Origin: Solirubrobacter soli DSM 22325
Lineage (GTDB): Bacteria > Actinomycetota > Thermoleophilia > Solirubrobacterales > Solirubrobacteraceae
DNA: 64,000 nt
NCBI RefSeq assembly: GCF_000423665.1
Contig: NZ_KE384072.1
Span: forward strand, 124,001 to 188,000
Reading direction: 5' to 3'
The position numbers and the translations under genes are program-made. The notes beneath the pieces were generated by a model. That model was not told the DNA's origin and made no database searches. It worked only from the letters and a program-made list of their open reading frames with translations. This document shows, in pieces, positions 1 to 64,000 of the stretch; within the stretch, counting starts at the first letter, position 1, and each line of letters begins with the position of its first letter.

Positions 1-582
1 GCCCGCCGGCGCATGGAGGACGAGCTGCGCGAGGCGCACCGCGCCGCCGAGGAGCTCGCCACCACCGACGAGCTGACCGGCGTCCTGAACCGCCGTCACT
101 TCACCAAGCTCGCCGCCGAGGCCCTCGCCGCGGACGCCGAGGCCTGCGGCCTGCTGCTGATCGACGCCGACCACTTCAAGCGCATCAACGACGTCTACGG
201 CCACGTCATCGGCGACCACGTCCTGGTCGAGCTCGCCCGCCGGGTGCGCGGCGCCCTCGGCATCGCCGACGTCCTCGCCCGCTGGGGCGGCGAGGAGTTC
301 GCCGTGCTCGTCCACGGGGTGGACTCGGGCGATGCGCTCGCCCGCCGCGCCTACCAGCTGCTCGACGCCGTCGCCGTCACCCCGTTCGTCGTCCGCGACC
401 TCGAGCTCACCCTGACGATCTCGATCGGCGGCATCCACGCGAAGGCGGACCTCGCCACCCTCGACGCGCTGATCGAGCACGCCGACCGCCACCTCTACGC
501 CGCCAAGCGCGACGGTCGCAACCGCGCGTGGGTCCCGCACGACGCCGAGCCGGCGTTCACCACCCGCCTCGACCCTCGCTAG
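1..582 (+). CDS. Diguanylate cyclase (GGDEF), N-terminus cut by window edge
   Basis: GGDEF-domain protein that would make cyclic di-GMP from two GTP. Counted from the ATG at 13, the domain runs from about residue 20 (LTGVLNRRHF) to 178, with the active-site motif GGEEF at residues 92-96 and the GTP/metal-binding DADHFKRIND segment before it. The residues five before the motif read GIAD, not RxxD, so the usual product-inhibition I-site is absent. The reading frame stays open to base 1 and begins in a charged helix of the type that links an upstream sensor domain to GGDEF. The true start is therefore probably outside the window, and the ATG at 13 is only the first start visible. Confidence 0.9.
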   Translation, partial: ARRRMEDELREAHRAAEELATTDELTGVLNRRHFTKLAAEALAADAEACGLLLIDADHFKRINDVYGHVIGDHVLVELARRVRGALGIADVLARWGGEEFAVLVHGVDSGDALARRAYQLLDAVAVTPFVVRDLELTLTISIGGIHAKADLATLDALIEHADRHLYAAKRDGRNRAWVPHDAEPAFTTRLDPR

Positions 583-592
583 GGTCTCCGGG
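580..592 (+). promoter_or_regulatory. Leaderless-type -10 box of the glutathione peroxidase gene
   Basis: TAGGGT at 580-585 followed by 7 nt and the ATG at 593. This is the TANNNT spacing expected when transcription starts at or next to the start codon. No Shine-Dalgarno sequence is visible. The box overlaps the stop codon of the preceding GGDEF gene. Confidence 0.5.
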
Positions 593-1081
593 ATGATCCC
601 GGTCTCGGAACTGTTTGCCGATCTCAACGCACTTGACGGCAGCCCGCTGGACGCCGACCGGCTCGCGGGACGCACGGTCCTGGTGGTCAACGTCGCCTCG
701 CGCTGCGGCCTGACGCCGCAATACGAAGGCCTCGAGCGCCTCCAGCAGCGATTCGGCGGCGAGCGCTTCACCGTGCTCGGCGTGCCGTGCAACCAGTTCG
801 GCGGGCAGGAGCCGGGCACGTCGGAGGAGATCGCCACTTTCTGCTCGGTGACCTATGGGACGACGTTCCCGATGACCGAGAAGCTCGAGGTCAACGGCGA
901 CGGCCGCCATCCGCTCTACGCGCGCCTGACACAGACCCCGGACGCCGACGGCCAGGCCGGCGACATCCAGTGGAACTTCGAGAAGTTCCTGGTCGGCGCC
1001 GACGGCGAGGTGCTCGCGCGCTTCCGCCCGCAGGTCACGCCCGAGGACGAGCGCGTCATCGAGGCCATCGAAGGGGCCTGA
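593..1081 (+). CDS. Glutathione peroxidase family thiol peroxidase
   Basis: Full-length 162-residue glutathione peroxidase-fold protein that reduces hydroperoxides. The peroxidatic residue is a normal cysteine (Cys38, in ASRCGLTPQY) where animal enzymes carry selenocysteine. The catalytic Gln (NQFGGQEPG) and Trp (WNFEKF) are present, completing the tetrad with the Asn of the WNF motif. Bacterial enzymes of this type commonly use thioredoxin rather than glutathione, and actinobacteria usually lack glutathione, so the physiological donor is probably thioredoxin or mycothiol (inference). It is read alone, from a leaderless-type promoter 11 bases after the GGDEF stop. Confidence 0.93.
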   Translation: MIPVSELFADLNALDGSPLDADRLAGRTVLVVNVASRCGLTPQYEGLERLQQRFGGERFTVLGVPCNQFGGQEPGTSEEIATFCSVTYGTTFPMTEKLEVNGDGRHPLYARLTQTPDADGQAGDIQWNFEKFLVGADGEVLARFRPQVTPEDERVIEAIEGA

Positions 1082-1129
1082 CCGGGGGTTCCCCCCGGAG
1101 GAGGTGGGCCGGCCGGCGTCTTTGTCGGC

Positions 1130-1675
1130 ATGAAACGGCTCGTACTCACCCTGACCACCGCGGTCGTCGCCGCCGGCGCGATGACCGCCAGCGCCAACGC
1201 CGACATCGCTCCTGGCGTCTACCGGATCTCGCCCGGCCACGCGACGAGCAAGGCCGTCGAGGCGCAGAACTTCGGCACCTCGAGCACGACCAAGATCGTC
1301 CAGAACCCGTTCAACGGGAACCTCAACCAGCGCTGGCGGATCAAGAAGACCGGCCAGGTCAGCTCCGGCGGCGCGTCGTTCTACAGCCTCTCGCCCGAGC
1401 ATGCGCCCAACCTGTGCCTCGACGTCCCGAACGCCAGCACCAGCGCGGGCGTGCGGGTCAACCTGCAGAGCTGCAACGCGTTCCGCGTGAGCCAGCGCTG
1501 GCACATCTTCGTGCGCGATCCCGGCCTCTTCCAGATCACCAACCGCAACAGCAGCATGGGGCTGCAGGTGTCCGGCGGGTCGCTGAGCAACAACGCTCAG
1601 CTGATCCAGGGCACGGGCATCGAGAACCCGCTCTCGAAGTTCAAGCAGTTCAAGATGACCAAGCTGGCTAACTAG
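1130..1675 (+). CDS. Secreted ricin-type beta-trefoil lectin protein
   Basis: A 181-residue exported protein. Residues 1-24 form a Sec signal peptide (MKRL, hydrophobic core, cleavage near ANA-D). The remainder looks like a single beta-trefoil lectin (RICIN) domain: two QxW repeats are visible (NQRWRIKK and SQRWHIFV), with NLCLDV and MGLQV positions typical of carbohydrate-binding subdomains. No catalytic domain is attached, so it is probably a stand-alone sugar-binding extracellular protein; its ligand cannot be told from sequence. The gene ends in an 8-base tail-to-tail overlap with the regulator on the other strand. Confidence 0.75.
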   Translation: MKRLVLTLTTAVVAAGAMTASANADIAPGVYRISPGHATSKAVEAQNFGTSSTTKIVQNPFNGNLNQRWRIKKTGQVSSGGASFYSLSPEHAPNLCLDVPNASTSAGVRVNLQSCNAFRVSQRWHIFVRDPGLFQITNRNSSMGLQVSGGSLSNNAQLIQGTGIENPLSKFKQFKMTKLAN

Positions 1676-3164
1676 CCCAGCGGCGTTCGACGGCGCGCAG
1701 GCGCGCGAGGGCGACCGGCGCGCGCGGGTCGTCGGGCGGGGCTTCGCGGAGGAAGTCGCGCAAGGCGGCGACGTCGTCGCGCCCGCTCTCGGTCTCCAGC
1801 CAGCCCCACAGGGTGTCCTGGCCGCCGAGCAGCGCGGCGCGGCGCAGCGCGCCTTCGAGCTCCTCGCGGGCCTGGACGAGCCGCGGGACCTCGGACTCGA
1901 CCAGCAGCGGCGCCCGGTAGGCGCGCAGGGCGTCGCGGACGTCGCCGGCCAGCACGAGCCGCTCGACCTCGAGGAAGTCCGCACTGACGTCGGCGAGCAG
2001 CTTGTAGGGCTGGGAGGCGAGGACCGCGCCGAGCGCGCGGCGCAGCTTGGAGACCTGGGCGCGCATCGAGACCGGGTTGCCGCCGTCGCCGTAGAGCTCG
2101 AACGTGAGCTGCTCGCCAGTCAGGCCCTCCGGGTGCAGGGCGAGCAGGGCGAGGATCTCCCCCTGGCGCTCGCCGAGCTTGATCGTGCGCCCGAAGCCGA
2201 CGCGGGCGGTAAGGCCTTGGCGGCCGAGCAGCTCGAGCCGCAGCGTCGCGCGGCTTGGCTTGTGCGCCCGCCCGGTGACGCCCCACAGCAGGTGGCCGCC
2301 GTCCTCCAACGGCTCCGCGAGCGCTTGGCGGCCGTCAGGCAGGGTGATGGCCCCGCCGCCGTCCGGCAGCCGGACCGCGCCGCTCACCCACCCGGCGGGG
2401 TTGGCGATCAGCACCCGCCCGTCGCGCCCGACCATCGCCGAGCGGTGCCGCCCGAGCCGCGCCGTGCGCTCCAGGTACGCGGTGCGCATGCGGTCCTCGT
2501 CGGCCGCGCGCTGGAAGCGCAGCGCGTCCTCCGCCATCCCCGCCGCCGCGCTCACCAGGCCGAGGGAATGCGGGTGGGCGGTGCGCAGCGGCCCGCTGAT
2601 GTCGACCACGCCCAGCAGCGCGCCGGTGACGGGATCGTGGATCGGCGCCGCCGAGCACCACCAGGCGTGCTGCTCGGCCAGGAAGTGCTCGGCGCTGAAG
2701 ATCTGCACGGCGTGATCGATCGCGAGCGCGGTGCCGATCGCGTTCGTGCCCGCGCTCTCCTCGGTCCAGAACATCCCTTCGCTGAACTCGATCCGCTCGA
2801 CCGCGTCGTGCTTGACCCGCGGATGGCCTTCGAGCCAGAGGATCCGGCCTTCGGCGTCGCAGACGACCATCACGTGCTGGGCGTCGTCGGCCAGCGGCCC
2901 CAGGCAGCGGCGCAAGACCGTCATCACGTCGGCGATCGGGGTGTCCATCCGCGCCTGTATCAGCGCGGCCTCGTCGAGCGCGCGGTTCGGCCGCAGACGC
3001 TCCCGGTCGAGCCCGGCGAGCTGCATCCGCGCCCACGACTGCTCGATCACCGATCGCGGCTTGAGGGTGCTGCGAGCGCCCTCCCACACGCGCCGCAGGC
3101 TCCGGGCGTGCTCCCGGACATCCGTCCCGGCCTCGATGGCGATGAAGGGGTCGCGCGTCTGCAT
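1668..3164 (-). CDS. AcoR-type GAF regulator of the acetoin operon with winged-helix output
   Basis: A 498-residue regulator read divergently from the acetoin operon. The N-terminus (VIEQSWARMQLAGLDRERL) and the following GAF-like sensor, about residues 60-200, match AcoR/acetoin-activator proteins. Classical AcoR continues into a sigma-54 AAA+ domain and Fis helix; here there is no Walker motif. Residues about 310-395 instead form an OmpR/SARP-like winged helix (GEILALLALHPEGLTGEQLTFELYG, then SMRAQVSKLRRALG region), followed by a helical tail. Such AcoR-like proteins fit organisms without sigma-54. ATG at 3164 is preferred; a TTG at 3206 in the same frame would add 14 non-conserved residues. 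Likely inducer acetoin or butanediol (inference from position). Confidence 0.8.
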   Translation of the reverse strand: MQTRDPFIAIEAGTDVREHARSLRRVWEGARSTLKPRSVIEQSWARMQLAGLDRERLRPNRALDEAALIQARMDTPIADVMTVLRRCLGPLADDAQHVMVVCDAEGRILWLEGHPRVKHDAVERIEFSEGMFWTEESAGTNAIGTALAIDHAVQIFSAEHFLAEQHAWWCSAAPIHDPVTGALLGVVDISGPLRTAHPHSLGLVSAAAGMAEDALRFQRAADEDRMRTAYLERTARLGRHRSAMVGRDGRVLIANPAGWVSGAVRLPDGGGAITLPDGRQALAEPLEDGGHLLWGVTGRAHKPSRATLRLELLGRQGLTARVGFGRTIKLGERQGEILALLALHPEGLTGEQLTFELYGDGGNPVSMRAQVSKLRRALGAVLASQPYKLLADVSADFLEVERLVLAGDVRDALRAYRAPLLVESEVPRLVQAREELEGALRRAALLGGQDTLWGWLETESGRDDVAALRDFLREAPPDDPRAPVALARLRAVERRWAS

Positions 3165-3217
3165 TGACCCATCTGGCAGCGTACGGACCGGGCAACGGGG
3201 TCGCAACCTCGCCGGAT

Positions 3218-3232
3218 TAGGCTGCTGACACC
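3218..3232 (+). promoter_or_regulatory. Candidate -10 box of the acetoin operon
   Basis: TAGGCT at 3218-3223 lies 9 nt before the GTG start of acoX, in the 68-base gap between the divergent regulator and the operon. It would give a leaderless or near-leaderless transcript. I find no convincing -35 or palindromic operator in the gap. Confidence 0.35.
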
Positions 3233-4177
3233 GTGGTCTCTGTCGGCGTGATCGCCAACCCCGCCTCCGGGAGGGACATCCGGCGCCTCGTGGCGGGTGC
3301 GTCGGTGTTCGGCAACGCCGACAAGGCCGGCATGGTCTACCGGCTGCTCGCCGGGCTTGGCGCGACCGGGGTCGACCGGGTCCTCATGATGCCCGCGACC
3401 GACGGCTTGTCGACGACCTTGCGCCGGCATCTGCACAACGCCCGCAACGGACTCCCGGTCCTCCAGGAACTCGACATGGTGCTCGACGGCTCGGCCCAGG
3501 ACTCGCTCGATGCCGTGCACGCGATGCGCGAGCGCGGCGTGCGCGCGATCGTCGTCCTCGGCGGCGACGGCACCCACCGGGTCGTCGCCAAGGCGTGCGG
3601 CGAGGTCCCGCTCTGCGCGATCTCGACCGGCACGAACAACGCGTTCCCGGAGCTGCGCGAGACGACCGTGGCGGGGATGGCGGTCGGCGCGGTCGCGACC
3701 GAGCGCGCCGGCGTCCTGCGGCGCGAGAGCGCGCTGGCGGTGGACGGCGACCTCGCTCTGGTCGACGTGGCCGTCTCCCGCGAGCGGTTCATCGGCGCCC
3801 GCGCGCTCTGGCGCCCCGAGGACGTGAGCGAGCTGTTCGTCACGTTCGCGAACCCGGCGGCGGTCGGGCTGTCGGCGATCGCGGGTGCGCTGGAGCCGCT
3901 CCCGCGCGGCGGCGCGCGCGGGCTCCACGTGCGGCTCGGTCCCGGGAGGACCGTCACGGTTCCCCTCGCCCCCGGGCTGGTGGCGCCGGTCGAGGTGGCG
4001 TCGCATCGCGTGATCGAGCGGGGCGAGGAGATCCCGTTGGCGCCGGGCATGGGGACGATCGCGCTCGACGGCGAGCGCGAGCTCGAGCGCCGCGGCCAAT
4101 CCACCTCCGTCCGTCTGATCGACGGCCCGCTGACCATCGACATCGACGCAACCCTCGCGCAACTCCCCCGGGCGTAA
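3233..4177 (+). CDS. acoX: AcoX-type ATP-NAD kinase family protein of acetoin catabolism
   Basis: A 314-residue protein of the NAD-kinase-like fold. The N-terminus GVIANPASGRDIRRLV and the GGDGTHRVV motif (about residues 105-113) are the diacylglycerol/NAD kinase nucleotide-binding signatures, and STGTNNAFPE follows, as in AcoX proteins of acetoin gene clusters. Its exact reaction in acetoin breakdown is not established in the family. Starts at a GTG, since the conserved strand begins immediately after it. First gene of acoX-acoA-acoB-acoC-SDR-butanediol dehydrogenase, 35 bases before acoA. Confidence 0.85.
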   Translation: MVSVGVIANPASGRDIRRLVAGASVFGNADKAGMVYRLLAGLGATGVDRVLMMPATDGLSTTLRRHLHNARNGLPVLQELDMVLDGSAQDSLDAVHAMRERGVRAIVVLGGDGTHRVVAKACGEVPLCAISTGTNNAFPELRETTVAGMAVGAVATERAGVLRRESALAVDGDLALVDVAVSRERFIGARALWRPEDVSELFVTFANPAAVGLSAIAGALEPLPRGGARGLHVRLGPGRTVTVPLAPGLVAPVEVASHRVIERGEEIPLAPGMGTIALDGERELERRGQSTSVRLIDGPLTIDIDATLAQLPRA

Positions 4178-4212
4178 CTTCTGACTCGCCTACAAGCGAG
4201 CGAGGAGAGAGC

Positions 4213-5205
4213 ATGTCGGCAGTAGCCCCGCCCACGGCGGACCTGACCAAGGAGCAACTGCTCGAGGCCTATCGCGTGATGCGCACCATCCGCGAGTTCG
4301 AGGAGCGTCTGCACCGCGAGTTCGCGACGGGCGAGATCCCCGGGTTCGTGCATCTCTACGCGGGCGAGGAGGCGATCGCCGCGGGTGTCATCGGCCATCT
4401 GCGGTCGACCGACTACGTCGCCAGCACCCACCGCGGTCACGGCCATGCGATCGCCAAGGGCTGCGACGTGAAGGGCATGATGGCCGAGATCTACGGCAAG
4501 AAGACCGGGATCTGCCACGGCAAGGGCGGCTCGATGCACATCGCCGACCTCGATCTGGGCATGCTCGGCGCCAACGGCATCGTGGGCGGCGGGCCGCCGC
4601 TGGTCTGCGGCGTCGGGCTCACGGCGAAGGTCAAGCAGACCGACCAGGTCGCGATCTCCTTCACCGGCGACGGCGGCTCCAACCAGGGCACGTTCCTGGA
4701 GGCGCTGAACCTGGCTTCGGCCTGGCATCTCCCGACGATCTTCGTGGTCGAGAACAACGGGTACGCCGAGGCGACCTCGAGCGCGTTCCACCAGGCCGGC
4801 GTGGACGTCGCCAAGCGCGCCGACGGGTTCGGCATGCCGGGCGTCGTCGTCGACGGCTTCGACTTCTTCGCCGTCCGCGAGGTCGCCGGCGAGGCGATCG
4901 CCCGCGCCCGCGCGGGAGGTGGCCCAACATTGATCGAATGTAAAGTCGGACGCTACTACGGGCATTTCGAGGGCGACCAGCAGACCTACCGCGGCACGAA
5001 CGAGGTCGAGGACCTGCGCCGCGACCGCGACTGCCTGGCCGCGTTCTCGCGGCGCGTGACCGAGGCGGGGCTGATCGAGGCGGCCGATCTCGAGGCGATC
5101 GACTCAACCGTCGCGACGCTGATCGAGGAGTCGGTGGCGGAGGCCAAGGCGGCGCCCGACCCGACGCCCGCCGACGTGCTCACCGACGTCTACGTCTCGT
5201 ACTAG
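4213..5205 (+). CDS. acoA: Acetoin dehydrogenase complex E1 component, alpha subunit
   Basis: Thiamine-diphosphate-dependent E1 alpha subunit, 330 residues, which with the beta subunit cleaves acetoin to acetaldehyde and an acetyl group passed to lipoyl-E2. The ThDP motif is clear: GDGGSN followed about 25 residues later by ENN (FTGDGGSNQGTF to FVVENNGY). GHGHAIAKGCDVKGMMAE and CHGKGGSMHI are typical of acetoin/pyruvate E1 alpha chains. The ATG at 4213 is preceded by a good ribosome site (GAGGAGAG at 4202-4209), so the long open frame upstream is not used. Beta subunit follows after 12 bases. Confidence 0.93.
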   Translation: MSAVAPPTADLTKEQLLEAYRVMRTIREFEERLHREFATGEIPGFVHLYAGEEAIAAGVIGHLRSTDYVASTHRGHGHAIAKGCDVKGMMAEIYGKKTGICHGKGGSMHIADLDLGMLGANGIVGGGPPLVCGVGLTAKVKQTDQVAISFTGDGGSNQGTFLEALNLASAWHLPTIFVVENNGYAEATSSAFHQAGVDVAKRADGFGMPGVVVDGFDFFAVREVAGEAIARARAGGGPTLIECKVGRYYGHFEGDQQTYRGTNEVEDLRRDRDCLAAFSRRVTEAGLIEAADLEAIDSTVATLIEESVAEAKAAPDPTPADVLTDVYVSY

Positions 5206-5217
5206 GGGAGCTTGGAC

Positions 5218-6237
5218 ATGGCTCGCACCATCACGTTCCAGCAGGCCATCAACGAGGCTCTCGCGCAGGAGATGGGCCGCGACGAGACCGTCGTGGTCTT
5301 CGGCGAGGACGTCGTCGGCGGCTCCGGCGCGCCCGGCGAGGACGACGCCTGGGGCGGCGTGCTCGGCATCACCAAGGGCCTCTACGGCCAGTATCCGAAC
5401 CGCGTGCTCGACACGCCGATCTCCGAGTCGGCGTTCATCGGCGCCGCGGCCGGCGCGGCGGCGAGTGGCCTGCGTCCCGTCGCCGAGCTGATGTTCGTCG
5501 ACTTCATGGGCGTCTGCCTGGACCAGATCTTCAACCAGGCGGCCAAGTTCCGGTACATGTTCGGCGGCAAGGCGGTCACGCCGCTGGTGATCCGGACGAT
5601 GTACGGCGCGGGCATCCGCGCGGCCTCGCAGCACTCGCAGGCGCTGTACCCGATCTTCACCCACCTCCCGGGTCTGAAGGTCGTCGTACCGTCGACGCCC
5701 TACGACGCCAAGGGGCTCTTGACGCAGGCGATCCGCGACGACGACCCGGTCATCTTCCTCGAGCACAAGGTGCTCTACACGCTCGAGGGCGAGGTGCCGG
5801 AAGAGGCCTACGCGATCCCGTTCGGCGAGGCCGAGATCGTGCGCGAGGGCTCCGATGTGACGGTGGTCGCGCTCGGTCGCATGGTGCACCTGGTCAAGCA
5901 GGCCGCTGAGGCGCTGAGCGCCGAGGGCATCGAGTGCGAGATCGTCGACCCGCGGACCACGTCGCCGCTGGACGAGGACACGATCCTCGAGAGCGTCGAG
6001 AACACCGGGCGGCTCGTCGTCGTCGACGAGGCCAACCCGCGTTGCGGGTTCGCCGCGGACATCATCTCGATCGTCACGCAGAAGGCGTTCGGCGACCTGA
6101 AGGCCGCGCCGCGCGCGGTCACCCCGCCGCACACGCCGGTGCCGTTCTCGCCTGTTCTGGAGGACGCCTACGTGCCCACGCCCGACGTGATCGCCGAGGC
6201 GATCAAGGCCACCACCGGCTCCCCCGCGCCCGCATGA
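5218..6237 (+). CDS. acoB: Acetoin dehydrogenase complex E1 component, beta subunit
   Basis: A 339-residue transketolase-like E1 beta subunit (MARTITFQQAINEALAQEM, FGEDVVGG, then the C-terminal transketolase domain with VVDEANPRCGFAADI). It pairs with acoA to form the alpha2beta2 decarboxylase/dehydrogenase. Start chosen at ATG 5218 because GGGGAG at 5205-5210 lies 7 bases upstream; a TTG at 5212 in frame is too close to that site. The stop overlaps the start of acoC in an ATGA, implying translational coupling and stoichiometric production. Confidence 0.93.
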   Translation: MARTITFQQAINEALAQEMGRDETVVVFGEDVVGGSGAPGEDDAWGGVLGITKGLYGQYPNRVLDTPISESAFIGAAAGAAASGLRPVAELMFVDFMGVCLDQIFNQAAKFRYMFGGKAVTPLVIRTMYGAGIRAASQHSQALYPIFTHLPGLKVVVPSTPYDAKGLLTQAIRDDDPVIFLEHKVLYTLEGEVPEEAYAIPFGEAEIVREGSDVTVVALGRMVHLVKQAAEALSAEGIECEIVDPRTTSPLDEDTILESVENTGRLVVVDEANPRCGFAADIISIVTQKAFGDLKAAPRAVTPPHTPVPFSPVLEDAYVPTPDVIAEAIKATTGSPAPA

Positions 6238-7316
6238 TCGAGAAGCTGGGCATGCCCAAGTGGGGCCTGTCGATGACCGAGGGACGGCTCATCGACTGGC
6301 TCGTCGAGGAGGGCGCGGAGATCGCGGTCGGCGACGAGGTGGCCGAGGTCGAGACCGAGAAGATCAACGGCGTCGTCGAGGCGCCGGTGGCGGGGGTGCT
6401 GCGCCGGCGGGTCGGCGCGACCGGGACCGTGATCCCGGTCGGCGGGCTCTTGGGGGTCATCGCGGACGCGTCGGTCTCCGATGCGGAGATCGACGCGTTC
6501 GTGGCCGACTTCGAGGCGTCGTTCGTGCCGGGCGAGTCCGACGAGGACGCAGCGCCCGAGCCGGCGCGGGCCGGGGACCTCCGGTACCTGTTGCAGGGCG
6601 AGGGCGGCGAGCCGCTGGTGCTGCTGCACGGGTTCGGCGGCGATCTCGACAACTGGCTGTTCAACGCGCCCGCGCTGTCGGGCGAGCGGGCCGTCTACGC
6701 GCTCGACCTGCCGGGGCATGGCGGGTCGGTCAAGGAGGCCCGCGATCTCGTCGGCGCGCTGCGCGAGTTCCTCGACTCGCAGGGCTTGGATCGCGTGCAC
6801 CTCGCCGGGCATTCGATGGGCGGGTTGGTGGCGGGCGAGTTCGCGGCGTCTTCGCCGGACCGCGTGTTGTCGCTGACGCTGATCGCGCCCGCCGGCCTGG
6901 GTGACGAGATCAACGCGTCGTACATCGACGGGTTCGTGGCCGCGGCCGGCCGCAAGGAGCTCAAGCCGGTGCTGCAGCAACTCTTCGCCGACCCGTCGCT
7001 GGTCACCCGGTCGATGGTCGACGACGTGTTGAAGTACAAGCGGCTCGACGGCGTGCAGGGTGCGCTGGAAGGGCTGCGCGACCAGCTGTTCGCCGGCGGG
7101 TCGCAGGCGCGGTCGCTCGACCTCGACGCCTACCCCGGACCGGTGTTGGTGGTCTGGGGCGCCGACGACGCGATCATCCCGGCCGCCCACGCCGAGCACG
7201 CGCCGTCGCGGGCCGACGTGCACGTGCTGGACGGGGTCGGCCACTCGCCGCACATGGAGTCGGCCGGAGAGGTGAACCGACTGGTCGAGGGGTTCCTGAC
7301 GGGGGTGCGGACGTGA
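6234..7316 (+). CDS. acoC: Acetoin dehydrogenase E2: lipoyl domain fused to alpha/beta hydrolase
   Basis: A 360-residue dihydrolipoamide acetyltransferase of the acetoin type. Residues 1-77 are a biotinyl/lipoyl domain with the lipoylated lysine in ETEKING. A short acidic linker follows, then from about residue 115 an alpha/beta-hydrolase domain with nucleophile elbow GHSMGG, acid in WGADD and histidine in GVGHSPHME. This architecture, hydrolase in place of the usual catalytic E2 core, is characteristic of AcoC. No peripheral-subunit (E3) binding domain is visible, and no E3 dihydrolipoamide dehydrogenase gene occurs in the operon, so E3 must come from elsewhere. ATGA overlap with acoB and GTGA overlap with the next gene. 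Confidence 0.93.
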
Positions 7317-8071
7317 GCGTCGTCGTGGTGACGGGCGGTGCGCGCGGGATCGGCCGCGGCATCGCCCTGCGGTTGTCCGATGACGGCCACGACGTCGCGG
7401 TCGCCGATCTCCCGTCGATGCGTCCCGAGACCGATGCCGTCGCCGCGGAGGTCTCGGGTCTCGCTCTGGACGTCGACGTGAGCGATCCCGCCCAGGTCGA
7501 CGAGATGATCGGCGCCGTCGTGGAACGTTTCGGCCGTCTGGACGTGATGGTGGCCAACGCCGGGATCGCCCAGGTCGCGCCGCTGCTCGACGTCACGCCG
7601 GAGGACTTCGACCGGCTGATGGCGGTCAACCTGCGCGGCGTCTTCCTCTGCTACACGGCCGCCGCGCGGCAGATGATCGCCCAGGGCGGCGGCGGGAAGA
7701 TCATCGGCGCGGCGTCGATCGCCGCCCACAAGGGGTTCGGCATGCTCGGGCACTACAGCGCCTCGAAGTTCGCCGTGCGCGGGCTGACCCAGGCGGCGGC
7801 GCAGGAGTGGGCGCAGCACGGGATCACCGTCAACGCCTACTGCCCGGGCATCGTCGGGACCGCGATGTGGGAGCTGATCGATGAGAAGCTGGCGGAGCAC
7901 ATGGGCCTGCAGAAGGGCGAGGCGCTCGCGCAATTCTCCGAGCTGATCACGTTGGGCCGGGTCGAGACGCCGGACGACGTGGCGTCCTTCGTCTCGTACC
8001 TGGCGTCGCCCGACTCCGACTACATGACCGGGCAGTCCGTGATGATCGACGGAGGGGTGTTGTTCGCATGA
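7313..8071 (+). CDS. Acetoin/diacetyl reductase (SDR family)
   Basis: A 252-residue classical short-chain dehydrogenase. NAD(P) motif TGGARGIG near the N-terminus, NAG at ANAGIAQ, and the catalytic triad Ser135, Tyr148, Lys152 (HYSASKFAV). The C-terminal half ([21 protein letters not shown]) closely resembles BudC/ButA diacetyl and acetoin reductases that interconvert diacetyl, acetoin and 2,3-butanediol. The location between acoC and a zinc butanediol dehydrogenase supports that role. GTG start overlaps the acoC stop (GTGA); its own stop overlaps the next ATG. Stereospecificity cannot be told from sequence. Confidence 0.88.
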
Positions 8072-9135
8072 AGGCCGCCGTGTTCCATGGCCCGCGCGAC
8101 ATCCGGCTCGAGGACGTCCCGGAGCCGGACGTCCGGCCGGGGAGCGTCAAGGTCAAGGTCGACTGGTGCGGGATCTGCGGGACCGACCTGCACGAGTACC
8201 TCGCCGGCCCGATCTTCATCCCGCCCCCGGGCTCCCCCCACCCGATCACGGGTGAGACGCTGCCGCTGACGCTGGGCCACGAGTTCGCGGGCTCGGTCGT
8301 CGACGTGGGCGACGGGGTCGAGGGCGTGTCGGAAGGCGACGCGGTCGCGATCGAGCCGGTCTTCCGCTGCGGCGAATGTCCCGCGTGTCTGCGGGGCGCG
8401 CCCAACCTGTGCGAGAAGCTCGGCTTCTACGGGCTGATGGGCGGCGGTGGCGGCATGTCCGAGTACGCCGTCATGCCCGCCTACATGATCCACGCGTTGC
8501 CCGACGGGCTGAGCTCCGAGCAGGGCGCGCTGGTCGAGCCGATCGCGGTCGGCCTGCGCGCGGTGCGCCGTGCCGGCTTCCAAGCGGGGCAGAGCGCGGT
8601 CGTGTTCGGCGGCGGCCCGATCGGCGCGGTCACCGTCCAGTGCCTGAAGGCGCTGGGCGCGGGCCAGATCATCGTCGCCGAGGTCGCCGAGGCCCGCAAG
8701 CGCAAGGCGCTGGAGATCGGCGCCGACCACGTCATCGATCCGTCGCAGGAGGACGTCGTCGCCCGCGTGCGCGAGCTCACGGGCGGCGAGGGCGCCGAGC
8801 ACTCCTTCGACGCCGCCGGCATCCAGGCGACCCTCACCGCCGCCCTGGGCGCCACCCGCAAGGGCGGCGCGCTGACGATCATCTCGATCTGGGAAGGCCC
8901 GGTGCAGCTCAACCCCAACGACATCGTGCTCGCCGAGCTCGACGTCCGCGGAACGATCTGTTACACGCCGGAGGACTTCTCCGACACGATCACGATGCTC
9001 CGCGACGGCACGATCTCGACCGAGGGCATCATCACCGAGCGCATCGAGCTCGACGACGTCGTCACCGGCGGCTTCGACGAGCTCGTCGAACACAAGGACC
9101 GCCACGTGAAGATCCTCGTGCGCTCACCCGCCTGA
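8068..9135 (+). CDS. 2,3-Butanediol dehydrogenase (zinc-dependent MDR family)
   Basis: A 355-residue medium-chain alcohol dehydrogenase. The catalytic zinc site is seen at [11 protein letters not shown] and GHEFAG, the structural zinc cysteines in [15 protein letters not shown], and the NAD-binding Rossmann glycines at [10 protein letters not shown]. The insertion [13 protein letters not shown] between the zinc ligands is a mark of (R,R)-butanediol dehydrogenases. It would oxidise 2,3-butanediol to acetoin, feeding the Aco complex encoded upstream. Last gene of the operon; its stop is 6 bases from the converging azoreductase, without a recognisable terminator hairpin. Confidence 0.9.
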
Positions 9136-9141
9136 CTCGCT

Positions 9142-9795
9142 TCAAGCGACCGTGACAGCCACGCGGCCGAAGCTCACCGCCGCGTCGCGGGCGGCTTCGC
9201 GCGCGGCGGCCATGGCGGTGTCGGCGTCACCGGTCAACGTCGGGTGGTACCGGATCTCGGTGATGTCGTCGATCCCGGTCCAGCGCAGCCAGTCGCCGAG
9301 GTAGGTCGACTGAAAGTCCGTGCCGAATCGCGGGCCGAGCTGAGGGCCCCACACGGCGCTGGTGTAGATGACCGCGGCCCGCTTGCCGCGGCCGGCGAGC
9401 AGGTGCTCGTAGCCCGTGTGCGGGTCGACGCCGAAGACCATCCCCGGTTGGGAGATGACGTCGATGAACTGCTTGAGGATGTAGGGGATGCCGCCGTTCC
9501 ACATCGGGACGCTGAACAGGACCCGGTCCGCGCGCTCGAAACGCTCGAACGTCTCCTGGGCGCGACGCCATGCGGCGGCGGCCTCACCGGCCGGGTCCGC
9601 GCCGCCGAAGACGGCCATCTTGGCGCTGACCGCCGCGGGGCCGAAGTCGGGCAGCGTTCCGTCCCACAGGTCCCAGTGGTCGATCTCGTGATCGGGGTGC
9701 TCCTGCGCGTAGGCCTTGCCGAACTCGTCAGCGATCGCCAGGGACGCGGAGGCGGCGCCGCGGGGGCTCGCGGAGATGTGCAGCAGGCGGCTCAC
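9142..9795 (-). CDS. FMN-dependent NADH-azoreductase (flavodoxin fold)
   Basis: A 217-residue flavodoxin-like quinone/azo reductase. The phosphate-binding loop is at the extreme N-terminus (HISASPRGAASAS), and PMWNGGIPYILKQFIDVI is the flavin-contacting segment conserved in AzoR. These enzymes carry out two-electron reduction of quinones and azo dyes using NAD(P)H, and mainly protect against quinone stress. Start is the GTG at 9795, because the fold begins immediately after it; longer in-frame extensions read through the rhodanese gene. The GTG overlaps the rhodanese stop (GTGA), so the two are translationally coupled. Confidence 0.88.
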   Translation of the reverse strand: MSRLLHISASPRGAASASLAIADEFGKAYAQEHPDHEIDHWDLWDGTLPDFGPAAVSAKMAVFGGADPAGEAAAAWRRAQETFERFERADRVLFSVPMWNGGIPYILKQFIDVISQPGMVFGVDPHTGYEHLLAGRGKRAAVIYTSAVWGPQLGPRFGTDFQSTYLGDWLRWTGIDDITEIRYHPTLTGDADTAMAAAREAARDAAVSFGRVAVTVA

Positions 9796-10133
9796 GCGCC
9801 CACCTGCGCCTCGGTCACCAGCGGGAAGCCGGCTTCCTGCCAGTCCTGCTTGCCCTCGGCGTACTTGCGCACGTTCGTGTAGCCGAGCTTGGTCAGCTGG
9901 TTGGCGGCGATGTCGGAGTTGCGGCACGCCGTGTTGGAGCAGTAGGTGACGATCGCGGCATCCTTGTCGGGCAGCAACTCGGGCGCCCGCTCGGCGATCT
10001 CCTCGAAATGGATGTGGATCGCGCCGGGCAGGTGGCCCTGAGCGAAATGCTCCTGACGGAGCGTCTCGACGACGGTGACCGAGTTCGCCTCGATCGCCAG
10101 CTGCAGTTCATCGCGGGTGATGGTCTTGGCCAT
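9792..10133 (-). CDS. Single-domain rhodanese-like protein
   Basis: A 113-residue rhodanese domain. The DELQ and ETLRQEHFAQGHLPGAIHI segments are the standard CH2A region, and the active-site loop is YCSNTACRNS, so the putative persulfide cysteine is the first Cys. The loop is longer than the canonical CxxGxR, a variant shared by stand-alone rhodanese-like proteins. It may move sulfur or sense redox stress; the substrate is unknown. It is the first gene of a two-gene operon with the azoreductase and diverges from a LysR regulator, which is therefore a candidate controller of both. Confidence 0.85.
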   Translation of the reverse strand: MAKTITRDELQLAIEANSVTVVETLRQEHFAQGHLPGAIHIHFEEIAERAPELLPDKDAAIVTYCSNTACRNSDIAANQLTKLGYTNVRKYAEGKQDWQEAGFPLVTEAQVGA

Positions 10134-10191
10134 GCGCTCAAGAGTGCGCGACCAGCGGCACGGCGTCCAAGACCGGATTCCTCGTGTCAGA

Positions 10192-10203
10192 TAGCCTGCG
10201 CCT
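10192..10203 (+). promoter_or_regulatory. Candidate -10 box of the LysR gene
   Basis: TAGCCT at 10192-10197 followed by 6 nt and then ATA at 10204. The spacing equals that of the other leaderless-type promoters in this window, which would place the first transcribed base at or beside the ATA codon. Confidence 0.4.
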
Positions 10204-11133
10204 ATAAGCCCTGAGCTGCGCCTCATCCGCTACTTCGTGGCCGTCGCCGAAACCGGCAATGTCACGCGTGCGGCCGAGCAGCTGCACATCTCCCAACCGT
10301 CGCTCAGCGCGGCGATCAAGCAGCTCGAGGCGCAGTTGGGGGTCGAGCTGCTCGCTCGCCGCGGACGGCGCGTGACCATCACGCCGCCAGGCGAGTTGCT
10401 GCTGCGGCGCGGCCGCGAGCTGCTCGACCACGCCGAGGCCGTCGCCGAGGAAGTCCGCGCGCACGCTGGAGCTTCCCCGTCGCGGCTGCGTGTCGGCATC
10501 TCGCCCACCGCGCGCTACGGCGTCGGGCCCCGGCTGCTCGCGGCATGCGCCGCCCACGCCCCCGCCGTCATGCTCTACATGAGCGAGGACACCACCGGCG
10601 CGCTGCTCCGGGACGTCGCCGCCAGCAGGCTGGACCTCGCGGTCACGTTCTGCGCGCCGCAGCCCGCTCCACCCGGAGTCACGCTGATCCCGTTGCTCGC
10701 GGAGCCCGCCGTCGTCCACCTCTCCGACGCCCATCCGCTCGCGTCCCGCGACCAGCTCACGCTGTCGGACCTGGCCGACGAGACGATCCTCGTCGCCTCC
10801 GGCCACGACTCCGGTGGCTTCACCGACCAGGTGCTCGCCGCGTTCGCGGCGGCCGGCATCACGCCCCGCACCCGACCGGATCCCTATCCGGACCTCGGAC
10901 TGCAGGCGGTGCGGGAGCAGCAGGGCGTCGTGATCTACGTGCGGGGCGCGTACCCCGACCCGCTCCCGGGCTCCGCGTTCGTCCCGCTGATCCCGCACGT
11001 CCTGCTGCCCTTCCACCTCGCGACCAGCAAGGGCGCCGGCAGCGCCGCCGTCCGCGCCGTCACCGCTGCCGCCCGCGATCTCACACGTACTGCGCCGCCG
11101 CGTGACCAGACGCCCAAGCCCACTGGAAGTTGA
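10204..11133 (+). CDS. LysR family regulator, probable non-standard start codon
   Basis: LysR-type regulator with N-terminal winged helix-turn-helix (AAEQLHISQPSLSAAIKQLE) and a periplasmic-binding-like effector domain from about residue 95. The first ordinary start is a GTG at 10237, but that would remove half of helix 1: the in-frame codons before it read SPELRLIRYF, a near match to the family consensus MELRxLRYFxAVAE. The frame is closed by a TAG at 10192, so translation should begin at ATA 10204 (directly after a leaderless-type -10) or CTG 10216. It diverges from the rhodanese-azoreductase pair and probably regulates it. Its 3' end overlaps the converging flavoprotein gene by 53 bases. 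Confidence 0.8.
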   Translation: MSPELRLIRYFVAVAETGNVTRAAEQLHISQPSLSAAIKQLEAQLGVELLARRGRRVTITPPGELLLRRGRELLDHAEAVAEEVRAHAGASPSRLRVGISPTARYGVGPRLLAACAAHAPAVMLYMSEDTTGALLRDVAASRLDLAVTFCAPQPAPPGVTLIPLLAEPAVVHLSDAHPLASRDQLTLSDLADETILVASGHDSGGFTDQVLAAFAAAGITPRTRPDPYPDLGLQAVREQQGVVIYVRGAYPDPLPGSAFVPLIPHVLLPFHLATSKGAGSAAVRAVTAAARDLTRTAPPRDQTPKPTGS

Positions 11134-12271
11134 AGCCGCCCAGGTGGCCGCTGACGTCCAGCACCTCGCCGATGAAGTACAGGCCTGGGCTCTTCAGTGA
11201 TTCCATGGTCTTGGACGACACCTCGCGGGTGTCGACGCCGCCGAGGGTGACCTCAGCGGTCCGGTAGCCCTCGGTGCCGGCCGGCACGAGCTGCCAGGCG
11301 CCGAGCTGGTCGGCGATCTCGCGCAACCCCGCCGGGGTGTACCGCTTCATCGGCTTGGAAGCGAACCAGTGGTCGGCCACGAGCGCCGCCATCTTCTTGG
11401 TGAAGACGTCGCCGAGAACGGTCTTGAGCTCACTGTTCGGGCGCGCGGCCTGCTGGCCTCGCAGCCACTCCAGGGCGTCCTGGTCGGGCAGCAGGTTGAT
11501 CTCCACGACATCGCCCGGGTGCCAGAACGAGGAGATCTGCAGGATCGCCGGGCCGCTGAGGCCGCGGTGGGTGAACAGCAGGTTCTCGCGGAAGCTCTCG
11601 CCGTTGCAGGCGGCCACGCAGTCCACCGACGTGCCCGACAGCTCGGTGCACAGCTCCTTGAGCCGCCCGGACATCGTGAACGGCACCAGGCCGGCGCGGG
11701 TGGGCAGGACGTTGTGGCCGAACTGGCGAGCGATCTCGTAGCCGAAGCCGGTGGCGCCCAGCGTCGGGATCGACAGACCGCCGGTGGCGACCACCAACGT
11801 CGCCGATGCGACGGGCCCGATGTCGGTGCTCAGCGCATAGCCCGCATCGGTCTTCTCGATCTGGTGCACCGCTTTGCCGATGTGCAACTCGACGCCCGCC
11901 AGACGGCACTCCTCCAAGAGCAGGTTGAGGATGTCCTTGGACTTGTTGTCGCAGAACAGCTGGCCCAGCTTCTTCTCGTGGTACGGCACACCGTGCTTGC
12001 TGACCAGGGCGATGAAGTCCCACGGCGTGTAGCGGGCCAAAGCCGACTTGCAGAAGTGCGGGTTCGTCGACGCGAAGTTCGCCGGCTCCGCGTAGATGTT
12101 GGTGAAGTTGCAGCGCCCTCCACCCGACATGAGGATCTTCTTGCCCGCCTTGTTGGAGCGCTCGATGAGCAGCACGCGACGCCCGCGCTCGGAGGCGGTC
12201 AGGGCGCACATCAGCCCGGCGGCACCAGCGCCGATGATCACAACGTCGGTAGAGCGCAACTCGATACACAT
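11081..12271 (-). CDS. HI0933/BaiN-type NAD(P)/FAD-dependent oxidoreductase
   Basis: A 396-residue flavoprotein of the HI0933 (BaiN) family. The FAD-binding glycines GAGAAGLMCA sit near the N-terminus, followed by the family hallmark NKAGKKILMSGGGRCNFTN. The C-terminus (GEVLDVSGHLGGFNFQWAWASG) is the conserved flavin-contacting end. Some gut members reduce bile-acid double bonds, but most have no known substrate, so function is left open. ATG at 12271; the gene starts head-to-head with an SDR gene only 6 bases away. Codon use looks somewhat less GC-biased than its neighbours (for example AACAAG, TTC runs), which may hint at transfer, but weakly. Confidence 0.85.
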   Translation of the reverse strand: MCIELRSTDVVIIGAGAAGLMCALTASERGRRVLLIERSNKAGKKILMSGGGRCNFTNIYAEPANFASTNPHFCKSALARYTPWDFIALVSKHGVPYHEKKLGQLFCDNKSKDILNLLLEECRLAGVELHIGKAVHQIEKTDAGYALSTDIGPVASATLVVATGGLSIPTLGATGFGYEIARQFGHNVLPTRAGLVPFTMSGRLKELCTELSGTSVDCVAACNGESFRENLLFTHRGLSGPAILQISSFWHPGDVVEINLLPDQDALEWLRGQQAARPNSELKTVLGDVFTKKMAALVADHWFASKPMKRYTPAGLREIADQLGAWQLVPAGTEGYRTAEVTLGGVDTREVSSKTMESLKSPGLYFIGEVLDVSGHLGGFNFQWAWASGHAAAQYV

Positions 12272-12277
12272 CAAAGC

Positions 12278-12982
12278 GTGGATCTCGAACTGAACGGCCG
12301 CCGGGCGATCGTCACGGGCGGCAGCAGGGGAATCGGACTGGCGACCGCGCGTGCTCTGGTCGCGGAGGGTGCGCGCGTCGCGCTGGTCGCGCGCGGCGAG
12401 GAAGCGCTGAACGCCGCGGCGCAGGAGATCGGCGCGCTCGCCGTGCCGACGGACACCGGCAGCGACGAGAGCGTCGCGGCGATGGTCGCGGCCGTGAGCG
12501 AGGCCTTCGGCGGCATCGACATCCTCGTCAACGCCGCCGCCACGCCCAATCAGGGCGGCTTCAGCGAGGACGACCTCGAGGCGCACCTGGCGATCAAGGT
12601 GCGCGGCTACCTTCGCACCGCGCGGGCGGTGGTGCCGCACATGAACGGCTGGGGCCGGATCATCAACGTCTCCGGCCTCGCCGCGCGCCACGCCGGCTCG
12701 GTCGTCGGCTCGGTCCGCAACGTCGCCGTGAGCGCGCTGACGAAGAACCTCGCCGACGAGCTCGGGCCGCAGGGCATCAACGTCACGGTCGTCCACCCCG
12801 GGCCGACGATCACCGAGCGCACGCCGCCCGCGGCGCTGGCCGAGACCGTGTCGATCGGGCGATTCGTCACCGCGGAGGAGGTCGCGGACGTGATCGCGTT
12901 CCTCGCCTCCCCGCGCTCGGTCGCCATCAACGGCGACGCGATCGCCGTCGGCGGCGGCGCCAAGGGCGCCATCCACTACTAG
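12278..12982 (+). CDS. SDR family protein lacking the catalytic Tyr and Lys
   Basis: A 234-residue short-chain dehydrogenase fold: NAD(P) motif TGGSRGIG at residues 13-20, NAA at 85-87, Ser132 in NVSGLAARH, and the PGP loop VHPGPTITERT. The positions aligning with the catalytic Tyr and Lys of YxxxK hold Gly144 and Asn148 (GSVRN), while the following AVSALTK helix is well conserved. The fold is otherwise intact and the frame undisturbed, so this is a divergent subfamily, not a decayed gene; it may bind nucleotide without classical dehydrogenase chemistry. GTG start; longer upstream frame reads antisense to the flavoprotein and is not used. Confidence 0.85.
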   Translation: MDLELNGRRAIVTGGSRGIGLATARALVAEGARVALVARGEEALNAAAQEIGALAVPTDTGSDESVAAMVAAVSEAFGGIDILVNAAATPNQGGFSEDDLEAHLAIKVRGYLRTARAVVPHMNGWGRIINVSGLAARHAGSVVGSVRNVAVSALTKNLADELGPQGINVTVVHPGPTITERTPPAALAETVSIGRFVTAEEVADVIAFLASPRSVAINGDAIAVGGGAKGAIHY

Positions 12983-13010
12983 GAGCCCGTTGGCGAACTC
13001 CAAGGCGCGC

Positions 13011-13050
13011 GGCCTCGGCGCCGGGACTCCCCAGTGACGGCGCCGAGGCC
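13011..13050. terminator. Strong hairpin between converging genes
   Basis: Perfect 13-bp inverted repeat (13011-13023 with 13038-13050, 14-nt loop) in the gap between the SDR stop and the end of the universal stress protein gene. There is no T-tract on either side, as is usual for GC-rich actinobacteria. It can serve both strands. Confidence 0.7.
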
Positions 13051-13088
13051 TGTGGCCACTCCCCTCAAGACGCTGCGAACGGCGGGGG

Positions 13089-13574
13089 TTATTCCTTCGG
13101 CGCGTGGGCGACGAAGACCGCGATGTCCGCGTGGTGCAGGACGTGGGAGGACACGCTGCCCATCAGCGCGCCCACGCGGCCGACGCCGCGGGCGCCGAGG
13201 ATGATCGCGTCGTAGTCGCCCTCCTTGGCGGCCTTGACGATCTCCGGTCCGGGCTTGCCGCGGCGGTAGAGCGTGTGGACGGCGATGTCGGACGGGATCC
13301 GCGCGGTGACGGCGCGCAGGCGCTTGCAGAGGTCCTCGTCGACCGAGCCCTGGTCGAGCGTGCCCGCGACGGGGACCGACCATGCGGCCGGGCCGGTGGA
13401 CAGGTCGGGCCCGACGCTGATCAGGGTGATCGTGGCGTTGTCTCTGCGGGCGGCGGTGATCGCGGCCGTCAGGGCCAGCTCGGCGTTGGCCGAGCCGTCG
13501 ATGGCGACGAGGAGCCGGTGCAACGTGAGCTCGCCGAGAACCGCGGCGGGCTCAGGTGTGGTCGCGACGCTCAT
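13089..13574 (-). CDS. Universal stress protein (UspA family)
   Basis: A 161-residue UspA domain. Residues 17-27 (HRLLVAIDGSA) form the first strand and phosphate region, and the ATP-binding signature GARGVGRVGALMGSVSSHV is complete, so it should belong to the nucleotide-binding group. The last gene of a MarR-efflux-USP operon: its ATG overlaps the pump stop in ATGA. Placing a Usp under a MarR-controlled pump suggests a shared response to a toxic compound or acid stress (inference). Confidence 0.9.
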   Translation of the reverse strand: MSVATTPEPAAVLGELTLHRLLVAIDGSANAELALTAAITAARRDNATITLISVGPDLSTGPAAWSVPVAGTLDQGSVDEDLCKRLRAVTARIPSDIAVHTLYRRGKPGPEIVKAAKEGDYDAIILGARGVGRVGALMGSVSSHVLHHADIAVFVAHAPKE

Positions 13575-15256
13575 GAGGTCGCTCCTTGCTGGTCATGGGT
13601 GGACGCCCGCTCGCGGGCGATGTCGATTCCGCTCTTGCCGCCGAGCGGCACCTCGCGCAACAGCGCGACCGCGGCGAGGGCGACGAGCCCGAGCGGAGCC
13701 GCGGTGAGGAAGATCTCGCCCACGCCCGTCCCGTAGGCGTGCTCGACGATGTGGGCGACGGGGGCCGGGAGCGTCGACACGTCCGGCACTTGGTCGGCGC
13801 TGCCGGTGGCCTCGATCCCGGCGTCGGCCAGGCCCGAGCGGATGTCGGCGCTCGCGTGGTGGGCGAGCAGGGCGCCGAGGACGCTGACGCCGATCGCTCC
13901 GCCCAAGGACCTGAAGAACGCGACGAGCGACGAGCCCGCGCCGATGTCCTCGAAACGCACCGTGTTCTGCACGACCAGCACCAGGTTCTGCATCAACATG
14001 CCGACGCCGGCGCCCATCACGAACATGAACGCCCCGAGCTCGACGAGGCTCGTGGTCTCGTCCAGCGTCCCCATCAGGCCCAGGCCCGCGGTCAGCAGCG
14101 TCGCGCCGATCAGCAGGTAGCGCTTGTAGCGTCCCGTCTTGGACACCAGCCGGCCGATGAAGGTCGAGGCGAGGAAGAGCCCGGTGACCATCGGGATCGT
14201 CAGCAGGCCCGACTCGGTCGGCGACTTCCCGCGCGCGACCTGCATGTATTGGCTGAGGAAGACCGTCGTGCCGAACATCGCGATGCCGACGGCGACGCTC
14301 GCGACCACCGCGAGGACAACGCTGCGGTTGGAGAACAGCCGCAGCGGGATCAGCGGTTCGCTGGAGCGCCGCATCACCAGCACCGCCGCGAGGCAGAGCA
14401 GGACGCCCGCGCCCACCAGGACCGCGCTCTGCCACGAGACCCAGTCGTACTGCTGACCGGCGAGCGAGACCCAGATGAGCAGGCTCGAGACGCCCGCGGC
14501 GATCAGCGTCGCGCCCGCGTAGTCGATCCTCGCCTGCCGGCGGCGGCGCGGGAGGTGGAGGGTCTTCTGCAGGACCGCGAACGCCGCGACCGCGAACGGC
14601 ACGCCGATGTAGAAGCACCAGCGCCAGCCGAGGGAGTCGGTGACGACGCCGCCGATCAGCGGGCCGGCGACGGTGCCCACCCCGAACACCGCGCCGAGAT
14701 AGCCCGCGTAGCGGCCGCGCTCGCGCGGCGAGACGAGGTCGGACAGGATCACCTGCACGAGCGCGGTGAGCCCGCCGACGCCGATCCCCTGCACGACGCG
14801 ACACGCGATCAGGAAGCTCGTGGACTGCGAGAGGCCGGCGAGCACCGATCCTCCTACGTAGAGCACGAGCCCGGTCTGGACCAGCAGCTTGCGGTCGAAG
14901 AGGTCGGAGAGCTTGCCCCAGATCGGGGTCGTGACCGTCAGCGCCAGCAGCGTCGAGGTGACCACCCACGTGTAGGCGGACTGGCTTCCCCCCAGGTCGC
15001 CGATGATCCGCGGCAGCGCGGTCGAGACGACCGTCGACGACAGGATCGCCACGAACATCGCCAGCAGCAGGCCGGACATGGCCTCGAGCACCTCGCGGTG
15101 CGACATGGCGGGGCGCCCACCCTCAGCGCCCTCACCGGGTGGGCCGGCGGCGCGCCCACCCGCGGCACCCCCACCGCGGGCGACGGCGCCCCGCGCGGTC
15201 TCACCGCGCCGTCCGTCGGGCTCCTCGGGTGCGAATGGTTCGGCGGTGGCGGTCAT
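13571..15256 (-). CDS. MFS drug efflux transporter, DHA2 (EmrB/QacA) family
   Basis: A 561-residue major facilitator with about 14 membrane segments. After a Gly/Ala/Pro-rich cytoplasmic N-terminus of about 50 residues comes LLAMFVAILSSTVVSTALPRIIGDL (motif D1 region), then GKLSDLFDRK (motif A) and the drug-antiporter motif C near GVGTVAGPLIGGVV. These pumps expel lipophilic or cationic drugs in exchange for protons. Its ATG overlaps the MarR stop and its stop overlaps the Usp start, so all three are one transcriptional unit. The substrate is not predictable. Confidence 0.9.
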   Translation of the reverse strand: MTATAEPFAPEEPDGRRGETARGAVARGGGAAGGRAAGPPGEGAEGGRPAMSHREVLEAMSGLLLAMFVAILSSTVVSTALPRIIGDLGGSQSAYTWVVTSTLLALTVTTPIWGKLSDLFDRKLLVQTGLVLYVGGSVLAGLSQSTSFLIACRVVQGIGVGGLTALVQVILSDLVSPRERGRYAGYLGAVFGVGTVAGPLIGGVVTDSLGWRWCFYIGVPFAVAAFAVLQKTLHLPRRRRQARIDYAGATLIAAGVSSLLIWVSLAGQQYDWVSWQSAVLVGAGVLLCLAAVLVMRRSSEPLIPLRLFSNRSVVLAVVASVAVGIAMFGTTVFLSQYMQVARGKSPTESGLLTIPMVTGLFLASTFIGRLVSKTGRYKRYLLIGATLLTAGLGLMGTLDETTSLVELGAFMFVMGAGVGMLMQNLVLVVQNTVRFEDIGAGSSLVAFFRSLGGAIGVSVLGALLAHHASADIRSGLADAGIEATGSADQVPDVSTLPAPVAHIVEHAYGTGVGEIFLTAAPLGLVALAAVALLREVPLGGKSGIDIARERASTHDQQGATS

Positions 15257-15708
15257 GCGGCGTGCTCCTGGCGGGTCGGAAGCGATGCCACGGAGGCGAA
15301 GTCCTCGCGAAGCCGCTCGAGCTGGGACGCCAGCCCGGCGATCTCGTCGTCCGACCAGCCGTTCAGCGCGCTGGTCGCGGTGGCGACCATGCGGCGATGC
15401 GAATCAGTCAGCACGCGCGTGCCCGACTCCGTGACCCGCAGGCGCGTGGCGCGGCGATCGTCCGGGTCGGGCTCGCGGTCGACGTAGCCGGCGAGCACGA
15501 GCGCGGCCACCTGCCGGCTCGCGACCGACAGGTCGACGCTCAGCTGGTCGGCCACCTCACTCACCCGCACCGGCCCTTGGCGATGGACCACGGCGAGGGC
15601 GGTGAACCCCTGCGAGCCGAGCTCCGCGAGCGCATGGCGGGCGATCGAACGCTGCACCAACCCCAGCCGGTACAGCGCGATCACGAGGTCTTCAGAAGGC
15701 GTTGGCAT
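15253..15708 (-). CDS. MarR family repressor of the efflux operon
   Basis: A 151-residue MarR/SlyA winged-helix protein: VSEVADQLSVDLSVASRQVAALV is the recognition region and DPDDRRATRLRVTESG the beta-wing. The start is ATG 15708, where the protein gains the expected MarR length; the longer frame upstream reads through the divergent gene. First gene of the MarR-MFS-Usp operon. A 5-5-5 inverted repeat 7 bases upstream of the start is a candidate self-operator, so the protein likely represses the pump until a ligand binds. Confidence 0.88.
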   Translation of the reverse strand: MPTPSEDLVIALYRLGLVQRSIARHALAELGSQGFTALAVVHRQGPVRVSEVADQLSVDLSVASRQVAALVLAGYVDREPDPDDRRATRLRVTESGTRVLTDSHRRMVATATSALNGWSDDEIAGLASQLERLREDFASVASLPTRQEHAA

Positions 15709-15714
15709 CACATA

Positions 15715-15729
15715 CTTGCTTTCTGCAAG
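15715..15729. promoter_or_regulatory. Candidate MarR operator
   Basis: Inverted repeat CTTGC-TTTCT-GCAAG in the 34-base gap between the MarR start (15708, minus) and the divergent membrane-anchored protein (15743, plus). The site is in the position expected to block the MarR promoter. An overlapping TTGC/GCAA pair extends it to 15733. Confidence 0.5.
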
Positions 15730-15742
15730 CAATTGTAGCGCG

Positions 15743-16138
15743 GTGAGTCTACCTTTCCACCCGGTGTTCCTGCTCTTCAAGCTGATCAAGCCGCTGGTGC
15801 TGCTGCTCGTGATCGGCGGCGTGTGGGTGCTTGCGCCCGCGATCGGCGACGTCAACGGGGAGACGCTCCAGCGCAGCGTCGCCGGCGGACTCGACGCCAA
15901 ACGCGACGTCAACCCCTGCCACCGCCGCGGCACCGTGACGTGGCGGTGCACCGTGACCGCCGGGCCGAACGACGACCCGGCGGAGTACTCGGTGCGCGTC
16001 CGCGACGGGCGCTGCTGGACCGCCCGCCGGACGTCGCGATCCGGCAGCGGCCGCGGGCTCTCCGGAAGCGTGACGCCCGCGGCTCGAGCCAGCGGCTGCG
16101 CCCACCTGCGCGATCAGGCGCTCGCCGGGATCGGGTAG
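15743..16138 (+). CDS. Membrane-anchored small protein of unknown function
   Basis: Not recognised. A 131-residue protein with one N-terminal hydrophobic segment (about residues 8-32, LLFKLIKPLVLLLVIGGVWVLAP) that is either an uncleaved anchor or signal sequence. The outside part has paired cysteines and a short beta-rich motif (HRRGTVTWRCTV ... YSVRVRDGRCWTARR) like small exported domains common in actinobacteria. The GTG at 15743 is the best start because it puts the membrane segment at the N-terminus. Divergent from MarR; may share its operator region. The end overlaps the converging M28 peptidase by 25 bases. Confidence 0.6.
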   Translation: MSLPFHPVFLLFKLIKPLVLLLVIGGVWVLAPAIGDVNGETLQRSVAGGLDAKRDVNPCHRRGTVTWRCTVTAGPNDDPAEYSVRVRDGRCWTARRTSRSGSGRGLSGSVTPAARASGCAHLRDQALAGIG

Positions 16139-17505
16139 GCGACCGGGCTGCGGTTGCCGTCGCGGTCGATCGCCCGCACACCCACCTGGTAGTCGTCCTT
16201 GTTGAGGTTCGGGATCGTCGCCTCGGTCACGGTCCCGAAGCGGCGCGAGTTCGTCCACAGCGGCTCGGTCGAGTCGCGCCAGACGACCTCGTAGCCGACC
16301 ACGTCAGGCTCGGGGTTCGCGTTCCAGCGCAGCGTGGTGTCGTAGCCGAGGCCTGAGGTGAGCATCCGCGCGTTCACCGGCGCCCGCGGCGCCCGCGCCA
16401 AAGCGGCCAGCGACGACCCGACCACCCGCGTCACCCGCGCGAGGTAGCGGAAGTCGACGAACTGCTCGAGGTCGCCGAACTGCTTGCCGTCCTCCACCCG
16501 CACGTCCTGGTGCTGGTGGTCGAAGTTCTCGAACGGCTCCGTGAATCGCACCCCGGGCCAGGCCCGCTGCAGGAACGACACCTGGTCGCCACTGCGCAGG
16601 AAGCGGTCGCGGCGCCAGACGAGCTTCACCCGCATCCCGGTCGCGTCGTTCTCGCCCGTCTCCTTGACGAAGCGGGCGAGCTGGCGCGAGACGCCGTCGT
16701 TCTCGCCGCCGATCGCCTGCCGCCGTGCGGTCTCGGCGGGCGTCTCCGCGGTCGGCACGCCCTCGGAGAAGAGCCGGATCGTCCGGTCGTCGCGCAGCCC
16801 GCTGCCGCCGACCGGGCTGCCGATGATGTCCATGTTCAGGACACCCTGGATGTTCATCCCCGCCTGCTTGGCGACCTCCGCGAAGTGATTGGAGCCGTAC
16901 AGCCCCTGCTCCTCACCCGCGTACGTGACGAAGACGATCGTCGCCTCCGTGGGCCGCGGCGCGAGCACCCGCGCGAGCTCGAGAACGGCGGACGTGCCGG
17001 AGCCGTCGTCGTTGGCGCCCGGCGCGTCGTCGGTCCCGTTCAGCACATCGGTCACGCGCGAGTCGTAGTGCGCGCCGACCACGTAGACGCGGTCAGCCGA
17101 GGCCGGGTCGGTTCCCTTCAACGTGGCGACGACATTGGTGATCGTCGTCGGGACCGGGATCCGTGACGCGACCGGCTGCACATAGCTCTGCAGCTCGACC
17201 GTCATCCGCCCGCCCGCGGTCTGCGCGATCTGGTCGAACTGGCCCTTGATGTAGTCGCGTGCGGCACCGATCCCGCGCGCCGGGTCGTCCTGCACCGACA
17301 GCGTGTGCCGCGTCCCGAATCCAACCAGCGCGTGGTCGTAGCGCTGCAGGCTGCGCGCATCGACCTGGTCGAGCGCCTGCCGCACATCGCGCGGCGGCCC
17401 CCACCACCCATCGTCATGGCGGTCTCCCACCGCCGGCCCGACAGCGACCCAACCCGCGACACCCACGGCAACCGCGGCCGTCAGACCCTTCCAGCGTCCA
17501 GACAT
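16114..17505 (-). CDS. Secreted M28 family zinc aminopeptidase with fibronectin-III-like tail
   Basis: A 463-residue exported peptidase. Residues 1-27 are a signal peptide (MSGRWKGL, hydrophobic, cleaved near VGD). The M28 metal ligands are all visible: His in GAHYDSR, bridging Asp in GANDDGSG, catalytic Glu and ligand Glu in AGEEQG, Asp in NMDIIG, and His in FDHQHQD. After residue 370 a fibronectin type III-like beta domain follows (LRWNANPEPDVVGYEVVWR). M28 exopeptidases remove N-terminal residues from peptides. The ATG at 17505 has a near-perfect ribosome site (GGGAGGA, 5 bases upstream), excluding the TTG four codons earlier. Confidence 0.9.
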   Translation of the reverse strand: MSGRWKGLTAAVAVGVAGWVAVGPAVGDRHDDGWWGPPRDVRQALDQVDARSLQRYDHALVGFGTRHTLSVQDDPARGIGAARDYIKGQFDQIAQTAGGRMTVELQSYVQPVASRIPVPTTITNVVATLKGTDPASADRVYVVGAHYDSRVTDVLNGTDDAPGANDDGSGTSAVLELARVLAPRPTEATIVFVTYAGEEQGLYGSNHFAEVAKQAGMNIQGVLNMDIIGSPVGGSGLRDDRTIRLFSEGVPTAETPAETARRQAIGGENDGVSRQLARFVKETGENDATGMRVKLVWRRDRFLRSGDQVSFLQRAWPGVRFTEPFENFDHQHQDVRVEDGKQFGDLEQFVDFRYLARVTRVVGSSLAALARAPRAPVNARMLTSGLGYDTTLRWNANPEPDVVGYEVVWRDSTEPLWTNSRRFGTVTEATIPNLNKDDYQVGVRAIDRDGNRSPVAYPIPASA

Positions 17506-17546
17506 GGTTCCTCCCAACCGACTCGGACGCCGGTGGGCCTACCCGC

Positions 17547-18095
17547 TCAGGTCCGCAGATGCACCCGCTGTCCTTGCGGGCCGAAGATCGCGAGCGCCTG
17601 GACCGGACCGTCGACGGCGCCCATCCAGTGCGGGGTCCAGGTGGAGAACTCGGCCGCCTCGCCCGGCTCGAGGATCAGATCGTCGTCGCCGAGCACGAGC
17701 CGCAGGCGCCCACTGAGGACGTAGATCCACTCGTGGCCTTCGTGGGTGCGGGCGTGCGGGACGGTGCGCTCGGGCGGGAAGGACATGTGGGCGACGACGA
17801 GGCCGCCGGGGGCGCTGCGCGAGAGGGGCCGGAACACGATGCCCTCGACGGTGCGGGGCTTCTCACGCACCCGCGGGTCGTGGGTGGCCGGCGCGAGCAG
17901 CTCGCCGACCTCGACGCCGAGCGCGTTCGCCAGCGGCGTCAGGTGGTCGAGCGCGAGGCGGCGTGCGCCGGACTCGAGCCGGCTCAGGGTCGAAGGCGCC
18001 ATCCCCGCACGCTCGGCGACTTCCTCCTGGCTGAGGCCGCGCTCGACGCGCAAGGCCTTCAGGCGGGCGCGGACCAGTTCGTCGGTGCTTGCCAT
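17547..18095 (-). CDS. XRE-cupin transcriptional regulator
   Basis: About 182 residues: an N-terminal HTH_3 (XRE) DNA-binding domain (LKALRVERGLSQEEVAERAGMAPSTLSRLES region) joined to a C-terminal cupin (PHARTHEGHEWIYVLSGRLRLVLG and FSTWTPHWMGA). This architecture is typical of regulators that sense a small metabolite in the cupin barrel. Two ATGs are possible, 18095 and 18116; both lie in an imperfectly repeated operator-like sequence and neither has a ribosome site, so the start is uncertain by 7 residues. Divergent from the thioredoxin-reductase-like gene, its likely target. Confidence 0.87.
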   Translation of the reverse strand: MASTDELVRARLKALRVERGLSQEEVAERAGMAPSTLSRLESGARRLALDHLTPLANALGVEVGELLAPATHDPRVREKPRTVEGIVFRPLSRSAPGGLVVAHMSFPPERTVPHARTHEGHEWIYVLSGRLRLVLGDDDLILEPGEAAEFSTWTPHWMGAVDGPVQALAIFGPQGQRVHLRT

Positions 18096-18116
18096 TTCGG
18101 CATGCCATCTTGCCAT
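18088..18116. promoter_or_regulatory. Repeated operator-like site between XRE-cupin and flavoprotein genes
   Basis: Direct repeat CTTGCCAT at 18088-18095 and 18109-18116, spaced 21 bases start to start (two helical turns), with the palindrome GGCATGCC at 18099-18106 between them. The site covers the regulator's start codon and lies 30 bases upstream of the divergent gene, so one bound complex could control both. Confidence 0.5.
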
Positions 18117-18145
18117 ATCGGTGCGGACACGCCACCCTCACCCCC

Positions 18146-18973
18146 ATGGACTTCGACTGCATCGTCGTCGGCGCCGGGCCCGCGGGCCTGAGCGCCGCGT
18201 TGACCCTCGGCCGCGCCCGTCGAACCGTGCTGGTGCTCGACAGCGGCGAGCCGCGCAACCACGCCGCCCGCGCCATGCACGGCGTGCTCGGCCACGACGG
18301 CCTCTCCCCCGCCGAGCTGCGCCGCCGCGGGATCGAGGAGGTCGCGCGCTACGGCGCCGAGGTGCGGCCCGCCGCCGTGAGCGCGGCGCGGGCGATCGAG
18401 GGCGGCTTCGAGCTCGACGGCATCACCGCGAGCACGATCGTGCTCGCGACCGGGCTGCTCGACGCCACGCCCGACGTCCCCGGCTTCGAAGCGATCTATG
18501 GCATCAGCGCCCACACCTGCCCGTACTGCGACGGGTGGGAGCACCGCGACGAGCGGATCGCCGTCTACGCCGGCGCCGAGGCGGCCGCGCACATGGGACC
18601 GCTCCTGCGCCAGTGGTCCGCCGACACGATCGTCCTCGACCCGGCCCAGGTCACCCGCTTCGTGCACCGCGACGGCCACCTGACCCACGTCGAACTGGCC
18701 GACGGGACGTCGCTCGAACGCGACGCGCTGTTCTTCAACGTCGCCATGCACCCGCGCGTGGATCTGGCGGTGCAACTGGGCTGCGAGCTGACCGAGGCGG
18801 GCTTCATCGCGTCGGCGGCGCAGGACCGCAAGACCACCGTCGACGGCGTCTACGCGGTCGGCAACTGCGCGGACCCGATGCTCAACGTGCCGATGTCGAT
18901 CGCCGACGGCGCCCGCGCCGCGGTCTTCATCAACGTCCACCTGCTCGTCGCCGACGGCATCCTCCACGTGTGA
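18146..18973 (+). CDS. Thioredoxin-reductase-like NAD(P)/FAD-dependent oxidoreductase
   Basis: A 275-residue single-subunit pyridine nucleotide-disulfide oxidoreductase: FAD motif VGAGPAGLSAALTLGRA at residues 8-24, ATG motif at VLATGLLD, a CxxC pair in HTCPYCDGWE, and the C-terminal FAD motif VYAVGNCADP. It is shorter than thioredoxin reductase: the NADPH domain glycine motif is degenerate (AVYAGAEAAAHMG), so it may use another partner. Members of this family occur beside XRE-cupin regulators. Starts at ATG 18146, directly before the FAD strand. Confidence 0.85.
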   Translation: MDFDCIVVGAGPAGLSAALTLGRARRTVLVLDSGEPRNHAARAMHGVLGHDGLSPAELRRRGIEEVARYGAEVRPAAVSAARAIEGGFELDGITASTIVLATGLLDATPDVPGFEAIYGISAHTCPYCDGWEHRDERIAVYAGAEAAAHMGPLLRQWSADTIVLDPAQVTRFVHRDGHLTHVELADGTSLERDALFFNVAMHPRVDLAVQLGCELTEAGFIASAAQDRKTTVDGVYAVGNCADPMLNVPMSIADGARAAVFINVHLLVADGILHV

Positions 18974-19003
18974 TTCGGCACACTTTCGGCGCACTTTTGT
19001 AAC

Positions 19004-19018
19004 GAACACGTCTTGTTC
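19004..19018. repeat. Short inverted repeat upstream of the DUF559 gene
   Basis: GAACA-CGTCT-TGTTC in the 64-base gap after the flavoprotein gene. It could be a regulator site or a weak hairpin. Nothing else in the gap is recognisable. Confidence 0.3.
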
Positions 19019-19037
19019 CGTCGCAGGCGGGCGGGCG

Positions 19038-19958
19038 ATGCTGCGGTTCATGTTCGAGCTGCATCAGCGAGTGATGGATTTGGTGCTTGAGGCCGAGAAA
19101 TCCATCACTCACCCCGACGTCCTGGTGGCGAAGCGGGCCGCGCGTGAGCACGGCGTGCTGACGCGGGCGGAGCTGCACGAGTGCGGGCTCGACGATGACG
19201 CGATCGGCGTGCGCGTTCGCAACGGGCGGCTGCATCGCCGGTTCACGGGCGTGTACGTGGTCGGCTACGAGGTGTTGTCGCTGGACGCGTGTTTTCTCGC
19301 TGCGGTGAAGGCATGCGGTCCCGACGCGGTGCTCAGTCACTTCTCAGCCGCCGTATTGCATCGCTTGCTCGAGTGGGATGCCCGCGCGCCGGAGGTGACG
19401 ACCCGGACGGCGCGCAAGCATCCAGGGCTGCGGACCCATCGCGCGAAGACGATCGAACGCTGCCACGTCAGGGGCATCCCGGTGACGCCCGTGCTGCGCA
19501 CGCTCATCGACCTCGCCGGCTCGCGGCTACCTGACGGCCGGTTGCGCCGCGCGGTCAACGAGGCGCTCAATCAGCGCGCGATCCGGCTCGCCGATCTCGT
19601 CTCGAGCCGCCATCGCGGCGCGCGACGCCTGCGCAAGATCGTCGCGTCGGCCGCGCCGACGATGAACGAGTTCGAGGACGCGCTGCTGGCGCTGCTCGTG
19701 GACGGTGGTCTCCCGATGCCGCTGGTCGGCCAGTGGTACCTCGGCTTCAAGCCCGACTTCCGTTGGCCGGAGCGGCGGGTGATCGTCGAGGCCGACGGCA
19801 GGCGGACGCACGATCAGGCGCTCGCGCGAGCGGACGACGCGGCGCGTCAGGCGGTGTTCGAAGCGCACGGGGAGACGGTCGTGCGCGTGTCCTGGCGACA
19901 GGTGACCCTTGAGCCGCGGGCGAGCCTGCGCCGGATCGAGCGCGCGCTTCAGGCATGA
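19038..19958 (+). CDS. AbiEi-like / DUF559 domain protein
   Basis: A protein of up to 306 residues with two parts: an N-terminal winged-helix of the AbiEi antitoxin type (VAKRAAREHGVLTRAELHECGLDDDAI) and a C-terminal DUF559 domain of the Vsr-like nuclease fold (PDFRWPERRVIVEADGRRTHDQ, with Asp, Glu and Lys-like positions). The family is strongly amplified in Solirubrobacterales; its role is unknown and no toxin partner lies next to it. Start is uncertain: ATG 19038, ATG 19050 or GTG 19126 are possible, and a palindromic repeat element at 19069-19110 lies between them, so the shorter version is plausible. Confidence 0.7.
   Translation: MLRFMFELHQRVMDLVLEAEKSITHPDVLVAKRAAREHGVLTRAELHECGLDDDAIGVRVRNGRLHRRFTGVYVVGYEVLSLDACFLAAVKACGPDAVLSHFSAAVLHRLLEWDARAPEVTTRTARKHPGLRTHRAKTIERCHVRGIPVTPVLRTLIDLAGSRLPDGRLRRAVNEALNQRAIRLADLVSSRHRGARRLRKIVASAAPTMNEFEDALLALLVDGGLPMPLVGQWYLGFKPDFRWPERRVIVEADGRRTHDQALARADDAARQAVFEAHGETVVRVSWRQVTLEPRASLRRIERALQA
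19069..19110. repeat. Palindromic dispersed repeat, copy 1
   Basis: Perfect 13-bp stem (19069-19081 with 19098-19110; core GTGATGGATTT/AAATCCATCAC) around a 16-nt loop. The right half (AGGCCGAGAAATCCATCACT) recurs with one change in copy 2 at 26550-26570. Low-GC core compared with the surroundings. It falls near the 5' end of the DUF559 gene. Confidence 0.7.
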
Positions 19959-20836
19959 GCGATCTCCTCGGCCACCTCACGCAGGCGCGCGACGACCGGC
20001 AGGTCGCGCCCGCGCGGCCAGGCGAGCGCGATGCCGACGGTCGGCTCCGGCGCCGTGAAGCGCCGGTAGACCGCGCCGGGCACGCGCAGCGTCCGCGAGC
20101 GCTCGAGCATGATGAAGCTCACGCCCGCGCCCTCGGCCACGGCGTGCACGAGCCGCTCCTCCTCGGGTTCCGTGCGCGTGACCGCCGGCCACAGACCGTC
20201 GCCGTAGACCGCGCCGAGCATCTCCTCCCACGGCCCCGGTCCGTGGTCGCGCGGCCACCACACGAGCGGCTCCCCGTGCAGGTCGGCGGGGTCGATCGCG
20301 CGGCGGCGGGCGAGCGGATGGGCCTTGGGGAGCACGCACACGAGCGGCTCGCGGGCCAGTTCGTGCTCCTCGATGCCCGGGTCCAGCAGCGGCGGGCGCA
20401 CGAAGGCGACGTCGATCAGGCCGTGCCGCAGCTGCTCCGCGTGCAGGCTCGTGTAGCCGACCGAAAGATCGAGGGCGACGTCCGGGTAGCGGGCGCGGAA
20501 GGCCTCGACGATCTCGCCGGCGAGGCCGCCGGTGAGCGAGCGGGTGAGCGAGAGCCGCAGCCGCCCGCGGGAGCCCGATCCGGCCGCGCGGGCACGCTCG
20601 GCGGCCTGGGCGGCGCGGGCGAGGACGTCGCGCGCGTCGTCGAGCAGCGCGATCCCGGCGGGTGTGAGCGCGACGCCGCGGCGGTTGCGGTCGAAGAGCC
20701 GCACGCCCAGCTCCTCCTCGAGCGCACGCACCTGTTGGGAGACGCTCGGCTGCGACAGGTGCAGCTGCTCGGCGGCGCGGCGGAAGTGCAGCTCCTCCGC
20801 GACGGCGACGAACGCTCGGAGTTGCCGCAGCTCCAC
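19949..20836 (-). CDS. LysR family regulator, probable controller of the P450-dikinase operon
   Basis: A 295-residue LysR-type regulator. Winged helix at residues 1-60 (MELRQLRAFVAVAEELHFRRAAEQLHLSQPSVSQQ region) and effector-binding domain from about 90 (GRLRLSLTRSLTGGLAGEIVEAF). The effector half resembles the BenM/CatM-like aromatic-responsive group in length and layout, though this is only an impression. GTG start at 20836 with TATCAT 7 nt upstream, so probably leaderless. It diverges from the P450-kinase operon with an 84-base gap, the classic arrangement for LysR activation of a neighbouring catabolic operon. Confidence 0.88.
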   Translation of the reverse strand: MELRQLRAFVAVAEELHFRRAAEQLHLSQPSVSQQVRALEEELGVRLFDRNRRGVALTPAGIALLDDARDVLARAAQAAERARAAGSGSRGRLRLSLTRSLTGGLAGEIVEAFRARYPDVALDLSVGYTSLHAEQLRHGLIDVAFVRPPLLDPGIEEHELAREPLVCVLPKAHPLARRRAIDPADLHGEPLVWWPRDHGPGPWEEMLGAVYGDGLWPAVTRTEPEEERLVHAVAEGAGVSFIMLERSRTLRVPGAVYRRFTAPEPTVGIALAWPRGRDLPVVARLREVAEEIAHA

Positions 20837-20843
20837 GAGGCCG

Positions 20844-20859
20844 ATGATAGGCGCTGCCT
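20844..20859 (-). promoter_or_regulatory. LysR promoter -10 box and adjoining inverted repeat
   Basis: On the minus strand TATCAT (20844-20849) is followed by 7 nt and the GTG at 20836. Directly behind it lies AGGC-GCT-GCCT (20849-20859), a short inverted repeat that could be the regulator's own binding half-site. For the divergent operon, TACCGT at 20906-20911 lies 9 nt before the P450 GTG. Confidence 0.4.
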
Positions 20860-20920
20860 TTCACAGACGCGCGAATTCGTCTTGATCCGCACAAGCGATC
20901 TGGCGTACCGTCGCGCCGCA

Positions 20921-22978
20921 GTGGAGGAGAGACCACTCAGCTGCTCGTTCCGCCCGTTCGAGCTCGCCGACCCGTTCGCGTTCTACGCCCGTGCCCGCGC
21001 CGAGGAGCCGGTGTTCTTCAGCGAGGCGCTCGGCTACTACGTCGTCACGCGCTACGCGGACATCCACGCGATCTTCAAAGCGCCGACGGTCTTCAGCTCG
21101 GAGAACACGCAGGCGCCCTACAAGCCACGACCGGCGGAGGTCGAGCGGGTGCTGGACGAGGGCGACTTCCGCGCTTACAGCGGGCTCTCGGGCCGCCAGC
21201 CGCCCGAGCACACCCGCCTGCGCGGGTTCATCGCCAAGGCGTTCACGCCACGGCGGGTCGCGGCGCTGGAGCCGCAGATCCGCGAGCTGACGACGACCAT
21301 GATCGACCGCTTCGCGTCGCGTGGGCACGCCGATCTCGTCGAGGCGCTCACCCACGAGCTCCCCGCGCTCGTGATCTTCCGGTTGCTCGGCATCCCCGAT
21401 GCGGACGTCCCACGCGTCAAGGAGTGGGCGGCGAGCCGGGTGTTCCTCAACTTCGGCGATCTGCCCGTGTCCGAGCAGGTCGCGCACGCCGAGAACCTCG
21501 TCCGCTACTGGCGCTACTGCATCGAGCTGATCGAGGCGCGCAAGCGCGAGCCGCGCGACGACCTGCCGTCGGCGCTGGTCGCGCTCGACGACGCGTCGAT
21601 CAGCCTCGACGAGATGGCCGGGCTGGTCTATGGGCAGCTCACCGCGGGGCATGAGACGACCTCGGCGCTGCTCGCGAGTGGCATCAAGGAGCTGCTGGGA
21701 CAACGTGAGCGGTGGGTGGAGCTCACGCGCGACGAGTCGCTGATCCCGACCGCGGTCGAGGAACTGCTGCGGCTCGTGGCGCCGGTGTTCGCGTGGAAGC
21801 GCCGCGTCAAGCAGGACACGCGGATCGGGGAGGTCACGCTGCCCGCGGGCGCGAACGTGCTGCTCCTGCTGGGCTCTGCCAACCACGACGACACCGTGTT
21901 CGCCGACCCCGAGGCGATCGACCTGCGGCGCGAGAACGCGCGCGGTCACCTCGCGTTCGGCCACGGCATCCACTTCTGCCTGGGCGCGTCACTGGCGCGG
22001 TTGGAGGCGCGCGTGGTCCTGGAGGAGCTGACCGCGCGCCTGCCCGGGCTGGAGCTCGTGCCCGGCCAGACGTTCGACTACCCGGCGAACACGACCTTCC
22101 GCGCGCCCGCCGCCGTGCACGTGCGCTGGCCGGTCCCGGTGCTGCCGTTGGAGGACTGCGCCGATGTCACGGTCGTGGGCGGGAAGGCGCTGAGCCTGGG
22201 CACGATGCTCCGCGCCGGGTTCCCGGTCCCGGGTGGGTTCGCGGTGACCACGCATGCGTTCGCGTCGGGCGGTGTGCCCGAGGCGGAGATCCGCGCGGCG
22301 TACGCGGCACTCGGCGACGACGTCCCGGTCGCCGTGCGCTCGAGCGCGACCTCCGAGGACGCCGTCGACGCCTCCTGCGCCGGCCAGTACGACACCTACC
22401 TGTGGGTCACGGGCGCCGACGAGGTGATCCGCCACGTCGAGCGCTGCTGGGGATCGATGAACACCGGCCGCGCGCTCGCCTACCGGCACGATCGGGGCAT
22501 CGACGAGCCGCTGATGGCCGTCGCCGTGCAGCGGATGGTGCCGGCGCGGGCGGCCGGGGTCGCGATGACCCTCAACCCCTCCAACGGCGACCGGTCGAAG
22601 ATCGCCGTCGAGGCCGCGCCGGGCGTCGGCGAGGCGGTCGTCGGCGGCGAGGTCACCCCCGACCACTACCTGGTCGACAAGGTGATGCTCGACGTCGTCT
22701 CCACCCGCCCCGTCACGGACTGTCTGAGCGCGGTCGAAGTGCGGCAGGTCGCGCGGTTGGCCAAGCTCGTCGAGCAGCACTACGGGCGCCCGCAGGACAT
22801 CGAGTGGGCGATCGACGCCTCCGGCGCGGTCTTCCTGCTCCAAGCGCGCCCTGAGACCGTCTGGGCGAACAAGCCGCTGCGCACCACGTCATACGCGACC
22901 GGGATCGGAAGCCTGGTCAGCACCCTCATCAACCCGCTGGCCCAGAGGAGGACCTCCGGTGTCGACGCCGACCATTAA
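20921..22978 (+). CDS. Cytochrome P450 fused to PEP-synthase-type ATP-grasp domain
   Basis: A 685-residue two-domain protein. Residues 1 to about 405 are a soluble bacterial P450: oxygen-activating I-helix AGHETT at 242-247, ExxR helix in EELLRLVAP, and heme loop FGHGIHFCLG with the ligand Cys353. From about 412 to 675 an ATP-grasp nucleotide-binding domain of PEP synthase/PPDK follows: VGGKALSLG (GGK at 420-422), VPGGFAVTT, VRSSATSEDA, AGVAMTLNPSNGD, GEAVVGGEVTPDHY, and the ending QDIEWAIDASGAVFLLQARPET. No stop or frameshift separates them. In the cre (p-cresol) pathway of Corynebacterium glutamicum, a dikinase first phosphorylates the phenol OH and a P450 then oxidises the alkyl group; here one kinase half and the P450 are one chain. 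No ferredoxin or reductase gene is nearby. GTG start at 20921. Confidence 0.9.
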   Translation: MEERPLSCSFRPFELADPFAFYARARAEEPVFFSEALGYYVVTRYADIHAIFKAPTVFSSENTQAPYKPRPAEVERVLDEGDFRAYSGLSGRQPPEHTRLRGFIAKAFTPRRVAALEPQIRELTTTMIDRFASRGHADLVEALTHELPALVIFRLLGIPDADVPRVKEWAASRVFLNFGDLPVSEQVAHAENLVRYWRYCIELIEARKREPRDDLPSALVALDDASISLDEMAGLVYGQLTAGHETTSALLASGIKELLGQRERWVELTRDESLIPTAVEELLRLVAPVFAWKRRVKQDTRIGEVTLPAGANVLLLLGSANHDDTVFADPEAIDLRRENARGHLAFGHGIHFCLGASLARLEARVVLEELTARLPGLELVPGQTFDYPANTTFRAPAAVHVRWPVPVLPLEDCADVTVVGGKALSLGTMLRAGFPVPGGFAVTTHAFASGGVPEAEIRAAYAALGDDVPVAVRSSATSEDAVDASCAGQYDTYLWVTGADEVIRHVERCWGSMNTGRALAYRHDRGIDEPLMAVAVQRMVPARAAGVAMTLNPSNGDRSKIAVEAAPGVGEAVVGGEVTPDHYLVDKVMLDVVSTRPVTDCLSAVEVRQVARLAKLVEQHYGRPQDIEWAIDASGAVFLLQARPETVWANKPLRTTSYATGIGSLVSTLINPLAQRRTSGVDADH

Positions 22979-24740
22979 GCGCTTCGCCAGCCCGTACGAC
23001 GACGCGCCGCCGCCCGAGGCCGCGGGGTGGGAGGAGCTCTACCCGTACTACCTGCACTTCCGGGAGGACCGGCGCGAGGCCGAGGAGGCGCGCTTCTGGT
23101 TCGCGGACACGCAGCACTGGCCGACGGTGTTCAAGCCGTTCGACACGATCACGGTCGAGTTCGCGATCCGCTGCCTCGGCCAGTACAACACGCGCCACTA
23201 CGTGATCCCGCCGGCGAACGGGATCGACTACCGCGTCCACAACGGCTACGTCTACATGTCGCCGGTCGGCGTGCCGGAGGAGGAGATCCCGGCGCGCGTG
23301 CCGGAGTTCCTCGAACGCGCGGGCTACTACTTCGCCAACTGGCCGTCGCTGCTGGAGAACTGGCACTCCAAGATCCGCGGGGTGATCGGCGAGCTCGAGG
23401 CGATCCGCTTCGAGCCGCTCCCCGAGCGGGTGCCGCTGGGTGACATCACGAGCGGCAAGGGCCTGGACCCGCACGCCGCGATGACCCATGACTACAACCG
23501 GCTGATCGAGCTGGCGTACACGGCGTTCCAGTACCACTTCGAGTTCCTCAATCTCGGCTACGTCGCCTACCTGGACTTCTTCGGCTTCTGCCAGGAGGCG
23601 TTCCCCGGGATCAGCGACCTCGGGATCGCGAAGATGGTCCAGGGCATCGAGGTCGACCTCTTCCGGCCCGACGACGAGCTCAAGCGGCTCGCGCTGCTGG
23701 CGGTCTCGCGCGACGTGGACGTCTCGCGCGGGCTCTCCGGCATCACCGACGAGGTCTGGCTGGACGCGTGGGAGGCGGCCAAGGACCCGTGGTTCAACTT
23801 CTCGTCGGGCAGCGGCATGTACAGCACCGACAAGGTCTGGCTGGACCACCTCGAGATCCCGTTCGGCTTCATGGCGGGGTACGTCGGGGAGCTGCGGGCG
23901 GGCAAGGACATCGCGCGGCCGACGGCGGCGATCAGCGCCGAGCGCGACCGGGTCACGAGCGAGTACCGCGCGCTGCTGCCCGCGGACGCGCAGGAGGCGT
24001 TCGACGCCAAGCTCGGGCTGTCGCGGCTCGTGTTCCCGTACGTCGAGAACCACAACTTCTACATCGAGCACTGGTCGCTCTCGCTGTTCTGGCGGCGCGT
24101 GCGGGAGCTCGGGCAGGTGCTGGCCGACGCCGGCTTCTGGGCGGACGCCGACGACATCTTCCTGCTGCGCCGCGACGAGGTCCCGCAGGCGCTCTTCGAC
24201 TACGGCAACGGCTGGGCCGTCGGGGCCGAGTGCGCGGGGCCGTACCACTGGCCGGCGGAGCTCGAGCGGCGCAAGGGCATCCTCGCCGCCTTGGGCTCCA
24301 AGCCGCCGCTGCCGGCGATGAACGAGCCGCCCGCGGTGGTCACCGAGCCGTTCACGATCATGCTCTATGGCATCACGTCCGAGCGGGTGGGTCAGTGGCT
24401 CTCGGGCGGCGAGTCCGACGCCGGGCTGAGTGGCATGGCAGCGTCGCCGGGCGCGGTCGAGGGCGTCGCGCGGGTCGTCCTGGACGCCGACGCGCTGGCC
24501 TCGATCCAGCCGGGCGAGATCCTCGTCTCGCGCATCACGGCGCCGTCCTGGGGGCCGGTGTTCAGCCAGATCTCGGCGGTGGTCACCGACATCGGCGGGA
24601 TGATGAGCCACGCCGCCATCGTCTGCCGCGAGTACGGCCTGCCGGCGGTCACCGGCACGGGCAGCGCGACGACGGCGATCCAGACGGGGCAGCGGATCCG
24701 CGTCGACGGCGACAGCGGGACGGTGACGCTGGTTTCGTGA
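22959..24740 (+). CDS. PEP-utilising (His-swivel) subunit of an aryl phosphate synthase-like dikinase
   Basis: A 593-residue protein. The long N-terminal part (1 to about 480), alpha-helical and aromatic-rich, would hold the acceptor substrate, as in rifampin phosphotransferase and phenylphosphate synthase. The C-terminal PEP-utilising mobile domain (about 485-593) has the phosphohistidine motif GGMMSHAAIV with His551 and the flanking GLPAVTGTG. It has no ATP-binding domain of its own, which the preceding fusion protein supplies; together they form a split dikinase. GTG start with a strong ribosome site (AGAGGAGG about 9 bases upstream), overlapping the previous gene by 20 bases. Counterpart of a CreH/CreI subunit (inference by domain match). 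Confidence 0.88.
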   Translation: MSTPTIKRFASPYDDAPPPEAAGWEELYPYYLHFREDRREAEEARFWFADTQHWPTVFKPFDTITVEFAIRCLGQYNTRHYVIPPANGIDYRVHNGYVYMSPVGVPEEEIPARVPEFLERAGYYFANWPSLLENWHSKIRGVIGELEAIRFEPLPERVPLGDITSGKGLDPHAAMTHDYNRLIELAYTAFQYHFEFLNLGYVAYLDFFGFCQEAFPGISDLGIAKMVQGIEVDLFRPDDELKRLALLAVSRDVDVSRGLSGITDEVWLDAWEAAKDPWFNFSSGSGMYSTDKVWLDHLEIPFGFMAGYVGELRAGKDIARPTAAISAERDRVTSEYRALLPADAQEAFDAKLGLSRLVFPYVENHNFYIEHWSLSLFWRRVRELGQVLADAGFWADADDIFLLRRDEVPQALFDYGNGWAVGAECAGPYHWPAELERRKGILAALGSKPPLPAMNEPPAVVTEPFTIMLYGITSERVGQWLSGGESDAGLSGMAASPGAVEGVARVVLDADALASIQPGEILVSRITAPSWGPVFSQISAVVTDIGGMMSHAAIVCREYGLPAVTGTGSATTAIQTGQRIRVDGDSGTVTLVS

Positions 24741-25318
24741 GCGACTACGCGGAGGTCTGGGCCGCGGCCCGGCCGTACATGCGGGCGCGCAAGAACGACG
24801 TGCACGTCCCCTTGTCGTTCGGGTACGCCGAGCGGCTCCTCGGCGCGTGCCCCGAAGCCGACGCGGACGTCGTGCTGCTCGGCATCCTGCTGCATGACAT
24901 CGGGTGGGCGGTCGTCGATCAGGAGGCGATCTACCGCGATGGGTTCGGGCCGGGGATGATGGAGTCCGACGTGCGGATCGCGCACGAGAAGGAGGGCGCG
25001 CGGCTGGCACGGGCGATCCTCGAGCCGCTCGGCTATGCGGCGTCCTTGGTCGACGAGGTGGCGGCGATCATCGACGGCCACGACACCCGCGCCCGCGCGC
25101 TCTCGCACAACGACGAGCTGGTCAAGGACGCGGATCGCCTGTGGCGCTTCAGCGTCACGGGGGTCAGCGTCGCGTGCGACTGGTTCGCGCTGACACCGCG
25201 CGAGTACGCCGAGCGCCTGGTGGAGCAGTTCGCGCTGTTCTTCACGCCGGTGGCGGAGGAGATCGCGCGCGCCGAGCTCTCCGAGACCCGGCGGGCATTG
25301 CGGATCGAGGACCTGTGA
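24737..25318 (+). CDS. HD domain phosphohydrolase, first of a tandem pair
   Basis: A 193-residue HD-superfamily metal-dependent phosphohydrolase. Conserved metal ligands: His near VHVPLSF, HD in LLHDIGW, His-Asp in IDGHDTR and Asp in VKDADRLWR. The next gene is a clear paralogue with the same spacing. In the cre pathway an HD protein (CreD) removes the phosphate after oxidation; the same role is likely here. GTG start overlaps the swivel-protein stop (GTGA) and its own stop overlaps the next start, so tight coupling. Confidence 0.87.
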   Translation: MSDYAEVWAAARPYMRARKNDVHVPLSFGYAERLLGACPEADADVVLLGILLHDIGWAVVDQEAIYRDGFGPGMMESDVRIAHEKEGARLARAILEPLGYAASLVDEVAAIIDGHDTRARALSHNDELVKDADRLWRFSVTGVSVACDWFALTPREYAERLVEQFALFFTPVAEEIARAELSETRRALRIEDL

Positions 25319-25884
25319 TCGACACGATCTACGCGCTCGCCGAGCCGTACTGGCATGTGCGGTCGGGCGAGATCCACGTGCCGGCGTCGTTCGCGTTGGC
25401 GCAGCGGCTGCTCGACGCGCTGCCGGAGGCCGACCCGCTGATCGTCCTGCCCGCGATCCTCCTGCACGACGTCGGCTACGCGCGGGTTCCGGAGGAGACG
25501 CATCACGCGGGCCTGCAGGACGCGCCCGGCGGCTGGGACGCCGACATCACCCGCCGGCACGAGATCGAGGGCGCGCGGCTGGCGCGAGAGATCCTTGCTC
25601 GGGTGGGGATGGACGCGGAGCGTCGCGCCCGGATCGTCGAGATCGTCGACGGTCATGACTCGCGTCTGGAGGCGTTGTCGTTGGAGGACGCGATCGTCAA
25701 GGACGCCGACAAGCTCTGGCGCTACACGGAGAGCGGCGTCCGCGTGACGCACGTGTGGGTCGGCCGGACGCCGGAGGCGTTCATGGACTACGTCGAGGCC
25801 AAGATCGACGTCTGGCTGTTCACCGCGCCCGCGCGGGTGCTCGCGCGGGAGTCCCTCGACGCGGCCCGGGCATGCGCGTACTGA
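25315..25884 (+). CDS. HD domain phosphohydrolase, second of a tandem pair
   Basis: A 189-residue HD protein paralogous to its upstream neighbour: LLHDVGY, VDGHDSR and VKDADKLWRYTESGV match LLHDIGW, IDGHDTR and VKDADRLWRFSVTGV. All metal ligands are retained, so both copies should be active or the pair may act as a heterodimer. Two copies where a single aryl-phosphatase would do suggest different substrates (for example alcohol and aldehyde stage) or a mixed oligomer. GTG start by four-base overlap. Confidence 0.87.
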   Translation: MIDTIYALAEPYWHVRSGEIHVPASFALAQRLLDALPEADPLIVLPAILLHDVGYARVPEETHHAGLQDAPGGWDADITRRHEIEGARLAREILARVGMDAERRARIVEIVDGHDSRLEALSLEDAIVKDADKLWRYTESGVRVTHVWVGRTPEAFMDYVEAKIDVWLFTAPARVLARESLDAARACAY

Positions 25885-26534
25885 TCACGGGCGCCGGCGG
25901 TGGCCTCGGCCGCGCGTTCGCATCGGCGTTCGCCGCCCGGGGCGACGAGGTGCTCGCCGCCGACCTGAGCGGGACGGAGCTGACGGTCGATGTCTCCGAC
26001 GAGGCGAGCGTCCGGACGCTGGCCGCGACCGTCGGCCCGATCGACGTCCTCGTCAACAACGCGGCGATCTACGCGGGGCTCACGCGGGCGCCGTTCGACG
26101 AGTTGTCGGTGGACGAGTGGGACCGCGTGATGGCGGTCAACCTCAAAGGCCCGTGGCTGTGCGCGAAGCACTGCCGCGTGCGTGACGGCGGAGCGATCGT
26201 CAATGTGTCCTCGGCGACGGTCTTCAGCGGCTCGCCGCAGTGGGCGCACTACGTGGCGTCCAAGGCGGGGCTGATCGGGCTCACGCGGACGCTCGCGCGG
26301 GAGCTGGGGGCGCGCGGCGTGCGGGTGAACGCCCTCGCCCCGGGCTTCACGCTGACCGAGGCGAGCCGCGAGCTGATCTCCGACGCCGAGAGCTACGGCG
26401 TCGACCGCGGGGCGTTGAAACGCGGCGCGCAGCCGAGCGACATCGTCGGCGCCGCGCTCTTCCTCGCGTCCTCGCACAGCGCGTTCATCACCGGCCAGAC
26501 GCTCGTGGTCGACGGCGGGCGGCAGTTCGTGTGA
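25872..26534 (+). CDS. SDR dehydrogenase closing the P450-dikinase operon
   Basis: A 220-residue classical SDR: NAD(P) motif TGAGGGLG at 6-13, NNAA at DVLVNNAAIY, Ser in VSSATVFSG, catalytic YVASK (HYVASKAGL), and FITGQTLVVDGG. Short first domain: after the cofactor strand it moves directly to DLSG, favouring NAD. Overlaps the second HD gene by 13 bases. In context it would oxidise the benzylic alcohol formed by the P450, as the dehydrogenase of the cre pathway does (inference). Ends inside a palindromic repeat that could end transcription. Confidence 0.88.
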   Translation: MRVLITGAGGGLGRAFASAFAARGDEVLAADLSGTELTVDVSDEASVRTLAATVGPIDVLVNNAAIYAGLTRAPFDELSVDEWDRVMAVNLKGPWLCAKHCRVRDGGAIVNVSSATVFSGSPQWAHYVASKAGLIGLTRTLARELGARGVRVNALAPGFTLTEASRELISDAESYGVDRGALKRGAQPSDIVGAALFLASSHSAFITGQTLVVDGGRQFV

Positions 26535-26570
26535 TGGATTGCTCTGCCTCAGGCCGAGAGATCCATCACT
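26531..26570. repeat. Palindromic dispersed repeat, copy 2
   Basis: Left arm GTGATGGAT (26531-26539) pairs with ATCCATCAC (26561-26569), with one extra wobble pair inside. The right half 26550-26575 matches copy 1 (19090-19115) at about 23 of 26 positions. It overlaps the SDR stop codon and fills the 62-base gap to the converging GGDEF-EAL gene, so it may act as terminator. Confidence 0.65.
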
Positions 26571-26596
26571 CGCCGCCCGGGAGAGCGGCGAGGAGC

Positions 26597-29431
26597 TCAG
26601 TGCGGCGTAGCGAGCTCGTGGACGAGCGAGCCGAGCTGGTAGCCGATCATGCGCGCGCGGCCGATCTGGAAGCGGCTCCACGGACGCTGCGAGATGGCGT
26701 AGGCCTCGAGGTGGCCGACCACCTCGCCCGCGCGCGTGATCGGAAGCGTCAGGCAGGAGCCGAAGCCGAGCGCCTGCAGCCATTCGGCGTCGGGGTCGTC
26801 GGCCAGCAGCTGCGTGGCGCGGTGCACGTCCGCCCCGGTGATCCGGACCTCGTCGGCCTGCAGCTCGGTCGCCAACGGCGGCAGGCACGCGTCGAGCTCC
26901 TCCCGCGTGCGGACCGCGGCCAACCGGCGCGAGAGCAGCTCCAGCCGGCGGTCGTAGTCGGGGTCCGCGCCCGCCGAGGTGCCGGACAGGGTGGCCTGGA
27001 AGGAGTGCAGGCACGCCGCGGTCGCCTCCGGCGAGACGGGAACCCAGGGCGGGGACGGGCGCGCGATGCCGTAGCCCTGGCCGTAGGCGACGTCGAGGTC
27101 CGCGAGCCGCTCGAGCTCCGCCAAGGTCTCGACGCCCTCGGCACAGACCGCGGCGTCGATGTCACGCGCGTAGCGCACGAATGAGCTGATCAGCGGCGCC
27201 TTGGCCGGGTCCAGGTCGACGCCCGTGGTCAGCGCGCGGTCGAGCTTGATCACGTCCGGCTGCAGGCGCATCACGTGGGTGAGGCCCGCGTAGCCCGCGC
27301 CGGTGTCGTCGACCGCGAGCCGCGCGCCACGCCCGCGCAGACCCGCCAGCGCCTTGTGGATGGCGGGGTCGCCGGACACCAACTCGTTCTCGGTGATCTC
27401 GATCACGAGCGCGTCCAGCCGCTCCGGCAGGACGCGCATCACCTGCTCGGACAGCAGCGAGCTCGGCGAGAGGTTGAACGTCAGGTACGTGCCCGCCGGG
27501 CGGCTCGGAGCCCAGCCCAGGGCGGCCTGGATCGCCTTGGCCTCGAGCGCGTAGCCGAGCCCGTGGCGATGTGCCTGGGCGAACCACAGGTCCGGCGTGC
27601 GCAGCGGCTCGCGGTTGAAGCGCGAGAGCGACTCATAGCCCGCGACCCGGCCGGTGCGCAGGTCCATGATCGGCTGGAAGACCATCGTGATGCCGGCCGG
27701 GTCGGCGAGCACCGACTCGATCTCCGCGCGGGACTCGTCGTCGCGCGCGAACCATTGCCCGCCGACGGTGTGGGCGTCGTTCTCCAGGTCCGGCTCGTAG
27801 AGCCGCGCGCGACGCTTGCCGGCGCGCTTGGCGTCGTACATGGCGAGGTCGGCCTTGCGCAGGAACTCCTCGACGCCGCGGTCGTTGATCGTGCTGACGG
27901 CCATGCCGACGCTGGCGCTCACGACGACCACGCCGTTGGCCAGCTCGACGGGCTGGCGCAGCGCCTCGAGCACCCGCGCCGCGGTCGCCTTCAGCGCGGA
28001 CGCGTCGCTGACGCTCTCGACCAGCACGCCGAACTCGTCACCGCCGAGGCGGGCCGCGGTGTCACCCGCGCGCAGGCACGAGGTGAGCCGCTCGGCGACC
28101 TCCTGCAGCAGCCGGTCGCCGTCCGCGTGTCCCCGGGTGTCGTTGACGCTCTTGAAGTCGTCGAGGTCGACGAACAGCACGCCGACGTGGGTGTCGGCGC
28201 GCGAGCCGCGGGTCAACGCGTGCTCGACGCGGTCGTAGAACAGCGCGCGGTTGGCGAGCCCGGTCAGCGCGTCGTGGAACGCCCGGTGGCGCAACTGCTC
28301 CTCGAAGGCCTTGCGGTCCTCGACGTCGCGCACGGTGAGGACGATGCCCTGGACGCGCTCGTCGTCGAGCAGGCTGGTCGCCGCCGCCGCGACGTGGCGG
28401 AAGGCGCCGTCGGCGTAGCGCATCCTCCACTCGGCCTCCTGCGGCGTGTCGGGCTTCTCGGCCACGGCGGCGACGAACGCGCGCACCTGGGCGGCGTCGT
28501 CGACATGCACGAAGTCCAGGAGCGGCGAGCCTTCCACCGTCGCGTCGCCGAAGATCGGGACGACGGTGCCCGTGAGCATCCGCATCGTCCCGTCGGGGGC
28601 GACGATCATGATGCAGTCCGACGAGTTGCGGACGATCGTCTGCAGCCGCTCGCGGCTGCCCTCCGCGGCGCGCTGGAGCTCGAGCGCGTTCTCGATCCGG
28701 CCGCGCCGCTCGTGGGCGAACAGCGCCAGCAGGCCGCCGAGCGGCAGGACCAGCAGCACCAGCAACGGCTCGACGAGGCCGGCGAGCGCGGCGAGCAAGC
28801 CCACGCAGGCCAGGCCGGCGTCGACGAGGTTCAACCACGCCACCCCGCCCAGCTCCGAGCGCAGGTCGACGCCGAGGCCGATCCCGAGCCGCACCCAGGT
28901 GATCGCCAGGTCGGAGACGACGCACGCCACCAGCGCGGCGAGGCAGAGCGCGGCGGTCGTCCAGACGTCGTCGGTCGGGCCGGCGAGGCCGACGACGAGC
29001 GCGGGCAGGACGGAGTAGGCGGCGTCGCCGATCGTCAGGACGAGCCGCTGCGGCGGGATCTGGCCGCGCGCCACCTTGATCAGCGACCTCGGCGCCTGAC
29101 CCGCAAGCACCGCCCACGGGATCAGCCCGGGCGGCAGCAGCACGAGCATCGGGATGAACGCGAGCTGGACGGGGCTCGTCGTGCCCTCGCCCACCTCGAA
29201 GGAGATCCGCAGCAGCACGCCGTAGATCGCCACCAGCAGCAGGGTCGTCCCCCAGCCGGCGCGACCGTCGGGCCACAGCAGGGTCAGCGCAGTCGCGCTC
29301 AGCACGAACACGATCGCGACGGCCAACTCGGTCAGCAGCTCGCGACGCTCGGCCCGCCGGTGCGCACGGGCTCGGGCCCGCTCGATGTGATCGAGGGCCT
29401 CGGGGGAGAGCTCGTTGAGCGCGGGGCCCAT
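26597..29431 (-). CDS. Membrane PAS-GGDEF-EAL-GAF cyclic di-GMP enzyme
   Basis: A 944-residue signalling protein. Residues about 30-240 hold a hydrophobic multi-pass sensor (six or more helices). Then come PAS (about 255-375), GGDEF (about 385-545) with intact GGDEF at 463-467 and an RxxD inhibitory site (RAGD, 454-457), EAL (about 570-790) and a C-terminal GAF-like domain (about 800-944). The EAL signature is ESL at 600-602, but the other metal and catalytic residues are present (NLSPSS, EITEN, DDTGAG, IKLDRA, AEGVET, GQGYGIARP), so phosphodiesterase activity is likely. It may switch between making and breaking cyclic di-GMP. ATG at 29431 without a ribosome site. Confidence 0.92.
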   Translation of the reverse strand: MGPALNELSPEALDHIERARARAHRRAERRELLTELAVAIVFVLSATALTLLWPDGRAGWGTTLLLVAIYGVLLRISFEVGEGTTSPVQLAFIPMLVLLPPGLIPWAVLAGQAPRSLIKVARGQIPPQRLVLTIGDAAYSVLPALVVGLAGPTDDVWTTAALCLAALVACVVSDLAITWVRLGIGLGVDLRSELGGVAWLNLVDAGLACVGLLAALAGLVEPLLVLLVLPLGGLLALFAHERRGRIENALELQRAAEGSRERLQTIVRNSSDCIMIVAPDGTMRMLTGTVVPIFGDATVEGSPLLDFVHVDDAAQVRAFVAAVAEKPDTPQEAEWRMRYADGAFRHVAAAATSLLDDERVQGIVLTVRDVEDRKAFEEQLRHRAFHDALTGLANRALFYDRVEHALTRGSRADTHVGVLFVDLDDFKSVNDTRGHADGDRLLQEVAERLTSCLRAGDTAARLGGDEFGVLVESVSDASALKATAARVLEALRQPVELANGVVVVSASVGMAVSTINDRGVEEFLRKADLAMYDAKRAGKRRARLYEPDLENDAHTVGGQWFARDDESRAEIESVLADPAGITMVFQPIMDLRTGRVAGYESLSRFNREPLRTPDLWFAQAHRHGLGYALEAKAIQAALGWAPSRPAGTYLTFNLSPSSLLSEQVMRVLPERLDALVIEITENELVSGDPAIHKALAGLRGRGARLAVDDTGAGYAGLTHVMRLQPDVIKLDRALTTGVDLDPAKAPLISSFVRYARDIDAAVCAEGVETLAELERLADLDVAYGQGYGIARPSPPWVPVSPEATAACLHSFQATLSGTSAGADPDYDRRLELLSRRLAAVRTREELDACLPPLATELQADEVRITGADVHRATQLLADDPDAEWLQALGFGSCLTLPITRAGEVVGHLEAYAISQRPWSRFQIGRARMIGYQLGSLVHELATPH

Positions 29432-29469
29432 ACCCGTGCGGTCGGCAGGCGGACGCCCGTTTTGAGCGA

Positions 29470-29487
29470 ATGTCAGCCCACTGACAT
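29470..29487. promoter_or_regulatory. Palindrome between the GGDEF-EAL gene and a secreted protein gene
   Basis: Perfect ATGTCAG-CCCA-CTGACAT inverted repeat, 39 bases upstream of the GGDEF-EAL start and 110 before the divergent gene. Seven-base arms with a 4-base spacer suit a dimeric repressor; a hairpin is also possible. The remaining 160-base gap holds nothing else I recognise. Confidence 0.45.
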
Positions 29488-29596
29488 CCAGGCGGGGGAG
29501 GCGAACACTTGTCCAGTTGTCTCGCCGACACCGGCACGGCGCCGATGAAGTCCATGAGCCGGCAACCGGCTCCCCGACAAGGAGGTCGCTTCACTC

Positions 29597-30217
29597 ATGC
29601 CATTTCTGCGCACTGCAGCTTTGGCGTTCGGGCTGGTCGTCGTTTCCGCCGCACCCGCTCACGCCAAAAGTGCCATCGCCAACCCTTATGACTGCAAGCC
29701 GAACCCGTCGCTGACGCAACCGTTCGCGCCGGCCAACGATCTCGGCCTGTACACGCCCGTCGCCAATCAGGGCCTCGAGGCCGGGGCGACGAGCTGGACG
29801 CTGTCCGGCGGCGCCGCCGTCGTCGCGGGCAATGAGCCGTGGAAGGTCGCGGGCGCGGCCGACAGCCACGCGCTCGACCTGCCGAGCGGCGCTTCGGCCG
29901 TCACGTCCCCGATCTGCATCGATCAGACGTATCCCTACTTCCGCCTGTTCGCGCAGAACGCCGGTTCCGGCAAGCGCAGCCTCGAGATCGACGTCCTCTA
30001 CTACGACACGAAGGGCAAGCTGCTCGCGACCAAGCCGTACGGCTACGAGTCCGGCTCCGGCGGTTGGGCGCCGACCCCCACGATCGCGATCGACGTCTGG
30101 GACAAGAGCCCCGCCGCGGCCGCCGCGCCCGTCGCCTTCCGCTTCATGCCGAAGGGCAAGGACGCGCACTTCGTGATCGACGACGTCTTCGTCGATCCCT
30201 ACGCCCGGAGCCGCTGA
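29597..30217 (+). CDS. Secreted protein of unknown function
   Basis: Not recognised. A 206-residue protein with a clear signal peptide (MPFLRTAALAFGLVVVSAAPAHA, cleavage after AHA) and a mature beta-rich domain of about 180 residues. The pattern (NQGLEAGATSWTLSGGAAVVAGNEPW, IDQTYPYFRLFAQN, and VIDDVFVDPY at the end) suggests a jelly-roll or carbohydrate-binding-like sandwich of a type common in secreted actinobacterial proteins. A perfect ribosome site (AAGGAGGT at 29579-29586) precedes the ATG by 10 bases. Its end overlaps the GntR gene by 19 bases. Confidence 0.75.
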   Translation: MPFLRTAALAFGLVVVSAAPAHAKSAIANPYDCKPNPSLTQPFAPANDLGLYTPVANQGLEAGATSWTLSGGAAVVAGNEPWKVAGAADSHALDLPSGASAVTSPICIDQTYPYFRLFAQNAGSGKRSLEIDVLYYDTKGKLLATKPYGYESGSGGWAPTPTIAIDVWDKSPAAAAAPVAFRFMPKGKDAHFVIDDVFVDPYARSR

Positions 30218-30858
30218 GACGTCTCCCACGCCGTGCGGGTGAGCGCGAGATGCTCACCCGCGGCCCGGGCGACCGCGTCCGGGTCGTCGGCGACGATCGC
30301 GTCCAGGATCGTCGCGTGGCCCTCGGCCACTTGGACGAGCGCCTCGTCCTCTTCCGCGAAGCGGGCGAGCCGCAGGTGATCGAGGATCTCGTCGACGACG
30401 TCGACGATCCGCGGGTTGCCCGCGCGGGCGAGCAGGCCGAGGTGGAAGGTGCGGTCGAGGTCGAGGAACCGGCTCGTGTCGCGCTTGCGCGCGGCCTTGA
30501 TGCCCTTGGTGACGAACGTGCGCAGGTGCGCCGCGTCCTCCTCGTCGAGCGTGCCGGCGAGCCGGACGAGCATCGGGATCTCCACCAGGCCGCGGAGCTC
30601 GAGCGCGGCGTCCAGGTCGGCCGCGGAGTGCTCGACGACGCGGAAGCCGCGGTTGCGGACCTGCTCGACCATGCCGCGGTTGGTGAGCTCGAGCAGCGCT
30701 TCGCGCACAGGGGTGATCGAGACGCCCATCCGCGCCGCCAGCGCGGGCGCGGAGTGGATCTCCTCCGGCGCGATCTCGCCATAGATGATCGCCGCGCGGA
30801 TCCGGCGGACGGCTTCGCCGCGCAGGGAGGAGCGCTCGATGGCGCTGTCGAGGCTCAT
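30199..30858 (-). CDS. GntR (FadR subfamily) regulator
   Basis: A 219-residue regulator: GntR winged helix at 10-75 (IIYGEIAPEEIHSAPALAARMGVSITPVREALLEL region) and an all-helical FCD ligand domain with likely metal ligands (Asp in DLDRTFHLGLLARAGN, His in HLRL, His in AGEHLAL). FCD-type GntR proteins usually bind organic acids and repress the adjacent catabolic genes. It is the second gene of a two-gene operon: its ATG overlaps the Rieske oxygenase stop (ATGA). The palindrome upstream of the oxygenase is its likely operator. Confidence 0.88.
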   Translation of the reverse strand: MSLDSAIERSSLRGEAVRRIRAAIIYGEIAPEEIHSAPALAARMGVSITPVREALLELTNRGMVEQVRNRGFRVVEHSAADLDAALELRGLVEIPMLVRLAGTLDEEDAAHLRTFVTKGIKAARKRDTSRFLDLDRTFHLGLLARAGNPRIVDVVDEILDHLRLARFAEEDEALVQVAEGHATILDAIVADDPDAVARAAGEHLALTRTAWETSQRLRA

Positions 30859-31877
30859 GGGCGTTTCGCCAGTCCTTGTTCGCGCATGGCTTTGCGGTAG
30901 TTGATCGCGACCGCGTCGAACTTCAGGTGCATCTCGGCGGCGAGGTCGAACGGGACGCGCTCCGGCCGCTGGGACTCGACGACGTGGCGGTCCTGCTCGA
31001 AGATCGTGTCCTCGAAGGACTGCAGCACGGTTGCGGGCTGCTCGGGGTCGTAGTTGCGGGCGATCGTCACGTAGCCGATGCAGTGGTCTTCGTCGACGGG
31101 CTGGGACGCGAAGAAGTACACCATGCCTTTGGCTCCGCCCCATCCCAGCCTCAGCAGGATCGTGTACGGGAGATGGAGCTGATAGCGGCTGCGCCGCTCC
31201 GGCGCCTGGGTCGCGTCGTTGGCGAAGACAGGGAAGTCGTCGGTGTTGGGCGCCTCGGGGCGGACGATGTCGTAGCGCAGGATGTGGCCGTCGATCGTGA
31301 CGCTGTAGTCGGGGACGACGGGGCGCTCGGGGTCGCCCAGCAGGCCGGGATGCACCCACGGGAAGTGCCCGAAGTCGGTGAAGTTCTCCAGCTGGCGGCT
31401 CGCGTCGGAGTTCCAGGCGTACGGGCCGGCCTGGACGACGATCCAGTCGTCTTCGTTCTCGAGCTCAGGGATGTCGGGGAGGTCGTAGCGCGGCTCCTCG
31501 AACGCGACCCAGATGTGCCCGTAGCGCTCGAGCGCGGTGAACGCGTCGACGCGCGCCTTGCCGGGGATGTTCGTCGGGTCGGCGAGCTGGGGGATGTGGG
31601 TGCAGATCCCGTCGCCGCCGTACTGCCACCCGTGGTACGGGCACATGATCCGGTCGCCCACGACCCGGCCGAGCGAGAGCGCGGTGCCGCGGTGGATGCA
31701 CAGGTCGCGCAGGACGTGCACCGCGTGCGTCGAGTCGCGCCAGAGCACCAGGTCCTCCCCCAGCAACCGCACCCGCACCGGCACGTCCGTCACCGCACTC
31801 GAGTACGCGACGGGATGCCAGCAGCGCCGCAGCGCCGCGAAGTCGGGAACGGACGCGGGCGGCTGCTCGACGATCAT
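30855..31877 (-). CDS. Rieske non-heme iron oxygenase, alpha subunit type
   Basis: A 340-residue ring-hydroxylating or demethylating oxygenase. The Rieske 2Fe-2S ligands are C-x-H (LCIHRG, about residues 59-61) and C-x2-H (MCPYHGW, about 79-82). The mononuclear iron site is in ENFTDFGHFPWVH. The size matches the single-component-type phthalate/vanillate/3-chlorobenzoate oxygenase group. No reductase or ferredoxin gene is adjacent, so an electron donor must be supplied elsewhere. Read leaderless from TATCAT 6 nt before the ATG, and followed by its GntR regulator. The aromatic substrate cannot be stated. Confidence 0.88.
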   Translation of the reverse strand: MIVEQPPASVPDFAALRRCWHPVAYSSAVTDVPVRVRLLGEDLVLWRDSTHAVHVLRDLCIHRGTALSLGRVVGDRIMCPYHGWQYGGDGICTHIPQLADPTNIPGKARVDAFTALERYGHIWVAFEEPRYDLPDIPELENEDDWIVVQAGPYAWNSDASRQLENFTDFGHFPWVHPGLLGDPERPVVPDYSVTIDGHILRYDIVRPEAPNTDDFPVFANDATQAPERRSRYQLHLPYTILLRLGWGGAKGMVYFFASQPVDEDHCIGYVTIARNYDPEQPATVLQSFEDTIFEQDRHVVESQRPERVPFDLAAEMHLKFDAVAINYRKAMREQGLAKRP

Positions 31878-31883
31878 CCGACG

Positions 31884-31902
31884 ATGATACGTAAGGCCTT
31901 AC
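31884..31902 (-). promoter_or_regulatory. Rieske-GntR operon promoter and operator palindrome
   Basis: On the minus strand, -10 TATCAT (31884-31889) lies 6 nt before the ATG at 31877. The perfect 12-bp palindrome GTAAGGCCTTAC (31891-31902) abuts it upstream, filling the space between -10 and -35. A GntR dimer bound here would block the promoter. Confidence 0.6.
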
Positions 31903-31960
31903 CCGCCCGCAACCTAAACGCGGCCTGGCCCGTTTCAGGTGGGGTTGAGGAACGTCGCGT

Positions 31961-31990
31961 CGCTGTTCCGCGCTGCGCCGCGGAACAGCG
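31961..31990. terminator. Strong hairpin downstream of ohr
   Basis: Perfect 12-bp stem CGCTGTTCCGCG/CGCGGAACAGCG with a 6-nt loop, in the gap after the ohr stop and before the Rieske promoter (both minus strand). It is followed by no T-tract. It isolates the Rieske operon from read-through. Confidence 0.6.
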
Positions 31991-32031
31991 CCCGCGAAGA
32001 TAAAGACGGCCTGGGGTGGTTTAGGTTTGCT

Positions 32032-32454
32032 TTAGGCGAGTGGGCGGCCGTTGGCGATCAGTTTGACGTCGATGTTGCCGCGGGTGGCGTTGGAGTACGG
32101 GCAGACGAGGTGGGCGGCGCGGACGATGCGTTCGGCGTCGTCGGCCTCGAGTTGCGGGAGGGTCACGTCGAGCTCGGCGGCGATGTTGAACGTGCGGTCC
32201 TCGCCGGTGACGAGCGACACGCTGGAGGCGATGGAGACGTCGCCCACCTCCAGGCGCTCGCGGCGGCCGACCGCGCCGATCGCGCCTTCGAAGCAGGCCG
32301 CGTAACCGACCGCGAAGAGCTGCTCGGGATTGGTGCCGCCGCCCTCGGTGGGTGGGCGGAGCTGGATGTCCAGCGCGCCGTCGTCGGTCACGCCGTGGCC
32401 CTTCTCGCGGCCGCCGGTCACGTTCGCCTTGGCCGTGTAAATCACCTTTGCCAT
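32032..32454 (-). CDS. ohr: Organic hydroperoxide resistance protein (Ohr/OsmC family)
   Basis: A 140-residue Ohr peroxidase. Both redox cysteines are in place (VGYAACFEGAI and HLVCPYSNATRGN), with the Ohr mark NPEQLFAVGYAACF. It reduces organic hydroperoxides using lipoyl-dependent donors in its family. Start at ATG 32454; the longer frame upstream is antisense to the GGDEF gene. No OhrR regulator lies beside it. The gene reads alone and ends at a hairpin. Confidence 0.93.
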   Translation of the reverse strand: MAKVIYTAKANVTGGREKGHGVTDDGALDIQLRPPTEGGGTNPEQLFAVGYAACFEGAIGAVGRRERLEVGDVSIASSVSLVTGEDRTFNIAAELDVTLPQLEADDAERIVRAAHLVCPYSNATRGNIDVKLIANGRPLA

Positions 32455-32523
32455 GACCCACATGCTGACGCAGCGCCAGTCTTCCTCAAGATTTCCCTCG
32501 CGGACCCGAATTCCCGGGGAACG

Positions 32524-33573
32524 ATGTCGATCCTCGTCGCCGTACTCGCGGGCTACATCTCGCTCGATCTCGCGCAGCGCACGCTGCGGGGCAAGCGCCG
32601 GGCCGCGACCGCCGGCGACGTGGCCGCCGTCGCCGCGGCGATGCGGGAGGTCAGCCGCAGCGACGACGCGCGGGCGAGCATCGGCCGCGCCGCCTGCGGG
32701 CTCACGGGCGCGGCGATCGGCGGGCTGCTGGAGCCCGACGGCCGCGGGAGCCTCGTGGTGACCGGCGCGCACGGCCTCGACGCGCCGATCGCGATCAGCT
32801 TCGCCGAGCGTTCGGCCGGGGGCACCGCGTTCCTCACCCGCGAGCCCCTGTTCGTCTCGGACATCCCGAACAGCCCCACGGTCGCCGCGTTGGCGCGGCG
32901 GCACGGCGTCGCGTCCGCCCTCTATGAGCCCGTGATCTTCGACGAGAACGCCGTCGGCGTGCTCTTCGTGGCCTGGGAGCGGCGCGTCAAGCGCCTCGAG
33001 GACCGGGCCGTGAGCGTCGCCCGTCTGCTCGCGGCCGAGGCGGCGTTCGTGATCGAGCGCGCCGACCTCACCGCCCGCCTCGAGCACCTCGCCCGCACCG
33101 ACGAGCTGACCGGCCTCGCCAACCGCCGCACCGCCGACGAGGAGCTCGGCCGTTTCCTCGCCCGCTCGCGCCGCGACGGCGAGCCGCTCTCGCTCGCGAT
33201 GATCGACCTCGACCACTTCAAGGCCTACAACGACCGCCACGGCCACGCGGGCGGCGATCGGCTGCTGCAGACCGCCGCCGAGGCCTGGGCCGCGACCCTC
33301 CGCACCGGCGACTTCCTCGCCCGCTACGGCGGCGAGGAGTTCGTCGCGGTGTTCCCCGCGTGCGCACTCGACGACGCGGGCGACGCGGCCGAACGCCTCC
33401 GCGTGGCGCTCCCGGAACCGACCACGTGCTCGATCGGCGTCACGGTCTGGAACCGCGGCGAGTCCGCCTACGAGCTGCTCAGCCGCGCCGACGCCGCGCT
33501 CCACGCGGCGAAGGCGGGTGGGCGTGACCGGGTCGTTGTGGCGCGGGAGACGACGTACGTGGGACGCGCCTAA
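32524..33573 (+). CDS. GAF-GGDEF diguanylate cyclase with one membrane helix
   Basis: A 349-residue protein: one hydrophobic segment at residues 2-20 (SILVAVLAGYISLDLAQR, resembling the first helix of an MHYT sensor but without the rest), GAF from about 35 to 180, and GGDEF from about 192 to 345. The active site is GGEEF (269-273), preceded by RTGD (260-263), an intact RxxD inhibitory site. It should synthesise cyclic di-GMP. It has no EAL domain. The stop overlaps the converging metallo-hydrolase by 4 bases. Confidence 0.9.
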   Translation: MSILVAVLAGYISLDLAQRTLRGKRRAATAGDVAAVAAAMREVSRSDDARASIGRAACGLTGAAIGGLLEPDGRGSLVVTGAHGLDAPIAISFAERSAGGTAFLTREPLFVSDIPNSPTVAALARRHGVASALYEPVIFDENAVGVLFVAWERRVKRLEDRAVSVARLLAAEAAFVIERADLTARLEHLARTDELTGLANRRTADEELGRFLARSRRDGEPLSLAMIDLDHFKAYNDRHGHAGGDRLLQTAAEAWAATLRTGDFLARYGGEEFVAVFPACALDDAGDAAERLRVALPEPTTCSIGVTVWNRGESAYELLSRADAALHAAKAGGRDRVVVARETTYVGRA

Positions 33574-34226
33574 GGCGCGGCCGGGGCGACGGCCCCCTCG
33601 GAGACCGACGACAGCTCGAACGACGCGCCCGGGCGGGACACGCTCGAGAACCGCTCCAGGAACGCGTCGGCGGTCTCGAGGAAGTTCAGGCGGTGCGTGC
33701 GGTAGTGCATCGGCACGACCCACCGCGCGCCCAACGTGCTCGCGATCTCGAACGCCAAGGACGAGCCGATCGTCGGCCCGCCACCGACCGGGACGAACAG
33801 CAGGTCGACCTGCCCGAGCGCGACCGCCTGCTCGCCGCGCAGAATCGACTGGCCGAGGTCGCCGAGGTGTGCGACCCGCAGTCCGTCGAGCTCGAATGCG
33901 TACATGACGTTCGCGCCGCGCTGGGTTCCCGCGACAGGGTCGTGCTCGGAGGCGACGCCCACGACCTCCCCCACCGGCGTGTCCGAGAACGTGCCGGCCG
34001 AGGAACGGATCACATGCGGCGAGCCGCCGACGACCTCGACCGCGTTGTGGTCGCGGTGCTCGTGGGTGACGAGCAGCACATCGGCAGTGACATCCGACAT
34101 CGGCGGATAGTCGTACTGCAGCCCACGCGCGGCGAGCCCCGAGACGTCGCCGAACGGGTCGACGACGACGGTGACATCACCCGCCGTCAACCGGAACGTC
34201 GACTGTCCGAACCACTCAACGCGCAT
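33570..34226 (-). CDS. MBL-fold metal-dependent hydrolase (UlaG-like)
   Basis: A 218-residue single-domain metallo-beta-lactamase-fold protein: GQSTFRL at the N-terminus, metal motif THEHRDHN (HxHxDH), GDLGQ, and a final His in MHYRTH. It belongs to the group of short UlaG/YhfI-like hydrolases without a known substrate. A good ribosome site (CGAGGAG, 5 bases upstream of ATG 34226) lies inside the end of the preceding MFS gene, which it overlaps by 11 bases, so the two are co-transcribed. Confidence 0.85.
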   Translation of the reverse strand: MRVEWFGQSTFRLTAGDVTVVVDPFGDVSGLAARGLQYDYPPMSDVTADVLLVTHEHRDHNAVEVVGGSPHVIRSSAGTFSDTPVGEVVGVASEHDPVAGTQRGANVMYAFELDGLRVAHLGDLGQSILRGEQAVALGQVDLLFVPVGGGPTIGSSLAFEIASTLGARWVVPMHYRTHRLNFLETADAFLERFSSVSRPGASFELSSVSEGAVAPAAP

Positions 34227-35904
34227 GTTGCTCCTCGGGTCGTTTGACGAGCGCCACCTCGCCGTAGTGGAAGCGGCCGCCGCGTAGCAGCGAGGCCGCG
34301 GCGGCGACCAGGCAGGCGACGATCGCGAACGTGAAGGCGGTGTGCAGGCCATCCTGGAACGGGCCCGAGATGAGCTGCGGAAAGAAGCCCGGGCCGGTGA
34401 CCGCGGCCTGGTTGGCGGGCGTGAGCGCGTGCAGCGCGTCCGGGCCGAGCAGGGATTGGATCGGGTTGTAGCCGAGGAAGGCGGCGAACAGGATCGAGAC
34501 CGGCGGCAGCGCGCCGACGCGATCCGCGGTGGCCGGGTCGACGCCGTGGGCCTCGAGGCCCGCGCTCATCGTGTGTGGCAGCGTCGATGCCAGCCCGACG
34601 ATCAGCAGCGTGAAGAAGATCCCGATCGAGAGGACCTGGGCGGAGTTCTGGAAGGTCTGGTTCATCGCCCCGCCGGCGCCGCGGTGCTCCTTCGGCAGGC
34701 TGTTCATGATCGCCGCGCGGTTGGGCGACGCGAACATCCCCATCGACAGGCCCAGGAAGCCCAGGACCGCCGCGAACACCGGGTAGGTGAAGTCGGTCGG
34801 GAGCGACATCAGCCCGGCGAACGCGAGCGCCGAGCCGACCATCCCCGCGAACGCGAACCACCGCGCGCCGAAGCGGTCGCTCAGATACCCCGACGCCGGC
34901 CCCGCACAGAGCATCCCGATCGTCAGCGGCAGCATGTAGATGCCCGCCCACAGCGGCGTCTCGGTGAAGGTGTAGCCGTGCTGCGGCAGCCAGATCCCCT
35001 GGAGCCAGATGATCAGCATGAACATCAACCCGCCGCGGGCCACGGCCGACAGGAACGTCGACAACGTCCCGAACGTGAACGCGCGGATCTTGAACAGCGG
35101 CAGCTGGAACATCGGGTCCGACACGCGCCGCTCGACGAACACGAACGCGATCAAGCACACGGCGGCCGCCGCCAGGAGCGCGATCACCCGCGGGCTCCCC
35201 CACCCCAGCGCGCTGTCGCCGTACGGCCGGATGCCGTAAGTCACCGACACCATCACGAGCACCAGCCCCGAAGCGAACGTCACGTTGCCCCACCAGTCGA
35301 CGCTCGCCCGCCGCGGCGACGAGACCTCGCGCAGCTTCATGTAGGCCCAGATCGTCCCGAACAGGCCGACCGGGACGCTGATCAGGAACACGAGCCGCCA
35401 GTCGATCGGCGCGAGGATGCCGCCCAGCACGAGCCCGACGAACATCCCGGACACGCCGACGATGTTGTTGATCCCGAGCGCCATCCCGCGCTGGTTGGCC
35501 GGGAACGCGTCGGTGATGATCGCGGCGGAGTTCGCGAGCAGGCACGCGCCGCCGACGCCCTGCACGATCCGCCACGCGATCAGGTAGGTCGCGCCGGCCG
35601 CGCCGGTCATCCAGTCGACCGCCAGCAACAGCGACGCGACGGTGTAGATGACGAAGCCGAGGTTGTAGATCCGCACGCGCCCGTACATGTCGCCGAGCCG
35701 CCCCAGGCTGACGATCAGCACGCTGGTCACAACCAGGTAGCCGAGGATCATCCAGAGCAGGTAGAAGGAGTTCTCAGGCCGCAGCGGGTCGAGGTGGATG
35801 CCGCGGAAGATGTCCGGCATCGCGATCAGCGTGATCGACGCGTCCAGCGTCGCCAGCAACACGGCGAGCGTGGCGTTCGAGAGAGCGATCCACTTGTACT
35901 TCAC
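34216..35904 (-). CDS. MFS transporter, DHA2-like drug efflux
   Basis: A 562-residue major facilitator with about 14 membrane helices: ATLDASITLIAMPDI (motif D1), LGRLGDMYGRVRIYN (motif A), and GVSGMFVGLVLGGIL (motif C). Long loops around IHLDPLRPENSF and HGVDPATADRVG are unusual for the family but seen in some DHA2 members. GTG start at 35904, supported by a TACAGT box 7 nt upstream; a longer frame runs antisense to MarR and is not used. Co-transcribed with the MBL-fold gene and divergent from MarR. Confidence 0.9.
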   Translation of the reverse strand: MKYKWIALSNATLAVLLATLDASITLIAMPDIFRGIHLDPLRPENSFYLLWMILGYLVVTSVLIVSLGRLGDMYGRVRIYNLGFVIYTVASLLLAVDWMTGAAGATYLIAWRIVQGVGGACLLANSAAIITDAFPANQRGMALGINNIVGVSGMFVGLVLGGILAPIDWRLVFLISVPVGLFGTIWAYMKLREVSSPRRASVDWWGNVTFASGLVLVMVSVTYGIRPYGDSALGWGSPRVIALLAAAAVCLIAFVFVERRVSDPMFQLPLFKIRAFTFGTLSTFLSAVARGGLMFMLIIWLQGIWLPQHGYTFTETPLWAGIYMLPLTIGMLCAGPASGYLSDRFGARWFAFAGMVGSALAFAGLMSLPTDFTYPVFAAVLGFLGLSMGMFASPNRAAIMNSLPKEHRGAGGAMNQTFQNSAQVLSIGIFFTLLIVGLASTLPHTMSAGLEAHGVDPATADRVGALPPVSILFAAFLGYNPIQSLLGPDALHALTPANQAAVTGPGFFPQLISGPFQDGLHTAFTFAIVACLVAAAASLLRGGRFHYGEVALVKRPEEQHAR

Positions 35905-35911
35905 CAGGTAA

Positions 35912-35921
35912 ACTGTACAGT
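35912..35921. promoter_or_regulatory. Palindrome that supplies the -10 box to both divergent genes
   Basis: ACTGTACAGT is a perfect palindrome. On the plus strand its TACAGT (35916-35921) is followed by 6 nt and the MarR GTG (35928); on the minus strand its TACAGT (35917-35912) is followed by 7 nt and the MFS GTG (35904). MarR bound to the palindrome would cover both -10 boxes at once. Confidence 0.65.
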
Positions 35922-35927
35922 CTGCCT

Positions 35928-36353
35928 GTGCAAGAAGATGAGAACATCGGAGAGCTGGCCGCCGACCTGCGCATCTCGCTCGGTCGGATCGTGCGCCGCC
36001 TGCGCTCCGAGCACGGCTTCTTGATGGGCCAGGGCGCGGTGCTGGGCGCGCTCGACCGCGAGGGTCCCCAGAGCACGAGCGACCTCGCCGCGGGCGCGAA
36101 GATGCGCCCACAGTCAATGGCCCAGACGGTCAAGGAGCTCGAGCAGGCGGGCTTCGTCTCCCGCCGCCCCGACCCCGCCGACGGACGCCGCATGTTCATC
36201 GAGCTGACCGAGCTCGGCGCCCGCCGGCTGGCCGAGGACCGCCGCAAGCGCGACGACTGGCTCGCCCGCACGCTCGAGACGGAGCTGACGGCGAAGGAGC
36301 GCGCCACGCTCGCCGCCGCCGCCCCGCTCCTCCGGCGTTTGTCCGACTCCTAA
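35928..36353 (+). CDS. MarR family repressor
   Basis: A 141-residue MarR protein: STSDLAAGAKMRPQSMAQTVKELEQAG is the DNA-binding helix pair, and PDPADGRRMFIELTELG the wing. GTG at 35928 is placed by the 6-nt distance to its -10 box. It diverges from the MFS pump by 23 bases, and a palindrome that includes both -10 boxes lies between them. It therefore most likely represses its own gene and the pump-hydrolase operon. Confidence 0.9.
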   Translation: MQEDENIGELAADLRISLGRIVRRLRSEHGFLMGQGAVLGALDREGPQSTSDLAAGAKMRPQSMAQTVKELEQAGFVSRRPDPADGRRMFIELTELGARRLAEDRRKRDDWLARTLETELTAKERATLAAAAPLLRRLSDS

Positions 36354-36384
36354 CCCTTCGACCGGTTGCAGAATGCGACCGGCT

Positions 36385-36397
36385 CCACATCATGTGG
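36385..36397. promoter_or_regulatory. Inverted repeat before the response regulator
   Basis: CCACAT-C-ATGTGG ends 2 bases before the ATG at 36400. A direct repeat CGACCGG occurs at 36359-36365 and 36376-36382. Both are candidate regulatory sites; no regulator can be assigned. Confidence 0.35.
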
Positions 36398-36399
36398 GC

Positions 36400-36741
36400 A
36401 TGGCTCGCATCCTGGTCATCGACGACGCTCCGGACCTCGCACTCGTCCTGCGCATGCAGCTCGAGCGCGCCGGTCATGAGGTGATCACCGCCGAGAACGG
36501 CCGGCGCGGGCTACGGCGCTTCTACGAGGTTCGCCCCGACCTGGTGGTCCTCGACGTGCGGATGCCCGAGCTCGACGGGTGGGAGACGCTCGAGCGCCTG
36601 CGCGACCTGAGCGACGTCCCCGTCCTCATGCACACCGGCACGACGCCCACCGACGAGCAGTTCACGCGGCTGCGGCCCGACCTCGACGGCTACATCCGCA
36701 AGCCCGCGCGGGGACCGGAGCTCACCGGCCTCGTCGACGAG

Positions 36742-36768
<27 letters not shown>
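36400..36768 (+). CDS. Stand-alone response regulator receiver domain
   Basis: A 122-residue CheY-like receiver with no output domain: acidic pocket at IDDAPD, phosphorylatable Asp in [12 protein letters not shown], Thr in MHTGT, and Lys in YIRKPA. Stand-alone receivers pass a phosphate or act by binding a partner; no kinase is adjacent. An ATG nine codons earlier exists, but receiver homology starts at 36400. Its end overlaps the NAD synthetase gene by 27 bases tail-to-tail. Confidence 0.88.
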
Positions 36769-38797
<2,029 letters not shown>

Positions 38798-38799
<2 letters not shown>

Positions 38800-39289
38800 G
38801 ACGAGCATGGAGTTCGAGGCGTGGGGCAAGGTGGTCGTGGAGCGGGCGGCGGAGCTCGTCCTGGCGGCGATCCCGGAGGCGCAGAAGCCCCAGCCGGGCA
38901 AGACCGCGCGGCGCAGCCTCGCCGGCACCGGGTACATCTCGCGGCACATCCTGTTCCTCCAGCCCGACGGCCTCGCGCCCCGGGCGCTGTGGCTGTTCGC
39001 CGTGCCCGCCGGCCACGCGTACGACTTCCGCCCACCGCACGACCGCGTCGGCGCCGGCCTCATGCACGACGCGAGCACCGAGCTGAGCACGAGCCGGTTC
39101 GCGGCGGGGATGACGCGCAGCGGCAACTTCACCTGGAAGGTCCACCTCGACGCCCGCCACGAGGGCTACCGGCTGGCGCTCAAGGTCGACCCGGCCGCCG
39201 ATGAGCCGGAGGCCGTCGCGCAGCAGCTCTCAGGCCAGGTCGTGAGCAGCTTCGAGCGCATCGGACTGCTGCTCCCGGCGCCGGGGTAG
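38798..39289 (+). CDS. Protein of unknown function, head-to-head with nadE
   Basis: Not recognised. A 163-residue protein with mixed alpha/beta composition, no signal peptide and no membrane segment. Patterns such as [25 protein letters not shown] and [19 protein letters not shown] suggest a compact domain. It has two possible starts: ATG 38798, which overlaps the nadE start codon, and ATG 38807. The 3' end overlaps the converging MFS gene by 60 bases, the largest overlap in the window. Confidence 0.65.
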
Positions 39290-40642
39290 CAGCAGCGCGG
39301 GGACCAGCGCGAGCGCTGTGAGGATCACCGCCCACACGAACGTGTGGGCGGCGGCGGGGGTCGCGAGCGCGGCGGGTGCGTCGTCGAGGTCGCCGTGGAA
39401 GCCGCGGGTCGCGAGGCCGTGCTGGAGGATCACGGCGAGGAGCGCGATGCCGAGGGTCGCCCCCGCCCGCTGGACGATCTCGAGCGCGCCGGCGGCCCGC
39501 GCGACGGCGGGCTCGGGCAGCACCTGGTAGGCGGCGGCCATCGCGGGCATCAGCGTCGCGCCCATCCCGGCGCCGCGCAGGAACAGGCCGCAGACGAGCA
39601 GCCAGCCCGGCACGTCGTCGTCGACGAACGCGAACGGCAGCGTGCCGACCAACACCAGCCCCACTCCCACCCGCACCACCGGGCCCGCGCCCATGCGGTC
39701 GGTGAGCTTGCCGGCGACGGGCATCGTCAGCATCGCGCCGATGCCCTGGGCGGCGAGCACCGCGCCGGTCTGGGTCGCGCTCAGGTCTCGTGCGAGCTGG
39801 TAGTAGAGCGCGAGCAGCAGCAGCGAGCCGAAGAACGCGGCGCCGAACAGGAGCGTCACCGCGGTCGAGGCGGCGACGACGCGGTCGCGGAAGATGCGGA
39901 CGTCGATCAGCGGATCGCTCGCGCGGAGGGCGTGGGCCACGAACGCGGCGATCAGCACCACGCCCGCGGCGAGCGCGATCGGGCCGGCGGGCGAGACGAG
40001 CCCGGCCACGAGCGCGGTCAGCCCCGGCGAGAGCAACGCGAGGCCGACGACGTCCAGCCGCGCACCCGCCCGGGTCGCGCCGCGCGGCAGCACGCGCGCG
40101 GCGAGCACGAGCGCCAGCGCGGCGACCGGCAGGTTGATGAAGAAGATCGCGCGCCACGTGACGCCGTCGAGCAGCGCGCCCCCGAGGACCGGGCCGAGCG
40201 CGGGCGCCAGCAGCATCGGCACGCCCACGAGCGCCATCACGCGCCCCATCCGCTCCGGCCCCGCGGCGTGGGCGAGGATCGTCATCCCCACCGGCATCAC
40301 CATCCCGCCGCCGAGCCCCTGCAGGACGCGGAACGCGATCAGCGACCCCGCCGACCACGCCAGCCCGCACAGCAGCGAGCCGGTCGCGAACGCCGCGACC
40401 GCCGTCATGAACACGGGCCGGGTGCCGAAGCGGTCGACCGCCCAGCCCGCGAGCGGGATCACCGCCGCGATCGCCAGCAGGTACGCGGTCGAGACCCACT
40501 GGATCGTCGAGAGCTTGGAATCGAACGCGCCGGCGAGCCGCTCGATGGCGACGTTGACGATCGTCGAGTCGAGGATCGTCATGACCGCGCCGCAGATGAC
40601 GACGGCGGCGCAGAGCAGCACTGAGCGCGGCAGTTCACGCAT
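39230..40642 (-). CDS. MFS drug efflux transporter, DHA2 (EmrB/QacA) family
   Basis: A 470-residue transporter of about 14 helices: VMTILDSTIVNVAIERL (motif D1), LAGWAVDRFGTRPV (motif A), and LVGVPMLLAPALGPVLGGALLDG (motif C). Near-uniform hydrophobic composition, short loops, and a conserved WRAIFFINLPV segment characteristic of DHA2 pumps. No regulator lies next to it. It is the third such pump in the window. ATG at 40642 without a clear ribosome site. Confidence 0.9.
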   Translation of the reverse strand: MRELPRSVLLCAAVVICGAVMTILDSTIVNVAIERLAGAFDSKLSTIQWVSTAYLLAIAAVIPLAGWAVDRFGTRPVFMTAVAAFATGSLLCGLAWSAGSLIAFRVLQGLGGGMVMPVGMTILAHAAGPERMGRVMALVGVPMLLAPALGPVLGGALLDGVTWRAIFFINLPVAALALVLAARVLPRGATRAGARLDVVGLALLSPGLTALVAGLVSPAGPIALAAGVVLIAAFVAHALRASDPLIDVRIFRDRVVAASTAVTLLFGAAFFGSLLLLALYYQLARDLSATQTGAVLAAQGIGAMLTMPVAGKLTDRMGAGPVVRVGVGLVLVGTLPFAFVDDDVPGWLLVCGLFLRGAGMGATLMPAMAAAYQVLPEPAVARAAGALEIVQRAGATLGIALLAVILQHGLATRGFHGDLDDAPAALATPAAAHTFVWAVILTALALVPALLLPRRREQQSDALEAAHDLA

Positions 40643-40689
40643 GACCGCCGCTTATGGTGACGCGGCCGGGTCGCCCCGACCACTGCCAT

Positions 40690-41718
40690 TCAGGTAGGCA
40701 GTACCCGGTTGCGCTGGTTGAAGCCGATGTCGCCGTACGGATATGAGGCGGGTGCGGGGTCGGATGCCGCGTCCAGACGCGCGGTCTCCTCGGGGCTCAG
40801 GTGCAGGCCCGCGGCGCCGAGGTTGTCGTCGAGTTGCTCCATGGTGCGCGCGCCGAGGATCACCGAGGTCATCAGCGGGCGGTCGTGCAGCCACGCGAGG
40901 GCGACCTGCGCCATCGACACGCCACGGTCGGCGGCGATCGCCTGCACCGCCTCGATCACGTCCCACGTGCGCTGCTCGCTCGAACGGCGGTCGTAGGCCT
41001 CGACGCCCCGGTTCGGGTCGTCGCCGAGGCGGGTGGCGCCGGTCGGCCGCTCGTCGCGGGTGTACTTGCCGGTCAACCAGCCGCCCCCGAGCGGGGACCA
41101 CGGCAGCAGCCCGAGCCCGGTCGACTCGCACGCGGGGATGACCTCCCACTCGATCTCGCGGGCCAGCAGGTTGTACTGCGGCTGCAGTGTCACGGGCCTC
41201 GCCAGGCCGCGGTGGTCCGCAAGGTCGACGACCTTCTGGACCTGCCAGCCGACGTGGTTGGAGAGCCCGACGTACGCGACCTTCCCGGCGCGGACGGCGT
41301 CGTCGAGGAAGCCCCAGGTCTCGTCCAGCGGCGTCAGCGGGTCGAACGAGTGCACCTGGTAGAGGTCGATGTGGTCGACCTGCAGGCGCGCCAGCGAGGC
41401 GTCGAGCGCTCGGCGCAGGTGCCGCCGCGAGAGGCCGAGGTCGTTGTGGTTGGACCCCATCGCGAAGCGGCCCTTGGTGGCGATCACCAGTTGGTCGAGC
41501 GTCTCGGGCGACTGCTTGGCCAGCCAGCGGCCGATGATGCTCTCCGACGCGCCGCGGGTGTAGACGTCGGCGGTGTCGATCAACGACCCGCCCACCTCGA
41601 CGAAGCGGTCCAGCTGCGCGTGCGAGCCGGCCTCGTCGGTCTCGTTGCCGAACGTCATCGTGCCCAGCGCGTACGTGGACACCACGCAGCCGCTGCGGCC
41701 CAGGTTCCGGTACTCCAT
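40690..41718 (-). CDS. Aldo/keto reductase
   Basis: A 342-residue AKR with the TIM-barrel active site: Asp in DTADVYTRGASE, Tyr in the same segment, Lys in VIATKGR, and His in YQVHSFDP. The C-terminal NADPH-binding region is present (VILGARTMEQLDDNL). This group reduces carbonyls of broad range. It follows the HAD gene by 11 bases on the same strand and is probably co-transcribed. ATG 41718 precedes the typical MEYRNLGRSG start. Confidence 0.92.
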   Translation of the reverse strand: MEYRNLGRSGCVVSTYALGTMTFGNETDEAGSHAQLDRFVEVGGSLIDTADVYTRGASESIIGRWLAKQSPETLDQLVIATKGRFAMGSNHNDLGLSRRHLRRALDASLARLQVDHIDLYQVHSFDPLTPLDETWGFLDDAVRAGKVAYVGLSNHVGWQVQKVVDLADHRGLARPVTLQPQYNLLAREIEWEVIPACESTGLGLLPWSPLGGGWLTGKYTRDERPTGATRLGDDPNRGVEAYDRRSSEQRTWDVIEAVQAIAADRGVSMAQVALAWLHDRPLMTSVILGARTMEQLDDNLGAAGLHLSPEETARLDAASDPAPASYPYGDIGFNQRNRVLPT

Positions 41719-41729
41719 AAGCCGCGACG

Positions 41730-42419
41730 TTACCCCGTCGCGACGTCGGCGAACGCCTCGAGCGTCGGCACGGTCAGGTCGGGCCGGGCGTCGGCGGGCG
41801 GCGTGGCGCCACCGCCGGCGCGGCCCTGGCGGCGGTCGATCCACACTGACGTCATCCCCAGCGCCTTGGCCGGCACGTGGTCGTGGAAGAGCGACTGGGC
41901 GACGTGCAGGATCCGCTCGCGCGGGACGTCGATGCGCTCGAACGCGAACTCGAAGTTCTCCGTCCGCGGCTTGTAGCCACGGGCCTGCTCGGCCGTGATG
42001 ACCCAGTCGAACTCGACGCCGAGGCGCGCGTTGGAGGCGGCGAACAGGTCGTCATCGCAGTTGGTGATCACGCCGAGCTTGAAGCGCTCCTTCAGGCGGG
42101 CGAGCGCGGCCGGGCTGTCGGGGAACGCCGGCCAGTCCTTGACCGACTGCCCGAACGCCGCCTGCTCGTCCGCGGTCGTCTCGAAGCCGAACTCGACCCC
42201 GAGCGCCCGCAGGCACCCCGCCAGCACCTCGGCGTAGCGCTGGTACGGACCCGCCTCGATGTCGGACTCGTGGCGGGCGAACGCCTCCAGCAGCGCGTCG
42301 TCGTCGACCCCGGTCGCGTGCGGCCGCAACGCGGTCAGGATGCCGCTTTCCCAGTCGATCAGCGTGCCGTAGCAATCGAAGGTCAGCGCGTCAAAGGACC
42401 GGTAGTCGATAGGGCTCAT
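41730..42419 (-). CDS. HAD-superfamily hydrolase, haloacid dehalogenase type II-like
   Basis: A 229-residue HAD protein. Nucleophile motif FDCYGTLIDWES (Asp as first catalytic residue), motif II in VITNCDDD, Lys in GYKPRTENF, and motif IV in HVAQSLFHDHVPA. The layout fits the L-2-haloacid dehalogenase/phosphatase subgroup, but the halide-binding residues cannot be confirmed by eye, so phosphatase activity is equally possible. First gene of a pair with the aldo/keto reductase. Confidence 0.83.
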   Translation of the reverse strand: MSPIDYRSFDALTFDCYGTLIDWESGILTALRPHATGVDDDALLEAFARHESDIEAGPYQRYAEVLAGCLRALGVEFGFETTADEQAAFGQSVKDWPAFPDSPAALARLKERFKLGVITNCDDDLFAASNARLGVEFDWVITAEQARGYKPRTENFEFAFERIDVPRERILHVAQSLFHDHVPAKALGMTSVWIDRRQGRAGGGATPPADARPDLTVPTLEAFADVATG

Positions 42420-42454
42420 GCGCCGCATTGTGTCTTCTGCTGGGATGCCCGGCC

Positions 42455-43138
42455 ATGACCGCCGTCCTTTGGCTCCTACTCCTGATTCCGCTGGCCGGCG
42501 GGCTGTTCGCCCAGCGACGCGTCCAAGAGGTCTTCATGCGCTACCGGCGCGTGCCCAACCGCGCTCGCGTCAGCGGGTCCGAGGTCGCGACGCGGCTCCT
42601 GGGCGAGCACGGGCTGCAGCGCGTGCGCGTCGAGGAGACGCCGGGCGCCCTGTCGGACCACTACGACGGCAGCGCGGGCGCGCTGCGGCTGTCGGAGCCG
42701 GTGGCAACCGAGCGCAGCGTCGCCGCGATGGGCATCGCCGCCCACGAGGTCTCGCACGCCTACCAGGACGCCGACGGCAACCGCGCGTACCGGATCCGCA
42801 AGGCCGTGGCCGAGCCGCTGGCGAGGTTCGCCCCGTTCTCGGCGCTGTTCTTCATCGGCGGATTCTGGTTCGGAGTCCCCGTCCTGATGGCGCTGTCGCT
42901 GCTGTACGTCTTCGGACTGGTGGTGTTCGCGCTGGCGACGCTCCCCGTCGAGCTGGGGGCGAGCCGCAAGGCGCTTGACCTGCTCGCGGCGTCCCACCTC
43001 GCTGACGCGGAGGAGGTCTCCGAGGTGCGTTCCGTACTGCGCGCGGCGGCCTTCACCTACGTGGCCGGGCTGACCCGCCAATTGGGCTTCTTTGCAGCGC
43101 TGATCCTGGTCGCGGAGGCCATGGACCGCGCCACATGA
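42455..43138 (+). CDS. Membrane zinc metallopeptidase (YugP family)
   Basis: A 227-residue integral membrane protein of the YugP/DUF2268-like neutral zinc peptidase group. The N-terminal helix (MTAVLWLLLLIPLAGGLFAQ) is followed by a cytoplasmic or external part with GALSDHYD, the motif AAHEVSHAYQD (HExxH) and a third ligand possibly in the ELGASRKALDLL segment, then two or three membrane helices. Substrates are unknown. ATG 42455 puts the first helix at the N-terminus. Confidence 0.85.
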   Translation: MTAVLWLLLLIPLAGGLFAQRRVQEVFMRYRRVPNRARVSGSEVATRLLGEHGLQRVRVEETPGALSDHYDGSAGALRLSEPVATERSVAAMGIAAHEVSHAYQDADGNRAYRIRKAVAEPLARFAPFSALFFIGGFWFGVPVLMALSLLYVFGLVVFALATLPVELGASRKALDLLAASHLADAEEVSEVRSVLRAAAFTYVAGLTRQLGFFAALILVAEAMDRAT

Positions 43139-43226
43139 GGATTTGACTCAAACCCTCACTTCTCACTCAATCACCACAGTGGCCACATAGCGTCACTCGC
43201 AAGATGTGACTCCCTGAGGAGGAAGT

Positions 43227-44909
43227 GTGAGAGGTAAGTTGGCTTACGGCGCGGCGACCGTCGCGCTGGCGGCTGCCGTAGCGGCGTGCGGGTCGAGCTC
43301 CGAGAGCTCCAGCACGGCGACCCCGGCGAAGACCGCGAGCGGCTCGACCGCGACCAAGGAAGGCGGCACCGTCACGGTCCTGATGGGGACCGCCCCCGAC
43401 TTCCTGGACCCGCAGGAGGGCTACACGACGCAGTCGGCCGAGGCGACGTGGATCTCGTATCTCGGCCTGTACACGTACGCGCACAAGAACGGCGAGGACG
43501 GCGGCAAGGTCATCCCCGGCGTGGCGCAGGACTTCCCGACGGTGTCGGCCGACGGCAAGACGTACACGCTCACGCTGCGCCAGGGCCTGAGCTACTCCGA
43601 CGGCTCACCGGTGAAGGCATCGGACTTCACGTACACGATCCAGCGGGCGCTGAAGCTCAATTGGGGCGGCAAGTCGTTCTTCACGGGCTACATCAAGGGC
43701 GCCGAGGCCTATGACACCGGCAAGTCGCACACGATCTCGGGCATCCAGACCGATGACAACACGGGCAAGATCACGATCACGCTGACCAAGCCCTACGGCG
43801 CGTTCCTGAACGTGCTCGCGTTCCCGGCCGCCGGCCTGGTGCCGACCGGGACCAAGATGTCCAACCTCTCGAACACGCCGCCCCCGGGCGTCGGTCCATA
43901 CGAGATCAAGAACGTGGTCCCGAACCGCTCGTTCGACGTCGTCCGCAACCCGAAGTGGACCGCGACCATGGTGCCCGGCGTCGCGCCCGGCCACGTCGAC
44001 GTCACGGTCAAGATCGCGTCCAACACCCAGACCGAGGCCGAGCAGGTGCTCAACAACTCGGCCGACATCTTCGACTGGGCCGACCAGATCCCGCCCAGCC
44101 TCATTTCACAGGTGACATCGAAGGCCGCCGGCCGCTACAAGCAGCAGAACACGATCTCGACGTTCTACTTCTTCCTGAACACCCAGGCCAAGCCGTTCAA
44201 CAACCAGCTGGCGCGCGAAGCCGTCAACTACGCGCTGGACCGGCGCGCGCTCAACCGCCTCAACGGCGGCAACTTCACGCAGACCTGCTGGTTCTTGCCC
44301 GAAGGCCTGGTCGGCCATCCGACGAGCGCCTGCCCATACGGCGATCCCAACGGCGCGCCGGATCTCAACAAGGCCAAGGCGCTGGTCCAGCAGTCCGGGA
44401 TGGCGGGACAGCCGGTGACGGTCTGGTCGGAGACGCGCAGCCCGCGCAAGGAGTTCGCGGCGTACTACACCGACGTCCTGAACCAGATCGGGTTCAAGGC
44501 CAAGACGAAGGTCATCGCCGACGCGCAGTACTTCCCCACGATCGGCAACAAGAAGACCGAGCCGCAGACGGGCTTCGCGGACTGGAACCAGGACTTCCCG
44601 AACCCGAGCGACTTCTACCTGCTGATGGACGCCGGCTCGATCCAGGACACCAACAACCAGAACTTCAGCCAGGTCAACGACCCGCATATCCAGTCGGAGC
44701 TGAAGACCCTCAACGCGGTGCCCGCCGACAAGCTCGACAGCGTCGCCAACCAGTGGCAGCAACTCGACCAGTACCTGGCCCAGAAGGCCTACATCGCCGC
44801 TTACGGCCAGGAGAAGCAGCCGATGTTCTTCTCGGACCGCATCGACTTCCCCGCGGCGGTCTTCAGTCCGCTGTACGGGAACGACTGGTCATCGATCTCG
44901 CTGAAGTAA
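43227..44909 (+). CDS. ABC transporter substrate-binding lipoprotein (oligopeptide/dipeptide type)
   Basis: A 560-residue family 5 extracellular solute-binding protein. Lipoprotein signal with lipobox AAVAAC, then a Ser/Thr-rich linker and the SBP_bac_5 fold (FLDPQEGYTTQS, VTVKASDFTY, LNTQAKPFNNQLAREAVNYALDR). It captures peptides or a peptide-like substrate. GTG start with a strong ribosome site (GAGGAGG, 4 bases upstream). The first gene of a five-gene importer; the next gene begins at the base after its stop. Confidence 0.92.
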   Translation: MRGKLAYGAATVALAAAVAACGSSSESSSTATPAKTASGSTATKEGGTVTVLMGTAPDFLDPQEGYTTQSAEATWISYLGLYTYAHKNGEDGGKVIPGVAQDFPTVSADGKTYTLTLRQGLSYSDGSPVKASDFTYTIQRALKLNWGGKSFFTGYIKGAEAYDTGKSHTISGIQTDDNTGKITITLTKPYGAFLNVLAFPAAGLVPTGTKMSNLSNTPPPGVGPYEIKNVVPNRSFDVVRNPKWTATMVPGVAPGHVDVTVKIASNTQTEAEQVLNNSADIFDWADQIPPSLISQVTSKAAGRYKQQNTISTFYFFLNTQAKPFNNQLAREAVNYALDRRALNRLNGGNFTQTCWFLPEGLVGHPTSACPYGDPNGAPDLNKAKALVQQSGMAGQPVTVWSETRSPRKEFAAYYTDVLNQIGFKAKTKVIADAQYFPTIGNKKTEPQTGFADWNQDFPNPSDFYLLMDAGSIQDTNNQNFSQVNDPHIQSELKTLNAVPADKLDSVANQWQQLDQYLAQKAYIAAYGQEKQPMFFSDRIDFPAAVFSPLYGNDWSSISLK

Positions 44910-45938
44910 GTGGCGACCACTGAAGTAACCGGGACGGAGTTCTCCTCGGGCGCCACGCCCGAGGAGAACGCCCCACCCGGGATCGGCCCGTACGCGCTGG
45001 CCTGGCGGCGGCTGCGGCGCAACAAGACCGCCCTGGCGTTCGGCGCGCTGTTCTTGGCCGTCGTGATCGTCTGCCTGCTGGCGCCGGTCTACGCCGCTCA
45101 CGTCGCGCACACGACCCCCAGCGCGAACCACCTGACCGAGCAGATCAAGCTCGGCGGCAAGCTCCATGACGTCGTGAGCGTCCAGGGGATCCCGATCGGT
45201 CCCACGTGGCATGGGCGGTTCTTCCTCGGCGCCGACTCCAACGGGCGCGACGTCGCGGTCCGGCTGCTCTACGGCGGACGCAACTCGCTCGAGATCGGCG
45301 GCGTGGCGACGCTGATCACCATGATGCTGGCCACGCTGATCGGCGTGTCGGCCGGTTACTTCCGTGGCATGACCGACGGCGTGCTCTCGCGCTGTCTGGA
45401 CGTGCTCTGGGCCTACCCGGCGCTGCTCCTCGGCGTCGCGCTGGGCGTCACGCTGGCGGTCGGCGGGCTCAACCTGGGGCTGTTTCAGATCAAGGGCAAC
45501 TCGCTGATGGTGCCGGCGGTGATCATCGGCGTCGTCTACGTCCCGTACGTGGCCAAGCCGGTACGCGGGCAGGTGATGAGCCTGCGCGAGCGCGAGTTCA
45601 TCGACGCGGCGCGATCGCTCGGCCTCGGGAACATCCGGATCATGGCGACCGAGATCGTGCCCAACACGATCAGCACCCTGATCGTGTTCGTCCCGCTGAT
45701 CATCGCCAACGCGATCCTCCTGGAGGCCGGGCTGAGCTACCTCGGCGCCGGCGTGCAGGACCCGAACCCGTCGTGGGGGACGATGATCTCCGACGGCATC
45801 CGGCTGATCCCGAGCGCGATCCACCTGACGATCGTGCCGGGACTGATGCTGGTCATCGCCGTGCTGGGGATCAACGTCTTCGGCGACGGCGTCCGCGACG
45901 CCCTCGACCCGCGCGCGAAGGTGCGCATCGAGCACTGA
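44910..45938 (+). CDS. ABC transporter permease, DppC/OppC type
   Basis: A 342-residue inner membrane permease: N-terminal cytoplasmic part with WRRLRRNKTALAFG, about six helices, and the EAA loop EFIDAARSLGLGNIRIMATEIVPN that contacts the ATPases. Starts with GTG directly after the previous stop. Encoded before the DppB-type partner, the reverse of the common B-C order. Confidence 0.92.
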   Translation: MATTEVTGTEFSSGATPEENAPPGIGPYALAWRRLRRNKTALAFGALFLAVVIVCLLAPVYAAHVAHTTPSANHLTEQIKLGGKLHDVVSVQGIPIGPTWHGRFFLGADSNGRDVAVRLLYGGRNSLEIGGVATLITMMLATLIGVSAGYFRGMTDGVLSRCLDVLWAYPALLLGVALGVTLAVGGLNLGLFQIKGNSLMVPAVIIGVVYVPYVAKPVRGQVMSLREREFIDAARSLGLGNIRIMATEIVPNTISTLIVFVPLIIANAILLEAGLSYLGAGVQDPNPSWGTMISDGIRLIPSAIHLTIVPGLMLVIAVLGINVFGDGVRDALDPRAKVRIEH

Positions 45939-45939
45939 C

Positions 45940-46884
45940 ATGGCGCGCTTCGTCCTCCGTCGCATCGTGGGCGTGGTCGCGGTCCTGTTCGCGATCTCGG
46001 TGCTGACGTTCCTGATCTTCCAGGCGATCCCCAGCGGCGACCCGGCGCTGCGCCTGGCCGGGCGCCTGGCGACCCCGCAGCAGATCGCCGACGTGCGGGC
46101 CCAGTGGGGCTTCGACAAGCCGATCTACGACCAGTACGTGACGACCATGGGCAAGATCTTCGGCGGGTCGGTCGTCTCCTACACGCAGCAGGTCAACGTG
46201 CTGCAGGAGATCAAGCGCGACCTGCCGGCGACGATCTCGCTCGCGATCGGCGCCGGGATCATCTGGCTCGGGCTGGGCATCGTCTTCGGCGTGATCTCGG
46301 CGCTCTCGGCGGGGAAGATCCTCGACCGGGGGTTGACGGTGCTGGCGCTGATCGGCGTCTCGACGCCGGTGTTCTTCCTCGGCGCGATGATGCTCTACTA
46401 CCTCGGCTACAAGCTGGGGTGGTTCCCGCTCGGCGGGTACATCCCGCTGACGCAGAACCCGTGGCAGTGGTTCACCCACCTGCTGATGCCGTGGTTCGCG
46501 CTGTCGGTGCTGTTCATCGGCGTCTACTCGCGGGTGCTGCGCTCGACGATGCTCGACACGATGAGCGAGGACTTCGTCCGCGCCGCGCGGGCGAAGGGCA
46601 TCACCCAGACGCGCGTGATCGTCCGGCACGTGCTGCGCAACTCGCTGATCCCCGTCATCTCGCTGTTCGGCCTGGACTTCGCCGCGGTCATCGGCGGCGG
46701 CGCGATCCTCACCGAGAGCGTCTTCGGGCTGCACGGCGTCGGCCAGTACGCGGCCGACTCGATCGGGCGCCTCGACGTCCCGCCGATCCTCGTCATCACG
46801 ATGCTGACCGCGTTCGTGGTGGTCGTGATCGGCGCGATCGTCGACATCGTCTACGCCATCCTCGACCCTCGGATCCGCCTATGA
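45940..46884 (+). CDS. ABC transporter permease, DppB/OppB type
   Basis: A 314-residue permease with the DppB N-terminus FVLRRIVGVVAVLFAISVLTFLIF and the EAA motif EDFVRAARAKGITQTRVIVRHVLRN. Six helices. It starts two bases after the preceding gene and its stop overlaps the ATPase start (ATGA), so it is translated in concert with the rest. Confidence 0.92.
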   Translation: MARFVLRRIVGVVAVLFAISVLTFLIFQAIPSGDPALRLAGRLATPQQIADVRAQWGFDKPIYDQYVTTMGKIFGGSVVSYTQQVNVLQEIKRDLPATISLAIGAGIIWLGLGIVFGVISALSAGKILDRGLTVLALIGVSTPVFFLGAMMLYYLGYKLGWFPLGGYIPLTQNPWQWFTHLLMPWFALSVLFIGVYSRVLRSTMLDTMSEDFVRAARAKGITQTRVIVRHVLRNSLIPVISLFGLDFAAVIGGGAILTESVFGLHGVGQYAADSIGRLDVPPILVITMLTAFVVVVIGAIVDIVYAILDPRIRL

Positions 46885-47900
46885 CCCCGTTGTTGTCCGT
46901 CGCGGACCTGCGCGTCTCCTTCGCCACCGAGGAAGGGATCCTGCAGGCCGTGGACGGGGTGTCGTTCGACATCGCAGCTGGGGAGGTGGTGGCGATCGTG
47001 GGCGAGTCGGGCTCGGGCAAGTCGGTGACGGCGATGACGATGCTCGGCCTGACCCGCTCACCGAACGCCCGCTTCGAGGGTTCCGCCGTGTTCGACGGCA
47101 CCGAGCTGCTGACCGCGTCCGAGTCCGAGCTCGAGGGCATCCGCGGCAATGGCATCGCGATGGTCTTCCAGGACCCGATGTCATCGCTCGATCCGGTCTA
47201 CCGCGTCGGCGACCAGATCGTCGAGCAGATCCGGGCGCACGAGCCCGACCTGTCGAAGGGCGCGGCGTTCGATCGGGCGGTCGAGCTGCTCGGGCGGGTG
47301 GGGATTCCCCGGCCGGGCGAGCGGGCGCGGTCGTTCCCGCACGAGTTCAGCGGCGGCATGCGCCAGCGGGTGATGATCGCGATGGCGCTGTCGTGCTCGC
47401 CGGAGCTGCTGATCGCCGACGAGCCGACGACCGCGCTCGACGTCACGATCCAGGCGCAGATCCTGCGCGAGATGAAGGCGCTGCGCGAGGAGACGGGGGC
47501 GGCGATCATCATGGTCACGCACGACCTCGGGGTCGTCGCCGACATCGCCGACCGCGTGCTGGTGATGTACGCCGGGCGGGTGGTCGAGCAGGGCACGTTG
47601 GACGAGGTGTTCTACGACCCGCGGCACCCGTACACCTGGGGGCTGCTGGGCTCGATCGCGCGCGTCGACCGCGACCGCTCGCGACGGCTGCCGGCGATCC
47701 CGGGCTCTCCGCCCTCGCTGCTGGCGGCGCCGGCCGGATGTCACTTCCGGCCGCGTTGCCCGCACGCGTTCGCCAAGTGCACCGAGGTCCCGCCGCTGAA
47801 CGGGCGCGACCGGTGCTGGCTGTCGCTCGAGGAGAAGCGCGAGCTGCGGATGGTCGACGGCGCGATCGGCCTGGCGACCGAGGAGACGGTGACCTCATGA
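46881..47900 (+). CDS. ABC transporter ATPase, DppD/OppD type
   Basis: A 339-residue nucleotide-binding subunit: Walker [12 protein letters not shown] signature FSGGMRQR, Walker [13 protein letters not shown], and the C-terminal oligopeptide extension with a cysteine cluster ([15 protein letters not shown]) that in the family holds an iron-sulfur cluster or metal. ATG overlaps the permease stop by four bases. Confidence 0.94.
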
Positions 47901-48946
47901 CCGCGCTGCTGGAGGTCGATCACCTGAAGGTGTACTTCCCCGTGCGGTCGGGCCTCGTCGTCTCCCGCACCGTCGGCAAGGTGCACGCCGTCGACGACGT
48001 CTCGTTCACCTTGCAGGAGGGCGAGACGCTCGGGATCGTGGGCGAGAGCGGGTGCGGGAAGTCGACGCTGATCCGGGCGCTCATGCGGCTCGTCGACAGC
48101 TCGGGCGGGTCGATCCACTTCCGCGGCGTCGACATCACTCGCGCACGCAAGCGTGAGCTGGCACCGGTCCGGCGAGAGCTGCAGATGGTCTTCCAGGACC
48201 CGCAGGGGTCGCTGAACCCGCGCAAGCGCGTCGGTCAGATCGTCGGGCTGCCGCTGAAGCTGCGGGGCGTCTCCGACGTGGAGGGTCGCTCGCGCGAGCT
48301 GCTGGCGCGGGTCGGGTTGAACCCGGAGCATCTGAATCGCTTCCCGCACGAGTTCAGCGGTGGGCAGCGCCAGCGGATCGGGATCGCCCGCGCACTGGCC
48401 GCGGATCCGAAGGCGATCCTGCTCGACGAGCCGGTCTCGGCGCTCGACGTCTCGATCCAGGCGCAGGTCGTAAACCTGCTCGAGGATCTGCAGGGCGAGC
48501 TCGGGCTCTCGTACCTATTCGTCGCCCACGACCTGTCGGTGGTGCGCCATGTCAGCGACCGGATCGTGGTCATGTACCTGGGCAAGATCGTCGAGGTCTC
48601 CCCCGCCGAGGAGCTCTACGACAAGCCGATCCACCCGTACACGACCGGGCTGCTGAGCGCGATCCCGATCCCGGACCCGCGCGAGAACCGCGCCCGCCCG
48701 CGCGCGGTCGTCGAGGGCGAGCCGCCGTCGCCGATCGACCCGCCGCCGGGGTGCCGCTTCCACACGCGCTGCCCCCACGCGACCGAGATCTGCCGCGCGG
48801 TGGAGCCGCCGTTGACCACGTATTCCAACGGCCATCTCGCGGCGTGTCATCACCCGCGCAACGTGGGCTTCGGCGAGATCGTCGCCGCGTCGCGCTCAGA
48901 GGCGTCGCCGGTCGCGGCGGGAGCGGAGCTGCCGGCCGCGGAATAG
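47897..48946 (+). CDS. ABC transporter ATPase, DppF/OppF type
   Basis: A 349-residue ATPase: Walker A GESGCGKS, signature FSGGQRQR, Walker B ILLDEPVSALD, and a C-terminal cysteine group (GCRFHTRCPHATEIC). Pairs with the DppD-type subunit. ATGA overlap with it. The last gene of the importer; no terminator hairpin is evident before the cupin gene 28 bases on. Confidence 0.94.
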   Translation: MTALLEVDHLKVYFPVRSGLVVSRTVGKVHAVDDVSFTLQEGETLGIVGESGCGKSTLIRALMRLVDSSGGSIHFRGVDITRARKRELAPVRRELQMVFQDPQGSLNPRKRVGQIVGLPLKLRGVSDVEGRSRELLARVGLNPEHLNRFPHEFSGGQRQRIGIARALAADPKAILLDEPVSALDVSIQAQVVNLLEDLQGELGLSYLFVAHDLSVVRHVSDRIVVMYLGKIVEVSPAEELYDKPIHPYTTGLLSAIPIPDPRENRARPRAVVEGEPPSPIDPPPGCRFHTRCPHATEICRAVEPPLTTYSNGHLAACHHPRNVGFGEIVAASRSEASPVAAGAELPAAE

Positions 48947-48974
48947 TTCACACCCGACGGCCGTCTGCACCTCC

Positions 48975-49595
48975 ATGGCGCGGTACGGCGATCTCTATGT
49001 GAACGATGTGACGGGTGAGCGGGCGGTGGTGCTGCGCGGCGACGAGGACGCGCCGGGCGAGCCGATGCTCGTGCACCTGCACGTGCGCCCTGGCGGCGCG
49101 GTCTCGGGCGAGCATCTGCACCCCGCGATGCAGGAGCGCTTCGAGGTGCTCAATGGTTCGCTCGCGACGCGCGTCGACGGCGTCGAGCGCAGCCTGCGCG
49201 AAGGCGAGGCGGTGACCGTCGCGGCGGGCGTGTGGCATGACTGGTGGAACGCGAGCGGCGCGCCCGTCGACGTGCTGATCGAGCTGACGCCGCCGTCGCC
49301 ACGCTTCGAGCTGGCGATCGCGACCTCGTTCGGCCTCGCCAACGCGGGCCGCACGAACGCCAAGGGCGTCCCGTCGCTGCTGCAGGTGGCGCTGCTCGGC
49401 GCGGAGTTCTCCGACGTGATCGTCCGCCGCCACCCGCCGGCCTTCGTGCAGCGGCTCGCGTTCGGTGTGCTCGGCTTCGTCGCCCGTCGGCGCGGGCTGC
49501 AGGCGATCTACCCGGAGTACCTCGGCCCGCACGGCTCGGTCGAGCCGGAGCCCGACGCGCTGGCTGCCGCCGGGCTGTCGCCCATCAGCCGATAG
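48975..49595 (+). CDS. Cupin domain protein
   Basis: A 206-residue protein with a cupin barrel in the first 110 residues ([19 protein letters not shown], with His-His and Glu metal ligands, and [12 protein letters not shown]) and a helical C-terminal extension of unknown function ([19 protein letters not shown]). No catalytic activity can be assigned. The stop overlaps the histidine kinase gene by 11 bases tail-to-tail. Confidence 0.8.
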
Positions 49596-50721
49596 GCACC
49601 CGCGCGCGGACGGTCGTGCCGGCGCCCGGTGGGCTCTCGACGTGCAGCCGCCCGCCGAGTGCCTCGACCCGGTCGGCGAGGCCGCGCAGGCCGCTCCCGC
49701 CGTCGGGGCTCGCGCCGCCGACGCCGTCGTCGGCGATCGCGACCGTCCCGGAGCCGACCTCGATCTCCACCTGCGTGGCCGACGCGTACTTGGCGACGTT
49801 GGCCAGCGCCTCGGCGGCGACGAAGTAGAGCGCGACCTCGACCGGCTCGGGCAGTCGCCCCTCGAGCGTGGCGTGGACCGTGACCGGCACCGGCGAGCGG
49901 GCGGCGAGCGCCTCGAGCGCGGGCACGAGCCCGCGCTCGCTCAGCACCGCGGGGTGCAGGCCGCGCGCGAGGTCACGCAGCTCCTCCAGCGCGCCCATCA
50001 GCTCCTGGATGATCGGCTCGATCCCCGCGTCCGGGCCGAGCTTGCGGGCGAGCAGGCGGAGATGGATCGCGAGGCCGACGAGGCGCTGCTGCGCGCCGTC
50101 GTGCAGGTCGCGCTCGAGCTTGCGGCGCGCGCCGTCCGCCGCTTCGACGATCCGGGCGCGCGACCGCTGGAGCTTCCCCTGCGCGTCGACGTTCGCGATC
50201 GCCTGCCCGACGAGCTCGGCGAACGCGCGCAGCCGCTCCTCGGAGTCCGCCGTGAACGGCGCGTCCGCACTGCCCGCGGCGACCGCGCCCCAGAGCTCGC
50301 CGGCGACGACGATCGGCGCGCCCACCCCCGCCCGGATACCGAGCTCGCGGACCTCCTCGACGTGCGCGCCGTCGATGCCCTCGTAGGAGTCGGTCCTCGC
50401 CGGGAGGCCGGTGCGGCGGATCTGCTCGAGCACTGTGCCGGGATCGAGGTCGATCGGCGTGGGGACCGTGAGCGCCTCGAGCCCGGGCGCCGCCCAGTCC
50501 GAGAGCACGGTGGCGACGCCGGGTCCGTCGAAGCGGGCGGTCATCGCCGCGTCGGCCTTCAGGTGGCGCGCGACCTCGCGGGTGACGAGGTCCAGGACCT
50601 CCTCCGGCGCCGCGTTGCGCGCGACGAGGGTGGCGACGCGCCGCAGCGCTTCGACCTCCTCCAGCCGCGCCTGCAGCGCGCCCTGGAGTCGTTCGTTCTC
50701 CGCCCGCAGGTCCGAGGCCAC
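49585..50721 (-). CDS. GAF-containing sensor histidine kinase (NarL/DegS type)
   Basis: A 378-residue soluble kinase. Coiled N-terminus, GAF sensor (about 45-180), HisKA_3 dimerisation domain with the phospho-acceptor His207 in [12 protein letters not shown], and HATPase domain (about 280-378) with N-box [10 protein letters not shown]1 box ADDGVGGA and G2 box GLRGLADRV. No response regulator gene is next to it. The upstream frame stays open but is antisense to the divergent hydrolase gene, so the GTG at 50721 is chosen because the coiled helix begins there. Confidence 0.88.
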
Positions 50722-50742
50722 GGGCGGATCGTCGCAGACCGC

Positions 50743-50757
50743 TAGGTTGTGATCAGG
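50743..50757 (+). promoter_or_regulatory. Candidate -10 box of the alpha/beta hydrolase gene
   Basis: TAGGTT at 50743-50748 lies 9 nt before ATG 50758, in the 36-base gap between the divergent kinase and hydrolase genes. The same -10 to start spacing is seen for the acetoin and P450 operons. Confidence 0.35.
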
Positions 50758-51564
50758 ATGCGAGACCTCCCCGTCGGAAACGAACGCACGGTGCGGGTGT
50801 ACGACACCGGCGGCGAAGGCCCGGCGCTGCTGTGGCACCACGGCTCGCCCCACACCGGAGCGCAGCTGCCGCCGCTGCTCGACGCCGCCGATGCGCGCGG
50901 GCTGCGACTGGTCACCTACGCGCGACCGAGCTACGGCGGTTCGACCCCGGCTCCGGGCCGCGACGTGGCCGGCGCCGCCGGCGACGTGCGGGCGCTCGCC
51001 GACGCGCTCGGCCTCGAGCGCTTCGCGGTGATGGGCGCCTCCGGCGGCGGGCCGCACGCGCTGGCGTGCGCGGCGCTGTTGCCCGGCCGGGTCACGGCCG
51101 CAGTGGTCCTCGCCTCCCCCGCGCCCTACACCGACGCGTTCGACTGGTTCGCCGGAATGCACGACCCGAGCAGCCTGCGGGCGGGCCTGGCCGGCCGCGA
51201 GGCCCGCGCCGCGCTCCCCGAGACCTTCGACCCGGAGAGCTTCACCGCCGCCGACTGGGCCGTGCTCGAGGCCGAGTGGGCGCCGCTCGGCCAGGACGCG
51301 TTCGCCGCCGGCCAGGCGGGTCCGGACGGGCTGATCGACGACGAGGTCGCGTTCGCGCATCCGTGGGGCTTCGACCTGGGGACCGTCGCGGCGCCCGTGC
51401 TCGTCGTCCAGGGCGGTCAGGACCGCGTCATCCCGCCCTCGCACGCCGACGCGCTGCTGCGCGCGCTCCCCGCGGGCGAGCTGTGGCTGCGCCCGCGCGA
51501 CGGGCACGTGTCGGTCCTGCGCGCGTGCCCGGTGGCGATGGACTGGATATTCAGGGAGCGCTGA
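50758..51564 (+). CDS. Alpha/beta hydrolase
   Basis: A 268-residue hydrolase: oxyanion segment HHGSPHTG, nucleophile elbow MGASGGGPH (Ser), acid in QGGQDRVIP, and catalytic His in RDGHVSVL. Related to proline iminopeptidase/hydrolase-type proteins; the substrate is unknown. ATG at 50758 preferred over GTG at 50749 because of the -10 spacing. It ends in a 14-base overlap with the converging monooxygenase gene. Confidence 0.87.
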   Translation: MRDLPVGNERTVRVYDTGGEGPALLWHHGSPHTGAQLPPLLDAADARGLRLVTYARPSYGGSTPAPGRDVAGAAGDVRALADALGLERFAVMGASGGGPHALACAALLPGRVTAAVVLASPAPYTDAFDWFAGMHDPSSLRAGLAGREARAALPETFDPESFTAADWAVLEAEWAPLGQDAFAAGQAGPDGLIDDEVAFAHPWGFDLGTVAAPVLVVQGGQDRVIPPSHADALLRALPAGELWLRPRDGHVSVLRACPVAMDWIFRER

Positions 51565-52993
51565 AGCGCAGGGCGCCGTCCTCGAGGGCGCCGTGGCGGA
51601 TCGTCACGACGTCCTGCGCGTAGCTCATCCCGAGCCGCCAGGGGGCGTGTGAGCCGCCCTTGGGGAACAGGTGCAGCGAGCGCTGGACGTAGCCCGCGCT
51701 GAAGTCCAGCAGCGGGCGCGGCTCCACCGACGGGTCGTCGTCGACCGGCATGCACTGCCGGTAGCCATTGTCGTCCATGTGGGTGAGCAGGCGGCAGACG
51801 TACTCGGCGACGAGGTCGGCCTTCAGGGTCCAACTCGCATTGGTGTAGCCGATCGTGAACGCGAAGTTCGGGACGCGGCTGAGCATCATGCCCTTGTAGG
51901 CGAGGTGCTCGGGGAGTGACACCGGCGCGCCGTCGACGCTCAGCTCGATGCCGCCGATCGCCAGCAGGTTCAGCCCGGTCGCGGTGACGATGACGTCGGC
52001 GTCGAGCGCGGCGCCGGACTCCAGCAGCACGCCGGTCTCCGTGAAGCGCTCGATGCGGTCGGTGACGATCGACGCGCGGCCGGCCTTGAGCGTGCGGAAG
52101 AGATCCCCGTCGGGCACGAAGCAGAGGCGCTGGTCCCAGGGCCCGTAGGTCGGGTTGAAGTGGGTGTCGACGGCATAGCCGACCGGGAGCTGCTTGACCG
52201 CGCCGCGCCGCAGCAGCGAGCGCATCAGCTTCGGCCGGCGCTGGCTGATCTGGTAGAGCAGCGTGGCGATCGCGACGTTCTTCCAGCGCACGATCGGGTA
52301 CGCGCGGCGCGCCCCCAACAGCTTGCGGAGCAGGTCGGCGAGCGGGTCGGTGGACGGGATCGCGAGCACGTAGGACGGCGAGCGCTGCAGCATCGTCACG
52401 TGCGCGGCCTCCTCGGCCATCGCGGGCACGAGCGTGACCGCGGTCGCGCCGCTGCCGATCACCAGCACGGACTTGCCCTCGTAGTCGAGGTCGTCCGGCC
52501 AGAACTGCGGGTGCACGAGCGCACCCGCATAGCGGTCCAGGCCGGGCCAGTCAGGCCGGTAGCCCTCGTCATAGCGGTAGTAGCCGCCGCACACGTAGAG
52601 GAACCCGCAGGTGACATCGGGGCGACCGTCGAGCGACACCGTCCAGCGGGCGTCGCGGGTCGACCACGCCGCGTGCGTGACCCGGTGACCGAAGCGCACC
52701 TTGTCCTCGATCCCCGCCTCGCGGGCGGTGTCGCGCACATAGTCCAGGATCGCCGGGCCGTCCGCGATCGCCTCCGACGCCGTCCACGGCCGGAACCGGT
52801 AGCCGAGCGTGTGCATGTCCGAGTCCGAGCGCACGCCCGGGTAGCGGAACAGGTCCCACGTGCCGCCGATCGTGTCGCGCGCCTCGAAGATCGCGTACGA
52901 CTTGTGCGGCAGGCGGGCCTGCAGGTGATGCGCCGCGCCGATGCCCGACAGGCCCGCGCCGACGATCAGGACGTCGAGATGCTCGTTGCTCAC
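51551..52993 (-). CDS. Flavin-containing monooxygenase (Baeyer-Villiger-like)
   Basis: A 480-residue flavoprotein monooxygenase. FAD motif GAGLSGIGAA at residues 11-20, NADPH motif VIGSGATAVT at about 185-194, and the fingerprint region GALVHPQFWPDD between the two Rossmann motifs. Similar enzymes insert oxygen beside ketones or oxygenate soft nucleophiles. GTG start by four-base overlap with the ScyD-like gene, so translationally coupled. The substrate is unknown. Confidence 0.9.
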   Translation of the reverse strand: MSNEHLDVLIVGAGLSGIGAAHHLQARLPHKSYAIFEARDTIGGTWDLFRYPGVRSDSDMHTLGYRFRPWTASEAIADGPAILDYVRDTAREAGIEDKVRFGHRVTHAAWSTRDARWTVSLDGRPDVTCGFLYVCGGYYRYDEGYRPDWPGLDRYAGALVHPQFWPDDLDYEGKSVLVIGSGATAVTLVPAMAEEAAHVTMLQRSPSYVLAIPSTDPLADLLRKLLGARRAYPIVRWKNVAIATLLYQISQRRPKLMRSLLRRGAVKQLPVGYAVDTHFNPTYGPWDQRLCFVPDGDLFRTLKAGRASIVTDRIERFTETGVLLESGAALDADVIVTATGLNLLAIGGIELSVDGAPVSLPEHLAYKGMMLSRVPNFAFTIGYTNASWTLKADLVAEYVCRLLTHMDDNGYRQCMPVDDDPSVEPRPLLDFSAGYVQRSLHLFPKGGSHAPWRLGMSYAQDVVTIRHGALEDGALRFSAP

Positions 52994-54015
52994 TTCACCC
53001 GCAGTATGCGACCCATGTGCCGATGGTACGCGTCCTTGCGGGTCGCGCCCGCCACCGACCAGTCGCTCACGTAGATCGCGCCGTCGCGCCCCACGGCGAT
53101 CCCGCCCGGGAAGTGCAGCCCGGTGGCGACCGTGCTCTTGGTGCCGTCGGGGGCGATCCGGATCACGCGGCCGGGGCGGAACTCGGTCGCGTACAGCGCG
53201 CCGTCCGGCCCGCCCGCCACCGCGCTGACGGTGGTGAGCCCCGTCGCGAGCAGCGTCGGCGCGCTGCCCGGCACCACGCGCCAGATACGCGCGTCGTGGC
53301 CCGCCTGCTGGTTGCCGGTGTACTCGCCGACGTAGAGCGCGCCGTCCGCGCCCGCGGTCAGCGCCGCCGGGACGGACTGCCCGTCGGCCGCGGTGTGCGG
53401 GAAGACCGCGATCGTCTTCACGTCGGAGCCGCGCACCTCCAGCAGCGTGTTGGCGGCGGAGTCGCTCACGTAGATCGCATCGCCGAGCGCGGCGACGCCG
53501 TACGGGTTGGAGACCTTGCCCTCGCCGTCCGGATCGTCGCGGTACTCGACCGCGGAGATGTCCGGACCGACGGTGCGCTTGCCGCCCGGAGTGACGAACA
53601 CGAGCCGCCCCGCCTGGCCGCGGACGGCCTTCGGCACCTGCCGCGGCGGACGGTTCGGCGCGTCGTTGAACTCGGCCGAGATCGCGGTCGCCAGGCGCCC
53701 GTCCGGCAGCAGCGTGAGCTGGTCGGCGCCGAGGGAGAAGAACCCGTCGGGCACGCCGCGCATCGAGAGCAGCCCACCGGTGACGCGCTTCACGTGGCCG
53801 CCGGCGACGCGGACGATGCTTCCGGTCGCGCCGAAGCAGCCTTCGAAGTTGCACTGCTTGCCGCCGCTGCCGACGAGCGTGGCGTAGAGCGTCCCGTCCG
53901 CCGCGATCGCGAGTCCGCGCGGGCGGGAGAGGTGGTCGGCGACCACGGTCGCGGCCTGCGCGGGGGCGGCGAGGAGCGCCAGAGCGAGCGCGGTGAGGGC
54001 GGCGAGGCGGGTCAC
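52990..54015 (-). CDS. Secreted ScyD/ScyE-like beta-propeller protein
   Basis: A 341-residue exported protein: signal peptide of 21 residues (ending AQA) and a six-bladed NHL-like propeller with repeated SNPYGVAA, GADGALYVGEY, GGPDGALYATEF, and GRDGAIYVSDW turns. The family name comes from the cyanobacterial scytonemin cluster, but actinobacterial members have no known role. Co-translated with a flavin monooxygenase, an unusual pairing of exported and cytoplasmic proteins. The first gene of this pair, downstream of two hairpins. Confidence 0.85.
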   Translation of the reverse strand: MTRLAALTALALALLAAPAQAATVVADHLSRPRGLAIAADGTLYATLVGSGGKQCNFEGCFGATGSIVRVAGGHVKRVTGGLLSMRGVPDGFFSLGADQLTLLPDGRLATAISAEFNDAPNRPPRQVPKAVRGQAGRLVFVTPGGKRTVGPDISAVEYRDDPDGEGKVSNPYGVAALGDAIYVSDSAANTLLEVRGSDVKTIAVFPHTAADGQSVPAALTAGADGALYVGEYTGNQQAGHDARIWRVVPGSAPTLLATGLTTVSAVAGGPDGALYATEFRPGRVIRIAPDGTKSTVATGLHFPGGIAVGRDGAIYVSDWSVAGATRKDAYHRHMGRILRVK

Positions 54016-54035
54016 GGCGCGACTCTAACGGCGCG

Positions 54036-54079
54036 GGTGAGTCGGCTGCGTTTCGTTTTCCGAACGCAGCCGACTCACC
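54036..54079. terminator. 17-bp stem hairpin between two minus-strand genes
   Basis: GGTGAGTCGGCTGCGTT (54036-54052) pairs perfectly with 54063-54079, extended by 2 bp past one bulge. Calculated by eye only. It stands between the end of the 1440-residue protein gene and the ScyD-like gene. Confidence 0.75.
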
Positions 54080-54086
54080 TCGACGC

Positions 54087-54124
54087 GAGCGGGGCGCGAC
54101 GGCCGAAGCCGCCGCGCCCCGCTC
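54087..54124. terminator. 12+4-bp hairpin just after the 1440-residue gene
   Basis: GAGCGGGGCGCG (54087-54098) pairs with 54113-54124; an inner 4-bp stem closes a CGAA tetraloop. It sits 3 bases past the stop codon of the minus-strand gene. With the next hairpin it forms a tandem terminator without T-tracts. Confidence 0.75.
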
Positions 54125-54126
54125 GA

Positions 54127-57100
54127 TCACGGCGTCGTGGTGGACAGGGTGAACGTCAGCGTCTTCGAGTAGCTGCCGGTGCGCAGCGCGTCGGAGGCGC
54201 CGATCGCTTGCTCGAAGGACACCGTGACCGCGTCGTTGGACTTCGGTCCGGCGTAGGTGAGCAGCGTGGTCGGACTGGCCGAGCCGCCGACGGCCGCGAA
54301 CGCACCGCCGGCGCCACCCGCGCTCGCCGCCTTCGCCCGGAGGGCCTGCGGCAGCGAGAACGTCCCGTTGACCAAGCGGCCGGTGGCGAGAGAGCTCGGG
54401 TCGGAGACGCTCAGCGTCGCGTCACCCGCGGTCGAGATGACGTTGGCGGTCGTCGCCGCGGTGTACGTCTTGGCGACGCCCGGGGTGAAGGCCCCGAAGC
54501 CCGCCGGCGTACCCAGCGAGAGCGACAGCGTGGCGGGCACCGACGCGCCCGCGCTCTGGTCGGCGGTGACCTTCTGGACCGTGATGCCGTTGCCGCCGAA
54601 CTCGGCCCAGTTGAGGTTGAACAGGTTGCCGCCCGTCGCGCCACCGGTCACCGCACGGAACACGAAGAACAACTCGTGCTTGCCCGCCAGCGAGATCGGG
54701 AACGTCTGCGTCGACCAGACCGCCGCGGCGGTCGTGCTGCCGGTCGACGTGAGGTTCGCCGTGGTCACGATCGGCCCGGTGATCGAGTCGGCGCGGACCT
54801 CGATCGCCGCCAACGGCGAGCCGACCGTGCGCGGCGTGCCGTTGGCCGCCGGTTGCACGTCCGCGACGCGGAACGACACGGTGTCGATCTGGAACAGGTT
54901 GAACGGACCGTTGAGCTGGATCCAGTCGGCCGCCGCGAGGCTGCCGCGGTGCACGCCGGCACCGTTGTCCGTGTTGGCGGCCGTGTTCGTGCCGGACTGA
55001 TTGACGACGAACTCGACCTCCTGGTGCTTCTGACGGATCTGCGTCTGGCTGACCGAGCTCAGCGGCGGCGCCTGACCGCCTGAGCCGCCCTTGTCCGTGT
55101 ACGTCGCGCTGATCACGCCGAAGACGTTGCCGCCGTGCGACACGTCCTGGGCGTTGGTGGGCAGCAGGCCCGTGCAGCCGGTGGCGGTGAACTCGCCGTG
55201 GCCGTGCGTGTCATGGCCGAGCACGAACGTCACCTGGACGTCGCTGCAGTTGATCGATGGATCCTCCGGGTCGGTGACGGTGACCTTGTACGCGATGTCA
55301 TCGCCGAAGGCGAACGTCCCGCCCTCGATCGGCGCGTTGACCACGATCGTCGGGCTGGTGTTGCCCGCGGTGATGAGCGTGCTCGTCGCGGTCTTCTCGC
55401 CGGAGGAGTCGTAGACCGTCAGGATCGCCGTGAAGCGGCCGGCTTTGGTGTAGGTGTGCGAGGGGTTGGCCTCCGTCGACAGCGGCGAGCCGTCGCCGAA
55501 GTCCCACTCGTAGCGGATCGAGTCGCCCGGATCCTCGTCGAGCGTCCCGGCGCTGGAGAAGTTGACCGTCAGCGGCGTCGGGCCGTCGGTGCGGTCCGTG
55601 CTCAGCACGGCCTTCGGCGGCCGCTTGCCCTTGACGTAGTCCCAGCGGTAGATGCCGGCGTCCAGGTTGGGCGTGAAGAAGCCGTCGCCATAGGTCATCA
55701 GGTAGAACGAGCCGTCCTTGCCCCACTGCATGTCCATCGGGTTGTCGCACTCGAAGGCGAACGCGGTGCCACCCACGGCGCCGCAGTCGAGGAACCCGTT
55801 GATCTTGAAGACGCGATTCTGCGAGTCGAGCTTGACCTCGCGCATCGTGTCCTGCGTGAACTCGCCCAGGACCACGGAGTTGTCGTAATAGGGCGGGAAC
55901 TTCTTCGCGTTCGGGTTGGCCGCGTCGAAGTGGTACTTGGCGATGCCATGCGGGCCGACGCCACCGGTGTAGAGCTCCGGGAACAGGCGCGGGCACTCGG
56001 TCGTCGAGCCGGGCGCGATCGTGCCGGGCGTCGTGTCGTAGTAGCCGCGGCACGGGGTGCCGAGCGGCTGCGTCGCGTTGTTGTCGCGGTACGAGTACCA
56101 GATGTCCGGATCGGTCACCGGGGGCAGCTCACGCAGGCCGGGCTCGATGCCAGGCCCGCCGTCGCGCACCCAGCGCGAGTCGTTGATCTGGACCGCGGCA
56201 CCGCAGTCATAGGCCTCTGGCGGGGTGGTCGCCGGGATGCCGGGCGTGGTGCTGCCGGTCGGGAACTCGCTGAAGTTCCACTTGTAGTAGCCGAGCTTGG
56301 TCGAATAGCACGTCGGCCAGCCGTAGTTGGCGGCCTTGCGGACGATCTCGTAGCGACCCGTGCCGGCCGGCCCGCGTGAGCGCTGCTGGACCTGGGAGTC
56401 CGGCGAGTAGTCCGACACGTAGGCCACATCGTTCTCGTCGACCTGCAGGCGGAACGGGTTGCGGAAGCCCATCGCGTAGATCTCGGGACGGGTCTTCGGC
56501 TGCGCCGCGCCGTTGACGACCGGGAACAGGTTGTTGGCCGGGATCGTGTACGCGCCGGTGCCGGAGCCGAGATCGGCCTTGTTGGCATCGGCGGCGGCGA
56601 TGTTGTCCTTGACCTTGATGCGCAGGATCTTGCCGCGCAGGTCGTTGGAGTTCGCCGCGCCGCGGCGGGTGTCGCCGATCGGGTCCTGGAAGTTGCCGCC
56701 CCGCGTGGTTGTCGCGGTCGCGACCGTCCCACCGGTCAACGCGGCGCCGTCGGCGGTGATCTGGTTCTGGTCGGACTGCTGCTTGCCGCGGCGGAAGAAC
56801 ACGTTGACGTTGGCGGTCTGGACCGGGCCGCCGCTGGTCTGGATCTCGTTGGCGTCGATGTTCGAGAGGTCCTCGAGCGCCGTGTCGATCTGCGCCGCGG
56901 TGGCGTTGAACGGCAGCGCCGCCGTGGTCTGGCCGTTGAACGTCAGCGTGAACGTGCCCGCGGTCGCGCCGGTGACGCGGACGGTCTGCTGCTCGTCGGT
57001 CAGCTGGTCGTTGAACGGGCCGAAGCCGCCGGCGTTGATGCCGCCCGCCTCGTTGTCGTCGCCGGTCGGCATCCACAGGTTGCCGTGCTTGTCGAAGTCG

Positions 57101-58449
57101 ATGTCACCCGCGACGTGGCAGCAGCGCTGGCGGTTGTCGGACACGCGCAGGATCTGCTGCTCGGAGTTGAGGTCCAGGTACGGCGGGTTGACGCCGTCCT
57201 CGACGAGCTTGAAGCGGCTCAGCTGGTTGTAGCCGATGTACGGATCCCACGCCGTGAGCGACGGGGCGTTGTTCGGCGGGGTCGTGTTCGGCGTCGTCTG
57301 GGTGACGATCTCGCCGGTCGAGAGCTTGACGTTCGTGACCGTCTGCGGCGCGTAGTAGAGGTAGATCCAGTGGTTGGTGGCGAAGTCGTTGTCGACCGCG
57401 CCGCCGTACATGCCCGTCTCGGCGTTGTTGTAGTAGACGCGCTGGGTCTGCGGCACCGCGGTGCTGCTGAAGTCGGCGACGATCGTCGTCGTGCCCTTGA
57501 CCGGGTCGTGCAGGCGCACGGTGCCGGGGCGACCGGTCTGGATGATGCGGCCGTCGGGCAGCTGGTCGAACGAGATCGGCTCGTTGACGTTCGGCGGCGC
57601 CGAGATCTTGATCTGCTGGTAGTTCTTGAGCACCGTCGCGCCGCAGTCGCTGTAGACCGGGTCGCTCTGGCCCGTCGCCCAGCTGATCGCGCCCTTGAGA
57701 TGGCTGGAGAGCGTGGCATCGAACGCGGCGGGGGTGTTGCCGAGCGCGGTGTAAAACGAGCGGCCGCCCTGGTAGTCCTTGCACCAGGAGATCGGGTGGT
57801 TGGAGCCCATCGTGCCGCCCGCGATGCCATCGAGCGTGTTGCCCTGCGGCTGCGCGCTGAACGGGTCCTCGACGACGGTGTCGAGCACATGCGAGACGCC
57901 GCGGACGTTGGTCGAGAAGTTGTAGAAGTTGTCGGTGCGGTCCCAGTACTCGGGCAGGCTCTTGCTCGCGTCGTGGACGCGGTCGAACACCTTCAGCGTG
58001 CCGGTCTGGACGTCGGTGCGGCTCGAGGCGCGCGTGCCGAGCAGGTTGGTCAGGAACGTCCACGGCGAGTCGGTCTCCACCGCCGAGCCGACGCCGACGA
58101 AGCCGCCGCCCTTGCGGAAGTACGCCTCGAAGTTCGCGCGCTGGGCGTCGTTGAGCGGGCTGGCGATGCCCGTGTTGAGGAACACCACCGCCCGGTAGGT
58201 GTCCAGGTTCGCCGGGGTGAACTGCGCTCCCACGTCGGCGGGAGCCGGGGCGGTGACGGTGTAGTTGCCGCTCGCCGCGCCGGACTGGATCGACGCGATG
58301 CCGGCGGCTGACAACGCGTCCTGCGTGCTCGTCACGACGAGCACCTTCGCGGGTTCGGCGGGTGCCGCCTTGATCCGCTTGGCCTGCGCTGTGGCAGGCA
58401 CGAGCAGAGCCAGACTCAGCAGAGCCAGGCCCGTGCTTCTCCTCCTCAT
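54127..58449 (-). CDS. Large secreted ThuA / sugar-dehydrogenase-like propeller / PKD protein
   Basis: A 1440-residue exported protein. Signal peptide 1-23 (ending AQA). Domains in order: ThuA-like (about 36-270, class I glutamine-amidotransferase-like fold used in trehalose-utilisation proteins), GDH-like soluble-sugar-dehydrogenase beta-propeller (about 295-945; YAMGFRNPFRL and GDIDFDKHGNLW), broken by an inserted repeat domain (about 488-600, TFTLTFNGQTTAALPF, seen in surface proteins), PKD (about 962-1050, YEWDFGDGSPLS), and a carbohydrate-binding-like sandwich (about 1130-1290) before a beta-rich C-terminus. No membrane anchor or LPXTG. Probably acts on extracellular sugars or glycans. 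Ribosome site AAAGGAG 6 bases upstream of the ATG. Confidence 0.9.
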   Translation of the reverse strand: MRRRSTGLALLSLALLVPATAQAKRIKAAPAEPAKVLVVTSTQDALSAAGIASIQSGAASGNYTVTAPAPADVGAQFTPANLDTYRAVVFLNTGIASPLNDAQRANFEAYFRKGGGFVGVGSAVETDSPWTFLTNLLGTRASSRTDVQTGTLKVFDRVHDASKSLPEYWDRTDNFYNFSTNVRGVSHVLDTVVEDPFSAQPQGNTLDGIAGGTMGSNHPISWCKDYQGGRSFYTALGNTPAAFDATLSSHLKGAISWATGQSDPVYSDCGATVLKNYQQIKISAPPNVNEPISFDQLPDGRIIQTGRPGTVRLHDPVKGTTTIVADFSSTAVPQTQRVYYNNAETGMYGGAVDNDFATNHWIYLYYAPQTVTNVKLSTGEIVTQTTPNTTPPNNAPSLTAWDPYIGYNQLSRFKLVEDGVNPPYLDLNSEQQILRVSDNRQRCCHVAGDIDFDKHGNLWMPTGDDNEAGGINAGGFGPFNDQLTDEQQTVRVTGATAGTFTLTFNGQTTAALPFNATAAQIDTALEDLSNIDANEIQTSGGPVQTANVNVFFRRGKQQSDQNQITADGAALTGGTVATATTTRGGNFQDPIGDTRRGAANSNDLRGKILRIKVKDNIAAADANKADLGSGTGAYTIPANNLFPVVNGAAQPKTRPEIYAMGFRNPFRLQVDENDVAYVSDYSPDSQVQQRSRGPAGTGRYEIVRKAANYGWPTCYSTKLGYYKWNFSEFPTGSTTPGIPATTPPEAYDCGAAVQINDSRWVRDGGPGIEPGLRELPPVTDPDIWYSYRDNNATQPLGTPCRGYYDTTPGTIAPGSTTECPRLFPELYTGGVGPHGIAKYHFDAANPNAKKFPPYYDNSVVLGEFTQDTMREVKLDSQNRVFKINGFLDCGAVGGTAFAFECDNPMDMQWGKDGSFYLMTYGDGFFTPNLDAGIYRWDYVKGKRPPKAVLSTDRTDGPTPLTVNFSSAGTLDEDPGDSIRYEWDFGDGSPLSTEANPSHTYTKAGRFTAILTVYDSSGEKTATSTLITAGNTSPTIVVNAPIEGGTFAFGDDIAYKVTVTDPEDPSINCSDVQVTFVLGHDTHGHGEFTATGCTGLLPTNAQDVSHGGNVFGVISATYTDKGGSGGQAPPLSSVSQTQIRQKHQEVEFVVNQSGTNTAANTDNGAGVHRGSLAAADWIQLNGPFNLFQIDTVSFRVADVQPAANGTPRTVGSPLAAIEVRADSITGPIVTTANLTSTGSTTAAAVWSTQTFPISLAGKHELFFVFRAVTGGATGGNLFNLNWAEFGGNGITVQKVTADQSAGASVPATLSLSLGTPAGFGAFTPGVAKTYTAATTANVISTAGDATLSVSDPSSLATGRLVNGTFSLPQALRAKAASAGGAGGAFAAVGGSASPTTLLTYAGPKSNDAVTVSFEQAIGASDALRTGSYSKTLTFTLSTTTP

Positions 58450-58529
58450 GTGGACTCCTTTTGTCCTGCGAGTGACCCTATTCGGCTCCGTCCCAATGCT
58501 CCACGGAACGGCGCCTTCCGACCCCCACA

Positions 58530-58561
58530 GGGGACCCCTCCGTCCACTTCGTCGGGTCCCC
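58530..58561. repeat. Inverted repeat in a divergent promoter region
   Basis: GGGGACCC (58530-58537) and GGGTCCCC (58554-58561) in the 190-base gap between the 1440-residue gene and the hydrolase. It could be a regulator half-site pair (16-base spacing) or a hairpin. No other recognisable signal in the gap. Confidence 0.35.
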
Positions 58562-58639
58562 GCACGAATCTCTCACGAACCAGTCATCCGCGTCAAGCGC
58601 AATCTCGCCGCCGGTCGGGTCGCTAGAACACGTGGGGCA

Positions 58640-59392
58640 ATGAGCGACGTTCCGACCGTCCTCCTGTTGCACGGGATGCAGTCCAATCGCGCCACCTGGT
58701 GGCGGGTGGGACAGGACCTCACCGACCTGGGCTGGCGTGTGCTCGCCGTCGATCTGCTCGGCTACGGCGGGCGGGTCGGCCCGCGGTCGGCGACCGTGGA
58801 GACGATGGCCAATGACGTGCTCACCCAGGTGCACGGCCAGCGCGTCGACCTGATCGTCGGCTACTCGCTCGGCGCGATCGTCGGGCTCAAGCTGGTCGGG
58901 CTGCGGGCCGGGCGGGTGCGCGGGATCGCCCTGGAGGACCCGCCGGCCGCGAACGGCTCACTCGATCTCGGGCTCATCGCCACGAGGCTCGAGGCCGCGG
59001 TCGCGCGCTCGCACGCCGACCCCGAGGCGGAGGTCGCCGGCCTGCTCGCGTCGCACCCGTTGTGGGCCACCGACGATGCGCGGCGGCTGGTCCAGAGCCA
59101 GCGCTCGCTCGACGTCGAGCACGTCGGCGCGTTCCTGCGCGCCAACCACTGGGACCTGCCAGAACTGGTCGCCGCCAGCCCGGTTCCGGTCCACCTCCTC
59201 ACCGCGGCACTCGAGAGCGAGAGCGCGCTGTTGGAGCCCGACCGCGGAACGCTGCTGTCGACGCTGCCGCCCGAGCGGGTGAGCCGGATCACCGGCGGGC
59301 ACACGCTGCACCGCGACCGCCCGGCGCTGTGGCTCAACGCGGTGTTGACGTTCGCCGAGTCGCTCGGCCTGCGCGCGCCCGTCCGCGCCTGA
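58640..59392 (+). CDS. Alpha/beta hydrolase
   Basis: A 250-residue protein: LLLHGMQSNRATW oxyanion loop, nucleophile in VGYSLGAIVG, and a C-terminal GGHTLHRDRP histidine. The acid residue is probably in the ALESESALLEPD region but is not sure. Function unknown. ATG 58640 preceded by GGGG as a weak ribosome site; the much longer frame before it contains no domain. Confidence 0.85.
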   Translation: MSDVPTVLLLHGMQSNRATWWRVGQDLTDLGWRVLAVDLLGYGGRVGPRSATVETMANDVLTQVHGQRVDLIVGYSLGAIVGLKLVGLRAGRVRGIALEDPPAANGSLDLGLIATRLEAAVARSHADPEAEVAGLLASHPLWATDDARRLVQSQRSLDVEHVGAFLRANHWDLPELVAASPVPVHLLTAALESESALLEPDRGTLLSTLPPERVSRITGGHTLHRDRPALWLNAVLTFAESLGLRAPVRA

Positions 59393-59407
59393 CGTCGAGC
59401 CGGCACA

Positions 59408-60058
59408 TCAGCGAGCGAACGCGAGGCGGGCGGTGCCGAGGAGCTGGCCGCCGTCGAGTGGGCGGATCGGCAGGAGGTTGATGAACAGCGCGATCGCGTT
59501 GAAGCCGATGGTGTAGGCCGCAACCCGGTCGATCGCGAGGGCGAGCGCCGTGCCCTCCTCCACGACGTTGCCGAGGGCGCCCGACGCGAGGACCGCGGCG
59601 ATCAGGACGGCGAGCGTCGCCGCCGGGCCCGCCGCGATGATCAGCGCGTGCCGGCCGGGACGGATCCGGCCGTCGTCGTCGAACTCGACGAACCCGCCGA
59701 ACAGGTTGAGCTCGATCGCGGTCGGGTGGGCGCCGAGCGCGCGGCCGGCGAACAGGTGGCCGAGCTCGTGGATGAGGATCGAGAGGGCGAACGCCAGCAC
59801 GACGCCGAGCCCCACGAGCAGCACGTAGCCGGGGCCCGGGGTCGTCTTGATGACGTCCAGCGTCCCGTACCGGTCCAGCCAGGCCGCGGCCGCTTCAAGG
59901 TCGCCGCGCGGCATCGGCGGCGTCGGCGCGATCCGCATGTCGTCCAGCCCGCGCGTCGCGCGGTAGGCGGCGAACAGCGCCACGACGACGAACAGCGGCG
60001 AGACGCGCAGCGGCACGCCCGCGATCCGCAACTGAGGTCCTCCCGGCCAGAGCTCCAT
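59408..60058 (-). CDS. Site-2 protease family metalloprotease (M50)
   Basis: A 216-residue multi-pass membrane protease: HELGH motif in LIHELGHLFAGRALG, GGFVEF insertion, and the second metal motif LLPIRPLDGGQLL with the Asp ligand. About five or six helices. S2P proteases cut transmembrane regulators. The gene follows a small membrane protein after 46 bases on the same strand, a possible partner or substrate. Confidence 0.87.
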   Translation of the reverse strand: MELWPGGPQLRIAGVPLRVSPLFVVVALFAAYRATRGLDDMRIAPTPPMPRGDLEAAAAWLDRYGTLDVIKTTPGPGYVLLVGLGVVLAFALSILIHELGHLFAGRALGAHPTAIELNLFGGFVEFDDDGRIRPGRHALIIAAGPAATLAVLIAAVLASGALGNVVEEGTALALAIDRVAAYTIGFNAIALFINLLPIRPLDGGQLLGTARLAFAR

Positions 60059-60104
60059 CGGGGCCCGTATCGGCGCGAGCCCCGCTGGAGTTGACACGTT
60101 GGCG

Positions 60105-60614
60105 CTACGTCTGGACGCGGGACCGCGCGGCGGCCAGGAGCCCGGCCCCGAGCACCATGACCGCGTTGAACGCGGCGACGAACATCGCGACACGTTCGAT
60201 CGCCACGCCCGTGATCGAGTCGTCGGGGGCCGCGCGGGCGACCGCGACGCTCGTCAGGAGGAGCGCCAGCGACGCGGCCGACCCGGCGGCGGCAGCGGCC
60301 CTACCAGCGGCGGCTCTGCCGGGGGCGGGCGGTGCGGCAGGGCCGTGGGCGCAACCGCCCGCGTGGAGCGCGTGGGCGGCGCGCTGGTGGGCCGCGAACG
60401 AGAGCACGAACAGCACGGTGACCGCGACGCCGGTGGCCACGACGTGCGCGGGCGACGGCGTGGCGAACCAGAGGTAGGCCGCCACCAGGTCGCCCTCTTG
60501 CGAGCTGCTCAGCAGTGTCGGGGGCAACGACCGCATCGTGACCTCCGTGAGCCCGCTCGCCGCCTGCCAGCCCGCCACGGGCGCGACGACGACCAGCGGC
60601 GGCGGGATGCGCAT
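60105..60614 (-). CDS. Small multi-pass membrane protein of unknown function
   Basis: Not recognised. A 169-residue protein with about four hydrophobic segments (MRIPPPLVVVAPVAGW, VVATGVAVTVLFVLSFAA, ALLLTSVAVARAA, FVAAFNAVMVLGAGLLAAA) and a Gly/Ala/Pro-rich His-containing loop (HQRAAHALHAGGCAHG). The sequence is strongly alanine-biased, as real membrane proteins of this genome are, and the frame keeps normal codon-position GC. Precedes the S2P gene, so it may be its regulator, substrate or partner. Confidence 0.55.
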   Translation of the reverse strand: MRIPPPLVVVAPVAGWQAASGLTEVTMRSLPPTLLSSSQEGDLVAAYLWFATPSPAHVVATGVAVTVLFVLSFAAHQRAAHALHAGGCAHGPAAPPAPGRAAAGRAAAAAGSAASLALLLTSVAVARAAPDDSITGVAIERVAMFVAAFNAVMVLGAGLLAAARSRVQT

Positions 60615-60673
60615 ACGGGCGTATCGGCGGGCAGCACGCCGACTATGAGCGGGCCTGCCGCGCTGTGGACGCG

Positions 60674-61426
60674 CTACGCCGGTTGTGCCACCTGCGCCGG
60701 GGCGAGCGCGAAGTCGTAGGTCACGGTGCCGTCGACGGGCGTGACCACGAGGTCCTCCTTGACGGCGCCGGCGACGTCGCCGTCGAGGTACTCGCCGCCC
60801 TTGAAGAACAGCTGCGTGATCAGCGGCTCGTGGCCCTCGGCGCCGACGATCAGGTGGACGTGGGCGGGCCGCCACGGGTGCCAGTCGCAGGCGGCGACCA
60901 TCGCGCCGGTCGGACCGTCGTGCGGGATCGTGTACGGCGCCGGGAGGATCGTGTTGACGGTGTAGCGACCGTCGGCGTCGGTGATGACCTTGCCGCGGAA
61001 GATCCCCGCCGGAAGGTCCGGGTGAAAGCCGGAGTAGAAGCCCTCGGCGTCGGCGTGCCAGACGTCGAGCACCGCGCCGGCGAGCGGGGCGCCGTCGGCG
61101 TCGGTCACGCGGCCGGTGAGCGTCAGTGGGTCGCCGGGCTCGTCCGCGCGGCGCGGGAGCTCGAACGGCGCTTCCAGGACGGGCGCGTCGGGCAGGTGGT
61201 ACGGGCCGAGGATCGTGCCCGTCGAGCCCGCGCGCCCGCGGAACGCGTTGCGCTCGACGGTCGTCTCCACGAACACGTCGAGGAACAGCGGCCACTCCCC
61301 CGCCTCGCCGACGTCGATCAGCCACTGCTTGGCCGTCGCGTACTCCTCGTAGGTCACGTCGTGCTCGACGATCACGCCGCGGATCGCGTCCAGCAGCGAG
61401 CTCACCAGGGTCTCGGCGCGGTTCAT
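60674..61426 (-). CDS. catA: Catechol 1,2-dioxygenase (intradiol type)
   Basis: A 250-residue intradiol dioxygenase cleaving catechol to cis,cis-muconate. The four iron ligands are visible: Tyr in ILGPYHLP, Tyr in DGRYTVNT, and both His in RPAHVHLIV. The N-terminal helical dimerisation part (IVEHDVTYEEYATAKQWL) is typical of catechol/hydroxyquinol 1,2-dioxygenases. Neighbours encode muconate cycloisomerase and muconolactone isomerase, which argues for catechol over hydroxyquinol. Its ATG overlaps the catC stop (ATGA). The last gene of the operon. Confidence 0.92.
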   Translation of the reverse strand: MNRAETLVSSLLDAIRGVIVEHDVTYEEYATAKQWLIDVGEAGEWPLFLDVFVETTVERNAFRGRAGSTGTILGPYHLPDAPVLEAPFELPRRADEPGDPLTLTGRVTDADGAPLAGAVLDVWHADAEGFYSGFHPDLPAGIFRGKVITDADGRYTVNTILPAPYTIPHDGPTGAMVAACDWHPWRPAHVHLIVGAEGHEPLITQLFFKGGEYLDGDVAGAVKEDLVVTPVDGTVTYDFALAPAQVAQPA

Positions 61427-61716
61427 GTCTTCTCTCCTCTGTCGATCGCCGACGGGTGCCGCGCCAACGCGGTCACCCGGATGTCCATGTACGGGAAGAG
61501 CGGCAGTGCGCTCACGAGCTCATGCAGCTCGTCGGTGGAGCTGACGTCGAAGATGCTCACGTTGGCGTAGCGGCCGGCCACCCGCCACAGGTGCGCCCAG
61601 CGGCCGTCCCGCTGCAGCTCCTGCGCGTACGCCTTCTCGCGCGTCACGAGGTCCGCGCGTGCGGCCTCGGGCATGTCCGGCGGAAGGTGGACGGTCATCT
61701 CGGCCATGAAGATCAT
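61423..61716 (-). CDS. catC: Muconolactone delta-isomerase
   Basis: A 97-residue MDI-family ferredoxin-like protein (EMTVHLPPDMPEAARADL, AHLWRVAGRYANVSIFDVSS) that isomerises muconolactone to beta-ketoadipate enol-lactone. Length and both motifs match the family. The ATG overlaps the end of catB, and its stop the start of catA, both ATGA. Confidence 0.93.
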   Translation of the reverse strand: MIFMAEMTVHLPPDMPEAARADLVTREKAYAQELQRDGRWAHLWRVAGRYANVSIFDVSSTDELHELVSALPLFPYMDIRVTALARHPSAIDRGEKT

Positions 61717-62837
61717 CGATCAAGCCTGAAGTGCTCGAGGCGGTCCTCGTCGAGGTCGATCCCGAGGCCGGGCCGCGGCCGCGGCGCCATGTGACCGTCG
61801 CGGATCTCCGGCGGCTCCGCCAGCAGGTCGTCGGCCAGGTCGAGGAAGTTCGTCGCCTCGGCGGGTCGCCGAGCGGTGGCGCTGAACGCCGACGCGAACG
61901 TCACGGTCGCCAGCGCGCCGATCCCGCCCTCGTACTGCGAACCGACCACGACGGGGGTCGTGCGCCCGAGCGTCAACCCGAGGATGCGGCGCGACTCGGT
62001 GAACCCGGTTCGCGCGACCTTCACGCTGACCATCCCGACCGCACCGTCGTCGAGCTCGCGGGCGACGTGGGCGAGGCTGATGCAGCTCTCGTCGCCGACC
62101 AGCGGCACGGTCCAGCGCGCGGCGAGGCGGGCGCGGCCGCGGCGGTCCTCGATCGCGATCGGCTCCTCGATCGCGGCGACGCCGAGCTCGGCCAGTTCCT
62201 CGCCCGCGCGTTGCGCCTGTTCCAGCGTCCAGCCGCGGTTGGCGTCGACGTAGAGCTCGGCGTCCGGCAGTGCTTCGCGGATCGCCTTCGTGGCGGCGAC
62301 GTCGGTCTCGACCTCGCGCCCGACCTTGACCTTGAACGTCCGGATGCCGTGCCGCTCGTGCATCGCGACCGCCTCCTCGGCCATGGCGTGCGGCTCGTCG
62401 AAGCTGACCATGTGGGCGACGGGCACCGCCGGCGCGAAGCCGCCCAGCAGCGCCGCGCAGGGCGTGCTCAGGAGCTGGCCGACGAGGTCCCAGACCGCGA
62501 GGTCGATGGCGCCGCGCGCGACCCGGTCGCCGGGCGTCCCGCCGCAGCGCGCGTCGATCAGCTCGGTGGCGAGCGGATCGATGCCCTCGAGCGCGGGGCC
62601 GAGCCGGTGGCGGATCGCCGCGACGATCGTCGCCTGCGTCTCGCCGTAGGTGTACGGGCGCGGCTGCGCCTCGGCCTGCCCGACCAGCCCTTCGCCGGCG
62701 TGCACGCGCACGAGCACGTTGTCCGCCCGTTCGACCGCGCCCGAGGCGAACCGCCCCGGCACGCGGTAGGGCACCGAGTAGGGGATCGCCTCGACCTTGG
62801 TGATGGTCGCGGTGCCGCGTGCGGCTACCAGCCCCAT
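61713..62837 (-). CDS. catB: Muconate cycloisomerase
   Basis: A 374-residue enolase-superfamily enzyme cyclising cis,cis-muconate to muconolactone. The general base motif KxK (TFKVKVG), metal ligands Asp in YVDANRGW, Glu in IEEPIA and the DES segment VGDESCIS, and the second base Lys in SVKVARTG are all present. Located between the flavin reductase (13-base overlap) and catC. Some members of the fold act on chloromuconates; the sequence alone does not separate them. Confidence 0.92.
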   Translation of the reverse strand: MGLVAARGTATITKVEAIPYSVPYRVPGRFASGAVERADNVLVRVHAGEGLVGQAEAQPRPYTYGETQATIVAAIRHRLGPALEGIDPLATELIDARCGGTPGDRVARGAIDLAVWDLVGQLLSTPCAALLGGFAPAVPVAHMVSFDEPHAMAEEAVAMHERHGIRTFKVKVGREVETDVAATKAIREALPDAELYVDANRGWTLEQAQRAGEELAELGVAAIEEPIAIEDRRGRARLAARWTVPLVGDESCISLAHVARELDDGAVGMVSVKVARTGFTESRRILGLTLGRTTPVVVGSQYEGGIGALATVTFASAFSATARRPAEATNFLDLADDLLAEPPEIRDGHMAPRPRPGLGIDLDEDRLEHFRLDR

Positions 62838-63337
62838 GTCTGCTCCAGGTCCGCCTCGTGCGGGGAGACGCGGCCGAAGACGCCGCGGTGGAACAGCAGC
62901 GGCTCGCCCCGGCGGGAGTCGAGATGCTCGACGTGGCCGAGGTAGAGCGTGTGGTCGCCCGCCTCATGGCAGGCGTGCAGGCTGCAGCCGACGTGGGCGA
63001 TCGCGCCGCGCACGAGCGGGACGTCGCCTTCGTGGACGAACAGCTCGCCGGGCTCCGCGAGGGGGCGACCAGCGAAGTGCCAGGCCGTGCGCTCCTGGTC
63101 GCAGCCGAGCACCGAGACGCCGAAGCGGCGGGTGTCCGGCAGCAGGCGGTGCATCTTCGCGCGGTGGTCGATCGAGACGAGCACCAGCGGCGGGTCGAGT
63201 GACACCGACGTGAACGCATTGGCGGTCATCGCGTGGATCTCGCCCTCGCGCTCGGTGGTGACGACGGTCACGCCGGTGCAGAAGCGGCCCAGCGTCCGGC
63301 GCAGGTCGGCGGGGGCGACGGTCGTCTCAGGCGGCAT
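62825..63337 (-). CDS. Flavin reductase of a two-component monooxygenase
   Basis: A 170-residue flavin:NADH reductase of the HpaC/PheA2 group (DIM6/NTAB fold): GVTVVTTEREGEIHAMTANAFTSVSLDPPLVLVS is the flavin-binding motif, and HFAGR and AHVGCSLHACHEAGDHTLYLGHV complete the fold. It supplies reduced FAD to an oxygenase. The upstream partial gene is its likely partner. It begins at ATG 63337, 10 bases inside the end of the FAD synthetase gene. Confidence 0.9.
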   Translation of the reverse strand: MPPETTVAPADLRRTLGRFCTGVTVVTTEREGEIHAMTANAFTSVSLDPPLVLVSIDHRAKMHRLLPDTRRFGVSVLGCDQERTAWHFAGRPLAEPGELFVHEGDVPLVRGAIAHVGCSLHACHEAGDHTLYLGHVEHLDSRRGEPLLFHRGVFGRVSPHEADLEQTWGW

Positions 63338-63839
63338 GCGCCACCGCCAAGCGCGCACGCAGCGTGCTCGAGCTGATCTTCTCCCGCCGGCCGACCTCGT
63401 GGAGCAGCGGGACGGTCTCGACGTCCACGCCGAGTGCGCGGATCGCGTCCGGCGTCCCCTCGCGGCCGCGGCCAAGCGCGAAGTCCTCACCCACCACGAG
63501 CGCGCGCATGCCGAGGTGGTCCACGAGGTGCTCGACGAACTCCGCCGCGGGCATCCCCATCAGCGCACGCGTGAACGGGACGACCACGACGTCGTTCGCG
63601 CCCGCGCGCTTGAGGCGGATCACGCGCTCGTCCAGACCGCAGAGGTCCGGGAGGCCAGGCGGCTTGGCGACCGCGTCGGGGCGGGGCGAGAACGTGACAG
63701 CGGTGAGCGGCAGCCCGCGCGAGCGAGCGACGTGCGCCGCGCGGGCGACGAGCGTCCGATGGCCGCAGTGCACGCCGTCGAACGTGCCGGCCGTCACCAC
63801 ACATGGGGTGTGGTGAGTTCTGAAGAGGCGCTCGATCAC
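63327..63839 (-). CDS. FMN adenylyltransferase (FAD synthetase), no riboflavin kinase domain
   Basis: A 170-residue nucleotidyltransferase corresponding only to the N-terminal half of bifunctional Rib[14 protein letters not shown] (GxFDGxHxGH), and the ending KISSSTLR (ISSTxIR-type). The riboflavin kinase half is absent, so it cannot make FMN, only adenylate it to FAD. Being in the middle of a flavin-dependent phenol-type operon, it probably raises FAD supply for the oxygenase (inference). GTG overlaps the previous stop (GTGA), and the end overlaps the flavin reductase start. Confidence 0.9.
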
Positions 63840-64000
63840 GACAGGAAGCGGTTGACGTCCGTCGGGTTGATCAGGTCGGGCGCGGTCCAGCCGTCGAGGT
63901 CGTACTCGGCCATGCAGGTCTCGGCGAAGCCCTTGTAGGCGTCGGCCTGGCCGGTCGCCTGGGCGTTGAGCAGCACCTCGAGGCGGATGTTCTCGTGGTT
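63836..64000 (-). CDS. C-terminal end of an upstream gene, probably oxygenase of a two-component flavin monooxygenase
   Basis: Only the last 54 residues (ending [13 protein letters not shown]) are in the window. The frame overlaps the FAD synthetase GTG by four bases (GTGA). By position, ahead of an FAD synthetase, an HpaC/PheA2-type reductase and catechol genes, this should be the FADH2-using oxygenase that converts phenol to catechol. The residues visible are too few to confirm the family. Confidence 0.6.

What the first reader, a model, noticed from the sequence alone, without database searches (positions are those of the whole stretch)
19949..26534. Phosphorylation-first alkylphenol oxidation system with P450 fused to half of the dikinase
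A LysR gene diverges from five tightly overlapping genes: P450 plus PEP-synthase ATP-grasp domain in one 685-residue chain, a His-swivel/acceptor protein, two HD phosphohydrolases and an SDR. The set matches the p-cresol cre logic of Corynebacterium glutamicum (dikinase phosphorylates the phenol, a P450 oxidises the alkyl group, an HD enzyme removes the phosphate, a dehydrogenase follows). Seen directly: domains, motifs (Cys353, AGHETT, GGK at 420-422, His551) and gene overlaps. Inference: substrate and order of steps. The fusion would hold the phosphorylated phenol near the heme and is not something I know described.
Basis: partly seen in the sequence, partly recalled or inferred. Interest (0 to 1): 0.92.

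Follow-up and report, generated by a model that had tools for sequence, protein, structure and literature searches.

The report
P450 fused to phenol-kinase ATP half
A soil bacterium joins, in one protein, the heme enzyme that probably oxidises a phosphate-tagged phenol and the ATP-binding half of the enzyme that puts the tag on; the same joint occurs in three other bacteria, so it is a natural way to test whether the tag serves to hand the molecule from one enzyme to the next.

Summary
In detail: LysR (19949-20836, minus) diverges from five overlapping genes: a 685-residue P450+ATP-grasp fusion, a swivel/phenol-binding subunit (His551), two HD phosphohydrolases and an SDR. The fusion is real: one open frame in four genomes (three genera, two families of one class). 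A P450 tree puts the fused P450s beside CreJ (PDB 5GWE; identity recalled) and CreJ-like P450s of two Rhodococcus plasmids (98/93); a swivel-subunit tree groups likewise (100/99). Those plasmids carry the unfused form: P450, ATP-grasp (overlapping as ATGA), swivel, SDR, ferredoxin, reductase, HD, ALDH. So this is a Cre-type, phosphorylation-first alkylphenol oxidation operon whose P450 and ATP-grasp genes have merged. Correction: by the HpeHI model the ATP-grasp half binds ATP, not the phenol; the fusion tethers the oxidase to the docking partner of the phenol-phosphorylating subunit. Caveats: the window copy lacks about 42 and 26 residues of the ATP-grasp domain (59 of 62 near-invariant columns kept), lacks the ALDH of two sister operons, and has no local ferredoxin. 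Substrate and hand-over are inferred. New variant of a known kind.

The parts
19949..20836 (-). LysR-type regulator, divergent from the operon (84-bp gap)
   Evidence: Pfam HTH_1 and LysR_substrate; a 71% identical LysR sits in the same place in AVDCRST_MAG79 (L078), while G735 and G689 have an IclR-type regulator there
20921..22135 (+). P450 half of the fusion (residues 1-405), CreJ-like
   Evidence: Best PDB match 5gwe, 7.1e-103; Cys353, AGHETT, EELLR; clade with CreJ and Rhodococcus P450s at 98/93
22136..22978 (+). ATP-grasp (PPDK_N) half of the fusion (residues 406-685), HpeI/CreI-like but with two internal in-frame deletions
   Evidence: Pfam PPDK_N 2.2e-71; PDB match to HpeI 9goj 1.8e-54, second to a PEP synthase 9dae 4.9e-56; 59 of 62 near-invariant columns kept
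22959..24740 (+). phenol-binding/swivel subunit of the two-component dikinase (HpeH/CreH/PpsA type), phospho-acceptor His551
   Evidence: NF006150 905.7 bits, cut-off 650, the only match over the cut-off in its genome; swivel motif TDIGGMMSHAAI; tree 100/99 with Rhodococcus cre-type swivel proteins
24737..25318 (+). HD-domain phosphohydrolase 1, putative aryl-phosphate phosphatase (CreD-like role)
   Evidence: Pfam HD 9.9e-11; 46% identical to the HD gene inside the R. ruber cre-type operon
25315..25884 (+). HD-domain phosphohydrolase 2, paralogue of HD1
   Evidence: Pfam HD 6.6e-11; 43% identical to HD1
25872..26534 (+). SDR dehydrogenase, putative alcohol dehydrogenase (CreG-like role)
   Evidence: Pfam adh_short_C2 3.8e-50; 59% identical to the SDR of the R. 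ruber operon

Best explanation
This is a Cre-type alkylphenol-oxidation operon in which the genes for the P450 and for the ATP-binding subunit of the phenol dikinase have merged. Likely cycle: the ATP-grasp half of the fusion binds ATP and phosphorylates His551 of the swivel subunit when it docks; the swivel swings to its own phenol site and makes a 4-alkylphenyl phosphate; the P450 half, held next to that docking site, oxidises the alkyl group of the aryl phosphate; an HD enzyme removes the phosphate; the SDR (and in two sister operons an ALDH) oxidises the alcohol onward to a hydroxybenzoate-type acid. Shown here: the fusion, its presence in four genomes, domain and motif content, gene order, kinship of P450 and swivel with Cre-type proteins. 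Inferred: substrate class, order of steps, and that the fusion improves transfer from kinase to oxidase.
For: Single open frame with the same domain order in 4 genomes. P450 tree of 65 rows: four fused P450s 100/100, with CreJ plus two Rhodococcus P450s 98/93. Swivel tree of 31 rows: window, L078, L079 with the Rhodococcus pair 100/99. R. ruber Y14 and R. oxybenzonivorans S2-17 plasmids carry P450-ATPgrasp-swivel-SDR-Fdx-FAD oxidoreductase-HD-ALDH, the P450 stop overlapping the ATP-grasp start; both blocks lie beside toluene-monooxygenase-type genes, annotated as toluene-4-monooxygenase in the second; that such enzymes make p-cresol is general knowledge. The R. ruber P450 is 73% identical to 5gwe. 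ALDH lies between the two HD genes in L078 and L079. HpeHI biochemistry gives the roles of the two dikinase parts.
Against: No activity is known. The window ATP-grasp domain lacks about 42 residues after ~449 and about 26 after 595, the second taking a conserved Lys. No ferredoxin or reductase match of 45 bits or more in the window or the sister stretches held, no ALDH in the window operon. Rare and patchy: 0 of 6 other genomes of the genus, 3 of 232 in the order including its own. The ATP-grasp tree groups the fused domains only together with one long, unsure branch, and joins them to the Rhodococcus ones only through a split of 89/88. A P450 44.5% identical to the window's on R. jostii RHA1 pRHL3 has no dikinase among its annotated neighbours, so such kinship alone does not prove the pathway. 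AlphaFold model too poor to use (pLDDT 54).
Confidence: 0.78

Rival explanations
1. The fusion is only a mechanical tether: the two genes overlapped, lost a stop, and the joined chain works no better than separate subunits.
For: In the two unfused operons the genes already overlap by 4 nt, so a single event can join them; linkers differ in length and sequence (16-31 residues between the P450 end and GGK in the four fusions).
Against: The join is kept in three genera of two families while the ATP-grasp halves drifted to 57-75% identity.
Confidence: 0.45
2. The window copy is decaying: ATP-grasp function is lost and only the P450 or nothing works.
For: Two in-frame deletions in the ATP-grasp domain and no ALDH between the HD genes; the window has the longest end branch of the four fused rows in the ATP-grasp tree.
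Against: Frames intact, third-position G+C stays high, 59 of 62 near-invariant columns kept; the window-to-L078 branch ratio is alike in the ATP-grasp (0.60 vs 0.29) and P450 (0.25 vs 0.11) trees, so the ATP-grasp half is not specially relaxed.
Confidence: 0.2
3. It is a Hpe- or phenylphosphate-type system in which the phosphorylated phenol is carboxylated, the P450 being incidental.
For: The swivel family includes HpeH and PpsA (PMC12167813); the next clade in the tree (L081-L090) has no P450 match nearby.
Against: No carboxylase among the 34 window proteins scanned with Pfam; the operon has HD and SDR and, in two sisters, ALDH; the Azoarcus swivel protein next to phenylphosphate carboxylase genes (L151) falls far away.
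Confidence: 0.05
4. Sequencing or assembly artefact.
For: The host assembly is rated 8% contaminated.
Against: Three other assemblies show the same join, one of them a single 5.95-Mb contig.
Confidence: 0.01

Closest known systems
Cre pathway of Corynebacterium glutamicum (CreHI dikinase, CreJEF P450 system, CreD phosphohydrolase, CreG, CreC)
   Same: CreJ-clade P450, two-component dikinase halves, HD phosphohydrolase, SDR; ALDH in two sister operons
   Different: P450 and ATP-grasp are one chain; no ferredoxin or reductase gene found in the operon; two HD genes; ALDH missing in the window. The C. glutamicum cluster itself was not fetched; only the 5GWE sequence was compared
Unfused cre-type operons on Rhodococcus ruber Y14 (NZ_CP129900.1) and R. 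oxybenzonivorans S2-17 pRB98 (NZ_CP021355.1) plasmids
   Same: Same P450-ATPgrasp-swivel order, SDR, HD, ALDH; R. ruber P450 45% and swivel 57% identical to the window's
   Different: Two separate genes overlapping by 4 nt; ferredoxin and FAD oxidoreductase present; IclR regulator
HpeHI of Rhodococcus rhodochrous GD02 (PMC12167813, PMC9618137)
   Same: Same two-part dikinase: ATP-grasp plus swivel/substrate subunit
   Different: Separate subunits that form no stable complex; the cluster holds a carboxylase, no P450 is mentioned in the passages seen
Rifampin phosphotransferase (RPH)
   Same: Same domains (ATP-grasp, substrate domain, swivel His)
   Different: All three in one chain, no P450, different substrate
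Self-sufficient P450 fusions (CYP102, CYP116B; recalled)
   Same: P450 fused to a functional partner in one chain
   Different: There the partner is the electron donor; here it is half of the enzyme of the presumed preceding step

Membership tests
Cre-type alkylphenol oxidation pathway | P450 of the CreJ clade with intact heme site | tested here: met
   Tree 98/93, Cys353, AGHETT, EXXR; that 5GWE is CreJ is recalled
Cre-type alkylphenol oxidation pathway | Two-component dikinase: ATP-grasp protein plus swivel/substrate protein with phospho-His | tested here: met
   PPDK_N and PEP-utilizers domains, His551 motif, swivel tree 100/99
Cre-type alkylphenol oxidation pathway | Complete ATP-grasp domain | tested here: inconclusive
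   59 of 62 near-invariant columns kept but two in-frame deletions; the three relatives lack these deletions
Cre-type alkylphenol oxidation pathway | HD phosphohydrolase in the operon | tested here: met
   Two HD proteins, 46% and 40% identical to the HD inside the R. ruber operon
Cre-type alkylphenol oxidation pathway | Alcohol dehydrogenase (SDR) | tested here: met
   59% identical to the R. ruber SDR; activity untested
Cre-type alkylphenol oxidation pathway | Aldehyde dehydrogenase in the operon | tested here: not met
   Absent from the window operon; present in L078 and L079; unknown in G689, whose contig ends in the swivel gene; 22 ALDH matches at 1e-60 elsewhere in the genome, best 43%
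Cre-type alkylphenol oxidation pathway | Own ferredoxin and ferredoxin reductase in the operon | tested here: not met
   No match of 45 bits or more to the R. ruber pair in the window or in the stretches L078-L080; 12 reductase matches at 1e-10 elsewhere in the genome
Cre-type alkylphenol oxidation pathway | ATP-dependent phosphorylation of 4-cresol and oxidation of the aryl phosphate | not testable with these tools
   Needs biochemistry
Hpe / phenylphosphate carboxylation pathway | Carboxylase genes next to the dikinase | tested here: not met
   None among 34 window proteins scanned with Pfam, operon included; the mechanical gene call lists 61 genes and leaves out LysR
Rifampin phosphotransferase | ATP-grasp, substrate and swivel domains in one chain | tested here: not met
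   ATP-grasp is on the P450 chain, swivel on another

The most novel reading that the evidence does not exclude
The fusion builds a relay: the swivel subunit must dock on the ATP-grasp half once per turnover, so each aryl phosphate is released beside the attached heme pocket and is oxidised before it can diffuse or be dephosphorylated. Phosphate would then be a handle for hand-over between enzymes, not only a trap that keeps phenols in the cell. If so, this is a natural P450 tethered to the enzyme of the preceding step rather than to an electron donor.
Probability: 0.3. Interest if true: 0.85.

Novelty: new variant of a known kind. Interest (0 to 1): 0.66.

Why it matters
The HpeHI authors state that it is unclear why phenol catabolism should start with phosphorylation, and found no stable complex of the two kinase parts (PMC12167813, section 10). 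A natural kinase-oxidase fusion, with unfused cousins for comparison, makes the question of trapping versus hand-over directly testable, and suggests a one-chain design for the alkylphenol oxidation systems already used in biocatalysis (PMC9549646, passages). It also places a Cre-type pathway in genomes of the Thermoleophilia (two of the four carriers are named as such or as Solirubrobacterales) and shows that P450, ATP-grasp and swivel genes stay together as a block.

Tried and rejected
Structure: AlphaFold of the window fusion with a 5-row alignment gave pLDDT 54.2, pTM 0.43; not used, and no fold search was run on it. The second structure job was not used.

Named fusions: the one scan of genome contigs with the four-fusion alignment returned 4 loci: two fusions (AVDCRST_MAG79, RYN_254) and two distant partial matches, Paenibacillus ATP-grasp and Novosphingobium P450. 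Its two short patterns would miss more distant ones, so this is not a census. On plasmids, 0 of 60 records with a match covered 80% of the fusion.

Other P450s close to the clade: the phylum search gave 27 other genomes; 16 stretches from 15 of them were fetched. None had an ATP-grasp match of 40 bits or more, and the only swivel-family match was a partial 31% one in L144; rejected as cre clusters.

Reference CreH and CreI of C. glutamicum were not obtained: the genus of G071, tried as a guess, had 0 of 2 genomes with a CreJ match. NF006150 passes its cut-off in 1 of 14 control genomes, which one is not said.

Active-site residues: positions 81 and 193 named for 5GWE in a docking paper (passages) and two recalled ones do not fall on the expected letters in the chain numbering printed here; left out.

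Artefact by frame slip: rejected. Hpe-type reading: rejected (see rivals). Relaxed selection on the ATP-grasp half: no sign beyond the deletions.

Tree rows: swivel tree 31 rows; pieces under 450 residues were dropped, so L080 and L106-L109 give no row. P450 tree: pieces under 340 residues or 120 bits dropped, number not counted. The ATP-grasp tree used 21 chosen rows.

Papers: the original Cre paper (Du et al. 2016) is not held and is known here only through others' citations. Nine literature searches listed no paper whose title or abstract start tells of a P450 joined to a dikinase ATP-grasp domain; some searches showed 20 of 765, 728 and 39 papers. Seen of each paper: PMC12167813 abstract, outline, sections 8 and 10, passages; PMC9618137, PMC8796525, PMC9549646, PMC10879549 passages only.
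Full report
What is there. The window holds a compact operon: LysR (19949-20836, minus), then on the plus strand a 685-residue P450+ATP-grasp fusion (20921-22978), a 593-residue swivel-bearing subunit (22959-24740), two HD proteins (24737-25318, 25315-25884) and an SDR (25872-26534). Overlaps are 20, 4, 4 and 13 nt. The next long ORF after the SDR runs the other way (26597-29431), so the operon most likely ends there. Codon-position composition is uniform through the fusion. The start codon is not certain (GTG 20921 or TTG 20882).

The fusion is real. In the class sample (399 genomes) the window fusion matched three further genomes at 66-75% identity over the P450 and the start of the ATP-grasp half; the stretches taken show the rest of the ATP-grasp half following in the same frame in all three: G707 (L078), G735 (L079; a single 5.95-Mb contig) and G689 (L080). 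Two have public names, by contigs of the same length and the same matches: uncultured Thermoleophilia bacterium AVDCRST_MAG79 (L078 = L098) and Solirubrobacterales bacterium RYN_254 (L080 = L099). In the window's order 3 of 232 genomes carry it, its own included, and 0 of the 6 other genomes of the genus; in G707's order 1 of 129; in 61 near relatives no match but its own exceeds 304 bits. A phylum sample of 396 genomes searched with the P450 profile gave 28 genomes at 1e-80; the longest open frame in the other 27 is 618 residues, too short for the fusion. The samples overlap. So it is rare and patchy, but shared by three genera in two families.

Kinship. The best solved structures for the P450 half are 5gwe (7.1e-103) and 5xjn/7ccf (9.9e-103), the next is at 2.5e-82; I recall that these are CreJ, no call names them so. 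In a tree of 65 P450s the four fused ones form a clade (100/100) that joins CreJ plus two Rhodococcus P450s at 98/93. The Rhodococcus ones are 73% identical to 5gwe, the fused ones 42-46%. The ATP-grasp half matches a PEP synthase first and HpeI (9goj) second (9GOJ is HpeI). The swivel protein passes the cut-off of NF006150 (PRK08296, named hypothetical protein) and is the only such match in its genome. In a tree of 31 swivel proteins the window, L078 and L079 join the Rhodococcus pair at 100/99. The next clade (L081-L090, 10 rows) has an ATP-grasp match beside it in 9 of 10 loci (L089 starts at a contig edge) and no P450, HD or SDR match in the stretches held. The ATP-grasp tree of 21 rows is weaker: the fused four group with one long-branched row, and the split that joins them to Rhodococcus has 89/88. 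As a caution, R. jostii RHA1 pRHL3 has a P450 44.5% identical to the window's with no dikinase among the annotated features of its 17-kb stretch; it falls outside the CreJ-plus-fusions clade.

The unfused form. Plasmids of Rhodococcus ruber Y14 (NZ_CP129900.1) and R. oxybenzonivorans S2-17 (NZ_CP021355.1) carry IclR, P450, ATP-grasp, swivel, SDR, 2Fe-2S protein, FAD oxidoreductase, HD, ALDH in this order. The P450 stop and ATP-grasp start overlap as ATGA, so loss of one stop or a small slip would join them. Both blocks lie beside toluene-monooxygenase-type genes. This is the content of the Cre pathway as listed in PMC8796525 (CreHI, CreJEF, CreG, CreC, CreD; passage) and PMC9549646 (CreJ core P450, CreE reductase, CreF ferredoxin, CreD; passage).

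Operon comparison. L078 and L079 have an ALDH between the two HD genes; in RYN_254 the contig ends inside the swivel gene, so nothing can be said. In the window the HD genes abut, so ALDH is missing there; 22 ALDH matches at 1e-60 lie elsewhere in the genome, the best 43% identical. No ferredoxin or reductase match of 45 bits or more was found in the window or the sister stretches, while the genome holds 12 reductase matches at 1e-10; redox partners probably come from elsewhere. The regulator is LysR in the window and AVDCRST_MAG79, IclR-type (matches below curated cut-offs) in G735 and RYN_254. R. ruber also has a second HD gene, upstream of IclR, so two HD genes are not peculiar to the fusion.

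The window's ATP-grasp half. It lacks about 42 residues after residue ~449 and about 26 after residue 595, both present in the three sister fusions and in the separate ATP-grasp proteins aligned. Of 62 columns that are at least 95% the same in the other 20 sequences, it keeps 59; it has Cys for Phe at 486 and loses two columns, one a Lys, to the second gap. The ATP-grasp half is less conserved than the P450 half in all six pairs of fusions, and the window-to-L078 branch ratio is alike in both halves. So there is no sign of special relaxation, but its kinase activity is the least certain part. The AlphaFold run was too poor to judge.

Mechanism. From PMC12167813 (sections 8 and 10): the ATP-grasp part presents ATP, the swivel His of the other part takes the phosphate, then swings to the phenol site on the same part; replacing that His abolishes activity; the two parts form no stable complex; RPH is the one-chain homologue. 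Mapped here, the fusion's ATP-grasp half loads His551 of the swivel protein, which phosphorylates the phenol. On this model the phenol is never on the ATP-grasp half. What the fusion can do is place the P450 where the phosphorylating subunit must dock in each turnover. Positions identical in CreJ, two Rhodococcus and four fused P450s but rare in 15 outgroup P450s are many at window residues 60-70 (S60, E61, N62, A65, R70) and 189-200 (H189, N192, L193, V194, Y196, W197, C200); these are candidate contacts for the aryl phosphate, not shown.

Surroundings. The window also holds catechol 1,2-dioxygenase-like, muconolactone isomerase and muconate-cycloisomerase-like genes (60674-62837) with a flavin reductase, and the genome has two neighbouring PF00775 matches on C6. 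The host can probably cleave aromatic rings, which fits but does not prove alkylphenol catabolism.

Verdict.

Noticed in passing
window 60674-63800 (-): Catechol branch: catechol 1,2-dioxygenase-like, muconolactone isomerase (over its cut-off), muconate-cycloisomerase-like, flavin reductase, FAD synthetase domain.
   Followed up: partly
window 30199-31877 (-): GntR/FCD regulator overlapping a Rieske oxygenase with a VanA-type C-terminal domain; possible aromatic O-demethylase or sterol-type oxygenase.
   Followed up: no
window 3233-9135 (+): Acetoin-dehydrogenase-like set: NAD-kinase-like, E1 component, transketolase-type subunit, lipoyl plus alpha/beta-hydrolase, SDR, zinc alcohol dehydrogenase.
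   Followed up: no
L081-L090 (e.g. L083:8300-11239): A swivel plus ATP-grasp dikinase clade, sister to the Cre-type one, with an IclR-type match within the stretch in 8 of 10 loci but no P450, HD or SDR match; possibly Hpe-type, substrate unknown.
   Followed up: partly
L091:8661-15459 and L092:2759-13936: Two copies of the swivel protein in one locus in two genomes of the class (G373, G169); function unknown.
   Followed up: no
L147:8430-18680: R. ruber Y14 plasmid typed as conjugative carries a complete unfused cre-type operon, so this pathway may move between strains.
   Followed up: partly
window 19038-19958 (+): 306-residue ORF whose end overlaps the 3' end of the LysR gene by 10 nt, tail to tail; no Pfam match at 1e-8.
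   Followed up: no
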